Part shown: piece after piece, positions 1 through 64,000 of the stretch | Position numbering within the stretch: the first letter of the stretch is position 1 | Layout: each line of letters starts with the position of its first letter | Assembly (NCBI GenBank): GCA_019096195.1 | Contig: JAGTXK010000076.1 | Coordinates: 62,001 to 126,000 of the forward strand | Direction: 5' to 3' | Length of the DNA stretch: 64,000 bases | DNA from: Boletus sp. NGJ | Taxonomy: Eukaryota; Basidiomycota; Agaricomycetes; Boletales; Boletaceae | The notes under the pieces: model-generated | The model's input: the letters and a program-made list of their open reading frames with translations, nothing else | Told to the model about the DNA's origin: nothing | Databases searched by the model: none | Position numbers and translations under genes: made by a program

Positions 1-397
1 GGAGTGCTGTGTTTGTCTTTGTTTATCCGCTCTCTTGTTTTTCAGACCATCTCGTTTCCGCCCAACTACGCCGGGAATTTTTTTTTCACAGCAACCAGCA
101 TCATCCCCATGAAATTGTAACCGCTCCACGTCGGTATGATATACATTAGTAGCGTGACTGGTTAGCCATGGTTAGCCTTCTGGTTTGACCATCAACGTAT
201 TGAACAGTCGAGCTCAGATCCGCAGTAGATTGAAAAAGTGGATCAACGTGTCTATACTTAGCGTGTAACAAACCGTTTACATTTCTCATTGTGACTTCCC
301 GCGAACATGCGCGCGAAACTTGTGCTCACAGCGCTACGACAGCGGGCAACGGAAAAAATGGCTGGTTGATCACTTGTAGACTACATGGTTGGTTTTT

Positions 398-1441
398 TCA
401 ATCTTTCTTCAGATCTCTCTGAACGACAAAGACACGCTCGCCATCATCGGTCACCGTGAGCTCCTGTGCGCCTCGGATACCCTCCAAGCCCTGCACATCA
501 CGGCCCTTGGCAAGCACGATATACATTTCGAGGCCATCACCGACCTGGAGAGATAAAATTAACACTGGGGTAGGGCAAGGGTCAGGGGTACCAGACCTCG
601 ATGTGACGCTCGGTTGCACTCGTGAATGAATCAATGACTATCGACAAGACAGTCGTAAGAGGCAAGTGTGCAGGATGTGACGTGCCCTGTGCTGGCTGCT
701 GATTCTTGAAGTAGATCTACAGTACCGTAGGCGTCAAAAATCAGGACGATGGACGGGCCCACATCGGCAAAGAATCGGAGATGCGGAGGGGGTTCAACAT
801 GCCTGATTGTCCAAGAATGGTTGTACTAACGAGTCTGCAGCGCCGGCTGCACGGCATGCCTCACGCTCGTACGAGCCAACGGGATCGAACGAGTAGACCG
901 CACCAGTGCCTGACCTTATGGGATGAGCGAGGAGGAGAGGGAGCACGCATTTGACGAACCATCTTCTTCGATGCCACCTAGGATGTTGTACACATAATAA
1001 GGAAAGAATCGTCGGGCATAGAGCATCGTTTGAATCAGTCGTGCAATGGCACGGATGGGCATGTCTTTCGAATGGGCATGGCGATACCACTGTAACGAAA
1101 GAGCATGAGGATACGGTGGAGGATCAGGGAGCTGTACATACTTCTAGACGCTGCTTTACTTTCTTGACAAACATGTTTCCGTCTGCTGCAAAGCCATTCA
1201 CGGCGAGAACAGCACGATCAGTCCTGTTGGAGGTGTGAGGAGACGTGGTCCATGAGTGGACGAGTGACGCGTACAATCGAAAGACCTTTGGGGCATATCG
1301 CGTCTGGATGCTGTACCCCTCGCTCTGCCTTGTGTCGCCCGCGATGACGGTAAAGTCAGCGCCAGCAACTGCGAGGATGGTGCCGCCGTTTTCAGAGTAA
1401 GGGTTGAACTGTCTCTGGATTGGGAGAGCGATAGAGTCCAT
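398..1441 (-). CDS. PRE7: 20S proteasome subunit beta type-6 (PRE7/PSMB1)
   Basis: Non-catalytic beta-6 subunit of the 20S proteasome core, part of the two inner beta rings. Six exons on the minus strand: 1275-1441, 1142-1223, 960-1089, 803-909, 597-716, 398-544; they sum to 753 nt (250 aa), close to the family length. The translation carries hallmark stretches: [78 protein letters not shown] and a C-terminus ending VVQRDLKKD. Five introns of 50-86 nt separate the exons. The intron at 910-959 uses the unusual donor GTTCGT, and the one at 717-802 seems to be GC-AG. The ATG at 1441 starts [15 protein letters not shown]; an in-frame ATG at 1492 would add 17 residues, so the start is uncertain. 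Identification is from family knowledge and very secure. Confidence 0.95.
717..802 (-). other. GC-AG intron in PRE7
   Basis: The exon ends QPFLDNQ and the reading resumes at YFKNQQ, exactly as in beta-6 subunits. The only junction that keeps frame and conserved residues is CAG|GCATGT at the donor and CTGTAG|ATC at the acceptor. GC-AG is the known minor variant of U2 introns. A nearby GT (GTTGAA) would break the frame. Confidence 0.75.
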
Positions 1442-1499
1442 GTCGGGAATGAGAAAGCCTTGGATCTCTTCGTTCCCGTAGTATATGGTCACCGCTAAC

Positions 1500-2754
1500 C
1501 TTGGTTATGGGCCGCGTCACTCGAGCATCTGCGCGTCCACTCGACCACGCCTGTCGGAGTTTCAATATCACAATTACTCCGAGCAATTGCCTTTTTCGGA
1601 ATCAATTCATCGCACGTATTTCCGAAGACTCTCCGTTGCTAGGTCACATTCAGTCCTTCACCGCTCGAGTACTTACACGGCCGTTTCGCGCTCAACTTTA
1701 TCATTCGTTCTTCGGAAAGAATGATAATCAACTTCCAAGACGCAAGAACGCGCATATGTCGAAGACAGGTCCGTCGTGCGAACTCTCCGGCGTAAAGAAC
1801 TTCCAACCATTGGATTATCATGGTAATGAGGTCACTGCTGAACCGCTCGATGGCACTGCCAGAGCATACGAGCATGTAACCGCCCTGTTTTCCAGGGTTT
1901 TGGGTCACTGCTATTACGCATAATGAACCTGGGAGGCGGATAGAAAAGGCTGCTTCTTCGGTTACGACCGCAAGTAAATATAGTCTGCCGTCGTCCCTTT
2001 TTTCGCAGCGTGACGGGTCCTCGTCTGATGGTACGCCCACGATAATCAGGTCTTCACCAGAGGCATTCAGCCGCAATTTCCACGCAGCGGATTTCGCTCA
2101 AACGCTACTCAGAGACACTTCCGCCACCTGGGCGATTATTGCTGCCCCAGCCCGCATGCTTGCGCCTGACATTTCCTTTACCGTCAAGCATTCTCTCTTT
2201 CGGCTCTTGGCTTTGCGTGCCTCCCTTGTCTACATGGCGGCTAACGCAATTTCTCTCCAACATGAGACCTCCGGAGTTTCTCCTAGCGCGGTCAATCAGT
2301 GCGAGTGGCCCACACGCGTCGACGGCGTTCACCAGACGCAGCGAATTGCGCACGAAACGTCGACAAATACAACCCAGCCCCTCGGAGAAATGACTAAGCC
2401 GTTCATCGGTCCACTCGATTGGGTTCACGAACAAGAAATTATCTGTGGCAGTCAAACGAGAGCGGCGCGTAGCTGCAAACTCAAATGGAATCCGTGATTG
2501 CTATGGAGTCGAAAGCGATGGTCGATTGATGAGATCAGTTCGCGCGGAGGTATTTCGGATACATACTTGATCTATCTGAACATGGGTTCGAATGAATGAG
2601 GACAAGGCATATATAAACGAATACTGCGAGCCCAGTGCACGTTGGTGCAAGGCTGGTTTGTACTGGAGGCCTGGTTCGAACGGCGTGTGGTAGGTTCTGG
2701 CCAGTGAGCCGACTCGGCAAGGACGAAGCGGTGGCGATGCACCCCTTGCTATGA
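1500..2754. other. Unassigned region between PRE7 and HIS1
   Basis: CpG-rich host-type DNA with open stretches on both strands. On the minus strand these include about 145 codons (1639-2076; GEDLIIVGVPSDEDP, and VIAVTQNPGKQGGYMLVC) and about 116 codons (2105-2455; TATDNFLFVNPIEWTDERL). On the plus strand there are about 140 and 113 codons over the same ground. I recognise no family and could not build a convincing spliced gene. A minus-strand multi-exon gene running from about 2776 to 1640 is possible. Since PRE7 and HIS1 point away from each other, part of this must also hold their upstream regions. Confidence 0.3.
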
Positions 2755-2768
2755 TGACTCGGTGACTC
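2755..2768 (+). promoter_or_regulatory. Paired TGACTC motifs upstream of HIS1
   Basis: TGACTC occurs at 2755-2760 and again at 2763-2768, about 82-95 bp before the HIS1 ATG. TGACTC is the core of the Gcn4/CPC1 general amino-acid control site (TGACTCA), and histidine genes are classic targets. Function here is inferred from motif and position only. Confidence 0.5.
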
Positions 2769-2849
2769 GTGATCATACTACTTGAACGTTTTGAACAGTG
2801 TCGGTATGAGTGAGTTTCTGCCAGTCAGTCTATCTGTGCGGCCGTCTCA

Positions 2850-4124
2850 ATGTCGTCGTCAGACGTCGAAGCGCTCAACGGTCGCTTGCTCTTTGCCATC
2901 CCGAAAAAAGGTAGCGTTTGATCAGCGCGACCTGACGTTGCACGGTATCAAACACATACTGATCCTGATCGCCGTCGTGTACAGGAAGACTGCACGACAG
3001 ATGCTTGCAGTTACTTGCCGGTGCGTGCGCTGCATCGACGCAGGTACATCACGTACAAACATCGTGCTGATGAAACATGTACAGGCGCGGACATTCAGTT
3101 CCGCAGATCGAATCGTCTCGACGTTTGCCTCGTGATAAACCACCCCATCGCACTGTAAGCCCACGCTTGTTAATAAAAAAAATCATGTTCTGACGCTCAC
3201 ATCGCCCGCCCGTGTACAGCGTGTTCCTGCCCGCCGCAGACATACCCTCCTTCGTCGGTAACGGTAATATCGATCTCGGCATTACCGGTCACGACGTCAT
3301 CCTCGAAGCCAAAATGCAAGACAAGATCACACAAGTACAGCGTCTCGCCTTTGGAAAATGTGCATTGCAAGTCCAGGTACCCGAACGCGGGCCGATCAAG
3401 ACCGTGGAAGATCTTGCCGGGAAACGCGTCGTGACCAGCTTCGAGGTGCTTGCGGGGGAGTATTTTGAAAAGTTGGACGATCGGTTGGCATTGGTGGGGG
3501 GGCAGCGGACGAAGATTCAGTATATTGGGGGGAGTGTAGAGGCGGCGTGTGCGTTGGGTCTGGCGGATGGGATTGGTGAGTGGACGGGATACGCATGTTC
3601 GATTAAGCTGACGGCGAACTCTGTTTTCTAGTGGACCTCGTGGGTACGTATGAACGCTACACTAACTCCTTGTCTAACTAAAACTCTGAACAGAATCGGG
3701 AGATACGATGCGCGCAGCGGGACTCCACGCGATCGCCACGGTCCTCGAAACCGAAGCTGTCCTTATTAAATCCACCACCCCTTCACGTGCTGACCACACC
3801 CCATTGATCAACCTGATCGCGAGTCGCATCGCTGGTGTCGTCGCCGCTGAGAAATACGTCGTGTGTTCGTACAACATTTCTCGCGAGGGGCTGCCGCGCG
3901 CGGTTCAACTCACGCCTGGACGAAGGGCGCCGACGATCAGTCCGTTGGAGAAGACAGATTGGGTAGATGTGAGCGCGATGGTGCTGAAAAAGGAGTCTGC
4001 GAGGGTGATGGACGAGTTGGTGGCGATTGGGGCGGAGGATATCTTGATATATAGTTTGAATAATTGCCGTGTATATCGCGGCTGTGTTCCTTGCTATCCA
4101 TTCAATTCTCTGCCTTTGTGGTGA
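2850..4124 (+). CDS. HIS1: ATP phosphoribosyltransferase (HIS1)
   Basis: Catalyses the first step of histidine synthesis, joining ATP and PRPP to phosphoribosyl-ATP. Six exons: 2850-2910, 2985-3020, 3085-3154, 3220-3575, 3632-3643 (only 12 nt) and 3694-4124; total 966 nt, 321 aa. Seen motifs: start MSSSDVEALNGRLLFAIPKK, then GRLHDRCLQLLAGADIQFRR, LPAADIPSFVGNGNIDLGIT (PRPP/ATP fold), YIGGSVEAACALGLADGIVD, VDLVESGDTMRAAGL, and a C-terminal regulatory domain with YVVCSYNI and LVAIGAEDILIYSLNNCRV. Family members usually stop just after the last motif; here about 16 residues follow, which may be a real extension or an unrecognised splice. Upstream ATGs at 2782 and 2806 open an out-of-frame reading frame over the start, so either transcription begins below 2806 or it acts as a uORF. 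TRP4 follows 84 bp downstream on the same strand. Confidence 0.95.
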
Positions 4125-4208
4125 TTTGCACCAGATTGGATATCTTTGAGATAACCGGTCAGAATATGGCTCACCTCACTTCATCCCCAGTGAACTTCAG
4201 ACATCGCG

Positions 4209-5359
4209 ATGACAGAGTATACGTCTGACACGTTCAAGACACTCCTTGGAAAGCTCGTCAAGACGCCAGAGTATTTCACTCCGGACGACATCAGACTCGC
4301 CCTCGAACACCTCTTCACGCCCGATGTCGTCCCCCCCACGCAAATCGGTGCCTTCCTCGCTGCGACGCATATCCACAAGGTAGAGCAACGCCCAGAGATC
4401 CTCGCAGCGGCTGCCGAGGTGCTCCGTTCTCGGGCCCTCACCGCGGTAATCGAAGACGACGACAAGGACTTTGTTGTTGATATCGTCGGGACCGGTGGAG
4501 ATGGGCACAATACGTTCAACGTCAGCACGAGTGCCGGTATCGTTGCAGCCGGGGCAGGCGCTCGAGTAGTCAAGGTACGAAAATACCAAGAATTTTAAAA
4601 AGACAGCGTTCACACCCCGTTATCCTACCACCTTAGCACGGGAGCCCCGCCTCGACGTCCTTGTCGGGCTCCGCAGACCTCTTGCAGTCGCTCGGATGTC
4701 TGTTTGTCGCCCCGATAGCGGGGACACCCATCGCTCGAGTCCCCTTCACGTTCGTGCTTGCCTCCCATTATCACCCCGCCGCCGCCCTCATCGCACCCTA
4801 CCGCAAATCTCTCCCCTTTCGCACCCTCTTCAACGTGCTCGGTCCTCTCATCAACCCCGCACGTCCCCGCGGTATGGTTCTCGGCGTCGCCGACCGCGCG
4901 CTCGGGCTCCCCTTTGCATCGTCGTTGAGAGACGGAGGCGTCACGAGGGCGCTGGTGGTATGCGGTGCGGAAGGCCTCGACGAGATCAGCTGTGCGGGGG
5001 AGACATGGGCATGGTCGCTCACCCCCGATGGGGAGATCGTCGAGAGCGTGCTCCATCCCGCGCAGTTTGGGCTCGGCACGCACCCGCTCACGGCGGTGTT
5101 GGGTGGTCGGGCGCCGGAGAATGCGGCGACGTTGACGAGGTTGTTGACGTCGGGAGGGGAGATACCGGAGGCGTTGACGCCAGTGTTGGAGTTTGTGTTG
5201 ATGAATGCGTCGGCGTTGTTGGTCGTTGCTGGGGTGGCGGTGGATTATAAGGATGGCGTCAGGCTGGCGAAGGAGAGTATTGTGTCGGGTGCGGCTTGGA
5301 AGGCGCTGGAGACGTTCCGAGAAGTTGGGCGGACAGCGGCGGCGAGCCAAGGGAAGTAG
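4209..5359 (+). CDS. TRP4: Anthranilate phosphoribosyltransferase (TRP4/TrpD)
   Basis: Transfers phosphoribose from PRPP to anthranilate in tryptophan synthesis. Two exons, 4209-4574 and 4637-5359, separated by a 62-nt GT-AG intron (GTACGA...CTTAG); 1089 nt, 362 aa. The N-terminal helical domain includes YFTPDDIRLALEHLF; then comes the PRPP-binding signature VDIVGTGGDGHNTFNVSTSA (codons about 93-112), KHGSRASTSLSGSADLLQSL across the splice, YRKSLPFRTLFNVLGPLINP, PRGMVLGVADRALG and VVCGAEGLDEISCAG. All match the nucleoside phosphorylase-like fold of TrpD. Only 84 bp separate it from the HIS1 stop, so its promoter must be very short or lie inside HIS1. No TGACTC core is seen in that gap. Confidence 0.95.
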
Positions 5360-6197
5360 TGCAATGCCATGTGGACGACCTTTACATATAAATGATCTCA
5401 TGTGGGCTGGGCTACCACACGGCACTAAATGCATAATATCTTCTCGTAATCATACTAGCAAGGTGCCCGGGACAAACCACCAGCTTCACCACCAATCTGG
5501 TAATACATAATGCATCATAATGCATAGTGAGTGAAACCAACGTTGAACACTATCCTTACAATGAGACTGTCGTCACTGGACTGGTTTTTCTTGAGCTTTT
5601 GTGTAGTGGATCATTGCCGGCACGTAAGGCGTCAACAGGCCCTGATGCGGCACCGACCAGGCGTGCTTCGTTGTGAGACATGCCGTACCGTTTTAGCCAT
5701 AACCTCGTAAGTGCATTTTGTCATATGTACTACCTGAGAAGCTCATTGCGTGGCTGTTATAGAGAGAGTCTCTCCGACACGGTTCAGAAATGTGAACATT
5801 TGACGAACTTACAATCCGAAACCCACCAACGCGCGTGGCTCTTCCGTGGATAACTGGAACGCCATTGACGGGGTTGGCATCATGGCAGCCGGCATGTCGC
5901 TCGCCAAAGGTGTCTGTGGTACCTGTGAGAATGGCCCTGAGGAGGGAGTGTCATATAGTATCTCCCTTTCTGGTCGGTAAGCCGTGATTCTCTTTCCATT
6001 CCCCACTCCTTCTTGGTCTTCCAACTACAGTCCTTCGCTTTCCTTTTCCTTCTTCTTCTTTTGCCTAGCGGTTTATCGGGACTCTAACAGGGGGAGTATC
6101 TACTATCTAGTCTATCATGCTCGATGGCTCGGGTAGCCCTCAACGTTGCTGGTCGCTATCGGCGGTAACGCTGACGGATTCCGAGCAAGCAGCAGCG
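5360..6197. other. Intergenic, TRP4 to MFS gene A
   Basis: No gene is supported. The first part is the likely TRP4 3' end. A C/T-rich tract (about 6025-6065) lies about 130 bp before the MFS-A start and is a typical fungal core-promoter feature. Confidence 0.4.
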
Positions 6198-8159
6198 ATG
6201 CCCATTCCAACGACGTTGGATCCCGAGCGCGATGTTCGCCATCGCAAGGATTTCGGGGTCTTGGCTGTACCTGCATGGCTACGCCACGACCCTGCTCGGC
6301 AACCGGATCCTGGACGGTGGACCCAAATTGGCCTGAGCCTTGGCTGTACATTTGGTGAGCATGCCAACATCGATATGATGCCCTGGTCGTGTTGACGTCA
6401 GGAAGTGGTGGCCAATCTTTATTACTGCCAGCCTCTCCTAAGTAAGATGGGTCTGTCTCGGATGGTGGATGCGGCGTTGCTCATGTGTTACCTTGCCAGT
6501 CGAAATAGCCAATTCATTCCAGGAGACGTATGCGACAGTGGCATGGTAGGTTCGGACTGTGCATTTATTCGAACGCTACTCACTGCCTTTCAGGATACCT
6601 ACCATGTATCAAGCAGGGTGCGTTTCCAACGTCTCGATGGAACTATTACTCACGGCGTTCGCATGTGACAGGTATTGTGTCGGGTTATTCTTCATCTCTC
6701 CGCTCGGGGACCTGGTTCGACGTCGTCAGCTAATCATGGCCCTCGTTTGCATGACGACCTGCCTTTCGGTGGGCTTGGCTCTGTCACGGAGCTTCGTCGT
6801 CTTTTGTACCCTCGCTATCCTCATCGGCGTGTTTAACGTCACCCCTCAAATCCTCATCCCCTTGGCGGCCGACCTCGCCGTCCCACAACACCGCGCCCGC
6901 GTTGTCTCGATCCTCCAAAGCGGCCTCATGCTCGGCATCCTCCTCGCGCGCGTTCTCTCTGGCATTATCGGCTACTTCTCCACCTGGCGCACGGTGTACT
7001 ACATGGCGATCGGCATGCAGGCCGTCGTCTTGTGTGGTGCCTACGTCCTCATACCGGACCACCCGCCAAAAAATCCCCACCTGACATATCTGGAGATCTT
7101 ACACACCATGGTCACGTATTCCGTCACCGAGCCAAGACTCGTGCAGGCGGCGTTGATTAATATCGCCTCCGTGGCGTGTTGGTCTAATTTTTGGGTGACG
7201 CTCACCTTTTTGTTGGGTGACGAGCCGTATCATTTCTCGACGTAGGTGCCTCGGTCTCTCCCCCCCTCCCCCTTTCTGCAATGCTTACGTTGCAAATTCA
7301 CGATGAAATGGAACGTGCTTAATGTTTCAATGTCTAGATTGTATATCGGTCTATTTGGTTTGATCGGCATCTTGGGCATTTTTTCGGGACCATTAGCGAG
7401 TCGCTTCATTGACCAGCTTGGTGCCTGGTATTCCGTGCTGGTAGCGACCCTTTGTTTATTGGTCCTGCAAAGCCTTGAAATGGCCGCGGGTGGGATCAAC
7501 ATCGCCGTCGTTGTCGTCGTGTGCTTTGGGATCGATGCATTTCGACAGACACAGACGGTGTCATTACAAACAATCGTGTTTAGGTGAGTGCTAAGACGCT
7601 TCTGCAGACGAGTGGGGAACTGAGATGCGTAGTATTTCTGAGGAGGCACGTTCGCGGCTGAATGCTATCCTTACAGTTTCAGTACGTGTCCCGCTTCCGC
7701 TCTGTTTTTGACCACATTCGTTTCTCTCGAGTGCTAGCAACGTATCCGTCCACCCAATATGTTTGTTCATTTTGTCGTCGACAGCTCTTTGCAGGCCAAG
7801 TCATCGGGTCGTCTGCCGGATCGCACGTTTTCCTCCGATATGGCTGGCGCGCCGCTGCCGGCCTCTCTGTCGGGCTGTACGTGTGGCAACTGTTCGTCCT
7901 GTTCGTGCGTGGACCGAATTGTGGACGGCATGTGTGGTTTGGGTACGACGGTGGGTTTGCGCTGGGTGAGCAGAAGCAGTGTCAGGAACGTATGGAGACC
8001 GCGTCACACGGGGCGAGTGTGGGTAGTGGGACGGTGACAGGGATGACGACACAGGAGAGTATCGAGATGTGGACGCCTGGAAGCTCGTGGTGTCCGGAAG
8101 AACGTTGCATGAACGTTTCTGGTTTAAAAAATGGGAAAGTGGAAGAGGGTATGTGGTGA
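6198..8159 (+). CDS. MFS transporter, paralogue A
   Basis: Twelve-helix major facilitator in the plasma or internal membrane; substrate unknown. Eight exons: 6198-6354, 6406-6441, 6500-6545, 6594-6617, 6672-7241, 7338-7583, 7633-7681, 7785-8159; 1503 nt, 500 aa. The start MPIPTTLDPERD matches the position of the starts of B and D; an in-frame ATG at 6117 is the alternative. Seen features: VVANLYYCQPLL in TM1, the MFS motif-A loop GDLVRRRQLIM after TM2, FNVTPQILIPLAADLA, GLMLGILLARVLSGIIGYFS, WSNFWVTLTFLLGDEP, and in the second half YIGLFGLIGILGIFSGPLAS and GINIAVVVVVCFGIDAFRQ. The hydrophilic C-tail is longer than in B and D. It reads intact and is the first of four same-strand paralogues; the next lies 11 kb away beyond repeats. 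Confidence 0.88.
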
Positions 8160-9849
8160 AGCAATGGAATTGTCGCGTGTATTATTCTGTACGTCAACCC
8201 GCATCTTGATCGCGTTGTAGAATCGTTGGCTGGGCGATATATATTGGGTGTACATGGGGTGGGCCAAGGCGTGGTGTTCAATTCCGAGACGAGACAGACC
8301 ATCTCCATCCCATACAAAGGAAGGAAATATTAAGGCGATTTTACATGACAAGTCCGTCCGTGAAGCTTTGAAGCTCCATCAGGAAAATGACACTGCCCTT
8401 ATTTGTGCTTTCTCTGCTCCATAAGCCGACATTACTGTATTTTTCACGTGACTTGATCCCATGAGAAAATTATGTAAGAAAACATGTCTTATCCCTGGTC
8501 AAGCATAGCACCTCGAGATCCAGTTCAAATCTGCTAAAAATGATACCAGTCGACTTGGAATAGCCAAGAGAATCATTACTGGGTTGACCAGTGGTTGAAA
8601 TGTGACATCTTGAGGTTTCAAAATTCCAGGGCTCTGGCTAAGGACAGTCTGTAGCACAGCTTGTAGCAGAGAATTGTTGTAGGTCACACTCTGTTGAAAA
8701 TAATGCAAAATGAACATAGTACATTGATGGAAGGGATAGTCGAGTAATACTATAGCCTAGGAAATTTTCAGAAAAACCCACTTTCCTAACTGCACTGCCT
8801 TTAAGTCTTCTTTGGCATACTGAAAGATTGATATAGCTGTACCAGTGTCTGTTTCAAGCCATTGTTTGAGGTCCAAAAGCTTTATATATCTGTCAGATAC
8901 TGTAGTTGTGAGAGGTGAACAAAACCTCATTTTTTGAGAATGTGTCCATAATAAGAGAAAGAAATCCTATTGCAACTGCACTTAGCATTTTGAGCAAGAG
9001 AGTCAAACCAGGCAGTAAGTTTAGGAATAGATAAAAGGTGTAGAGTGTGGTGCTGCTGCCACTGCTGGTGTGATGTGATGTGAGGGTGACTGTGTTCAGG
9101 CAAGGGATGGGTGACAGTGGCCACTATGCAGATACAGTAGGTGCTTTGATTTTGCTGATTTAGTGAAAGGATTGGCTGCAAGAAAACCCCAAATGGAGAG
9201 CAGTGGTGATCAAAGGGGCCAAAGTGAGGTGGATGGGCAACCAAAGCTGATCAACATCCAGACCTTAGTAAATGGTAAGCATTTAATTCCCTCAGATATC
9301 ATGTTATTGATGTGGTGGATGTGTACTTGTAGTGGGGCGACTGCCAACCAAGAATTCAAAGAATGTGTTTCACCATCTGCAAGAACCATTCAAAGTTGGA
9401 CTGCCAAGAAATGCCAAGAAGGCAGATCAGGTAACTTGGGAGAATGCTACTGGACATATTGGATGCAGGGATGAGATACTGGTGCTGAAGGAACATCTGT
9501 TGCTAAAACTGACTGTGAAGAGAACTACCCCAGGCAATGATGATGACCAAGGTATGTGGCTCGATTTCTCTCCAGATGGACTCAGCAAATCCATTCAAAA
9601 TGCAGCTTTAGCACTGCCAAAAAAGAAGTTAAAGTCAGCTCTAAAGATGCTGAATATATTGCCTCCAGTTGGTTGAGTGTCACCTAATGTTCTGGTGGTG
9701 GACAGTCTAGGTACTTGCATGGCTGGTACTGATTTCTTCACCCTGGGGATCACCACACCTTCAAGGACTATATAATAAATGTTAGTGGGCAGAATATCAC
9801 GAATGTGCATGACTTACCTTGGGCTAGTTTTGATCATTTGACATTCTTT

Positions 9850-11010
9850 TGTAGAGGGCCAACCTTGATGGTCAGTGCTGGCTCACTAGTTGAGGGTGGT
9901 CCATAGCATGGAATGTGAATGGCTGGTAATGGTGTGGGGGTGGGAGGTGGTGGTGGGGCATCACATCAAATCTTTGACCGGGGTGGACAAGTGTGAGACT
10001 TGCTATGTTCCCATGATTTCTGCATTCTTTCCAAGGATGGGGATTGGCAATTAAGGGAACTCAACTGTTGGCGCAGTCTTGCCAGTGAACAGCATACAGT
10101 ACCTTCCACTGGTGGCACTGGACACAAGTGTGGTCAGGATTTGAGGTGCACCTGTTGCTGCATTGTTTGCAGGCAGTGCATACCTGCTTGGAATCGCCCT
10201 CATCCTCCATCTTTTCGGTGGGTGGTGGTGGCCATGACCTGCCCAGTGAGCATCCATGAGACTGCCTTGTCCCTGATATGTCTGACAGCTTGACGTGTTG
10301 CCTTGAACGACCTCACTCTTCAGAATCAGTTTCTGGCAGGTCGATATGCTGAGCCTTGCCCTTGTTTCCGTCCACCTTCTCTGGCACCATCTGCACTTTT
10401 TTGATGTTGATGTCATCGCCATCCTATGTTGTCCTGACAGCCCGATTCTTGGTGTTGAGCAGCTGCTCTAATGGCCAAGCAACCTTTGCGGAAGATGTCA
10501 CAACCTTGTTTTCCAAATTGACTTGGCCGACCTTGAGCCATGGGTGATCTGGTCAACCAGAAATGTCGTTCTTCAGGATCTTGCTTCAGTCCAGCCATCA
10601 GCTGTTTTGATACTGCAACATCTCAATGTCACAGGTGATGGCCAGGAGAGGTACCATCTTGGCACCACCTGCCACAGCTTGAATTGTGTCCAAGCATTCA
10701 TGTTAGTTAGCCTGTTATTGTATGAGAGCTGTGATTGCACACCAATTGGCTCATGATCTCAGTAATGGCCTGGTGCCATGCTGCTGTTCGGGCAGCAGCT
10801 CCCTCAGTTGTCCCAAGTACTTTCGTCTTGAGAACGTGTTGGATGGTGGCTGTGGCATTATTGATGATGGTTTGGATGGTGGAAGACATGGTGGTGAATG
10901 GTGATGCAGAATGTGATGGAAAGAGATGTGTGGGGTGCAGCGAGTTTTGCTTTGCAAATGCTGAATGGCATTCACTATTGTTTGGTTCTCCACCATTGTG
11001 GCTCGACAAT
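9850..11010 (-). pseudogene. Cysteine-rich (CxxC) protein remnant
   Basis: On the minus strand around 10130-10220 one frame reads CTACKQCSNRCTSNPDHTC followed by VQCHQW, a CxxCxxxxxC type pattern common in unstudied basidiomycete proteins. Upstream frames (10750-11009) read MSSTIQTIINNATATIQHVL. The frames are broken by stops, so this is probably a decayed gene or part of a repeat. A related cysteine-containing stretch (HKCNRCAPSAQMLAEI) lies at about 49395-49445. Family name unknown. Confidence 0.3.
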
Positions 11011-11347
11011 TCCGGCTAATGTGCTACAGTCCATATTTCCTACATAACTGCCAACTCCACTGCTGACCACATGCATCACCACGCCTGATCTGACTTCATC
11101 CCTTCTCTTCCATTTCACTTTTCCACCATATCTTGGAACAGACTCACAATGCAAAAGCAAGTTCGGTTCATGATACCAGGTGAGTGCAATGTTCCTGTTC
11201 TAAAGAAAATTTCCATTTAAAAAAAATTGAATTCATATGCCATCTTGGTCACCATCAGTCTTGGCCTACAGCAAATCAGACTCCATTGGTATGTGATTGG
11301 CCTTGGAATTGATCAGTAATTGACCACATTACATTTTAGATCTAGAG

Positions 11348-11632
11348 ATGGCAGATGCATCAGACCTGTCATGGTGTATTCCTACCCTGCCTCCATTCCA
11401 TTCCTACCAGCCATTATCAATGATGACCGACTTTAATGATTTTGCTGATGCCTGCTTACCAACCCCACCACCCTTTGTGATGCCTGACATCCAGCTGGAC
11501 ATGTTTGTGAGTGCCCACATTCCAACACCTCCTCTGTTTCTACCAAATGACATTCATATCCCAATGCCACCAAAATTTGTTCCAATGGCCAAAGACCCTC
11601 TTCCCTTCTCCATTGCACAAGAGATGGCATAG
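11348..11632 (+). CDS. Small proline-rich ORF, unrecognised
   Basis: A 94-codon frame starting MADASDLSWCIPTLPPF. It contains three similar segments, each an (I/L)PTPP or IPMPP core followed by F and a few hydrophobic residues (LPTPPPFVMPD, IPTPPLFLPND, IPMPPKFVPMA), so it may be built from a repeated 20-30 residue unit. No family is recognised and it lies in repeat-like DNA. It may be a fragment of a larger spliced frame or chance. Confidence 0.25.
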   Translation: MADASDLSWCIPTLPPFHSYQPLSMMTDFNDFADACLPTPPPFVMPDIQLDMFVSAHIPTPPLFLPNDIHIPMPPKFVPMAKDPLPFSIAQEMA

Positions 11633-12344
11633 GCCAGTATGCCTTAGTAGTTGCCTTGCCCAAAAGGCAAGACACATCTACCCACTCAAAAGCATCGATC
11701 AGGTGAGCCAGAGTGGAATGTTTACGTATTGCTCGGTCGTGATGCAAGATAAAAGTGTTGGGTAGAGGCCATGCAGACCATCAATCAATACTGTGAGTTC
11801 AATCATCATCTTGCCTCAATAATATATATCTCATTATCTTGTCCAAATGTAGTGGCTGTAAGAAATGATGCTGAGCATGATCAGTTTGCTAAACAGGGCA
11901 TCAACATAGAGGGAATTCTGGATTTCAGTGAGTGCACAATTAAAGTGTAAATGGCTCATTCTGACAATATTGACAATATTGGAAAATGCTGCCATAGTTG
12001 ATCACATGGTGGAGGAAGTATCTAGTGTTCGACATAAACCAATTAAACATCTGCTTGCTCAGGTGGCAATGAAAATGGCCACAGAGTCCTTTATTTGGAC
12101 CTCATGGTGAAGAATGGAATTGTTTCAGACCCAGGTAAGGCTATTGGATATATTCAAGAGCAGCATGTGTAAGAATAGAATAGACATATATACTATATCA
12201 TAGCATGTAGATGTGGTGTTCATATGATGAGGAATATATGGACATAGTTCAAGGCCACAACTAAGCTTGATTGGTCACCACATTCATACATGACCCTTAG
12301 TCTGATATGCAGTTAGTAATCCCCACTATTCTCAGTCCCGCTAT

Positions 12345-13040
12345 ATGTTTCCAGGTAAGCACTCACTCTGCTTGGTCCTACCATATCCATTGAGGTTAGT
12401 CCTGCTCACACAGCTCAGTGTAATCGTATCTGTCAAGGTCAGCCACCTCCACTCTGCTCAGTCCTGCTGTATACATCAAGGTCAGTCACCCTCATACTGC
12501 TCGGTGTTGTCATATACATCAGCCCTTGGTCACCCCCACTCTGCTCAGTCCCATCATACACATTGAGGTCAGTCACACTCACCCTGCTCAGTGTGGTTGT
12601 ATACATTGGTACTTGGTCACCTCTACCCTCCTTGGTCCCACTGTATCCATCAAGGTCAGTCATGCTCACACTGCTCAGTGTGGTTGTATCCATTGAGGTC
12701 AGCCACCTCCACCCTGCTCAGTGTGGTCATATCCATCGAGGTCAGCCACCCTCACCCTGCTCGGTGTGGTCATGCATACATCGGTACTTGGTCACCTCTG
12801 CCCTGCTTGGTCCCACTGTATACATTGAGGTCAGTCACCTCTCATACTGCTCGGTGTGGTCATATACATCGGCCCTCGGTCACCCCCAACCTGCCCGGTC
12901 TTGTCATATACATTGAGGTCAGCCACGCTCACACCGCTCGGTCCTGTCGTATACATCGGTACTTGGTCACCCCCACCCTGCTCAGTCCCATTGTATGCAT
13001 TGACCTCAGTCTTACTCACCCCACTGGGGGCTGTTTCGTA
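12345..13040. repeat. Degenerate minisatellite, about 43-50 bp unit
   Basis: About 14-15 imperfect head-to-tail copies of a unit with the landmarks GTCAGCCAC, CACCCTGCTCAGTGTGGT and CATATCCATCGAG. Some copies carry an alternative GTACTTGGTCACC segment, so two unit types alternate irregularly. Because frame is partly kept, the array is open in several frames on both strands, but this is a by-product of the repeat and not evidence of a protein. Confidence 0.85.
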
Positions 13041-13229
13041 TCCATCGATCCTTCATCTAGTTACCCTTTCCAGGGCCTTCCATATCCTACGTATACATGC
13101 ATGTTAGATGGGCCTGGCTGTGTCTTATGCATCTCATATATCTCAGGCTTGTCATGGTATCATCCATACACATTGGGTGTTTTGCAAGCAGGCTTACCAT
13201 ATGCTATGGGTGAATGTCACCATATGGAC

Positions 13230-13673
13230 TCCTTCTCTACTCATTACATGAAGTCAACACTTCACTTTGTAAATCATTAGGATTAGAATATTGAGATTTG
13301 AATTGGGATTGGGATTGGGACTGGGATTGGGACTGGGATTAGAATTAGAATTAGAATTAGAATAGGAATTAGAATTAGAATAGGAATTAGAATTAGAATT
13401 AATAGAATTAATATTTGATTGAATTTGAAATTAGAATTGGCTTGAAATTAGATTAGGATTAGGATTGCTAAGCCACTATGGAAGCACTATGTATACTATG
13501 GCATCACTATGACCACTATGGAAGTACTATGAGAATACTATGAGATACTATGAGAATACTATGGCCACACTATGACAGACTATAAGATATTGTCATAGTA
13601 CTATCATACCACTATCCAGTTGAGCCCTTACTATGAGCACTATGTTACTAGACAGTTAGTCCTGTTTTTACTG
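13230..13673 (+). mobile_element. R1: right half of the R foldback-like element
   Basis: Homology to R2-R4 starts abruptly at 13230 with TCCTTCTCTACTCATTACAT. It runs through the hexamer array (ATTGGG/ATTAGA types, about 13290-13460) and the ACTATG-rich arm (about 13480-13640) to the right terminus CCTGTTTTTACTG at 13673. The left half is absent. The breakpoint is the same sequence at which R5 stops (50529-50548). Confidence 0.85.
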
Positions 13674-14790
13674 ATGTAGTCTAGTGCAGTTGTATTCATT
13701 TCATTAGTTGTGTGTTTGTCATTGCACATCTATTGCTATTGTAGATAAAGGAAGACAATTGAAACATTCACACTTGATATCCACTATTTATCACCATCCT
13801 CTCTACACTTTTGCACTATCTATAGATGATACTCTTGCCTACCACCAATCAAACTCCATCCCTACAATACCATGCATACAACTAGAGTAGTCTCTCACCA
13901 TAGACTTCCTCCTACAATATTCCAACAATCATATGAATACCCCACATATGCTAAATGTACTCCCATTATATCCATAACTATATGATACCAAGTAGCCTCA
14001 CAGCTAAATCTGGCATTCACTACCACAAGTACAGGCCCACATGCCTCTAAACTATGCCAACCTGTGGACATACCTGATGTAGTGCTCAGTATCCACACAA
14101 GGTTACTAATCAGGAGCTAGTCTCTAGATTACCCAACCAATAGAACTTGCCTCACAGCAACCCTCCTTTCAATCCTCTGATCACCGATTCATACCATAGA
14201 TCACTGACACCATTCCACAATGCCGTCACAAGGCTATTTATTAGATCTACCATAGATATCTTAGACAAGATCCAATCCATTCCCCAATGTGATCTCATCT
14301 TAATACCCAATCTAATAATCAATCTATGCAATGCCTTAAGCACTTCTTTTTCACTCCTCTTTCATTTCATCTTTGCATTCTAATCTATTGACTCCTTCTG
14401 ATATATCACAATGTAGCCATGTCTTATCACATTTCAAACTACCATTTCACTTACATGTGCTTAATGCATGCATCTCATTCTATCATACATCTCTTTTACC
14501 ATTGAACACTAACACTTCCTTGTTCCTGTGATGTCATACCCAGTACTCTACAACATCATAGCATAGCACAGTCTGTGCACCACTGCCGGTAGTATATACA
14601 TAAGTAGCTGGTAGAGTGCCATGTTTTCTTTAGTCTTGATATTGCCTCTCGCTCTCTTGCATATTGTCTTTGAGGTAATGCTTGAGATATCAGATATAGG
14701 CTTCATCTTTTTGTTCATTGATTGTTCCTTTCAACAGTTGATATAATATGACACAGACATGACAACATTACAAACAATATGCTGGACAGC
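13674..14790. other. AT-rich spacer, no gene seen
   Basis: CpG-poor, AT-rich DNA without a convincing frame longer than about 78 codons. It probably contains the 3' flank of the transposase relic that follows. At 14581 the stretch CACTGCCGGTAGTAT resembles the reverse complement of 16157-16171 (about 13 of 15 bases), a possible but unproven terminal inverted repeat of that relic. Confidence 0.3.
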
Positions 14791-14799
14791 ATGATGGAC

Positions 14800-15943
14800 A
14801 GCACAACAGACAATACAGTGGATGATATAATACACTACACAATGCAATGTAACTCAATGCTCTGAAATACTCTTCTGCCTTATCAGAAGTGATGTTCTGA
14901 CAAGTGTGAATGATCACAGTCACCAAGAAGTCATTATAGTGGTGCCACAAATGTGCCTTGATTGTAGAAAATGCTTGTTCAATTGGATTGTAATCAGGAG
15001 AGTAGGGAGGCAGATAAATGAGTTTGCAAACTGGTGATAGTTAGCATATGAAGAATGAGGTATTGATGACACATGATTTATGTCTTCAATTAGTGCCTGG
15101 ACTTCTTCTCTTTTGTGGATGTAGCAATTATCCATAACGAGTACACTGTGGGAACCAGGATACAGATTGGTGAAGGGTATCTGTACCAAAGACACATCAA
15201 TAAAAATACATATAGAATCATAATTGACACACCCCATGTTCTTTCAAAAAACTCAAAAAACACTTGCCATCAACCAGTTCCTCAACAATGTTGTATCCAA
15301 TGATACCATCAAGAGTAATGGTGGAAACAATAGAATATCTCATGCCACATACAAAGCACCTCTTGACACAGCAACAAACTCCTCTTGTTGACCAGCCATA
15401 TTGGCAGAAGAATGTTTGTTTATCTTTTGCAGCTTCATTAATAAATATGAGCATATTCAGATCTGGCACTTTCACAGCAATGTGGTGCATATAAAGTGTG
15501 CATGCCATCTTGTTCCACTCCATGGCAGGAGAGGAAATAATCTTTTGAGTAATTGAAAGTCACTCAAGTCTGCAAAGAAGTGTAGAGAACATAGCATATT
15601 CATAATGCTTAGCCCAAAGCTCACTTTAAAGTTTATCAAGGTAGATGGTTTTCCAATGCCAAATGATGGTAGAGATAAAAACGACATCCAGTGAGGTGAG
15701 TACTCAAGGGTGTTCAGTAGCACAAGGGTATTTGTGTGGGTTGGTTATAGTTCCATACCTTGAATAAAAAGAAAGTGTTTTGTATACAAGTGACTTCTTG
15801 ATTTCCAGGATGTGACAGATCTGTTGGACACCATAGTTATCATGATACAAGAGGGGGATGTGGGCTTTGATGTTGGGAGATACAACATGGTGGCACCCAG
15901 GCATGGTTGGTTGTGATGAGCAAAACCAACCATGCTTATTCAA
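14800..15943 (-). pseudogene. IS630/Tc1-type DDE transposase relic
   Basis: Minus-strand fragments in shifting frames follow the order of fungal IS630/Tc1 transposases. First a helix-turn-helix N-terminus (IPLLYHDNYGVQQICHILEI, 15943 downward), then a middle region with WNKMACTLYMHH, the first catalytic block as LNMLIFINEAAKDKQTFF, the block ITLDGIIGYNIVEELVDGK, the second as VLVMDNCYIHKREEVQALI, and finally YNPIEQAFSTIKAHLWHHY around 14945-15010. The first block has Asn where the family has the catalytic Asp (DEAA). At least four frame changes or stops interrupt the roughly 1.1-kb region, so it is an old, inactive DNA transposon. It differs from the Tc1 copy at 29282-30855. Confidence 0.75.
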
Positions 15944-16248
15944 CTACAGGTCAGCCACTTCTGGGGTCCATTCCCGGCTGTCTCCGAGACACGACTTTCG
16001 AAATTCTGTTTTCCACATACTTTCGGAAACCGCTGTAAACAAAACTTGCCTTTCATCTGCCATCAATTTGAATGCGCTAGATTTGTTTTGAATCCTACTA
16101 CAACTTACATGCCTACTACAACTTACATGTACTGAGTAGTTCCATTGATTTAGCACAAACTACTGGCAGTGAGAACACTCGTGGTGCGAACAACACAAAT
16201 GATGTTGGTGATGGTCCAGAAATCACATATACTGCGAGTATTCAACTA

Positions 16249-17107
16249 CTGTAGCCGTCTGTATGGATGTAACCGTAACACGTAACGCTAGGTGGTTGCG
16301 TCGCTAAAAATAATGCATAACGGTGTACTGGTTGCTAAATTTTCAGGCGTAACGCGACTTGGTCAACTTGGTTGCTACTGGTAGCAACGTAACATGTAAT
16401 GGGGGGACTATTGGCCAAAAAAAAAGCATTCGTCGAAGTTAATAAAAGCCCAGATGTCTTCATACTCCCCTGCAGCCACCAATGAATTACCGGGACCCTT
16501 TTCCGTGCTCCCAATACAGTGCGAGACACTGTCTACTGCAGCAGGCATCTCAGCCACAGCTAAGCCAAGAGCATCATGAATTACCGTGCTTGATGGAACA
16601 TCGGCGTCGTCGTCGGCATCAACAGTGACATAGTCCGACTCAGTGTCACCATGACGACAGATATCCTCCACTGAGTCAAGCTTGTTGAGTCCATGGACAA
16701 TACCCATTCGATCTTTGATCTCTTTGTGGAGTGTCGAATGGGTGCGAAGGTAACCAATGAGAGCCGTCTGTGCTTGTCTACTTGTAGGACGCTCTGCAGA
16801 TAAATCCCATCCCTTGACCTGGCAGTGAGCCCAAAACCGTAAAGAATTATTAAACTAGTGTAAGAAACAGAAAAACGACAAACCTTTTTTATAAAATAAT
16901 ATTTGTGCAATTTGACCGTCATATTTTTTGACTAGTTCACGCCCGAACGGTCCAGTCATGATCTAACCCCCATAACGCCAGTTGAGTCCGGTCACTGGGT
17001 TGCTAACAATAGCAACATAACACAAAACGGGGGTCCGGTTGCTAACTCGTAGTCAGGGGTATCCGTAACGCACCCCCACCCGGTTGCATCCATACAAACG
17101 GCTACAG
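16249..17107. mobile_element. TA-flanked non-autonomous DNA element, 859 bp
   Basis: The ends form inverted repeats of about 27 bp with two mismatches (left CTGTAGCCGTCTGTATGGAT, right the complement at 17081-17107). TA lies immediately outside both ends (16247-16248 and 17108-17109), the target duplication expected of Tc1/mariner-like elements. Inside are several small palindromes of the form GTTGCTA...TAGCAAC (for example around 16367-16390 and 17000-17020). A minus-strand frame (16408-16707, MGIVHGLNKLDSVEDICRHG) lacks transposase motifs and may be a captured fragment. Confidence 0.7.
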
Positions 17108-17164
17108 TAGGTGTAGTTCCCCACATCTCCGTATATTCCTCAATTGTCATTTGGCGGTGCCACG

Positions 17165-17640
17165 TCACCTTCGGAACATCGCCGTACGCAACGTTGCCAC
17201 CTACGTCGCCGACCTACTCGCCCACATCTCCTGCACTAAATCTGTCATCGCCGGGATAGTCACCCACGAGTCTGAGGTATTCGCCCACGTCACCGTTGTT
17301 CTGTCCAACATCCCCTAGGTGTAGTCCCCAGTCGCCGTCGTTCAGCCCTACATCGCCGTGGTACTCGCCGACCAGTCTGTCATTCAGCCCTGCATCCCCG
17401 AGATGTGAGCATCTTCGTTTCATTTATTGTGGCAGAGTTTGCTGACACCTGTAGATTCACCGAGTGCTCATGTGTCTCCCTCTTCACCGAAGTATTCTCC
17501 CACCTCCCCCACATCGCCTTCGTCACCCAGATATTGTAAGTACTTAGTTCTTTACCACTCCAATGTGCCCACACTTTTGTAGCTCCCACTTCCCCTGCGT
17601 ATTCCCCAGCTTGTGAATTTTTCCTTGGCATCCGTTATAT
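17165..17640 (-). repeat. Tandem repeat coding Gly-Asp-rich (GD-V-GEY) motifs
   Basis: On the minus strand 17214-17423 reads repeated units such as [28 protein letters not shown] and [14 protein letters not shown], a period of about 14 residues (42 bp). A second patch at about 17480-17530, in another frame, reads YLGDEGDVGEVGEYFGEEGD. The sequence is CpG-rich like host genes. It could be a broken acidic repeat protein; no family is recognised. Confidence 0.5.
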
Positions 17641-19139
17641 CCTCCTGCTAATCTGACGCACACTGGCGGCACCAATGGGAATAGGCGCTTTTGATGTCGC
17701 CCCGACGTCCCTGTATGGGAGATCCTCCCTCAGCTCTCCACCGTGAATTTCCTCGTACAGTTGCTCGTATTACATGTCATTCTATCGTCAGTGGCGATAC
17801 TGTCTACCTAATACTACTTGCTATGAACCTACTTAAAGACCTTTTCCCCTGCTGAAAGTGCACTCGGTGCCATTGCATACTTGTGTTGTACTTGCTGAGT
17901 CGGAATGTGCTTGCTCGGAATACACCAATTCCTCCTTATGTCGTCCACTTCCCTGGAGCATTTTTTTTGGGAAGTGGCGATGTAGGCTAAGGCCTAAAAA
18001 GGTTAACAAGCATGACTAAGGTTAGATAAGTGGGGTGTCATTTTCCTGATGGCCCCTCGGAACGAGGGGTAGAACACAACGAAGACACGGAGATGTATAG
18101 GAGTATTGAGGTCCGATGTCCAACGGGGGTTCGAGTGGGTGGGTGTTTCCCTGCTGGAGTCCGTACTAGTGCATCATCATCATGACTAGAGTGTACCTCG
18201 TCCGGTACGTCGGAAGGGCGGTGTCCGGGATGTGTCAGCGGAAGCAACTTGGAAAAATATAATATTGGTAAGTAACCATCGATCGAGACGATGATCCTCC
18301 GCCGACGACGTACCGGGTTTGACCCATGTTATCATGTTATTTAAATTAAATACTCGCCGAGGAGGAGGTAGAAAGCTTGAAAGTTTGTCGATCAGCGGGG
18401 GCAATACGTCAAGTAAATATCATGTTCATACGAACTGGTACGAGTCCAACGTTTCGAAGTTGTGGTAGTTGGTGGTCACCCACAGCTAGCACCACTCGTA
18501 GATAGTGGTACAAAAAAATCAAAACCAAGGAACAGGCTGGCTTTAGAAGGGCTATAGATTCGGAGTGACGACTAGGATGTACAGATTTGGAAATTCCGGA
18601 TCCCGACGTGTGACACAGCGGAGATTGATATTGAGGTTGCAGGCAGGCACATGTCCGTTTGGGTAAAAGTTACATCCCTTACTACTACTTACTACGCCTA
18701 TGAACGGGCCGACAGTGGGTGTGCTATTACGCCCCAGCTGGGCGGCGCAAGTCAGGCTGTCATGTCACTGTCATGTCGCGCCTCGCTCCTTGACACTGAC
18801 ACTCGCCCTTGCTCTCGACCCGATCGTCCCTATTCGATTGCGAGAGCTTGCAAGGCAATACAATATCGGTTTAAATGGCCACCAATGTCTGCTCAAGTTC
18901 GTGCTTTTCTCATTCTGGTGATATCCTATACTCAACTTTGATCGTTCATCATTTATTGTTCGCGCATCCACTCACCGAGTCAGAGCGCGGAGACAGTCGA
19001 GTAGTCTCCGCAGTGCTCTTCTGCAAAACAAGTAATCTCGCCCTCGTTCTGTCACGCACCCTGCGGCGATCTCACTACGCCTGTCCCGCGTGCCGGTCCA
19101 GGTCTCCGCACAAATTACGCCTGCAGGATAAGGCGATGA
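17641..19139. other. No gene supported
   Basis: CpG-containing DNA resembling host sequence, with only short open stretches (for example 69 codons at 18038-18247 minus and 96 at 18651-18941 plus). No motif, terminal repeat or splice pattern was convincing. The last part is probably the far upstream region of MFS gene B. Confidence 0.3.
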
Positions 19140-19178
19140 TTCATTTCTCAGTTGACTTATGGGCCGCGAGGTTATATA
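19140..19178 (+). promoter_or_regulatory. Promoter block shared by MFS B and C, plus TATA box
   Basis: The 27 bp at 19140-19166 (TTCATTTCTCAGTTGAC then TTATGGGCCG) match 21668-21694 upstream of gene C at about 22 positions. TATATA follows at 19173-19178, about 80 bp before the ATG. A shared cis element retained after duplication is the simplest reading. Confidence 0.5.
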
Positions 19179-19255
19179 CCTCAGCCTGTTGGCTGTCCAC
19201 GCGGCTGCTCGTTCTTCTGCATCCCCACCTGTCTATTTCCATCGCTGGTTACATC

Positions 19256-21009
19256 ATGGATATGGAACAGGCCGTCCCGACTTTCAATGAATCTCCCGAG
19301 CAGCACAAGGACTTTGGCTTCCTTGTCGTTCCAAAACGACTGAGGTACTCTCCTGCTCATCCCTTCTATTTTGGACCGTGGACCAGGTTCGCCTTCGGCT
19401 CGGGATGCGCATTCAGTTAGTGTTCCACTTCCCAATCAGTACCTTTTCTGACCCCCAGAAGCTGTGGCGAATCTGTACTACTGCCAACCACTCCTGAGTA
19501 CGTCGTCCCTGTCTTCCTCGCCGTCCACGTCACGCATTCTCGTCTCCGTATGCAGTCCAGATGTCGATTGATTTCCAAACCACATACGCGAACGTATCGC
19601 TGTGAGTCATCTCATACAACATTCATTGTCCTCGCCTCATGTCTCTCTAGGGTTCCTACACTGTATCAAGTTGGGCATGTCCACTCACTCTCTATTAATC
19701 GATCCAAACTGAATGCTTCTGCGTAACAACAGATATTGTTTTGGACTGCTGTTCATATCGCCTCTGGGGGATCTTCTCCGGCGACGCCAGTTAATTTTGG
19801 CGCTCGTGATCATCACAACATGTCTCTCAGTTGGCTTGGTGCTGTCGACAAATTTCCTCGTCTTTCAGACATTCGCATTCCTTCTCGGAGTGTTCAACGT
19901 TACCCCTCAAATCCTTATACCCTTTGCCGTGGACTTGGCTTCTCCAAAACACCGTGAAGCCGCAGTGTCAGTTCTGCAGTCTGGCGTCATGTTGGGGATA
20001 TTACTAGCTCGTGTGGAAGCTGGCGTTATTGCTTACTTCTTTCAGTGGCGCGTGGTATACTATGTATCCATCGGGGTCCAGCTTGTTGTCTTGTGTGGAA
20101 TATACCTGCTCGTACCGGATCAACCCCCAAAAATCATGGTCTCACTTACTTCGATATATTTTACACGATGACCAAGTATGCCGTCACTGAACCGCGACTC
20201 ATACAGGCGGTATTCATCAATATTGCATCCATTGCATGCTGGTCGAACTTCTGGGTGACCCTGACTTTCTTTTTGGGTGGTCCACCGTATAATTACCCGA
20301 CGTAGGTTCCCTCGCAGTCGCGTTGAGCTCGCTGAAACTGAATTCCTAGGTTGTACGTTGGTTTATTTGGTCTCATCGGAGTCGTGGGCGTGTTGGCTGG
20401 GCCCCTATTCCGACGCTTAAGCCATCAATATGGCCCTTGGTGGTCGTTGGTTGCTGCGACCTTTTGTCTTCTCCTCTTACAGAGTGTCGAGACCGCGGCT
20501 GCAGGGATCAACATAGCTGTCGTAGTCATCTTTTGCATAGGACTGAATGCTTTCCGACAATCACAGACCGTTTCTCTGCAAACCATAGTCTTTGGGCAAG
20601 TCTTTTGCTGCTGGACCCACGAATGACGTTATCTAATCTATATTCACTCCAGCATCTCAGAAGATGCTCGATCACGTCTAAATGCCATCCTAACGCTTTC
20701 GGTATGTAATATCGTCTTCATGTACACTCTCGCTCATTCTCTCGGGGTACTTTTGCATAGCTTTCTGCGGGGCAAGCGATGGGCACGTCTGCGGGATCCC
20801 AAATCTTCTTAACTTGTGGCTGGCGTGCTGCTTCCGCACTTTCGATGGCGTTTTATGGGTGGCAGTTCTTTGTGCTCTTCCTTCGGGGTCCGAACTGCAA
20901 GCGATACACGTGGTTTGGCTACGAAGGTGGATTTGCCAATCAGGTGGAACAAACGCAGGACGACACTGCGACGCCCGCATCGCAAACGTCCTCCGTGCTG
21001 CGTGCATGA
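19256..21009 (+). pseudogene. MFS transporter, paralogue B (one-base deletion)
   Basis: Same architecture as A and D. Eight exons: 19256-19415, 19462-19497, 19556-19601, 19651-19674, 19733-20301, 20351-20596, 20653-20701, 20761-21009. Exon 5 is 569 nt against 570 in A and D; the frame shifts at about 20130 in a C5A5 run, between LVPDQPPK and HGLTYFDIFYTM. Elsewhere the frame is clean (GDLLRRRQLILALVIITTCL, FNVTPQILIPFAVDLAS, YVGLFGLIGVVGVLAGPLF, FGYEGGFANQ), so this is either a very young pseudogene or a base-calling error in a homopolymer; with one more base it would be 459 aa. Two donors appear to be GC: GG|GCATGT after exon 4 and GG|GCAAGT after exon 6. Both are fixed by the exon lengths of the paralogues. 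Start chosen at MDMEQAVPTFNESPEQ. Confidence 0.85.
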
Positions 21010-21667
21010 CAATGCATGTTCCAACTTGAATCAGGTAGAACGGGAAAACTTGAACGCCAAAGCGTGAAGGACAGTCGTCAACGTTCCCAACTTGTTATTC
21101 CTGGTTTATATCTCCGTGCTTCATTCAGAACAATGTAGACTCTTCCATCCCGCTATGGGCTTTTCATATGTATCCTGTCGTATGTATTTGTAGGTGTATT
21201 ATTTAAACTGTGGCAGTGCCCAGCAGGCAAATGTATGTAACTTTGTTTCAACTTTTCCACCAATGTTAAGTAAATCGACGATCAATGTCGAACGCTTGGT
21301 ACTATCCTGCCCAGGCCCAAACAGTTCCGAGTCACCACAACATCAGATGAGGTGTTTTACCGGAAAGACACATCTCTTTCTAAATAAGCACGCCTGGACC
21401 CTTTAGGCCCCGCATCAGGACCGTCTCCATGTGGAGGACTTTTTATGTCACGAGAGCCGATGCACAAAATTCGCTATCACGATACGTGTATGACTTGGAG
21501 ATCCCGAGTCTGGAAGTTCTACCAGCTCGTCTCGGCGTTCAACTAAACCATGGATCCACGACGCTAACAACCTGAAACCTGTTTTAACCGACCGTAGAGG
21601 CACGATCCGATGCCTCTGATGTGCGCACGATCCCACGACAAAGCTTACAAGCCCAACATGCAGTCTC

Positions 21668-21733
21668 TTCATTACTCAATTGACCTTTGGGCGGTTACAA
21701 AGTCATCTGGTGTCTTCCCAAGAGGGTTATAAA
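21668..21733 (+). promoter_or_regulatory. Promoter block and TATA box of MFS C
   Basis: 21668-21694 is the counterpart of the block upstream of gene B (TTCATTACTCAATTGAC then CTTTGGGCGG). TATAAA lies at 21728-21733, about 52 bp before the ATG at 21785. Confidence 0.5.
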
Positions 21734-21784
21734 TACCTGTCCTTGGATGCGAGATGGCGTTCCGTCTCCTATGCTGCACAGACA

Positions 21785-23541
21785 ATGACCTCCTCTTCCT
21801 CTAGTAGCACGACGACAGGATCACCGACGGAGGTCGGAGGACCTCCATCCACCGAACAAATGCTAGACGTCCGACATCCTACGTATTGATACGACTTTGG
21901 ATTTTTACCTATTCCCAAACGACTCCGTTAACGATCCAGACAAACCGTTTTACTTTGGCACGTTTCTGAACGTGTTCTTTGGCGTTTGTGACACTCTGGG
22001 TGAGCCCCAACCTATATTGACGTATATTCTCGTACGCTCGTGCGCAAATCTTTACTACTGCCAGTCCATATTGAGTAAGGGTGATCGCGCTCATGGCTCG
22101 GTTTCCCGGCTCATGGACGAATCCTAGTTCAATTATCGAATTCCTTCTCCGTTACCTATGACGAAGCACGTAGACAGCCCTGGTGATGTGTCTCGTCAGA
22201 ATACCCACTCTAGTACAGGCAGGGTAGGCTGCTGCTGTTTCACCTTTCAATTCACTCTTACTCATGATAACAGGTATGGAATCGGACTCTTGACCGTTTC
22301 TCCCATGGGTGACATGTTGCGTCGCCGTGGACTTATCCTCATCCTGGTGTCTTACCATCGGACTTGCAGTCACGAAAAACCTCTATGTCTTTGAAGTCAT
22401 CTCTTTCCTGATCGGGTTCACGTCTGTCTCTCCTCAAATATTTCTACCACTCGCAGCGGATCTGGCACCTCCAGAACGCCGTGCATTTGCTATGTCCTTG
22501 GTAGCGTCGGGATTCCTGATGGGCATCCTCATCGCCCGGGTTCTTTCCGGCGTCGTTGCCAACTTTGTGGGCTGGCGATACGTCTACTGGATGTTCCAAG
22601 GTTTAGTATTCGTCGGATCATACTTGGTGCTCCCCGAATATCCAGCTAAAGATCGACGACTGTCCTACCTTGGCATGTTCTCTTCCATGGCCAAATCCAT
22701 GGTGAAGGAACCACTGGTGGTTCAAATCGTGCTCGTCAGTATTGCTGCGAGCGCGTGTTACACCAACTTTTTTTTGGGTCACGCTCACCTTCTTGCTCGG
22801 CGGGCCTCCATATGAATATTCTACGTGCGTCATTGTTCGAAAATAGGGTCGTACGTACATTTGACGGACCTGCCTAGGAGTTTGATCGGCCTTTTTGGTC
22901 TCTTTGGTATTTTGGGCGTGATCGTCGTGCCATTGATGGGCCGGGTCATCGACAGAATGGCACCATGGCACATCGCCCTGGTGGCGACGCTCTCTCTCTC
23001 ATCGCCTTTCAAGCTATTCAGACCGGCGCTGGAGGGATCAACGTTGCTGCAGTGATCATTGCTTGTTTTGGTCTGGACGTATCCCGGCAAACCCAGCAGA
23101 TTTCCCTCGCGACGCTCATCTTTGGGTGAGTCTCGTCATCTCTCTCGAGGTATCGTTGACGTAAAGTTTCTGACGATGGATTTCGCAGCATCTCGGATAC
23201 AGCGCGTTCCCGACTGAATTCATTGCTCCTACTCGCTGTGCGTCGATTTGAACAACACTTCGTTGTGGGTCTTTTCTTGTTTCCTAACGTCTCCCTACCC
23301 CCTTTCCTTTTTTTGCCTTAGACAAGTGATGGGTACGTCCGTGGGGACACAGGTGTTTGTCGACCATGGATGGCGAGCAAACGTGCTGTTAGCGATGGCG
23401 TGGTTTGTGGCAGCTCTGTATCCTCCTGTTGAGAGGTCCGCGTTGTCCGCGTCAGCGATGGATAGGATGGGGGGGGGGTCTTTTGTGGACGAAGACAGAG
23501 GGTGGTTCGACGGCGGTACCTGGTCGGGCGAGGGACTGTGA
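21785..23541 (+). pseudogene. MFS transporter, paralogue C (multiply broken)
   Basis: Homologous to A, B and D along its length: start MTSSSSSSTTTGSPTEVGG, then YDFGFLPIPKRLR, ANLYYCQSILS, SPMGDMLRRRGLILIL, VSPQIFLPLAADLAPPERRA, GFLMGILIARVLSGVVANFV and VMGTSVGTQVFVDHGWRAN. At least six lesions are visible: a TGA at 21887, a one-base gain near 21929, a small deletion near 22350, an extra T in the T-run at 22768-22776, slippage in the CT run near 22990-23000, and a shift near 23410. The acceptor expected before ANLYYC also lacks a good AG. It is therefore a decayed array member with an intact-looking promoter. It is closer to D than to A or B in the segments I compared (LTIGL, TNFF, VMGTSVGTQVF). 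Confidence 0.85.
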
Positions 23542-24189
23542 AAAAGCCAACGTGACGCCATCGTCGACGTCTAGGTGCTCGGGCACGTTGGAAGTAGACA
23601 AAAAAATAGGTATATCAATGGCCGTTTTTTTTTCCGTGAGCGACGACGTGGAAGAGCATCGCTCCGTTTGTGTTGCGCGGATGCCTGGTGTAATGCGACG
23701 TTTCATCATGTGACCCGGTTCTTGATCATTTTTCTTCCGGTTTATATATATATACTGTACTGTACTGTTGCGGATATGTTTAGCGCGTGATGGAATGGAG
23801 AAAGAGTCGAGATCTCCATATGTACGCACGCTCCGCTTTTTGGTTTACGCTTGCTGTTTGAGTCGCTGAATCACACAATGGTATGGAGGAGGCTGTTAGT
23901 ACTCGATGGCGTGATTGAGAAATGGCGTATGGACATCGTCCACGACATATTCCCCGTTCCGCCAAAGAGTAAAGGTTGTCACAATGGATGTCAATGGACG
24001 TCTCCTGTGAGGACTTGCAGGAGGAGGATGACGGATGGACAAGCTATTGCCTCCGAAATGATTGGTTCATAACAGATGTAGTAAACCAAAAAGTGAGCGT
24101 GCGGTCAAAATCGTTGCTCCACCTGCGGTCGCCACTCTATGCTAGCTCACCTCGATGAATTGTACATCACGTTCTGGCTTTATAGCGAA
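23542..24189. other. No gene supported
   Basis: Host-like, CpG-containing DNA downstream of MFS C, with a short TA tract at about 23745-23760. Only small overlapping frames are present, without recognisable motifs. Confidence 0.3.
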
Positions 24190-24905
24190 CAGGCCACCTT
24201 GAATAGGTTAACCATCACGACCCACCCAACGGTTCATTGATATCTCGAGCGGATTCTCTGCATTCAATTCACTTCACCCGCACCTCCAATGGCTCACTTG
24301 GATGTCCAACGGCTCACTTGCGCAGCGCTACCTTAGCATACTGATCGTCCGGGGCTCCAGCGGCTTCAACCGCACCGTCGACCTCATTTCGCGCGAGGTG
24401 GCCCCGTTAGGTCTTCTGTGGATATTTTGTACCTCCCGTCGCTCATGGGTACCCTTTCATCCATCCAGAGCCAGCTGAAGAACTTTGTCGCTCCTCCGTC
24501 GCCCCCAATATTTCCGACGTTTTTCGCTGGTAACTCACGAATGCAACAGGTGCACCCTCTGCATAGGACGCTGGCAGAAATAGCGACCTTGCAGACGATG
24601 AAACACAATTCTGCTACCTCCTGGGAAGCACGAGAGTTCCGGCTTCTTCAACCAGGTTTCTTATCTTTGATTCCAATCATTCGTCTCCAGCGACGCTGAC
24701 CTGTCCACCACTGCCAGCGTCCTAGTCCTTTGTGGGAGCAGTGCATACTATATCCGTCTTAGATGGCCGTCCATTAGCAAGTGTTGGCTGTGTGTGTGGT
24801 AGTAGTAGGCTTGTGCGTACTAGAGTTGGTCCCTATGGTTCTTGACCCTAGGAAATGCCACATGGGCCGTCAAACTCCCGGGTGAGGCACACCTTGCACA
24901 CTCAA
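24190..24905 (+). repeat. Segmental repeat, copy 1 (uninterrupted)
   Basis: Matches, in order and orientation, the three pieces of copy 2: about 39770-39830, 48017-48164 and 49286-49838. Shared landmarks are CCACCTTGAATAGG, GCGGATTCTCTGCATTCA, TCCAATGGCTCACTTGGATG, TTCCGACGTTTTTC, GTGGGAGCAGTGCATACTAT and GAGTTGGTCCCTATGGTTCT. Copy 1 carries neither the LTR element E2 nor the R4 element found inside copy 2, so it serves as an empty-site reference. It retains more CpG than copy 2. A frame at 24418-24699 reads MDILYLPSLMGTLSSIQSQL and may be a fragment of an unknown gene. Confidence 0.75.
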
Positions 24906-24975
24906 GCAGTTGTACATGTATCGCTTGTGTGTTGATGTCATAGCAAAAGACATAGCAGACAAAGCAAGCAACAAA

Positions 24976-25735
24976 CTAGGCATATGTACCAGATTCAACC
25001 AGGGTGACACGGCAATGCTTAAAAGGCATGGGTGCTGGCGAGGCGTGTTCCCGCTTCAAAGATCCAGATCCTGCAGTACCATTGCAATTCAAGTTCTCCA
25101 ATTGCTTCTGATCCACATCCATCCAGCTTTCCCTCATTTTCTGTGCTTGTATCATCATTCTATTGCTGGGGTCATCGACAAGTGATAAATCAGCCTTGTC
25201 ATTGGAAGCCATGTGTCCTCCAGAGTGTCCTTGATGGTGTTGATGAAATAAGTGTGCAATTCCGAGTGTTCCAGATCGAGGTCATATTTGTAGATTAGGT
25301 AGTGTTGAAAGTGTTTTGGGGTGGTAGAGTTTCCATCATCCCAGGCCATCTCATAGATGAATCTGTCTCTTTTTTGTGGGTGGATCCACATAATGTGACT
25401 GAAATGACTTGGTAAGCTTTTTCAGGGGGGTCAGGAGTGGGGAGGGGTTTTTGAGTGCAAAACCATGATGCTGGGGATGATATGCTGCACTCCCATGAAT
25501 CCCTTGACCACATTGATAACTCTGAAAGTATCATTATTGAAGTACAAATTCAGATATTTCTTTCAGGAGCAAGATGAGAACTCATGAGTATTGGGCACAT
25601 AGTGGACAGTTGTCCATGCAAGCACATGCAAGATCGATTTAAGGTCATCCATAACGGTGTGAGGTTCCTTGACGCTTCTGAGTTGGAACAATTTGCAGAC
25701 ATGAACTGCCATGTTCCCTGTTGATGTCTTGAATA
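24976..25735 (-). pseudogene. FunK1-type fungal kinase remnant
   Basis: Minus-strand frames carry hallmarks of the C-terminal half of FunK1 kinases (Pkinase_fungal), a family expanded in mushroom fungi: GTWQFMSA at about 25700, KEPHTVMDDLKSILHVLAW and TVHYVPNTHEF at 25560-25670, then MAWDDGNSTTPKHFQHYL at 25300-25350 and a tail with LKREHASPAPMPFKHCRV ending near 24976. Stops and frame changes break it, and the N-terminal half with the ATP site and catalytic loop is missing. R2 begins 3-4 bases from the upstream break (25739), so the R insertion or a later deletion truncated it. Confidence 0.65.
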
Positions 25736-25738
25736 CAT

Positions 25739-26832
25739 CAGTAAATACAGGATTTCATCATAGTGCTCATAGTGCCATAGTAGTTTCATAGATAACTCAT
25801 AGTATTCATAGTATCATCATAGTATTGAAAGTGTATTCATAGTATTCATAGTATATTCATAGTGTTCATAGTATTATAGTGTCATAATACCATAGCATTT
25901 CATAGCATTCATAGTACATCCATAGTAGTCATAGTCATAGTAGTGATTTTAAGCTAATTCTAAACCTAAACCTAAATCAAAAGTATACAAAAAGTGTAGT
26001 CAAAGGTGTAGTCAAATGTTGTACAAAAAGTGTAGGAAAGAGTGTAATACAGTGTAGCAAAAATGCGCACCAAATGTAGCAAAAGTGTAGCAAATAAAGT
26101 GTAGTAAAAAAAAGCAAACAAAGTGTACCAAAAGTGTACCAAAAGTGCACACCAAAGTGTAGTAAAAGTGTAGTCACAAAGTGTACCAAAAGTGTAGACC
26201 TACATTCAAAAAATATTCAAGTCCATTTTCCCACACTCAGTGTTAAAAAAGCGGACATTGTTTGCCAATGTTTGTGCCACCATTCTTATATAAACAAGCC
26301 AGACTTCAAAAACTTTCCCACACTCCTTGTTTCTTAATTTTATCCTTCTCTACTCATTACATAAAGTCAACACTTTACTTTGTAAATCATTAGGATTGAG
26401 ATTAGGATTGAGATTGGAACTGGGACTGGGATTAGAATTAGAATTAGAATTAGAATTCTAATTAGAATTAGAATAAAGAATTAGTAGAATTAATATTTGA
26501 TTGAATTTGAAATTAGGATTGGCTTGAAATTGGATTAGAATTAGAATGAGAATTAGAATTGCTAAGCCACTATGGAAGCACTATATATACTATGGCATCA
26601 CTATGACCACACTATGAGATACTATGGGAATATGAACTATGACCACTATGAAAGTACTATGAGAATACTATGAGACACTGAGAATACTATGACAGACTAT
26701 GGCCACACTATGAACAGACTATGCGACACTGTCATAGTACTATCAAACCACTATCTAGTTGGACCCTCACTATGAGCACTATGTTACTGTCCAGCACTAT
26801 CCAGCACTGGACAGTTAGTCCTGTTTTTACTG
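25739..26832 (+). mobile_element. R2: full-length R foldback-like element, 1094 bp
   Basis: Left end CAGTAAATACAGG and right end CCTGTTTTTACTG are inverted repeats, which extend to CAT...ATG outside. The left arm (about 25760-25945) is built of CATAGTA-type units and the right arm (about 26565-26750) of their complement ACTATG, so the arms can pair. Between them lie a GTGTAG/GTGTACCAAAA array (about 25985-26200), a unique core (about 26205-26390) with CCAAT at 26265-26269 and TATATAAA at 26287-26294, and a period-6 array (TTAGAA/TTAGGA type, 26390-26560). No transposase is encoded. The protein-like frames over the GTGTAC array are repeat artefacts. Confidence 0.85.
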
Positions 26833-27478
26833 ATGCTGTCTCCTAGGGTTTTTAGATTGGGAAATGAATCCAACACACGTTTCCCCTATGCCTGTTCACA
26901 ATGTAACTGTATAATCTATGTCTAAAGGAATTGCTATTCCTGTTTCAGTTTACATTCCCTTGCAATCAGCCAAAGCCATTGATACCAATGCCCTCATTGA
27001 CAGCAGTGCAGAAATCTCCTGCATTGACTATCAATTCGTACATATGACACCACCACCTCCCTAATGTGCACCTTAAAAACCCTATCTGTGCTTGGAACAC
27101 TGACTTCTCCCTCAATAAGAACAGCAATATCAAGTTCATGTGCAACCTCTTTCTTTCCATTAAAAGAGTTCTTATGCACATCTCCCTCCATGCTCTTTCC
27201 TGCAAACAAGAAAATATAATTCTGGGATAACCCTGATTGCAGGAAACCAACCCCTCCATCAACTGGAAAGCTAAGACCCTCACCCTTGACACCTTGATTG
27301 ATCAGTCCAACGTCCTCTATCATCTCCATAATCAATCCCTTCCCTCACACGTCAACATCCCAGTGGATAGTGAACCCTCTGAATAACCTGACCATGTTGA
27401 CATTAACCTCACTATATGCCATCATCTCTGCAGATTTCTTCAGAAAGAGACTGATGAGAATCAATACCTCATCACTGC

Positions 27479-28424
27479 TGTTACGGTTACAGAAGGGGGT
27501 ACATCTTTTCCTCTCCCTTCACCCTCTGTAGGACTATGGGATGATTTGTTCTTTGACTCGGACCAGGGATTCCCCTAGGATTCTCCTGTGTCACCAACTC
27601 AGGCATTGCCCCATTTGGAACTCCCTTTCGAGGAAGTTACTCATTTGGTTTGGACACCGCCTTCTCTATTTCATTGATACATGCCTTTCATCTCTCTCTG
27701 ATTTGATCATAGGCATTGCCTCCTCGGCTGTGTTCTCTCGTGCACAGCCTAGTATTCCAAATCTCCATTTGACTGATGCCTAGATCCTTCATGGTAATCT
27801 TTAGTCTGCAACTTATGATTACCATATACAATACGAAGCCTGCTCTAGATGGGTAGGGCCTATAAATAGGGACACTGGCCCTTCATATAACTCTAACCTA
27901 GATCTACACTCCTTCCTGTGTAATCTACCAGCTTCTTCCACTACCAGTTCCACTTCACCTCAGAAGCTCGCTTCTGCTCTGGAGGTGATTGCCCTTGTGC
28001 TTGTGATCGTCTTCCTCGTCACTGCACACTTGTGTGGCCTCGTTGCCATCTGAACCTACTTCTAAAGCTTCGGCAACTCCAATGCCAACAGAGGTTGGCC
28101 CATATCAGTCAGGACTCCACCACTGACCCTGCAAGCCCAGGACTCCGCCACCGGCACTAGGCCGTGTAAACCCAGAGATCTAGTTTCTGGTCTCCACATC
28201 CAGTCTGCCCTTCCTTCTCAGAGGATTGTGCCACTGTAGGTAAATCCAAGACTTTGCCATTGGTCATAGAGGCAACCAGGACACTCTACGTAAAGCTAGC
28301 AGTCGGTCCCCAGTCCGAGGAACCATTGGGCCTCAGGAGGTATTTTCCCCTCAAGTCCTGCTAGTCCTATAATCAAACAGGGTTGATTATACGGGAACAT
28401 GTCACATTGTTACCCAGCATAACA
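27479..28424 (+). mobile_element. Solo LTR, type A (A1), nested in E1
   Basis: A 946-bp LTR beginning TGTTACGG and ending CATAACA, flanked by the 5-bp direct repeat ACTGC (27474-27478 and 28425-28429). It is related to the LTRs of E2 and to the solo LTR at 36050-36948. No internal region remains, so it arose by LTR-LTR recombination after insertion into E1. Confidence 0.9.
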
Positions 28425-29281
28425 ACTGCCAACCGAAACCATGTTATGCACCATATTATCTATGGAGAATATTGCTATGTTGCACAATTGGTCATCTCTC
28501 ACCTCACTGTAGCTACTGAACTCACTCAAGCTGCAGAGTTAGCCAAACTGAAGAAAACCCTTCCTGCTGAATATGCCGAATTCACATTAGTCTTCTTCAA
28601 AGAAGCTACCAATCATGTTCCTCCATTCCAACCCTATGACCACACCATCAATCTCAAGCATTCCTTCGTCCTGAAGATCAGAAAAGTCTACCCCCTTGCA
28701 CCCCCTGAAGTAGTGGCAACCAACATATTCATTGAAGAAAACCTCACATGTGGAAAGATCTGCCCCTTGAACTCTCCCCATGCCTCCCCCTTCTTCTTCA
28801 TCAAAAAGAAGAATGGTGACCTCTGTCCATGCCAAGATTACCAGTATATCAACAAACATGCTGTTGGTGATGCCTATCCTCTCCTCCTTGTCTCAAACCT
28901 CATTGATAAACTTTGTGGAGCCACCACCTTCACCAAGTTCGATGTCCAATGGGATTACAACAATGTTCGTATTAAAGACGGTCACCAATGAAAGGCAGTG
29001 TTTATCACTCATAAATGCCTCTATAAACTGTCATATTCCATGCAACTTAACAAGTCCAACTCCAGACCTCCATCCATAACTCCGGTGTGTTCCCCCTTGG
29101 AGTACACTCTCATACCCTTGGACTTGTAACTCACCCCACATAGTATTCCTACTTCCTCATTCATACATAAAGCTATGTCCTACTCATCTGTCTTAGTCCC
29201 ACTTTGTAGCTATCTCCAATCCAGTGTCTGTCTTGCTTTAGGAGCACCACTCCAGTGAGGTCCCATCTCTGTTCCTAATTA

Positions 29282-30855
29282 CAGTGGCTCAAAAAAGTGT
29301 CCCAATGTTTGACTATTTTGGCAAAGACTTGACATTTGCAAAAGAACCAAAAGGCATTAGCCCTAACCCTTGCTGGGCCATTGATAGCCCTAATCCTTGC
29401 CCTGAAGATGAGCCCTTAGTCATGTGAGTTGGTTGTCATGGTACTGAGTTATAGCCATATTAAAAGGATATGTCATTGGGACACTTATTTGACCCTGATA
29501 TTATCAACTATCATTTAGTAAATAACATAAGGTTCTGATGGATGCTGTGCTTCAACCCTGTCTGATTATGTCACTTACATAACTCCAAATGGTATAAAGA
29601 GCAGAGATACCATTCAGCCAACCCTACCTCATTATGAAATCCACTCCCTCCTCTGCTAGAGCCAATATTCTTTTTCTCTCTGAATCTGGCCTTTCTACTA
29701 GGCAAATATCATTCCAAACTGGTCTGGGGAAGTCTACTGTGGCCAGGGTTATCAAGGAGATCCACCCAGGCAAGGAAAACATCAAATTAGGATGTCCTTC
29801 TAAACTCTCTCCTACTGATAAAAGGAGAATTGTCTCTAGTATTACCTCTGGCAAAGTTGAAAATGCTGTCCAGGCTACCCATCTCATCAATTCTGCTCTC
29901 TCTTCTCCTGTCTCTGCTCAAACTGTTAGGAATGTTCTCAAGTCTGCATCTCTCAAGGCTGTAGTCAAGAAAAAGAAGCCACTCTTGTCTGTGAAGCATA
30001 GGCAACATAGGCTAGCCTTTGCTCTCAAGCACCAACATTGGACTGTGGAGGACTGGACTAGGGTTATATGGTCAGATGAAACCAAGATCAACAGGATTGG
30101 GTCAGATGGAAGGAAGTATGTATGGAAATTGGCAGGAAAGTCTTTGCAAGACAAGGAAGTTCAGGGAACAGTAAAGTTTGGAGGAGGTTCCTTGATGGTT
30201 TGGGGATGCATGAGTTGGAGTGGAGTGGGGATTCTTGCAGAGGTTGAAGGGAGGATGAATGCTGAGCAGTATGTCTCCATTTTGGAGGATAATCTGCTTC
30301 CTTCCATGGAAAATTCTGGAATTCCTGAAGGAGAGCATTATCTTTCAACAAGATAATGATCCCAAGCACACCTCTAAAAGAGCCAAGGAGTGGCTGGAAT
30401 CTCAAGGGATCAAGCTTCTTGACTGGCCAGCACAATCTCCAGACCTTAATCCCATTGAACATCTCTGGCAAATCCTCAAAAAAAAACTCAATAGCTATAC
30501 AACACCACCAAAAGGAGTATGGGAGCTTTGGGAGAGAATTGAAGTGGAGTGGGGGAAGATAGAGGTTGAGGAGTGTCAAGGATTGATAGAGAGTATGCCT
30601 AGAAGACTAGAGGCAGTGATAAAAGCAAAGGGAGGGCATACAAAGTACTAAATTGAAGAATAGAAACGTTGCTCAAAAAAGTGTCCCAATGACATGTCAC
30701 TTTAATATGGCTATATCTCAGTGCCATAACAACCAAATTATATGACTAAGGGCTCATCTTCAGGGCAAGGATTAGGGCTAATACCTTTTGGTTCTTTTGC
30801 AAATGTCAAGTCTTTGCAAAATAGCCAAACATTGGGACACTTTTTTGAGCCACTG
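29282..30855 (+). mobile_element. Tc1-family DNA transposon with long inverted repeats, 1574 bp
   Basis: TA target duplication at 29280-29281 and 30856-30857. The ends begin CAGTGGCTCAAAAAAGTGTC and the inverted repeats run for about 190 bp, unusually long for Tc1 but known for IR/DR-type relatives. The motif CTCAAAAAAGTGTCCCAATG also recurs at the inner edge of the right repeat (about 30672), as expected of a direct repeat inside each inverted repeat. It is inserted in solo LTR B1, itself inside E1, so it is the youngest of three layers and is well preserved. Confidence 0.92.
29634..30651 (+). pseudogene. Tc1 transposase (DD34E), one frameshift
   Basis: Cut-and-paste transposase. The first frame (29634-30356) has the paired helix-turn-helix DNA-binding region (ARANILFLSESGLSTRQISF; VSAQTVRNVLKSASL) and the first catalytic Asp in VIWSDETKINRIGSDG, then GGGSLMVWGCMSWSGVG. 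The second frame (to 30651) carries the second Asp in IIFQQDNDPKHTSKRAKEW and the Glu in QSPDLNPIEHLWQILKKKL. Asp and Glu are 34 residues apart, the Tc1 spacing. All three catalytic residues are present. The two frames are joined by a single one-base shift near 30330, and no other lesion is evident, so the copy is recently inactivated or carries a sequencing error. Confidence 0.88.
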
Positions 30856-33659
30856 TACTCAGCTACTACTTACTCATTACACCTTACAAACTCCATTAGT
30901 AATCTCGTTTCCGATTGTATATAAACCTTTGCTACTACTCTTGTAAAGTCAGTTTGAATATCAATTCTGAACACCACTCCTGTCCTCTGTTCAAGTCTTG
31001 ACAACTCACTCTGATCCTCTGCTCAATTTGACATTCAACCACATCAAGTCCAAACCTCTGATCTTACTACGTCCTCGAAATCCAGGACATCGGACTTGAG
31101 CAAGGGCGCACCACATAAGGTGAAGCCAAGTCCCGACACCCTCAAGTAACTCTGGTCCTTCGGAGTTGCATCAGAGTTGTCTGTTCTTAACAATGAATCC
31201 ACCATCATGTTCTTTGGTCTTTGTAACTTCCTGGCCACCTTTTAATGTTTCATGAATGACTCCTTCTGTGACATGATAGCCAAAGGCTGGCTGGTCATTT
31301 ATATGGATGACCTCCTCATCTTCTTGAAACATCATACATCAAGCACACAAAACACATTTTTCAACGAATGTTTGAGCTCGATCTCCATCTCAAGCTTGAG
31401 AAATGTGACTTTGCTGTTGACAAAGTAGAATACCTTGGGATGATTGTTCACCCCAACTCCCTCTCCATGAACCCTGTTAAGCTTGACAGCATCACCAAAT
31501 GGCCTGTTCCTACCTGCACCACTAGCGTCTGCTCATTCCTTGGCTTCACCAACTTTTATCAGTGATTTATCCATGACTATTCAACCACAGCTTGCCCTCT
31601 CATCGACCTCACCTGTCAGAATCACCCTTGGAATTGGATGCCTGCTTGTTAGGAAGCCTTCAAACACCTGAAATGCCTCTTCCTGGCAAAACCAGTTCTC
31701 TGCCTTCCTAACTTCTCTACCCCCTTCACTATCACAACTGATGCCTCCAAGTTTGCATCTGGCACTATCCTTCTCCAAACCAACTCTAATGGGGATTTGC
31801 ACTCCTGTTCCTACCTCTCTGATTCGTTCTCTCCAGCCAAACAAAACTATGACATCTATGATTGGAAACTGCTGGCCATCATCTATGCTTTGAAAGTGTG
31901 GTGACACTACCTCTATGGTTTTTCCTTCCCTGTCCAGGTCTTCACTGACCACAAGAACCTTGCGTACTTTTGTGTGCCCCAAAACTTAAACCATTGACAA
32001 GCTCATTGGATGCTTGATCTCACCAACTTTGATCTCCAGATTATCCATGTCCCTGGTCGTCTCCTTGCTGGCCCCAACACACTCTCATGCTGTCCTGATC
32101 TTATCTCCTCGAACACCCCAGAAAACGACAGTGTCACCCTTCTTCCACCTTCATTATTCATCAACTTGATGGATGTTTCCCTCTCCTCCCACATTCACTT
32201 CGCCTCTGCAGGTGACCCCCTTGTTCTCCAACAACTACAGACTATTAACATCTCCATGCCTGCTTTCCTTTGCTCCTGCATGTCTGATTGGCAGCATGTG
32301 GATGGCCTCCTCACATATCATAGCCATGTCTATGTTCCCCCCAAAGGCAACCTTTGGAAGTCCATCCTCATGCACTGCCATGACCACCCCTCCACCGGCC
32401 ACTCTGGTTACCTTAAAATCCGCCAACTTGTCTCTGCTGACTTTTGGTGGCCCAGCCTCACCTTCTATGTGCATTTGTATGTTGAAGGATGTCCCTCCTG
32501 TCAACAGCACAAAGTGAATACTCACCCTATGACCCCCCCCCCTTACTCCCATCTGGTTGTCCTCTACTCTCCCCTTCTGCCAAATCTCATGTGATCTGAT
32601 CACTGACCTTCCCCCCTCTGCTGAGTTCAACTCCTTGCTGGTTGTGGTTGACCATGGGCTTACAAAGGGGGTAATTCTTTGCCCCACAAAGAAAATGGTC
32701 ACTGCTGAAGGAATCACCACTCTCTTCTTCTACAAAGTATACCGACACTATGGTCTCTATGATAAAATTATCTCTGACTGTGGACCCCAATTTGCTTCCA
32801 CATTCACTAAAGAACTTGATAAACTTCTAAACTATGACATCTTCTTATCCACTGCCTACCACCCCCAATCTGACAGTGAAACCGAACATATTAATCAAGA
32901 GATTGAAATCTACCTCCGCATCTTTTGCAGAAACAAATCCACCTCATGGTCCGAAAAGATCACACACACAGAATTCACTCACAACCACTGACCCCACTCC
33001 ATCACAGGGCAATCACTATTCTCCCTCCTCCTCGGATATGAACCTTGTCCATTACCCTTGATTCTACCTGACACAGCTATACCCGTGGTAGAAGACCACC
33101 TCAAACACCTTGCTGCAGCAAGGAACAAAGCCTTAGTGGCCCACGAACTTGCCCAACAAACCATGATCTCCCACTGAAAGAGGTTGTTCAAAGCTTTCAT
33201 CAAAGAAGATCAAGTCTGGCTCGAAGTCAGGAATCTGAAGCAACATGACGCTGACCCAAGATTCTCGGCTAAACAGGAAGGCCCCTTTACCATCACAGAT
33301 GTCCTATCCCCAATCATCTATAAACTCCAACTTCCCAAAACCTAGAAGATCCACCCTGTATTCCATGCCTTCCTTCTTTCACCTTATCACAAGAACACCA
33401 TTTACAGCAAACATTTCCCTTCTCCCCTGTCCAACCTTATCATGGGCAAAAAGGAATACAAAATTGAAAAGATCTTATGACACTGCAGAACCCTGTCTTA
33501 CCATTCCTTTCTGATCTGATGGAAGGGATATTCTGCCAAAGAAGACTCCTGGGTCCCAGAACGGGATCTGAAAAATGCAAAATCCGCCCTTATCAACTAT
33601 AAGAAACATCACCCCAAAATGTTTCCCCTCAGTACTTCTCTTCCCAGAACCACCACCAA

Positions 33660-34560
33660 ATGATAAACTCACCGACCACATCCATTCCCAATGAGTTGTC
33701 CTTCACTACCTCATCTTGTTCCCTCTCCCCAAACTTTGTATCACCATTACCTCATATGCATATTTCACCTATTACTGTCCCCTGCCCTTCATTGCAACCC
33801 TCTCCTTTTACTGTTGTCAACAATAACTCTTGCCCTCTTACCCCTTTTACACCTCCTATCTGCCGTGCAACTGAGACTCCTTGCCCACCATACCTTGGCC
33901 AACGCCTCCATTACCATTACTTAGATTCGCCTGCGGGCTATCTACGACAACCTCCATGCTTCACTTGTTACTACTCTCCATTAATTAGTTGCCATGGAAT
34001 TCCTGGATGACCTTGACCGCTACCTTTGAGAATTCTCTACTGTCCTGTGACCACCCACCATTCCACCGCTATCACCTGTCCCCTCCACTCCATCTGCATC
34101 ATCAACCGCCCTTCTTTACAATGAACTGTATTTCCTTGACTGTGTCAAACAAAATTGGACAGGAAACAATGGCTGCACCCCCTTGAGCAGTACTCATCTC
34201 TGGTACTATGAGACATGTTATCATTGTCACCACCTTGACCACATTCAGGTCAACTGTGAACATTATCAATGCCCCATGTGTCTCAACTAATCCCTGGGTC
34301 ATACTCAAGATCACTGCCCACTCCGTCGTTGTCCAGCCCCACTCCTCCCTTGTTATCCTTCCCATCCTCTTCTTTCACTCAGTCTTTCCACTTGCCACAA
34401 TCCATCTGACCTATCTGCCTTCACTGCACTATGTGTCACATGCCAAGGTGTCCCTTCCATCAGTCTCACTCCCCCCAGAAAGACTTGGACTATGGAGACA
34501 ACTTTGATTATGGAGATGAGGCCATTGGTAATATTACAGATTCTCCACAGGGTGACTACC
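33660..34560 (+). other. Third ORF region of E1 (zinc-knuckle-like), fossil
   Basis: Downstream of the chromodomain the fossil continues for about 900 bp with Pro/Ser/Thr-rich frames and a cysteine/histidine cluster near 34210-34290 (CYHCHHLDHIQVNC and further Cys). A comparable region sits in the same place in E2. It is broken. Function unknown; gag proteins normally carry such knuckles, but here the position is 3' of pol. Confidence 0.55.
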
Positions 34561-34609
34561 GTTGTCTTGAGTAGGTCTCAACAGTGTCTCAACCATGATG
34601 AGGGGGTAA

Positions 34610-34860
34610 TGTTACAATTCACTGCTATGTTCATCTTTTCTTTCATCCTTTCCTTCATCCTCTTCACTGTCTCTGCTCATCAGACCATACATCAACCAGT
34701 CTAGGCCTCTGTTGATGTGTCTTCCAGTTCCCCTTGGCTCTACCAGCTGATTACTATACTTTTATAACTCACATGGAATCCCTTTCATCTCTGTTTTTGC
34801 TTCCATGGGATTCCACTGGCTTCTATATCTTACCCATCCTTTTCCATTGCAACTCAACAT
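34610..34860 (+). mobile_element. Partial 3' LTR, type C (C1), of E1
   Basis: Begins TGTTACAATTCACTGC and matches the first roughly 250 bp of the type C LTR at 38702-39286 (which is in minus orientation). It is cut off by R3, and the rest is not found on the other side of R3. Confidence 0.8.
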
Positions 34861-36047
34861 CAGTAAAAACAGGACTAACTGTCCAGTGCTGGACAGTACT
34901 GGACAGTAACATAGTGCTCATAGTGAGGGTCCAACTGGATAGTGGTTTGATAGTACTATGACAGTGTCTCATAGTCTGTTCATAGTGTGGCTATAGTCTG
35001 TCATAGTATTCTCAGTGTCTCATAGTATTCTCATAGTACTTTCATAGTGGCCATAGTATTTCCATAGTATCTCATAGTATTCTCATAGTGTCTCATAGTG
35101 TGGTCATAGTGATGCCATAGTATATATAGTGCTTCCATAGTGGCTTAGCAATTCTAATTCTCATTCTAATTCTAATCCAATTTCAAGCCAATTCTAATTT
35201 CAAATTCAATCAAATATTAATTCTACTAATTCTAATTCTAATTCTAATTCTAATTCTAATTCTAATCCCAGTCCCAGTCCCAATCCCAATTCAAATCTCA
35301 ATCCTAATGATTTACAAAGTAAAGTGTTGACTTCATGTAATGAGTAGAGAAGGATAAAATTAAGAAACAAGAGAGTGTGGGAAAGTTTTTGAAGTCTGGC
35401 TTGTTTATATAAGAATGGTGGCACAAACATTGGCAAACAATGTCCGCTTTTATAACACTGAGTATGGGAAAATGGACTTGAATATTTTTTGAATGTAGGT
35501 CTATACTTTTGGTACACTATGACTACCCTTTTACTACACTTTTGGTACACTTTTGGTACACTTTGTTTGCTGCACTGTACTACACTCTGCTACACTTTTG
35601 TTTGCTTTTTTTTACTACACTTTGTTTGCTACACTTTTGCTACATTTAGTGCGCATTTTTGCTACACTGTATTACACTCTTTCCTACACTTTTTGTACAA
35701 CATTTGACTACACCTTTGACTATACTTTTTGTATACTTTTGATTTAGGTTTAGATTTAGAATTAGCTTAAAATTACTACTATGACTATGACTACTATGGA
35801 TGTACTATAAATGCTATGAAATGCTATGGTATTATGACACTATAATATTATGAACACTATGAATACACTATGAATACTATGAATACACTTTCAATACTAT
35901 AACACTATGAACACTATGCACACTATGAATATACATACTATGGATACTATGAATACACTTTCAATACTATGATACTATGATTACTATGAGTTATCTATGA
36001 AACTACTATGGCACTATAAGCACTATGATGAAATCCTGTATTTACTG
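34861..36047 (-). mobile_element. R3: full-length R element in reverse orientation, 1187 bp
   Basis: Reads as the reverse complement of R2: CAGTAAAAACAGG at the left, then the CATAGT arm, the TTCTAA hexamer array, the unique core (TTATATAAG complement at about 35405), the GTACAC array, the ACTATGA arm and CCTGTATTTACTG at the right. It directly abuts the partial type C LTR on one side and, after two bases, the type A LTR at 36050 on the other. No clear target duplication. Confidence 0.85.
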
Positions 36048-36049
36048 AT

Positions 36050-36948
36050 TGTTATGCTGGGTAACAAGTGACACATTCCTGAGTACTCAACCACCTGGTT
36101 GATTACTGGACTAGCTGGACTTGAGGGGAAAATACCTCCCAAGGCCCAAGTTCCTCAGTATGGGGACCGACAGCTAGCTTTAACATAGAGCCTTCCTTGG
36201 GATTGGAGCCTTCTCTATGACCAATGGCAGAGTCTTGGATTTTGATGATGGTGGCATAGTCTGATGGAGGTGCAGACCTATTGTATGCAGTGGCCGGTGG
36301 CAGAGACCTAGGCTTATATGGTTGCTAGTGGCAGAGTTCTGGGCTTATGTATATGGGCAGACCTCTGTCTGCGTTGGTGTTGCTGTTGGCTAGGTACATG
36401 ACCAAACAGTAACAAGGCCACACAAGTGCAAAGTGGTGAGAAGGACGATCACGAGCACTGTGGTGATCACCTTCAGAGCAAGTGTAGGCTTCTAAAGTGG
36501 AACCGAGAGCTGGGTAGATTACATGGGAAGTTGTGTAGATCTAGGTTAGAGTTACATGAGGGGCGAATGCCCCTATATATAGGCCTTCCCAATCTAGGGC
36601 AGGCTTTGTAACATATATGGTAATAGTAGGTCGCAGACTGAGTATTACCATAAAGGATCTAGGCATCAGTCAAATGAAGAATTTGGAATACTGGGCTATG
36701 TACAAGAGAGTACAGCTGAGGAGGCAATGTCTATGATCAGATCAGAGGTGAAATGCATATATCAATGAAATGGAAATGAGGCTGTATCACAGCCAAGATG
36801 AGCATCACTTAGAAGGGGAGTTCCAGATGGGGCGATGCTTGTATAGGTGTTGTGGGGGAATCCCTGGTCATAGGAGTTGAAGAGGAGGTCATCCCATAGT
36901 CCAGGAGGGGGCAAAGGAAGAGAAAAAGATGTACCCCCTTCCATAACA
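36050..36948 (-). mobile_element. Solo LTR, type A (A2)
   Basis: 899 bp on the minus strand, TGTTATGGAAGG to CCCAGCATAACA, related to A1 and the E2 LTRs. It sits at the end of the gag remnant of E3. The base pairs flanking it do not match (GTTAC on the gag side, R3 on the other), so one flank has been replaced. Confidence 0.85.
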
Positions 36949-39286
36949 GTAACACTGATGCACTTCCAATAACTTCGTTGTCGGAGTCTTCTTTACTTTC
37001 CTTAACCACTTGTACTTTCTGTTCCTTAGGGCAGTTGTTGGCAAAGACTGAGCAGGTGGTAGTGGTGTGGCTGGGATGTCAGCAATGGAAGCAAAGTTTG
37101 TTTTTGAAACAGTGTTCTCATTCAGCAGGAGTCATCTTGGGAATAGAGATGGTGTTGACATCCATAGCGTTGGGGTCATGGGATTTGGTCAATGTGGGGG
37201 TGGAGAAGGAGTGGTACATGTGGGTAGAGGGCTTGTTATACCTCTTGGCAATTTTTTTGGTGCATTTCCACTGGACTTGGAAATGAATAGCTTTTGAATA
37301 CCATTTGTTGATGGTGGTGGGGACCATGTCCATAGACATGACACATCGCATGAGACCAGCAGGGATTTCAGCAGAGTAGTATCCAATCAGGATGTTGGGA
37401 TCCATAATCTTGGTGAGACAAGCGTTGTTCTGGAAATCGGAAGTATATTCCATCAATGTAGGGGAGTAGGTATTGTTGGTCTTCTTGACCATGCATTTTG
37501 TAGAGAGCCAGGCAATGTGTTAAGAACAAGAATTTCAAAGTACTGGAGTTGACTGAGAGTGTTGGGACTTGGCTTCACCTAATATGGTGTGCCCTTGCTC
37601 GAGTCCGATGTCCTGGATTTTGAGGATGTAGGAAGATCAGAGGTATGGACTTGACATGGTCAAACATCAAGTTGAGTGGAGATCAGAGTGAGTCATCAAG
37701 ACTTGGACAGAGGACAGGAGTGATGTTCAGAGTTGATATATATTTGAACTGAGTCTACAGGAGTTGTATCGAGGGTTTATATATGATTGGAATGAAGGTA
37801 TTAGTAATAGGGTTCATAAGATATGATGAGTAATGGAACGGAGTTGGTACCTTGCCAGAGCAGTGCTCTTAAGCGAGACAGACACTGGATCGGAGGTATG
37901 AACAGAGTGAGACTAGGGCGGATGAGGAAGCATAGGTATACACAAATGAAGAGATGAGATTACTATAATGTAGGATATACAAGTTCGAGGGCACAGAAGC
38001 GTGTTCCAAGGGAGAATGTGCTGGAGTTGTGGGTGGAAGTCCAGAGTTGGACTTGTTAGATTTATACGAGATATGACACAATGGCATTGCCTGTGGTGTC
38101 ACAGTGTTTAAATGCCTTCTTGAAGGCAGTGATGAAGTCAGTGAAGCTACCAAGATTCACTCCAGTAGTGGAGATGGCTTTTTATTGGAAGGTGTTTGCC
38201 CAGGTAAGAGCAGATCCTTTAGACATATAAGACAAAGCGAAGACGATTTGCTTGTCTCATTGTCATAGACTTTAATGTTAACATGAAGATAGAGTTGGAT
38301 GGTGTTTAGCCACTGCATGGAAGTGTCATGGGATCCAGTGAAGGGTTCAGGGGCAGCAATGCGAAGTTCAGTTGGTTTGACAGCAGTCATATTAGCAGCA
38401 GGTGGTGGTGGTAGTAAGAACAAAGGGGTGGCTGTCACTGGCATTGGGAACAGGGGTGTGGAGTTCTGTGGAATATGGAGTCCTAAAGCAAAATGTTGCA
38501 ACAGGTCAAAGGCATCGTCCTGTTGTTGTTGGGACAGGAGGTCAAGGTTACTGAGAGTGTCGTCCTCGTTAGTGTTGGAGTATTCTGTGTCAGGTGATGT
38601 AGGCAAAGTAGTGCACCACCAACTAGGGTCAAGGGCAGGTCATTAATAAGCTATTGTGGAGGATTATGCAATGGTAACCTCGAAGATCAAGTAGAACCTT
38701 TTGTTATGACAGACTTGGGTAGAGGCAGTTGTAGACTTGAAAGGTGATGCACACCAACTAGGTGATGTGGACAAGGGACAGATGGTGTTAAGGACTGCCA
38801 GAGATGCAGATGCAAAGGGTCTTCCTTCACAGAGATTGAGGACTATGAAGAGCCTCACAAGGATGAGTAGCTGGAGTAGCTACTGGAGTTCACATGGTTA
38901 AAAGGACAAGTGTCCGGTCAAGAGTAGGACAAGAACTCATAGAGATCCTGGAGACAATGTGAGAGTAGATTCAAGTAGGTTCTACTTAGCAGACATTGTA
39001 TTTAGGGTCGGATTTATATATGTAAGGCATAGAAGCCTTCGAGTTGCAATGGGAAAGGATGAGTAAGATATAGAAGCTGGTGGAATTCTGTGGAAGCGAA
39101 GGTGGAGATGAAAGGGATTCTGTGTGAGTTATAAAAGTATAGTAATCGGCCGGTAGGGCCAAGGGGAACTGGTAGACATGTCAACAGAGGCCTAGACTAG
39201 TTGATGTATGGTCTGATGAGCAGAGACAGCAAAGAGGATGAAGGAAAAAATGAAAGAAAAAATGAACATAGTGGTGAATTGTAACA
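36949..39286 (-). mobile_element. E3: Ty3/gypsy fossil, 5' LTR plus gag only, minus strand
   Basis: From right to left: 5' LTR of type C (38702-39286, 585 bp, TGTTACAATT to GTCATAACA), then a gag region (about 38606 down to 36960). The gag includes a capsid-like part (MQWLNTIQLYLHV; KPTELRIAAPEPFTGSHDTS) and a zinc knuckle (CFHCRHPGHTTTTC near 37080). Solo LTR B2 is nested in gag. Pol is missing here; E1, which has pol but no gag and the same LTR type, lies in opposite orientation beyond A2 and R3. Broken, with at least one large loss and a few coding breaks. Confidence 0.8.
37518..38078 (-). mobile_element. Solo LTR, type B (B2), nested in E3
   Basis: 561 bp, TGTCATATCTCG to TTCTTAACA on the minus strand, flanked on the plus strand by the perfect 5-bp repeat CAATG (37513-37517 and 38079-38083). 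It is homologous to B1 in E1. Confidence 0.92.
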
Positions 39287-39830
39287 TAGGGGTTGAAGGG
39301 TGTTGCTGGCCCAAGCTCATCAGGCTTACTCACCATCCAATCTTTACACAAGCTATCCATCAAACACAGGTGGTGTACTCCATTTCCGACCCAATGGATT
39401 CCTCACTTCCTCGTCAATTTCAATCTCCAGGTAACCGAATATGTAAAACTCACCCTTATCCCTCTCCCACTTCTCATGGTCCTTACATACACTGGATCCA
39501 ACAAATGGATCAAAGAGCAGAACTCACTGGATGATGGTATGAATTTGCTGCTCTGTCACCCATCTAATTGGAAGGGCACACTCTCTGGCTCTGCAATCAG
39601 GACTCGGATTCAGACACAAGGACATCTCCAGTGCTATCCGGGTCAGAGGTCACTTGCCTGATTGTTGGCATCAGTTCCATCTAGGCTAAAGGAGGCCATC
39701 ATCACTGACATCGCATCAATATCCCAGGTAGCTCATCTTAAGGAATGGTACATGTACCAGGGCTTCGAACAGACCACCTTGAATAGGTTTAACTATGCAT
39801 CTTGTGATCTATTCAATGGTTCATCAATAC
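39287..39830 (+). repeat. Left flank of E2: unrecognised gene-like fragment and segmental repeat copy 2
   Basis: A frame at 39293-39661 reads MKGVAGPSSSGLLTIQSLHK and later WIKEQNSLDDGMNLLLCHP; intron-like GTAACC and GTAGCT sites are present, so it may be a decayed spliced gene of unknown family. The last 60 bp (CCACCTTGAATAGG onward) match copy 1 at 24190 and continue beyond E2 at 48017. Confidence 0.45.
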
Positions 39831-40746
39831 TGTTATGGTTATGGAAAGGGGTATACCTTTTTCCCTTCCTTTGCGCCCTCCTAGACTCTGAGATGACCTA
39901 CTCTTTGACTCCTATAACTTAGGATTCCCCTGGGATTTCCCCAGGACACCCACACAAGCATCGCCTCGTCCAGAACTCCCCTTCTAGGTGATGCATCACT
40001 ATGGCTGTGACACAGCCCTCTATTTCACCTATATGTATTTCACCTCTGATTCAATCACAGACATTGCCTCCTCAGCTATATTCTCTCATACATAGCCTAG
40101 TATTCCATTTCCTCATTTGTCTGATGCCTTTAATCTCCTTTTATAGTAATATTTGATCCACAATCTCATATTACTATATACGATGAGAAGCCTGCCCTAG
40201 ATTGGAAAGGCCTATATATACAGGCATACACCCTTCATGTAGCCCTTAACCTTGATCTACACTTCTTACTGTGTAATCAACTCAATTCTTGGTTCCACAT
40301 CATTTTAGGGTCTGTGCCCACTCTGGAAGTGACAACACTCATGCTTGTGATACTTCTTCTCATCACTTCACACTTGTGTGGCTTTCTCACTACCTGTTCG
40401 CACGCTTAACCAGTGATGACATCTATGCAGACAGGGTTCTGCTCAGGAAAGGTTGTTCGCACATCTAACCAATGGTAATACCAACACAGGCCTCTACAAG
40501 AAGGGTTTCCTTGTAGAATAATAGGACAACAGGCATCACTATCCTTAAAGTCCAAGACTCCGCCATTGGTCATAGAAACATCCCTCAGTCTCTCTAGAGG
40601 AGGAGACACTACATAAAGCTAGCTGTCAGTCCCCATGCCTAGGGAACTCGTGCCTAGGGAGCCAGTTGCTCAAGTCCAGCTATTCTGGTAATCAACCTCT
40701 GTTGATTACACAGTAATGTGTCACCCATTTACAAGTGGTCATAACA
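39831..40746 (+). mobile_element. 5' LTR of E2 (type A)
   Basis: 916 bp, TGTTATGGTTATGG to GTCATAACA. A TATATATA stretch lies near 40213. The middle part (about 39970-40428) appears identical to the 3' LTR, while both outer parts are clearly diverged. Confidence 0.9.
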
Positions 40747-43700
40747 AAAGATCAAGGTTATAAATTGTTGCGACTATCTAGTCCAACACTCCCACCTCTA
40801 TTTAAGGGAATAGACCTACCTATCAGAGGATAGGCCCTCGCTCTATGCACTATGCAGAATCAACCTCTCTCAGCTCTTACAAAGCCAAGAACAAGAAGAA
40901 GAAGCTATATCAACATGGGTTTCTACTCCTATCTCCAAAACGTCTTCATGAAGGATCTCCAGGTCATCCTCCCATTACAATGACCTTCCTTCCCATGCAT
41001 TTCCAGATCCACCCAGACGACCAGATTTTCCAGGTGGTCTCCACTCTTAAACCACAACCCCATTGGCAGATCCTATCCCTCTGCTGGTATTTTAACTGGT
41101 TCCCATCAGCATAGACTTCCCAGATTTGCTCTTCAACTGAAGCAGAACATCTAGTCCAGATTCCGATCTAGGAAATCCGCCACTAAATGAAGACTTAGAC
41201 AATGAAGACATGGTTGAAATTAAGGTCACACTGCCTGAGGAGTTCTCCAGCAAGACCAATGATGCCAAGAGATGGCTTATGGCAATGGAAGGATACTTCC
41301 ATCTCAGAGGCACAGATAAATTCACAGAGAAAGCCAAAAGGCTCATTCTGCTGAATCAAATGCCGAAGGGAAGAGGAAAAGCATTTGCAGAAGCCTGGTT
41401 GACCAGGCTACTCAACAACACTGTGCCACACACAGACAAATCCTATAATGAAATCAAAAAAGCCTTCACCCTCACCTTCACCCCCCACAACACCAGTAAC
41501 CTAGCCATGGCAGAACTCAGATCCCTCTGACAAGATAAGAGGGACCCGAAGGAATTTGACAAGTTCATTTCCCAATTCTCCCTACTAGTGGTCCACTCTG
41601 AATTACAAGAATTTCATTCCATCTTAGAATTCTTCCTCAGAGACATTGATCTGAACATAGCTAGGCAACTAGTCAACAGTAAAACCTTCCAAAAAGGCCA
41701 AGAAAATGGAAGAAGTTTACAAAGTGGCCACTAACATCCACAAGGCATGGCAATGGATCAAAGGGATATAGAAAGGACCCTTCACATCCTTCGAAAGAGG
41801 AGGAAGAGGAAACCACCACAACTCCAATGCTATGGACATGGACCGAATCACCCTATCTTTTATTGAATGTGCCAAGCAGATGAGAGAACACAGATGCTTC
41901 ATCTGCAACAATATTGGGTGCAATACCAGGAAACATCCAGGGTACAAACCAAGGAAAAGGGAGGAATATAGAAAACCTCAAGAAATGCACACCCAAGTCA
42001 TCACTACCAGAGAAATGCCACAGGATCCCCTCAACAAATATCTGGCAGAAATCTCCAGGAACAATGGACGAGACAAAGTTCTTAGAATACTCAAAACACC
42101 CTTTGACACAGGGCTTGACGAGCATGGCCTCGCTCTGGAATGAGCAGAGAAAGATGCTGCAATAGAATGTAAAGAGAACATTAACTCTCTTGCTCTTAAA
42201 CCCACTATGCAAATCCCCACTGATACTTCTGTTAAAGTGTCTTTTTAGGTGGAGGAGATGAACCAACATCACCTTTCTCCTATATGATTGCCCCTGTATT
42301 TATATCCAGATCAAGAAGTAATTCTATTCACATTCCTCTCTCAATCTGAAAACAGAATGGCAAAATTGTTGGAACAAATGCTTTGATCAACAGCGGAGCA
42401 ACCAGATGCTTCATCTCTCGACAGGTGGTCAAGAAGATGAGATTGCCTACATGGAAGCTGGACATCCCAGTCTGAGCTTGGAACATCAATGGAACCGAAA
42501 ACCAGTCAGAGACCATCAAGGAAAAAACCAACATCATGTTGGACTACAGAGGCATACGAGAAAGGTGGGATCTCTATGTCCTCAACTGTGGCAAGGACAA
42601 AGTCATCTTAGAACTTCCATGGCTCAGGGCAGTGAACCCTGACATCAACTGGATGGAAGGGCAGGTAATCATAGTGCTGTCTTCCTACCGATGGACCAGG
42701 GAGATCCACCAGAAACACTGGAACAGCGATATCTACTATAATATCTGGAACATAATGAAGAAGAGTACGTGCAGGATGGACTCTATGAAATCTTTTGTCA
42801 TTAGACACCCTTATAATGGGCTAAGTTCTTCAACGCACATGGGGATGTACTAGAGTTCGTTATTAAAAGAGCCACTCTGTCTACCGAGATCGCCCAACAG
42901 GCACCAAAAACTAAGATCGCATTACCAGATGTGTTCAAAGAAGACAATCACTAAACTACCCCCCTCTCAATCATATGATCATGCAATTGAACTCAGGGAC
43001 TCATTTGTCCCAAAATGAGCAAAGGCATATCCCTTAAACCCACTGAAACAACAGGCATGCAAGGAATTTATCAACAAACATCTCAAAACTGGAAAGATTT
43101 CCCCATTGAAATCTCCTTAAGCAGCCTCTTTCTTCTTCGTACAGAGGAAAGATGGAAAACTCCACCCCTGTCAAGACTACTGATATCTCAACAGTCATAC
43201 AATCAAAAATGCCTACCCTCTTCCCTTAATTTCCGATCTATTGGATAAATTAAAGGGGTCATCAATTTTCACCAAATTCGATGTATGGTGGGGCTACAAC
43301 AATGTATTGATCAAACCTAAAGATCAGTGGAAGGCAGCCTTCCTTACCCCATTTGGGCTCTTTGAACCAAATGTGATGTTCTTCAGAATGTGTAATTCCC
43401 CAGCAACATTCCAAGCCTTTATGGGCAATCTCTTTGAAGATTATATTGTGAAGGGGTGGTTAGTGATTTACATGGACGATCTGTTGATACACTCTTCAGA
43501 TCCAGCAATCCATGATGAAAGGACACAGAAGATCCTAGAACACTTCCAACAGCATGAAATGTACCTCAAACTGGAGAAGTGCACCTTTTTGGCTGAAGAA
43601 GTCGAGTATCTCAGAATGATTATAGGAAAGGACGGCATCCAGATGGACCTGGTCAAACTCAATGCAATCAAACAATGGACCCCCTGGTGAATGTGAAGGA

Positions 43701-45799
43701 TGTCCAGTCCTTCATCGGGTTCTGCAACTTCTATAGAAAATTCATCCCCTCTTTCTCTAACATCACTCATCCACTGTTGGACCTTACAAAACAGAAGACA
43801 CCATAGTCATGGGGAGAATCCCAAGAAAAGTCATTCAGAACCCTTTAATCAGCATTCACAAGAAAACCTGTCCTTGCCTTTCCTGATACATCGAAACCCT
43901 TCATCCTTATGACCAACACCTCCCTCACAGTATCTGAAGCAGTACTCATGTAGAAGAACATGAATGGAGATTTACAGCCATGTGGCTATCTCTCCCAGAC
44001 CTTCTCTCCAGCAGAGAGAAACTACAACATATATGACAGGGAATTACTGGTTGTCATACAGGGGTTGGAGGAATGGCAACAATATCTCCTAGGGTTGCCC
44101 CATCCTGTGATGGTATTGACCAATCACAAAAACCTCACCTACTTCAAGGAACCAAGAAAACTGTCAAGGAGACAGCCCAGATGGCTCTTGTTCCTTCAAG
44201 ACTTTGACATGGAAAATCAGGCTCTCCCTGGCATGAAAATGGCACTAGCTGATGCACTATCTCGACGCGATGAGATAGATACATCCCAAGGATAATGAAG
44301 ACGTCCCAGATGCTCCTGTCAAATGCTTTCAATCACCAAGTCAGACAGATTGATCTTAACCTCACAGAAAAGATCAAAAAGTCTTTCCCATCCGACTCTC
44401 TGGTAATCAAAGCACTGGATGGTATAGCAAATTCTGTACCACTCTTCACCAGATCCTCAGCTACCGACTAGAACTATGATAATGGCAAACTCTATTTCCA
44501 GGAATGATTTATATATTTCTAAACCCACATGGAAAGACCTAGTCACCTCTCTCCATAACTCCCCTGGAGAAAGCCATGGTGGACACCTTTGCACCCTAGC
44601 CCTTCTCACTAAGAAATATTGGTGGCCAGGTCTCTCTACATTCGGTCAGAAATTCATTTCTGGATATGCAGTTTGCCAGGCCAACAAGGTCCAGACTCAC
44701 CCTATGGTTCCCCTGGTCAACCCATTAGCCTTCAAAGAATGCCGCCCATTCCAAAATCTCTTGGTGGATTTAATCACTGACCTACCCCCGGTGGGGGGAT
44801 TTGATTCTGTCATGGTCGTGGTCAACCATGGTCTTAGTAAGGGGGTAATTCTCACCCCTTGCACAAAAATGGTAGACATGGCTGGTATAAGCCCATCTTT
44901 TCTTCAAAAAGGTTTTCCTACAGTATGGTTTACATGACAAACTGGTCTCAGATCATGGTTCCCAATTTGCATCCACCTTCACTCAAGAGCTTGCACGACT
45001 TCTTCTGAACTATAATGTTGCTCTCTCCATGGCCTATCACCCACAAACAGATGGCGAAATGGAATGATACAACCAGAAGCTAGAAACCTACCTTCGGATA
45101 TTCTACGATGGCCAACCATAGAAGTGGTTGGAATTACTATCTATGATGGAGTTCACCCATAACTCCATAGCCCCACTCAGTAACTGGAAGGTCACCCTTC
45201 TCCCTAATTCTAGGATACGAACCCAGAGCCTACCTCCCTATTGGAAAGACTTTCCTGCCAGCACTAGAGGATAAAACTTTTGTTCCTAGAAAAAGCCGGA
45301 GCCACCCACAAACTGATATAAATCAAAATGAAGGAGAGGATCCACTCTCACTTCAAACCATGGAAACTTGGAGATAGGGTATGGCTGGAAGCCAAGAACC
45401 TGAAACTTCAAGTCCCATCCAGGAAGCTATCCCCAAAATGTACCGGACCATTTGAAATTGTTCAAGTGGTATCCTTTGTAGCATTCCAACTCAAGTTGCT
45501 GAAACAGTGGAAGATCCAATGATGTGTTCCATGCCTCCCTACTTTCCCATATCGGGAAACCATGGAACATGGTCCCAATTTCACACAATCACCACTGGAA
45601 ACTAATTAGAACAGAAGAGGAGTACGAAGTGGACAGCATCATAAACCATTGGGGAAAACCAGGATGAAGGCAGTACCTCACCCACTGGAAAGGGTACTCT
45701 GCAGCAGAATGAACTTGGGAGCTAGAAACCAATCTGGGAAACACCAAGAAGGTGCTCATAGAGTATAAAAAGTGACTAAAACTCTGAGAGGCATCAACA

Positions 45800-47080
45800 T
45801 GCCCAGGGATAACACCTTCATATTCATACTCCTAGCTTGCATATCTGCTGCCCTTACCCAAGCCCACCTTCAGAAACAATATCCCGACCTTTGATATCCT
45901 CAAGCACATTGGACAACACTCTTGCTTCTGCAAGATCAACTACTGCCCATACCAGACCAATTGGGAGATGGCAATCGTCCCCCTCTCTGAACACCTTACT
46001 CGACTCTCCTCCATCCATCGTCGAAACCTTTATGCCACCATTCTTGACAACCCCGTCACACATTCAAGCCCTCCAATCCATCCCCTTCTTTACCTGCGAT
46101 GATTCCCTCATTCAGCTCGTTGCCCTTTATAAATCCTACTCCACACTTCGATCCCTTCTCACCAGGACCACTGGGAACTCAGCAAGTTCCCATGTCTTCA
46201 ACGCCCAGCTGACTGCTAAAGAAGAAAGAGCCATGGAAAGTGTCGTTGAGATCGTGAACTTATTCTTGACCTTCTCTTCATTGAGGGATTCAACTACTCC
46301 CTCACCCTTTTATCCATCAACAACCTGTGATCACCTCCTCCACACCACCCTACTCTCCCTCTCAGAAGAGAAAAGTCACCTTTTCTTTGCTTCCTCATCA
46401 ACCACCATGCCCTCCTACCCCATTCCACTTTGATGAATCTCTTTCATTACAGAGTCACCCCAGGAGAACGTCAATGGAGTCAGAAGCATTAACGGAGTTG
46501 ATAAAAACTCTCCAGAGACACAGAGAGCCAAGTCCTCTGATGACACCATTGTTTGCCTCCCCTTCCTCCATGACCTCCAACACCTCCACCCAAGGGACCC
46601 CCTCAGTACCAGTCCTCCCCCAGCCTGCCCTCTCGCTCCAATGCCAGAGGCCTTTTCCACACACTGGGGGACACTATACACAAGGAGCCCTCTCTTCTTC
46701 CTCTGTTCCCATTCCTGGAGCCACTGCAGGCACCTCTCCTCCCAACCATTCTGACTCAATGGCTGGTAATTCCCATCCCCTGTCCAGCACCCGCTTGAGT
46801 CATCACCATCGAGCTCCTGTCTCCAGCCTCCACTGCCTTGAATGTGGACATCAAGGTCACCTTCAGCCAGCCTGCCCCCACTACCAATGCCCCTACTATC
46901 AGGTGGTTGCCCCCAACCATCCACAGTATGCTTGCCCAAAAAGAACCTGCACCTACTGTGGAGAGCGAGGACATGGCTACCAGATCTGTTCCAGCCAAGA
47001 AGTCTTTGACAACTCATGGGACCTCACCAACTATGAGGAGAATGAGGGAGATAGAAGTTCTTGAGATGGAACTTCAAGAC
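45800..47080 (+). other. Third ORF region of E2 (CCHC-like), fossil
   Basis: Downstream of the chromodomain. Two overlapping frames (45837-46433 and 46327-47064) are rich in Ser, Thr and Pro. The distal one ends with three cysteine/histidine clusters: CLECGHQGHLQPAC, CPYYQVVAPNHPQYAC and CTYCGERGHGYQIC, the first and third of the CX2CX4HX4C zinc-knuckle form. The region lies just before the 3' LTR. Its homologue in E1 is in the same place. Function unknown. Confidence 0.65.
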
Positions 47081-47094
47081 TACAAAGGGGGTAA

Positions 47095-48011
47095 TGTTAT
47101 GGTTATGGAAAGGGGTATACCTTTTTCCCTTCCTTCACGCCCCCCCCAGACTTTGGGATGACCTACTCTTCGACTCCTACAACTCAGAATTCCCCTGGAA
47201 TTCCCCCACAACACCCACACAAGCATTGCCTCATCCAGAACTCCCCTTCTAGGTGATGCATCACTATGGCTGTGACACAGCCCTCTATTTCACCTATATG
47301 TATTTCACCTCTGATTCAATCACAGACATTGCCTCCTCAGCTATATTCTCTCATACATAGCCTAGTATTCCATTTCCTCATTTGTCTGATGCCTTTAATC
47401 TCCTTTTATAGTAATATTTGATCCACAATCTCATATTACTATATACGATGAGAAGCCTGCCCTAGATTGGAAAGGCCTATATATACAGGCATACACCCTT
47501 CATGTAGCCCTTAACCTTGATCTACACTTCTTACTGTGTAATCAACTCAATTCTTGGTTCCACATCATTTTAGGGTCTGTGCCCACTCTGGAAGTGACAA
47601 CACTCATGCTTGTGATACTTCTTCTCATCACTTCACACTTGTGTGGCTTTCTCACTACCTGTTCGCACGCTTAACCAGTGATGACATCTATGCGACAGGG
47701 TTCTGCTCGGGAAAGGTTGTTCGCACATCTAACCAACGCCAACACCAACACAGGCCTCTACAAGAAGGGTTTCCTTGTAGAATGATAGGACAACAGGCAT
47801 CACTATCCTCAAAGTCCAAGACTCCGCCATTGGTCATAGGGACATCCCTCACTCTCTCTAGAGGAGGAGACTCTACGTAAAGCTAGCTGTCAGTCCCCAT
47901 GCCTAGGGAACTCGGGCCTAGGGGAGCCAGTTGCTCAAGTCCAGCTAGTCCGGTAATCAACCGCGGTCGATTACGCGGTAACGTGTCACCCAGTTACGAG
48001 TGGTCATAACA
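47095..48011 (+). mobile_element. 3' LTR of E2 (type A)
   Basis: 917 bp, same ends as the 5' LTR. It keeps more CpG near its end than the 5' copy. Followed by the target duplication AATAC. Confidence 0.9.
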
Positions 48012-48171
48012 AATACTTTGAGCGGATTCTCTGCATTCACTTCACTTCACCTGCACCTCCAATGGCTCACTTGGATGTCCAACAGCTCGCTTGCACAGCG
48101 CTACCTTCATGCACTGATCGTCCAGAGGCTCCCATGTCTTCAACCACACCCTCGACCTCATTCCTGTGCAT

Positions 48172-49278
48172 CAGTAAAAACAGGACTAACTGTCCAGTGC
48201 TGGACAGTAACATAGTGCTCATAGTGAGGGTCCAACTGGATAGTGGTTTAATAGTACTATGACAGTGTCTCATACTCTGTTCATAGTATGGCCATAGTCT
48301 GTCATAGTATTCTCATAGTGTCTCATAGTATTCTCATAGTACTTCCATAGTGGTCATAGTGATGCCATAGTATACATAGTGCTTCCACAGTGGCTTAGCA
48401 ATCCTAATTCTAATCCTAATCCTAATCCTAATCCAATTTCAGGTCAATTCTAATTTCAAATTCAATCAAATATTAATTCTATTAATTCTAATTCTAATTC
48501 TAATTCTAATCCCAGTCCCAATCCCAATCCCAATCCCAATCCTAATTCTAATCCTAATGATTTACAAAGTGAAGTGTTGACTTCATGTAATGAGTAGAAA
48601 AGAATAAAATTAAGAAACAAGAGGATATGGGAAAGTTTTTGAAGTCTGGCTTGTTTATATAAGAATGATGGCACAAACATTGGCAAACAATGTTCGCTTT
48701 TTTAACACTGAGTGTGGGAAAATGGACTTGGATATTTTTTGAATGTAGGTCTACACTTTTGGTACACATTGTGACTACACTTTTACTACACTTTGGTGCG
48801 CATTTTTGGTACACTTTTGGTACACTTTGTTTGCTACACTGTACTACACTCTGCTACACTTTTGTTTGCTTTTTTTTACTACACTCTGTTTGCTACACTG
48901 TACTACACTCTTTCCTATACATTTTGTACAACATTTGACTACACATTTGACTACACTTTTTGTGCACTTTTTGACTACACATTTTATATGCTTTTGATTT
49001 AGGATTAGAATTAGAATTAGAATTAGAATTAGAATTAGCTTAAAATTACTACTATGACTATGACTACTATGAATGTACTATGAATGCTATGAAATGCTAT
49101 GATACTATGATACTATGATACTATGATACTATGAACACTATGAATATATTATGGATACTATGAATACACTTTCAATACTATGATACTATAAACACTATGA
49201 GTTATCTATGAAACTACTATGACTACTATGAAACTACTATGGCACTATGAGCACTATGATGAAATCCTGTATTTACTA
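48172..49278 (-). mobile_element. R4: full-length R element in reverse orientation, 1107 bp
   Basis: Same order of modules as R3. Ends CAGTAAAAACAGG and CCTGTATTTACTA. If the element is taken as CAT...ATG (48169-49281) it is flanked by TGTG on both sides (48165-48168 and 49282-49285), a possible 4-bp target duplication. It interrupts segmental repeat copy 2. Confidence 0.85.
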
Positions 49279-49285
49279 ATGTGTG

Positions 49286-49839
49286 AAGAACTTCGTCACA
49301 CCACCGCCACTTCCGACGTTTTTCACTGGCAACTCAGACTGTGTTCATTTCTTTAGCACCTTTTTGCAGGCATGCAGTTGCCACAATCTTTGTCATGTGG
49401 CACGACTCACAAGTGCAACAGGTGTGCACCCTCTGCACAGATGCTGGCAGAAATAGCGACTGCCTCATCCTCCATTCAACATGTCGCCCTGCAGGTGGTG
49501 AAACAAAACCACTCCACCAACTTCAACATCGAATTTAGAGGCTTCTGCTACCTCCTGGGAAACACGAGAGTTCAGGCTTCTTCAACCAGGTTTCTTATCT
49601 TTAATTCCAGTCATTTATCTCCAGCAATGCTGACCTGTCTGCCACTGCCAGTGTCCTGTCCTTTGTGGGAGCAGTGCATACTATATCTGTCTTAGATGGC
49701 TGTCCATTAGCAAGTGTTGGCTGTGTGTGTGGTAGTAGTTGGCTTGTGCATACTAGAGTTGGTCCCTATGGTTCTTGACTCTAGAAAATGCCACAGAGCA
49801 TGCCACACCTGGATAAGGCACACCTTGCCCACAAGACAT
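49286..49839 (+). repeat. Segmental repeat copy 2, distal part
   Basis: Continues copy 2 after R4 and matches 24475-24905. It carries an extra stretch of about 80 bp around 49330-49410 that copy 1 lacks, including a T-rich run ending TTTTTGCAG, which could be an intron end followed by HKCNRCAPSAQMLAEI. R5 begins where the homology ends. Confidence 0.65.
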
Positions 49840-50548
49840 TAGTAAATACAGGATTTCATCATAGTGCTCGTGGTGCCATAGTAGTTTCATAGATAACTCA
49901 TAGTATCCATAGTATTATAGTATTGAAAGTGTATTCATAGTATCCATAGTATATTCATAGTGTGCATAGTATCATAGTATCATAGTACCATAGCATTTCA
50001 TAGTGTTCATAGTATTCATAGTGTCATAGTATTGAAAGTGTATTCATAGTGTTCATAGTATCATAGTGTCATAATACCATAGCATTTCATAGCATTCATA
50101 GTACATCCATAGTAGTCATAGTCATAGTAGTAATTTTAAGCTAATTCTAAACCTAAACCTAAATCAAAAGCATACAAAATGTGTAGTCAAAAAGTGCACA
50201 AAATGTGTAGTCAAAGGTGTAGTCAAATGTTGTACAAAAAGTATAGGAAAGAGTGTAATACAGTGTAGCAAAAATGCGCACCAAATGTAGCAAAAGTGTA
50301 GCAAACAAAGTGTACCAAAAGTGTACCAAAAGTGCACACCAAAGTGTAGTAAAAGTGTAGTCATAGTGTACCAAAAGTATAGACCTACATTTAAAAAATA
50401 TCCAAGTCCATTTTCCCACACTCAGTGTTAAAAAAGCGGACATTGTTTGCCAATGTTTGTGCCACCATTCTTATATAAACAAGCCAGACTTCAAAAACTT
50501 TCCCATACTCTCTTGTTTCTTAATTTTATCCTTCTCTACTCATTACAT
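49840..50548 (+). mobile_element. R5: left half of the R element
   Basis: Starts AGTAAATACAGG (terminal C changed to T at 49840), with the CATAGT arm, the GTGTAG array and the core. It stops at 50548 with TCCTTCTCTACTCATTACAT, the same 20 bp with which R1 begins at 13230. CpG-rich host DNA resumes at 50549. Confidence 0.85.
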
Positions 50549-51138
50549 CTAACCCGCCCTTTGGTGAAAGATACTTGTCCAGGAATTTCATCACAGGCAT
50601 TGTGTCGAGGACTCACCTGCGCATCCGTAATCCGAACTTGAGCTTCTTCTTGTCGTCTATGGGTGGAGGTTGAGAGGAAAACCCCAACGTTGTCCTCAGA
50701 TACGGGATAGTAGATAGGAGGTTGTTGATTTGGACTGCGATTGCGTCATTCTGGGAGGTGGTAGACATGAGGACGAAGATCAGAAGTGACACGCAGGGAT
50801 GAACGAGTGGATTTTGAGATGCGGAGCTGAGTGCACTCTTAGTGACCTTGGACTAATTACCTCGTTTATAGGGTCATTATAGGGGACCAAGAATTTGTGG
50901 CTGATACCAGTAGCTTGAATGTTTCTGCGGCTCTAGGATATTACGTCGCGGGAAATGATGGAAGCGGAGTCGTCAATCCCCGACTCCGTTTGATAGGCTG
51001 TTGTATTTTCAAGATCAGCCCGGCTCGTAGATAGTCCGCCCACATGATGCAGCCCGCGAGTCATGAAAAGCGTACACATAATGCCTGCCTGGTTCGCCAC
51101 GCTTTCCAAGACTATTTATGCTCATAACCTTCCCAGCG
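50549..51138. other. Upstream region of MFS gene D
   Basis: CpG-rich host DNA. No gene is supported. TATTTATG at about 51113-51120 lies roughly 20 bp before the chosen ATG and may be a weak TATA box. The block shared by the promoters of B and C was not found here. Confidence 0.35.
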
Positions 51139-52983
51139 ATGCGTTCTCCCATGGTTTCCTCGACCACCGAAGGCGAGGCCGGTGCGCCAAGCCCAGCACC
51201 CTCCAGCGACGCGCCTTCAACCGACTTTGGAATCCTCCCTATTCCGGAGAGGTTGCAGTATGATCCCGACAAGCCTTTCCATTTTGGACTTGTGTTGAAC
51301 CTCTCGTTTGGATTTGCTAGTACATTCAGTGCGTCCGGAGACCGAGATGACAGATCCTTGCTCAACTCTCCACAGCCGTCGCGAACTTATACTATTGTCA
51401 ACCCCTGTTGAGTATGTGAAGAACGTCTTGTGTTTTTGTGAGCATGCTTATGGCTGGTGTTTTCAGTCGAATTCTCGCAGTCTTTCGATGTTACCTACGA
51501 CCAAATATCACTGTAGGTAACTCTACCGTTTTCGAAAGACCCTGCTGAAGACAAACCATCTCACAGGATACCAACGTTGATACAGGCAGGGTACGTCACG
51601 TTCACATTATCAGTGCAGGTAGTCATCACAGTAATCAGATATGCGACAGGCCTCCTTCTGATATCTCCTCTAGGAGATCTAGTGCGCCGACGACAGTTGA
51701 TTCTGTTGTTGGTCTTGGTGTCGACTATGCTTACCATCGGGTTAGGCATAACACCGAATCTTCGTGTCTTTGAAGCGTTATGCTTCTTGATCGGTGTCTC
51801 CAGCGTCACTCCACAGATTCTCATGCCCCTTGCAGCCGATCTAGCTACACCAGAACGCAGAGCATCCGCTCTATCCGTGGTACTTTCTGGCCTCATGCTC
51901 GGAATCTTGATCGCGCGCGTGCTCGCAGGGATTATTGGCAACTTCAATACATGGCGGATAGTCTATTACATGGCCATCGGTGTCCAGTGTCTTGTGTTGG
52001 TCGGCGCATACTTTGTTCTACCAGATTATCCAGCTAAAAATCGCGACTTGACGTACTTGAACATCCTTTACACCATGGCCAAATACGCCGTCACGGAACC
52101 ACTCGTGATACAGACTGCCTTGATCAATATCGCATCCAGCGCGTGTTTCACCAGTTTCTGGGTCACGTTGACGTTCTTGCTCGGTGGACCACCATACTAC
52201 TACTCGACGTGGGTGATCTCGATTATCTTATCAACCCATATCGCGTGACTCACCCGCATTCAGACTTGCCATCGGCCTTTTCGGACTTGTGGGCATGTTC
52301 GGTGTGCTCCTCGGCCCCTTTGCGGGCCGGCTGATCGACAACCTCGTACCATGGTACGCAACATTGGTGGCGACGTTCGTCCTTCTCGTTTTCCAATCTG
52401 TGCAGACCGCTGCGGGGGGGATCAACGTATCTGCGGTCATTATTGCCTGCTTCGGGCTTGATGTTGCCCGTCAAATGCAGCAAGTGTCATTATCTACTGC
52501 AGTGCTCAGGTATATCTCGCTCACGATGGTGAGTAAACATGATGATGAGGACGATCACTCGATAGTATCTCTTCCGCCGCACGAGCCCGCCTGAACGCCA
52601 TTCTCATTCTGTCGGTGAGTACATGACGGCGTAAGATAACGTTTTATTGATGCGCTACGTAGCTTTTCATCGGGCAAGTCATGGGGACGTCTGTTGGGAC
52701 ACAGGTGTTCGTCCAGCATGGTTGGCGGGCTTGCTCCTTGTTGATGTTGGCGTTGTACGCGTTTCAACTTGGGATGCTTGTACTGCGAGGACCTCATTGC
52801 CCGAGGAACTACTGGTTTGGTTGGGCGGGTGGATTCGAGGCTCGCAAGAGTGTGGTGGAAGCATGGAAGAGAGATGATACCTCAAAGGCTGCGACCCCAA
52901 TAGATCAGCTCCAGCCACCTGAGAAAATGGAAGAGGGCTCCGTACGGCATACGAAGTCAGGAAACGCTGCCAACGGTGCATGA
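51139..52983 (+). CDS. MFS transporter, paralogue D
   Basis: Intact twelve-helix major facilitator of the same clade as A-C; substrate unknown. Eight exons: 51139-51328, 51376-51411, 51467-51512, 51567-51590, 51639-52208, 52264-52509, 52566-52614, 52663-52983; 1482 nt, 493 aa, all introns GT-AG. Motifs: TVANLYYCQPLL, RIPTLIQAGYATGLLLISPL, the motif-A loop GDLVRRRQLILLLVLVSTML, VTPQILMPLAADLATPERRA, GLMLGILIARVLAGIIGNF, NIASSACFTSFWVTLTFLLG, GINVSAVIIACFGLDVARQ and QVMGTSVGTQVFVQHGWRAC. The cytoplasmic N-terminus (about 45 aa) is Ser/Pro/Ala-rich. The start at MRSPMVSSTTEGEAG is preferred; an in-frame ATG at 51118 would add seven residues. It is the last array member, 27.6 kb from C because of the repeats between. 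Confidence 0.92.
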
Positions 52984-54644
52984 TAGAAGGGGGGGTATAC
53001 CCTGCATTTGTTTAGAACGCAATACATTGTGATAGATTGCACGCCACGGAAAATGTTGGGTGTGACATGTTTACGAAAAAGGTATAGTTGACCCAGCCTT
53101 GGCCTCGGAAGCGAAGAGACCGGTCGTTATAGACACTTAACCTTTTGGGAGGTCACGGTGGGTGGGTGGACTGGCAGTCGGTTAATGCAAGCAGCCTTGG
53201 ATGGGATCATTGAAAGGGGGTAAGAGATGCGACTCCTACACGGGGCCAAGCATCCCGGGAGGCCTGTATTGCACACACCCATCCAGAACTAGAACACGTG
53301 CATCGGATTGGGAACAAAACAAGTTGCCAACACGATCAAGGTGGGTTGCGACGCGTTGGGATGTCGATAAGCTCTTGAATGTTCCGTCCGAGAGAGTGAG
53401 TGAGTGAAAGAAATGAAGTCGTGAGGCACGACATTGAGTACCCACTGAACTACGCGTTATCGGAAATGATCGCGAGCCCGATTGGTAAGCGAGGCGAAAG
53501 CCGAAGGCGTGTTCCTCTTTCACACCGGATGGCAAGCATACAGCGAAAAAAAAGGGGGGGTCCATTCGGACCGTTGAGAATGAGCGTTGTGATTGTCTCG
53601 TTGGTTCGATATCCATGGCATGAGGCAGGACATGATGTTTACTTTAAACTCCAACATCGACCGTGAGAGCAAGCACATATGTGTGCGGAGAATGTGCGCA
53701 TCTTTAAAACCTAACTTCTCTTGCATGCCGTCCTTTTGTATTGTTAGATGCCAGAGGCTATTCGATATGGATATGGAAGATGAACCCAACGCCTCGCCTC
53801 CGCCGTGTGCTGCCCGGAGCTGTGGAGTGTTCAGATGTCATCCGGTAGAGACAATCAGTCAATCTCAATCATGGTGCCTTCGCTAGACGAGTACGGTCCT
53901 CTTGGGTGTACAGGCGTCTGTCCGACAAGAAAGGAAGATCGGACCGATGACTGTGATCTGTTTGAGTTTAGAGAATTTTTTTTTTTTTGCCAACGGGTGT
54001 TTTGAGGGTCGACGACATGTCCACTTTGAGATCCTGGCCAAGGGTTGCTGCGTTGATGTGAATGAAGCATATTAATTTTTTTTTTGGCTCGTATGAATGT
54101 GGTGATGCTGGTCCGATGCTGATTAAGGTGATTCTTCATGGAAGCGCGGACCGATCAAAAGAAGATCTAGGTGGTGGAAACGACGGACTGGAACGAGGAC
54201 AGAATGAGTTGGATTGGGGAGGACGAGTGAGATCTGTAAAAAAAAAAAAAAGAGAGAGAGCACCACGTAAGCGTATGAAGCACAGGATGAAGGCTCCACA
54301 TGCGACTCTACCAACGTAGAATCAAGATTTCCACGTAATGGATGTCGACAAGGCTGGCCCATCACGAGGCTCATCATACATCAGAACCGCGATGAGGGCC
54401 GGATTTGTGTTCCCTTTTTTTTTTTTTCTGAACACGAACTTTTTGGGACACGGCCAAAAGCTCGCTTAGCCTTCCAATGGGTCACAACGATGTCCGAGCA
54501 TGACGGTCCTGTTTAGGTTGCGGGTCCAAGTCGTAAAGTTCAAAAAGTTTGACCCTGCCTAGTTTGGAAACTGGTTGTTTAGCAAAACGAGAAGGTGGAT
54601 TGCTACAACTCTGATTATACTATTCGGAGACTTTACTCACGAGT
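52984..54644. other. No gene supported
   Basis: Host-type DNA with poly-T and poly-A runs (about 53980, 54075, 54240, 54415). Small overlapping frames up to 126 codons occur (53236-53616 minus) without motifs or conserved splice patterns. Contains the MFS D 3' end and the upstream region of the acetyltransferase. Confidence 0.3.
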
Positions 54645-55292
54645 ATGGCAGTGCCTACGGTTGGCGAAGTGAACGCCAGAGCCGCAACCGCGGAAACCGC
54701 AGAGAATAGTAAGTGCCTAATAACTTGTCTGCAATTATCAAGACCCAACATTTGACACGTGTTTTTAGTATCAGCGTTGCGTATCCGCCAGGTCACGGCA
54801 GACCTAACGGAAGAACTCCGTCACTTGGTCCTGTGGCCAGACAAGCCACTCGATTACGTTCGTCTCGACGAGGATAAATACGGGCACCATTTCGGTGCCT
54901 TTGTTCCTTGTCAGGACAAGCCAGTCGCTGTTATCTCTGTCTTTTTCGAGCCCGTTCCACCTGTCAGGGCGAACGCAAATGATCATACAACAAGTGGCGA
55001 TCACGGGACCTCTGCACGCTTCAGGAAATTCGCTTGCCACCCAGAGTTCCAGGGTCAAGGTATTGGGACGAGCTTACTGCGCTACGCGGCATCTTATTGC
55101 GCGAGCATGGGTGCAGCAGTTCTTTGGTGCGACGCTAGGCTGAGCAGTAGCCGATGGTATGAAAAGCGCGGTCTCATCCCTTTTGGTGACACATTTTTCA
55201 AGGACACGGTGGAGTATACACGCATGAGGATGGTGCTGGTGGACAGCGAGGCGGACGGGCAGATGCGATCACAGCCAGGAGTGGAGCTCTGA
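54645..55292 (+). CDS. GNAT-family N-acetyltransferase
   Basis: Predicted acetyl-CoA-dependent N-acetyltransferase; substrate unknown. Two exons, 54645-54708 and 54769-55292, joined over a 60-nt GT-AG intron (GTAAGT...TTTTAG); 588 nt, 195 aa. N-terminus MAVPTVGEVNARAATAETAE, then beta strands LRIRQVTADLTEELRHLVLW and GHHFGAFVPCQDKPVAVISV. The acetyl-CoA motif A appears as KFACHPEFQGQGIGTSLLRY (Q/RxxGxG core). Next comes LWCDARLSSSRWYEKRGLIP, the usual motif B end with the conserved Tyr, and a final strand YTRMRMVL. This arrangement resembles small stand-alone GNAT enzymes of bacteria and fungi. No signal peptide. Confidence 0.85.
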
Positions 55293-57704
55293 ATTTTACC
55301 TCGCATAAAGAATGTCACAGGCAGAGTAAGTGTGCTGGCCTGTACCCAAACGGAAATATTTCTGGTCGTCAGCTGATGCGGCGAATACTCAGGTCAATCA
55401 CGGTGATCTGTTGTAATGATACCACCACCCTGTACCCCGGATATCCATCTGGAAAAATGTGGATACTTGCTAAGCAATGTTGACCGTATCGACCCATCGT
55501 CTGACAGCTTCCTCGCGGTTTCAGGGCGGATACTTTTTAGGTTGGTCTGTCAATCCAAGAATATCGGAGGCGCTCCACCTGAGCCGATCTGTCGCTGCGT
55601 GCGCCAGAGCTCAACATGTTTCAAGAGTGCCCTGAATTCGTTCTGATTCATTCGCAATGGTAGTGGAGCGAAGGCACGGCGCAAGAACCACCTCACTCCG
55701 TGGGGGGTTCTCCACTCGCTCTATCCGGAAGCCTCAAGGATGGGTGTAGAGTCTCCATCCGCTCCTTGGCGCCGTTACGTTCGACTTTCCCTCAGTCGAC
55801 CGCAGCCGCCTGCCTCCTCAAGACATCATGTCATGTCCAACCTGGGCAGAGCGAGCTCTTTGAAGCCTTCATAACCGTCGACCGATCCGACCTCCAACAC
55901 TGCCTTGCTTTCCGCAGCGCTACCTAGAACTGTGGTGAGCCATTGGACGTTCATTTCAGTGGTCAACGTGCGGGTGCAATGCATTGTTATCCGTCTGATG
56001 CGGCGAGGGTTTGTCTGCTTCTCGACGCCAATGCGGGTCCTGCTGGCCATTTCGAGTGCGCTCAGGTGATGTAAAACTCACGCGTTGATCCCCGTGTCAT
56101 CGAAGCGCACATATACCAACAGCAATCACACCTATCGTTCGGGATGCTGTCATGGTGGACAAACAGGTACTAGCGTAAACAAGCCTCAGTCCCTGAAGTC
56201 CCTGTCTTTGTGTATAAACCCTTACGAGTGGGACCCGTCTAGCATGTCAACGAGGCCGTCGGCTGTGCTCTCCACGGTGTCGGACCTTGATGAGATGTCC
56301 ACATTCATCATCATAAAACTCAACGTTGACGTTGCCGTTCATTGGGCACCCATGTCCGGTTTCCTTTTTGCGACTTGCCTGCAGGAATGCCCGATCAGTG
56401 TGGTTATCAGGTGATGATGCACACAGCTTACACGGGACCTTGTGTGACAGAAAAAGAGCCGGCGTGGTTCGATGGGCAGACATGGCTCCAAAAAGTGAGA
56501 GATCGCAACGATAAAATAAAAATCGTCGTGATGGGGGGGGCAATCAGTATAAAAGTAGCCGTCGTCGCGACGAAATGGTCCTCACAATTGAAACCCTCCA
56601 ACCCAATTTTCTCGCAGTCCCAACCACACTCTCCTCCCACTCCCCCCCCCCTTCACTCCCACCTTTGTGCTCCTTGGGACCCATTGCTTGGATCAGCTCA
56701 TTGAGTGGCTCTTGGTGTCACTCCATGCCTACTGTGTTCTATGACTCCAAATCACTCGCATGAACATTTTCATTTGAATTTGTCATGCAGGGACTTGGTT
56801 CATAGCCAATATAGTAGGATGGGAGTGTCCCACTCGCCCTCGTGGTCGATTCATGCACGCGTCCGACCGTCAACGTTTCAAACGTCCAACTCGCTCGTCG
56901 TCGTCGTCGTCGCCTCTCTCAGCGCACTCTCCGTCCACACACGGTCGCCAGCGCCTTCCCTCCGTTGCGCTATCAGGGGCACCCCGAAACCAGTTAAGCT
57001 TTTAATAATTTGAGTTGCGGCTCGCACCCTCCACCCCACACTCTGGTTATGGTGACGTTCGCAGCGAACGGGCAAATCAAACTTTTTTGCTTCTCTTTCT
57101 TTTTTTTTCGATATTATAATTTTTTTTTACCACCTTAGAGGTCTCCGCCGACCACCGGTCGGTTGCGAAGGGGCATCTTGGACCTTGATAGGGCCCCATT
57201 GATTGGCGCAAGCAACCCGTCGCCCAGTTCGTCCCAGATCTAGAAATAAGTTACCGTCAGTACCAATATCGCCAACGCGCCTTCTTCATTCTGCCACCTA
57301 CCTTTTGAACGAGGGGGACCCTGAAAATGAAATCACGCAACCAAGCTCCACCACCTGAGCTGGCAGAACCCATCGAAGGCGCTCTCACAAGAATAGCGTT
57401 GATTAGAAACTGTAAACATCGTTACCACGGCCAAGGGCAAGTGTCTCTTAGTGCATCCCTCGCCGTGATTCCCTTCAGTCAGCTCACACGCAAACCCTCT
57501 GCGATGGGATCTTGTCCGTCCACGTGGGGAAAGCACGAGGATCCCAAAATGCAAGTGTCAAAACAGTCAGGGTTCTGCACAGACGTGGGCGATAAGGAGG
57601 ATCCGGACGAATAGGCTGCGAGAAAGCTGAGGAAGGTAGATACAGTGCAGGGATACAGACATTTGAATGCGAAATCACATGCGAGGGGTATGCTGACAAC
57701 TGTG
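55293..57704. other. No gene supported
   Basis: About 2.4 kb of host-like DNA between the acetyltransferase and the E2 enzyme. Open frames of up to 120 codons exist on both strands (56342-56704 plus, 56247-56543 minus), but without recognisable domains. A short GTC repeat lies at about 56898-56912 and a T-rich run at 57080-57130. A small unrecognised spliced gene cannot be excluded. Confidence 0.3.
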
Positions 57705-58524
57705 TCATTTCAACAGTTCTTCCACGACTTTATCTTCCGATATATTTGCTACGTTCGCTCCGCGGTAATTCAATCTCCGGAGGACATCGATCTGTCCGTG
57801 GTCACGATGAGTAAGGGAAAAAAGAAATTTGTGAGTTGGACACGCACAACTTTCGATCGTTCAAACCCGAGCCCCTCAAATTGGTCGACGTGTGCCTTCT
57901 CAAGGCCAGCAATCGCGACCTCGTCTTTTTGCGACTCTTTCGCAGGGGCTTTGCCTCGCGAAGCGGAGCCTCCGGCGTAGACCTGAGTCCAATATCTCGC
58001 CGTCTCCTCGAAGCTACGCTTGCTCGTCGTGTAGTGTTTGGCGACTTCAGCATCCTGAGGGTCGTTTGGTTCAGGAGAACATAAGAGGGACTGGAGCGAG
58101 ATCAACGTGGACTTGAGGGTGAGGACGGGAGACCAGGCGTCTTTCAGGATGTCGAGGCAAATAGCACCGGAAGCTGAGGACACGTTGGGATGGTACACCT
58201 TTGTGATGAACTTCATCTTGACCGGCTGGAATGGATACGATTCGGGGATCACGATATCCTGTGCCGTAGGGGTCTGCGATACCATCGGGGCACAAAAGAG
58301 GAGGTTGACTTACTACCTCGAATGTACCGCCCTCGTATGGCGTGTCTTTTGGCCCAGGGAACGATCCTTTGAGATGAAAGGGCGAGTTATCGACGAGATC
58401 GATGCTAATGTTGGAGGATTTATCGTTTTTGCAGTCTGAGCGAGGCGTGGGTCAGCGATACGCCCACGTCTCACAACTACTAACCTGCAATTTCCTTGTT
58501 CACTCGCCGGAGACGGGCGTCCAT
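57705..58524 (-). CDS. UBC1: Ubiquitin-conjugating enzyme E2 with UBA domain (UBC1/UBE2K type)
   Basis: E2 enzyme that passes ubiquitin from E1 to substrates or E3s. Four exons: 58485-58524, 58314-58435, 57848-58258, 57705-57791; 660 nt, 219 aa. Start MDARLRRVNKEIADCKNDKS; the UBC fold continues with HLKGSFPGPKDTPYEGGTFE, YPFQPVKMKFITKVYHPNVS (HPN motif), then SGAICLDILKDAWSPVLTL with the catalytic Cys (about residue 89), and PEPNDPQDAEVAKHY. The C-terminal UBA domain reads QFEGLGFERSKVIDVLRRLN and ends VVEELLK. The UBA tail marks the Ubc1/UBE2K class, which builds K48 chains in yeast and mammals. It is divergent from HEM13, with 238 bp between start codons. Confidence 0.95.
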
Positions 58525-58762
58525 GATGGTACGATATTCAAAAAAAAAAACGGTTAAGATGGTTGATGCGGTTCTTTGTGCTACGTGCGGCGACAATGAC
58601 TTGGTCTGGTCTGGTTGAACCGTACTCGAAGATCTTCTCTCTACCAAAGGCACGTGACTTTATTGCGCTCGGGAATATCGCGCTTGATCAGCTGAACGTC
58701 AGTTATAAGCCCAAAAATTAACGTGTCTATCAACGATCTGCGCATCAGCACTTACGACGTCC
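58525..58762. promoter_or_regulatory. Shared divergent promoter, UBC1 and HEM13
   Basis: 238 bp between the two start codons, so both promoters must lie here. A poly-A run (about 58541-58550) and a CACGTGAC sequence (E-box type, about 58650-58657) are visible. No TATA box is evident. Confidence 0.5.
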
Positions 58763-59791
58763 ATGGCGACTTCAATGCGCAAGAAGGTGGAAATTTTCAT
58801 AGACGGTCTCCAGGACGATATCGTCACCGCACTCGAACAACTCGACCCCAATGCACCAAGGTTCAAGCGTGATGCGTGGACAAGAGCGTCGGGCGGTAGA
58901 GGCTTGTCGTGCGTCTTCGCCTGCACACCTGAGGCTAGTCAGACCACCTCGATGCTGCAGACAAAACTCGAGAAAGCTGGCGTGAACGTATCCGTCGTAC
59001 ACGGCATTCTTCCACCGGCTGCGATCAAGGAGATGCGGGCAGATCACTCCTCCCTTCCCTACGACGAAAAAACCAGTCTCCCGTTCTTCGCCGCGGGCAT
59101 CAGTCTCGTCATCCATCCTCGCAGCCCATTTGAACCGACTGTACATGCCAACTACCGTTATTTTGAAATCACTGAGCAAGCGGGCGAAGGAGATCAGACG
59201 GGGAATATCATTGCTTGGTGGTTCGGCGGTGGATCCGATCTGACACCATCGTATCTTGATGAGGAGGACGCGCGACATTTTCACACAGCTTTGAAGAATG
59301 CTTGTCAGAATGACGAGCTCTACGGCACATTCAAAAAGTGGTGCGACGAATACTTCTTCATCCCTCACCGGCAGGAGACTCGTGGGATTGGGGGACTGTT
59401 CTTTGATGACCTCTCCAACGAGAAGCACGTCCGCATCTCGGAGGATGTCAAGAGGCCAAGAGAACCAGAGGAGATTTTTGAGTTTATCTCGCGTCTTGGC
59501 AACGCCTTCATCCCATCCTACATCCCCCTTCTGCGGAAGAAACGTGACGTTCCCACAGATGATCATCGTCGATGGCAGCTTCTGCGCAGAGGGAGATATG
59601 TGGAATTCAACTTGGTGTACGACAGAGGTACCAGGTTTGGACTGAAGACACCATCCGCGCGGATCGAGAGCATCTTAATGAGTTTACCAGAGACGGCGAG
59701 GTGGGAGTACATGTCGGAACTTGGGACGGAGGCAGGAAGTGAGGAGGAGCGGGTCGTAAAAGTATTGAAGAATCCAAGGAGTTGGGTGTAA
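58763..59791 (+). CDS. HEM13: Coproporphyrinogen III oxidase, oxygen-dependent (HEM13)
   Basis: Converts coproporphyrinogen III to protoporphyrinogen IX in heme synthesis by oxygen-dependent decarboxylation. Single exon, 342 aa; intronless, unlike most genes here. Motifs: MATSMRKKVEIFIDGLQDDI, SGGRGLSCVF, KAGVNVSVVHGILPPAAIKE, FFAAGISLVIHPRSPFEPTV, HANYRYFEI, IIAWWFGGGSDLTPSYLDEE, FFIPHRQETRGIGGLFFDD, and the family signature RGRYVEFNLVYDRGTRFGLK followed by ESILMSLPETARWEY. Length and order match the HemF/HEM13 family, and no mitochondrial targeting peptide is evident, consistent with the cytosolic yeast enzyme. The stretch between GLSCVF and the KAGVNVS motif (about 24 residues) is longer than I expect and could hide a missed 3n splice. 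Confidence 0.95.
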   Translation: MATSMRKKVEIFIDGLQDDIVTALEQLDPNAPRFKRDAWTRASGGRGLSCVFACTPEASQTTSMLQTKLEKAGVNVSVVHGILPPAAIKEMRADHSSLPYDEKTSLPFFAAGISLVIHPRSPFEPTVHANYRYFEITEQAGEGDQTGNIIAWWFGGGSDLTPSYLDEEDARHFHTALKNACQNDELYGTFKKWCDEYFFIPHRQETRGIGGLFFDDLSNEKHVRISEDVKRPREPEEIFEFISRLGNAFIPSYIPLLRKKRDVPTDDHRRWQLLRRGRYVEFNLVYDRGTRFGLKTPSARIESILMSLPETARWEYMSELGTEAGSEEERVVKVLKNPRSWV

Positions 59792-59908
59792 CCGCGCGAT
59801 GCAAATACCAACAATTGGTACTCTGATCACAGAATGGCCCATGCTACATCAGACTTATGATTTACAATATCCGAAACGTACAACGCCGTGATTCTATCGA
59901 AAGAATGC

Positions 59909-60377
59909 TTAATCGCGTGAAGGCTCATTGACTTTCTGCTGAGCCCGCCCCTCCTCCTTCCTCACATTTCCTGTCGCAATCATCAGCAACCTGGAGCGAA
60001 TACTTTTATCAAAACACATACCAGCGGCTTGCTGAGACTTGTCTCCGCTGATGGCGCCAACGACCGAGTCTTTATAGCCGCCCATCCTGTCGGAAACGCC
60101 TTGCGCGAAACCCTGAGCCTGAGCAGCCTTGTATTCCCCTTCGCCGCGGGCATGTTCTTCTTTGCCCGCCTGCGACCAGTCCTCTTTGCCCATCATTTCG
60201 CCAACCTGGATAAACGTCAAACCACGTCAAACGCGACAACGCGAAACATCATACGCTCTCGACGGCTGATCCCTTGACAGAGTGCATCTGGCCCGAGACT
60301 TTGCTACGGCGCACCGTCAGCCTCACTCTTCGTGCACAGATCGACTCGCCCGCTCACCTAGGCTCTTGTTTCGTCAT
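59909..60377 (-). CDS. CsbD-like stress-response protein
   Basis: Small hydrophilic protein of the CsbD type, a family linked to stress in bacteria and fungi; biochemical role unknown. Four exons: 60358-60377, 60255-60303, 60022-60205, 59909-59970; 315 nt, 104 aa, introns of 49-54 nt, all GT-AG. The protein starts MTKQEPSKVSGQMHSVKGSA and continues VESVGEMMGKEDWSQAGKEE, HARGEGEYKAAQAQGFAQGV, SDRMGGYKDSVVGAISGDKS, QQAAGNVRKEEGRAQQKVNE and PSRD. It is charged, Gly/Ala/Lys/Glu-rich, without membrane segments, as in the family. The exon model rests on frame continuity and on the conserved GGYKDSVVGAISGDKSQQ core. Confidence 0.85.
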
Positions 60378-62790
60378 GTTTATTGTCTGATATCGATAGT
60401 ACAGTGATTGATGGGACGAGAGAGGGAAGAATATGCGACTGGGGGGTACCGCCGCCCCGCCGTCCTTTATATACTGTCCAGGAGCACCATACGCATTAGG
60501 CAAGTGTAATGGTTCGATGATGACATGCGCACCAGATGACATCATAACCGTGATCTGGTGACGTAGGATGAGTGAGCGAGGTGTGCGCTCTCGGACGGCA
60601 CGGCACTGCAAACGCTCGGCGAAGCGCCGTGACCGCAGCGACAAAAAAACAGTTGCAGACCAAAGATCATGGGACATTCAACAATAAGTCAGTACCGCAG
60701 CAATGGAACATCCCGACCAGACCACTTTGAGTTTAGGCTTGAGCGCCATTGTTGCCGATTTCAAATGGGCACACTCCGGCTAAACTGTCGTACGGCCATA
60801 CAGTATACCGCGACACCAACAAACGAGGGTGATCATTTCAAAACCGCAGCGCAATGTGCCCTGCCACAAGGCCGTCATGTGATGTCGCTAGAAAGGAGGA
60901 CATCGATGCTCGACGGACTTTCGGCATATGTCCTACTCTCCGTGAGCCGAGTAATTAGATAACCTCACGTTACGGGTTCTGTTGTTATTTTGTCTGAGGT
61001 CTGTCGAAGGTCAGGCTGAATACACCAACAACAGCAAGTAGTCTATGTACCACAAGTGTTGGAAGCAACACTGACTTGGCAAGCAGTCAATATACATGGG
61101 TTGCCAGAATTCACCCCATGCAGACGACAGGCCAAACACACCAATCATGTCAACCAGATGCTTCGGGCAACACACACTGAGACTCGGACATCATGAAACT
61201 AATATGATTGAGTGGTAGTAGGCTAGTAGCTAGGTACAGTTATTGTGCATGATAGTATCAATAAATGGGATGGGAACTTGGAAGGAGACGAGGATGAGAC
61301 CTGGGCTGTGGGTGTGCCTGAATGTGTCAGGCGTGGTGTGACTCGGACATGGTTGTAGAGTTGGCGGGTGCGAGTGGGCCTCGGGCGTTGCCTTCAAGTT
61401 GTCACCCTGGCTTTTTGTCCAAGCCCGAGTGGGCAGTTGTGGTGACTGTCCTGCGGCCTGACCAGCTGGGATGCATGCGGGTTGTACCACGGCATCCCTT
61501 GGACGGCGCCATGGTGGCGTGTTGAGGAAGAGAGGTAGTTAGTGTTGAGTTCGTTGAAAAATTGACACGGCTTACTCGAACATCACGTGACCTTGCACTC
61601 GCGCAAAATTCTTGCCAAGTCCCGAGTGCAGCAGGATAAACTAGTGTGCTTGTCCTACATTTTTGTTACATCTATTTGCTACACTTTCCATACAGAGCTG
61701 TATCTCTGCCATATCCCAGGGTGCTAAATCCAGTGTCTTCAACTGATGCTACTTAAGTGTAATGTATCAGCACGTATGTCTGACAGACATAGCAATGATG
61801 CTTGTGGAACAAATGTTGTGGTGTTACCATGATGTTTTGGCTGTCTGCTGACCAGACCTCCGTGTGTGACATGTTGTGGAGGCTGCCGGGCGAATGTTAC
61901 ATCATGGCTTATTAATGCTACTGGTGACCTCAGACGGACCTCAGACATTAAGGTTAACGAGATATACAATTAGTGATACTTGACCAACGATTGGTCAAAC
62001 GGCTGTACGTGGCTCCGTTGAAACATGTTTGGCATCGTAGATGGGACACAGAGGATTTTCGGCCATATGTCTGCTAAACGCCTCGTTGATTTGGCCGTGT
62101 AGTGTAAGGAAAATCAGGATTCAGTGACGGCCCGATTCCGACTGACTCAGCGGGCGCTATTGTCGGTCTCAATTGTTGGAGCTTGATTACCGTATATGGT
62201 CATTATGGCTTACTTAATCACGTTCCGACTCTACTTGCTTCGTCTCTTCCGACGCACCTCAGTTGCTTGTCATAGTCAACTGAGGTAAGACATCCTTTCT
62301 ACACAGACTTATAGACTTTACTTACGTTCCTGTAGTCTTACACTTGCTACATCAATCACTGTCACTCAAGTCACCCAGATCCTCCAGTCAAACATCATTG
62401 TTTGACTTAATTATCTTGTTCACTCGGCCATTATCATCTTGCATCATCTTGTACCAGTCCATTTGGATCCACTCGAATCTCACTTCGCTTATGTCACGCG
62501 TTATGAGGAAGTTCCGAGTCAGTTGAGCAGGGATAGCATCGGGAGTTCATCAATTGGATTCGTGACTGGTAGACATCTCAAACATGTTTTATTGGTCACA
62601 GGTGCACGGGGCACAGAACAGAACGTGTTGGTACTTAGGAAACCATCTTAATCCCCAAGGAGAACATACCTGTCAATGACTTTTCATGAGAATATCAGGG
62701 TGCGTACCGAGCGTATAAAGGTTGCAGGGTGCTCTCTCTGTATCCCAGGCTCTCGTTGTATCGACGTTTCACAGCTCCATCATTCCCACC
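60378..62790. other. No gene supported
   Basis: About 2.4 kb without a recognised gene. It includes the upstream region of the CsbD-like gene (a TATATA stretch at about 60470) and of the eqolisin homologue. Frames of up to 97-107 codons have no motif support. Confidence 0.3.
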
Positions 62791-63689
62791 ATGATCTTCA
62801 AGTTCGTTCATCTCAGCAACCTTTTCCTCGCCTTTGTTGCTCTGGCTCCCTCCCAGCTGGGGGCTCGTGGCGAAGATCTCCAGTCACAATCCTCCCACCA
62901 ACCTCGGTCACCCGTTGGTGTTACCTTCTACACTACGTACAATTTTGACAGGGCTGGTGCTGTGTGCGTTGCTCAGCCTGGAGTTCGTATTATCCCCATG
63001 GTCCACAATCATGTTCGATCTCACTTCTTTTCCGACAGATTAATTTCGATATTATCACTGGTACCTTTAGGGTCCCCACCTTCACACCCGCTGTTATCAC
63101 TGGTGCCTTTGTTTGGGTTGGTATCGGCCATGAGGAATGCGGCCCTGTCCTCAGTGCTGGTATGAAGTTCAACATCGTTGGTAACACAGTCATATACTAT
63201 GGTAAGAGATGCCAAAATTCTAGTCCGGATTGGCTTTCATCATTCGTGCATTGAATAGCTGCGTTCGTGTTGACTACTGCCACAATCGAGTATGAGCTTA
63301 TCTACTACCCTATCTTCCCTGGTGACGAAATCAGGCTCACCGCTCATGCTGGCAACGTGCTTGGAGGTATTATGGTCGTTGAGAATCGCACCCCGGGCCG
63401 TGTCTGGGCGTTCTCGCGGAGATACAGCACTTTTAATCCTATTTGCGATACGACTGCTCAGTGGGCCGTCCAAAGCAGTCTGGCTGACTCGGTAAACGGT
63501 CCAGTATATGCTTCTTTGGCAAATTTTGACACCATAACCTTCTATGACACTGTTGCCTCTGGCCCCAACTCCGTCCCCTGCGTCCCGAGTGAGGATAACC
63601 TCCTCGACATTATGCGGGGTGACATACATCTCACGGAGACCTTGGTCCAGGGAAATACCCTCAGCGCCCGTTACCTCTCGAGCGGGTGA
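62791..63689 (+). CDS. Secreted glutamic-peptidase (eqolisin, G1) homologue, probably inactive
   Basis: Three exons: 62791-62982, 63039-63201, 63259-63689; 786 nt, 261 aa. A signal peptide is likely (MIFKFVHLSNLFLAFVALAP, then SQLGA). The mature part follows the G1 fold: YNFDRAGAVCVAQPG, FDIITGTFRVPTFTP, GAFVWVGIGHEECGPVLSAG, YELIYYPIFPGDEIRL, NVLGGIMVVENRTPGRVWAF, CDTTAQWAVQSSLADSVNGP and SLANFDTITFYDTVA. From memory of scytalidoglutamic peptidase, the catalytic Gln lies in ILQTG and the catalytic Glu in the NAEFIIED segment; here these read VLSAG and TAQWAVQS, so both seem replaced (Ser and Gln). The first intron uses the donor GTTCGT, as does one in PRE7. Likely secreted; role unknown, possibly a non-catalytic relative. 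The third exon start (AAFVLTTATIEYE) is the least certain part. Confidence 0.72.
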
Positions 63690-64000
63690 CGCCAAGTGGT
63701 GGTTGCTTTTTGTAGGGAAAACCAACAAGGAATCATTACCAATAGCGTTGTTTGTGGATTTTCTAGGAAGATATCTTGACAGAAAGACATACGTACTATC
63801 ACTGCGATGCAAGCTGTATATTGCCAGGAAGCGGTAGTAACCTTAGCTGCTGGATATCGAAACTCGGACACACAATTGCCGCATCTGGTCATCTACTGTG
63901 TCGAAGAGTAAATACTGATCCGTTATCTTTGATTTCTTTGCCGACAGGGAACTTTGACACTGTCATTGGTATATACCTTCACCGGGCCTTCGGGCAGCAG
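63690..64000. other. Downstream flank, no gene supported
   Basis: 311 bp to the window end. GTAAAT...GACAG-like signals at about 63910-63950 could belong to a gene that continues outside the window, but no coding motif can be read. Confidence 0.3.

Follow-up and report, generated by a model that had tools for sequence, protein, structure and literature searches.

A dispersed, gene-free transposon family of Boletus with ends and target duplications like those of PlavakaB elements

The R family of Boletus sp. NGJ is a dispersed, mobile and hairpin-capable family of elements built mostly of short tandem arrays. The first-pass annotation of this DNA left the family unrecognised; its end sequences and target duplications match those described for PlavakaB. 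R is very probably a non-autonomous cut-and-paste DNA transposon of the PlavakaB type, within the CMC/CACTA-like clade, on which a Plavaka transposase would act in trans, and it is best classed as a new, non-autonomous family within this type and not as a new kind of element. Judged by title and the start of the abstract, none of the papers listed on non-autonomous or MITE Plavaka elements, fungal foldback elements and mushroom miniature elements (Repbase excluded) describes R. The reference copy occupies positions 25736-26835 (+) of the window, the 64-kb stretch analysed here, which corresponds to C50:62001-126000 in a 32.8-Mb genome assembled into 141 contigs.

Inspection of the window bore out the proposal that it contains five R copies, three of which have both ends and two of which are partial. 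The reference copy, its terminal CAT...ATG included, is flanked by TA and CT and thus shows no duplication. A second full copy (34858-36049, -) has an altered last base, and an LTR-like repeat starts at 36050, directly at its T-end, the left-type terminus of the element. The third full copy (48169-49281, -) carries TG on both sides in the window, which reads as a 2-bp duplication CA/CA in the orientation of the element. One partial copy (~13230-13676, +) is a right half that starts inside the core and runs to the right-type end, or A-end, at 13661-13673, with 75.5% identity to reference positions 605-1050; a tandem array of 87-bp units at 12404-13019 adjoins it. The other (49837-50548, +) retains only the left part, from the T-end to reference position 624. 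When the window was scanned with CAGTAAAWACAGG at up to 2 mismatches, 10 matches were obtained, 8 of which are R ends, compared with a mean of 3.12 and a maximum of 8 in 100 shuffles.

Outside the window, a DNA search of the genome with the reference copy returned at least 129 matching pieces on many contigs among the best 40 of 271 candidates. Allowing 1 mismatch, ATYAGTAAAWACAGG matched the whole genome 160 times in forward and 151 times in reverse orientation, against 4 and 10 matches for the reversed control, and longer queries for left-type (AGTAAATACAGGATTTCATCAT) and right-type (AGTAAAAACAGGACTAACTG) ends gave 141 and 138 matches, respectively, with 0 for the controls. These counts of T-ends and A-ends correspond to roughly 140 copies in the genome. 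Independent insertions must be fewer, since contigs C50 and C35, and likewise C81 and C122, have R-insertion flanks in common. The members of each pair look like homologous copies of one region, rearranged in the case of C50/C35, suggesting either that both nuclear haplotypes are partly represented in the assembly or that segmental duplications are present.

To define the termini, we assembled a sample from the window and loci L001-L099 (357,123 bases), in which T-ends and A-ends lying 400-10,000 bases apart, with no T-end between them and at least 60 bases of flank, were paired. Removal of flank duplicates left 50 copies, including one composite (L075, 302-2440) and some that have one or both flanks in common, namely L040 with L043, the 25.7-kb window copy with L054, and L053 and L054 with the 34.9-kb window copy. 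Left and right flanks were compared at offsets 0 to 7, with 2- to 4-mers, which gives 64 combinations for 2-mers. The strongest 2-mer offset of the 64 lies three bases outside the ends first quoted for the family, where 22 of the 50 copies have a 2-bp duplication directly outside CAT...ATG (mean 4.68 and maximum 10 in 300 shuffles). Twelve kinds of dinucleotide are duplicated, so that R is not a family restricted to TA. A 3-bp match was seen in another two copies (CTA in L057, CTT in L094), a number that taken alone is near chance, and 26 of the 50 have neither a 2-bp nor a 3-bp duplication. Boundary 4-mers match in only 2 of 50 copies (shuffled mean 0.24, with 2 reached in 10 of 300 shuffles), which indicates that a duplication of that length or more is not the rule. 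The triplet CAT precedes CAGTAAA in 45 of the 50 copies (the exceptions being AAT, TAT twice, CAC and CCT), and ATG is found at the other end in all 50.

The positions of these boundaries are corroborated by unfilled sites. The joined flanks of those of the 50 copies with enough flank were compared with the letters fetched for the analysis, giving matches across the junction for nine (e6, e14, e22, e25, e34, e38, e41, e43 and e46). Three of these (e22, e25 and e43) were dropped, their matches being R copies themselves, and of the other six, four were inspected, e34 and e46 being left aside. Four R copies (L005, L018, L070 and L074) sit in repeats for which a paralogous site without R is present, and all four unfilled sites lack CAT...ATG and have a single dinucleotide at the junction. 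This dinucleotide is TA for L018 and L074; for L070 (e38) it is CA in 2 of the 4 subjects shown and TG in the other two, and for L005 (e6) it is GC instead of GA. The single TA of the e14 site is less telling, as it lies in a TA-rich stretch. The four unfilled sites fix the element as 5'-CATCAGTAAAWACAGG...CCTGTWTTTACTGATG-3', with CAT and ATG belonging to R. The ends given by the first-pass annotation do coincide across copies, and the true boundaries, as the duplications and empty sites reveal, lie three bases further out. At these boundaries R has terminal inverted repeats of 16 bp, CATCAGTAAATACAGG at the T-end (25736-25751, +; 16 columns with 1.9% mismatch over 40 copies) and CATCAGTAAAAACAGG, read inwards, at the A-end (26820-26835, -; 16 columns, 1.6% mismatch, 40 copies).

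Dispersal, coincident ends, the 2-bp duplication and the four unfilled sites together uphold the proposal that R is mobilised as a unit. An expansion of simple repeats in the manner of a satellite, with no transposition, would accord with the tandem arrays that make up most of R; we give it practically no probability in the face of copies on many contigs, ends that coincide, a module order that is the same in 40 of 40 copies, empty sites and target duplications. Confinement to a single locus or ends that fail to coincide had been named beforehand as signs of such an expansion, and dispersal and shared ends contradict both.

The 28 of 50 copies without a 2-bp duplication are more than we would expect mutation alone to erase, as the median divergence of R copies from the majority sequence is 3.3%. 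Ectopic exchange between R copies is suggested as the cause. On contig C35, the T-flank of L054 is that of the 25.7-kb window copy (96% over 304 bases) and its A-flank is that of the 34.9-kb window copy (93% over 298 bases), while over 299 bases the A-flank of L053, also on C35, does not differ from that of L054. Window flanks therefore recur beside C35 copies in new combinations, suggesting recombination between R elements, with the caveat that this A-flank is itself repeated and is also found, at 88%, at window positions 39041-39287.

Elements of PlavakaB, a group of Agaricomycotina with a PF18759 transposase, are described as having the termini 5'-CATCA..TGATG-3' and duplications of 2 or 3 bp, those of PlavakaA as having TGT..ACA and 2 bp, and EnSpm families as having CAC..GTG and 3 bp, with PHISTA and ESTA using TA; CA..TG outer ends and short duplications are shared by the CMCT clade as a whole (PMC12730594). 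R has both the CATCA..TGATG termini and the 2-bp duplication of PlavakaB, and it is assigned to this group by its terminal features, the PlavakaB lineage itself being defined by transposase phylogeny. Unlike PlavakaB elements, R has no transposase, is 1.1 kb long and consists almost wholly of short tandem arrays. The features common to the CMCT clade would also suit an ordinary CACTA/EnSpm, PIF/Harbinger (PHIS) or Spy-like element with a short duplication or none, and the R flanks alone can be read as an insertion into CATG that duplicated either AT or nothing at all. We nevertheless regard such an origin as quite unlikely, for R has CATCAG..CTGATG ends and a 2-bp duplication where CACTA/EnSpm elements have CAC..GTG and 3 bp, it duplicates 12 different dinucleotides and not TA only, and the empty sites place CAT and ATG within the element. 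In particular, insertion into CATG with duplication of AT, or between A and T without duplication in the manner of Helitron- or Spy-like elements, is ruled out by the 2-bp match outside CAT..ATG and by the empty sites.

Between its termini, R consists of modules whose order is constant in all 40 of the full-size copies compared, a biased sample drawn from the top DNA matches and from the contigs that were listed first. Excluding CAT and ATG, these copies are 945-1383 bp long, and their median pairwise identity is 0.938 (range 0.706-0.989). The T-arm (25752-25944, +) consists of TCATAGT-type units in a single orientation, with 16.1 CATAGT and 0.0 inverted units per copy in the first 260 bases of the 40 copies. 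It is followed by an array of GTGTA/GTGTACCAAAA with a period of ~11 (25980-26197, +), which Tandem Repeats Finder reports from 25990, by a unique core with CCAAT and TATATAA (26205-26390, +), which outside the terminal repeats has the fewest gaps (1.0%), and by a period-6 TTAGAA array (26389-26560, +). This last module is the most variable: its mismatch is 7.9%, whereas the arms, the GTGTA array and the core have 3.2-3.6%. The A-arm (26570-26785, +) is composed of ACTATG units, which are CATAGT inverted (12.5 inverted and 0.82 direct units per copy in the last 260 bases, 40 copies), and a small palindrome seen in folds (CCAGCACTGGACAG; 26786-26815, +) adjoins the A-end. All of these modules except the small palindrome had been proposed from the letters alone, and Tandem Repeats Finder recovered the CATAGT, GTGTA, TTAGAA and ACTATG arrays in R copies. 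In the reference copy, the count of each of these four motifs exceeds that in every one of 500 dinucleotide-preserving shuffles: 15 for CATAGT (mean 0.84, maximum 7), 15 for ACTATG (mean 0.48, maximum 3), 14 for GTGTA over the whole copy (mean 2.79, maximum 9) and 9 for TTAGAA (mean 0.74, maximum 4).

In agreement with the earlier reading that R encodes no protein, no frame is common to all 40 copies; the longest ATG frames span at most 110 amino acids (median 90), and the two commonest starts of the longest frame occur in 9 of 40 copies each. Autonomous Plavaka elements are defined by an element-encoded PF18759 transposase (PMC8290104); R, with no kept frame and no such transposase encoded, is not one of them. 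No Rfam family reaches its cut-off in R, and the sole hit at E <=1 places the 26786-26815 palindrome with mir-4782 at 20.8 bits (cut-off 100; E 0.68). The core looks like an RNA polymerase II promoter, with putative activity, on the strength of CCAAT in 33 and TATATAA in 37 of the 40 copies (counted anywhere in the copy).

The arms were expected to be able to form a hairpin, and this expectation held. When the reference arms (220 and 250 bases) were joined and folded as DNA, the predicted energy was -97.1 kcal/mol, with 149 of 173 pairs formed between the arms, compared with -40.6 kcal/mol (sd 4.0) for 60 shuffled arm pairs (z -14.2). Folding of the arms over the 40 copies, performed without shuffles, gave a median of -91.3 and 149 pairs (range 97-165). 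The description of the arms as long and complementary stands insofar as the unit arrays are oppositely oriented; rather than one long and perfect inverted repeat, they form imperfect ones made up of a single short, oriented unit. Foldback elements likewise have arms that consist of short tandem units and can fold into a large hairpin. Strong pairing and long, inverted, repeat-built arms are what would be seen if R were a classical foldback element of the Foldback/Galileo kind (P superfamily) or a foldback MULE, its arms serving as terminal inverted repeats. Such elements duplicate 7-11 bp of target, however, whereas R duplicates 2 bp and has terminal repeats of 16 bp that match those of PlavakaB, and the likeness of its arms to one another stems from a single oriented hexamer. 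Membership of this group is accordingly very improbable, and the term foldback-like remains apt as a description of shape and not of affiliation.

If R is indeed a PlavakaB-type element, a Plavaka transposase would recognise its CATCAGTAAAWACAGG ends, and the same protein, probably together with a helper or by means of a domain of its own, would bind the oppositely oriented CATAGT arrays, much as TNPA does on En/Spm. This transposase would be supplied in trans, R itself coding for nothing, and insertion would proceed with a 2-bp, perhaps at times a 3-bp, target duplication; the core would then represent a leftover promoter. Each element has ~28 candidate binding sites, with ~16 CATAGT units running one way and ~12 the opposite way, and their position and orientation suggest that the arrays are probably docking sites for a transposase from a relative. 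Conservation of the units gave no significant sign of selection in either arm, with 2.8% mismatch in T-arm CATAGT against 4.3% in the spacers (20 of 188 shifts as low) and 2.8% against 3.5% in the A-arm (60 of 236 shifts as low). In maize En/Spm (CACTA), TNPA binds subterminal repeats that are the cis-determinants of excision, and the proteins of the element act in trans on deletion derivatives (PMC2613891). Those derivatives resemble R in being non-autonomous and in having subterminal repeats; theirs are bound by protein, whereas binding to R is putative, and the ends and the duplication length differ.

The CATAGT and GTGTA arrays and the CCAAT/TATA core might instead constitute a regulatory array, a platform for an element-coded protein that titrates the transposase or, as with the VANC targets, lifts silencing; VANDAL21, the element concerned, belongs to the MULE superfamily. 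We consider this function unlikely for R. In the VANDAL21/VANC anti-silencing system of Arabidopsis, non-coding tandem repeats of short motifs, to which those of R are similar, are binding sites of an element-coded protein (PMC10398659), and this is a plant system, unlike that of R. Were the arrays regulatory, gene-free R could outcompete its autonomous parent and bring a promoter to new places. With respect to docking of a Plavaka transposase, the reading we favour, R offers a compact, high-copy, gene-free substrate with exact ends, ~28 oriented candidate sites and empty sites, rendering the cis requirements of the transposase directly testable in a little-studied group of mushroom transposons. 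In the mushroom Marasmius oreades, about half of the DNA elements belong to either KDZ or Plavaka (PMC8290104).

A candidate source of transposase is present in the genome, which has 131 matches to PF18759 at E <=0.001, where one gene can yield several matches and many contain internal stops (introns ignored); none of 14 control genomes has a match. The clearest case is locus L095 (C94:122850-132000), in which the T-arm of an R copy has been opened by a 7,230-bp Plavaka element (locus positions 160-7389) with TA on both sides. Its ends, CATCAGCAAA...TTTGCTGATG, are of the CATCAG..CTGATG type, and 9 of R's first ten bases are found in its end. It contains a PF18759 frame at 3009-4151 (E 5.1e-18) and, on the opposite strand, a DUF6698 frame at 1386-1973 (E 1.4e-30). 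At least one transposase-bearing element with PlavakaB-type ends thus exists in the same genome as R. The best motif common to the R arms and the ends of this nested element, CCAGCACTGGAnAG, was reached in 1 of 300 shuffles and stems from one of 8 comparisons, and is too weak to connect them. The nested element has a CpG observed/expected ratio of 0.79 and may be a recent arrival.

The end CATCAGCAAA occurs 204 times in the genome, against 39 for the reversed control, and the 100 places listed include at least 5 inward-facing pairs with spacings of 137-375 bp (C11, C35, C50, C63 and C73). These short pairs look like candidates for further gene-free relatives; those on C35 and C50, both 137 bp, may represent one insertion. 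At L093:990-1231, inward-facing CATCAGTAAAATTACA ends ~240 bp apart, to which an end in L039 is similar, perhaps mark another small gene-free relative.

A search for a partner with the same termini had been recommended along with a copy count and a flank alignment. The Plavaka element with the related ends CATCAGCAAA is present, as described, and among the end pairs read from the first 100 places listed for each pattern, none combines R's full 16-bp ends with a transposase; the pairs at C20:278974-288918, C35:260208-262993, C21:418637-420825 and C124:1311014-1313063 were wholly or partly left out. Most of the wide pairs that were read turned out to be R copies interrupted by other repeats, or R fusions. 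The inserts of L040 and L041 hold Tc1/mariner-like frames (DDE_3, HTH_Tnp_Tc3_2), and the DNA of L092 resembles the L041 insert. A DDE_Tnp_4 match in L094 falls below the cut-off (22.8 against 24.8 bits), and the wide pair of L095 is the R copy with the nested Plavaka. In L042, L043 and L097, at least part of the insert corresponds to an LTR-like repeat; of L100 (3.2 kb of C77:142-149 kb), one piece is 96% like the L092 insert and the frames are Ty1/copia-like by eye. In both L044 and L096, R copies have fused in inverted orientation; L098 contains a 100-bp R end next to Plavaka and Tc1-like DNA that also occurs in L099, and the R copy of L091 has an insert of ~1 kb. In L039 (C43:16200-24200), the R part ends at reference position 375, where it adjoins a broken Plavaka; we take this to be a truncated R beside a Plavaka, since only two mirror copies span the junction among the best 40 of 176 candidates. 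The partner of R may lie in further end pairs or outside the assembly, or may be extinct.

Locus L039 is palindromic over at least 7.4 kb, counting its flanks, and contains two A-ends and the broken Plavaka; the palindrome is possibly an assembly artefact. Relatives of a 182-amino-acid frame in this locus lie close to Plavaka matches on C62, C11 and C48, so that the frame may be a second gene of a Plavaka family.

In the window, the CpG observed/expected ratio is 1.15 and 0.97 in the gene-rich parts (1-6000 and 52001-64000) and 0.02-0.25 in the four transposon stretches measured, including 27478-34557 and 36050-47999; the median R copy contains 2 CpG where ~30 would be expected. Direct repeats at 39829-40731 and 47095-47999, 7.26 kb apart, enclose what by eye are reverse transcriptase and integrase frames, marking 39829-47999 as an LTR retrotransposon, and single relatives of the repeat at 36050-36957 and 27478-28424 are probably solo LTRs. 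A Tc1/mariner-like transposase frame, apparently interrupted and with one CpG in 1.1 kb, occupies 29598-30700, and a close relative of it (HTH_Tnp_Tc3_2, DDE_3) is nested in the R copy of L040. Four similar frames, at ~6550-7245, 19713-20171, 22294-22815 and 51517-52248, flank the transposon block on both sides and appear by eye to belong to a single MFS-like transporter family.
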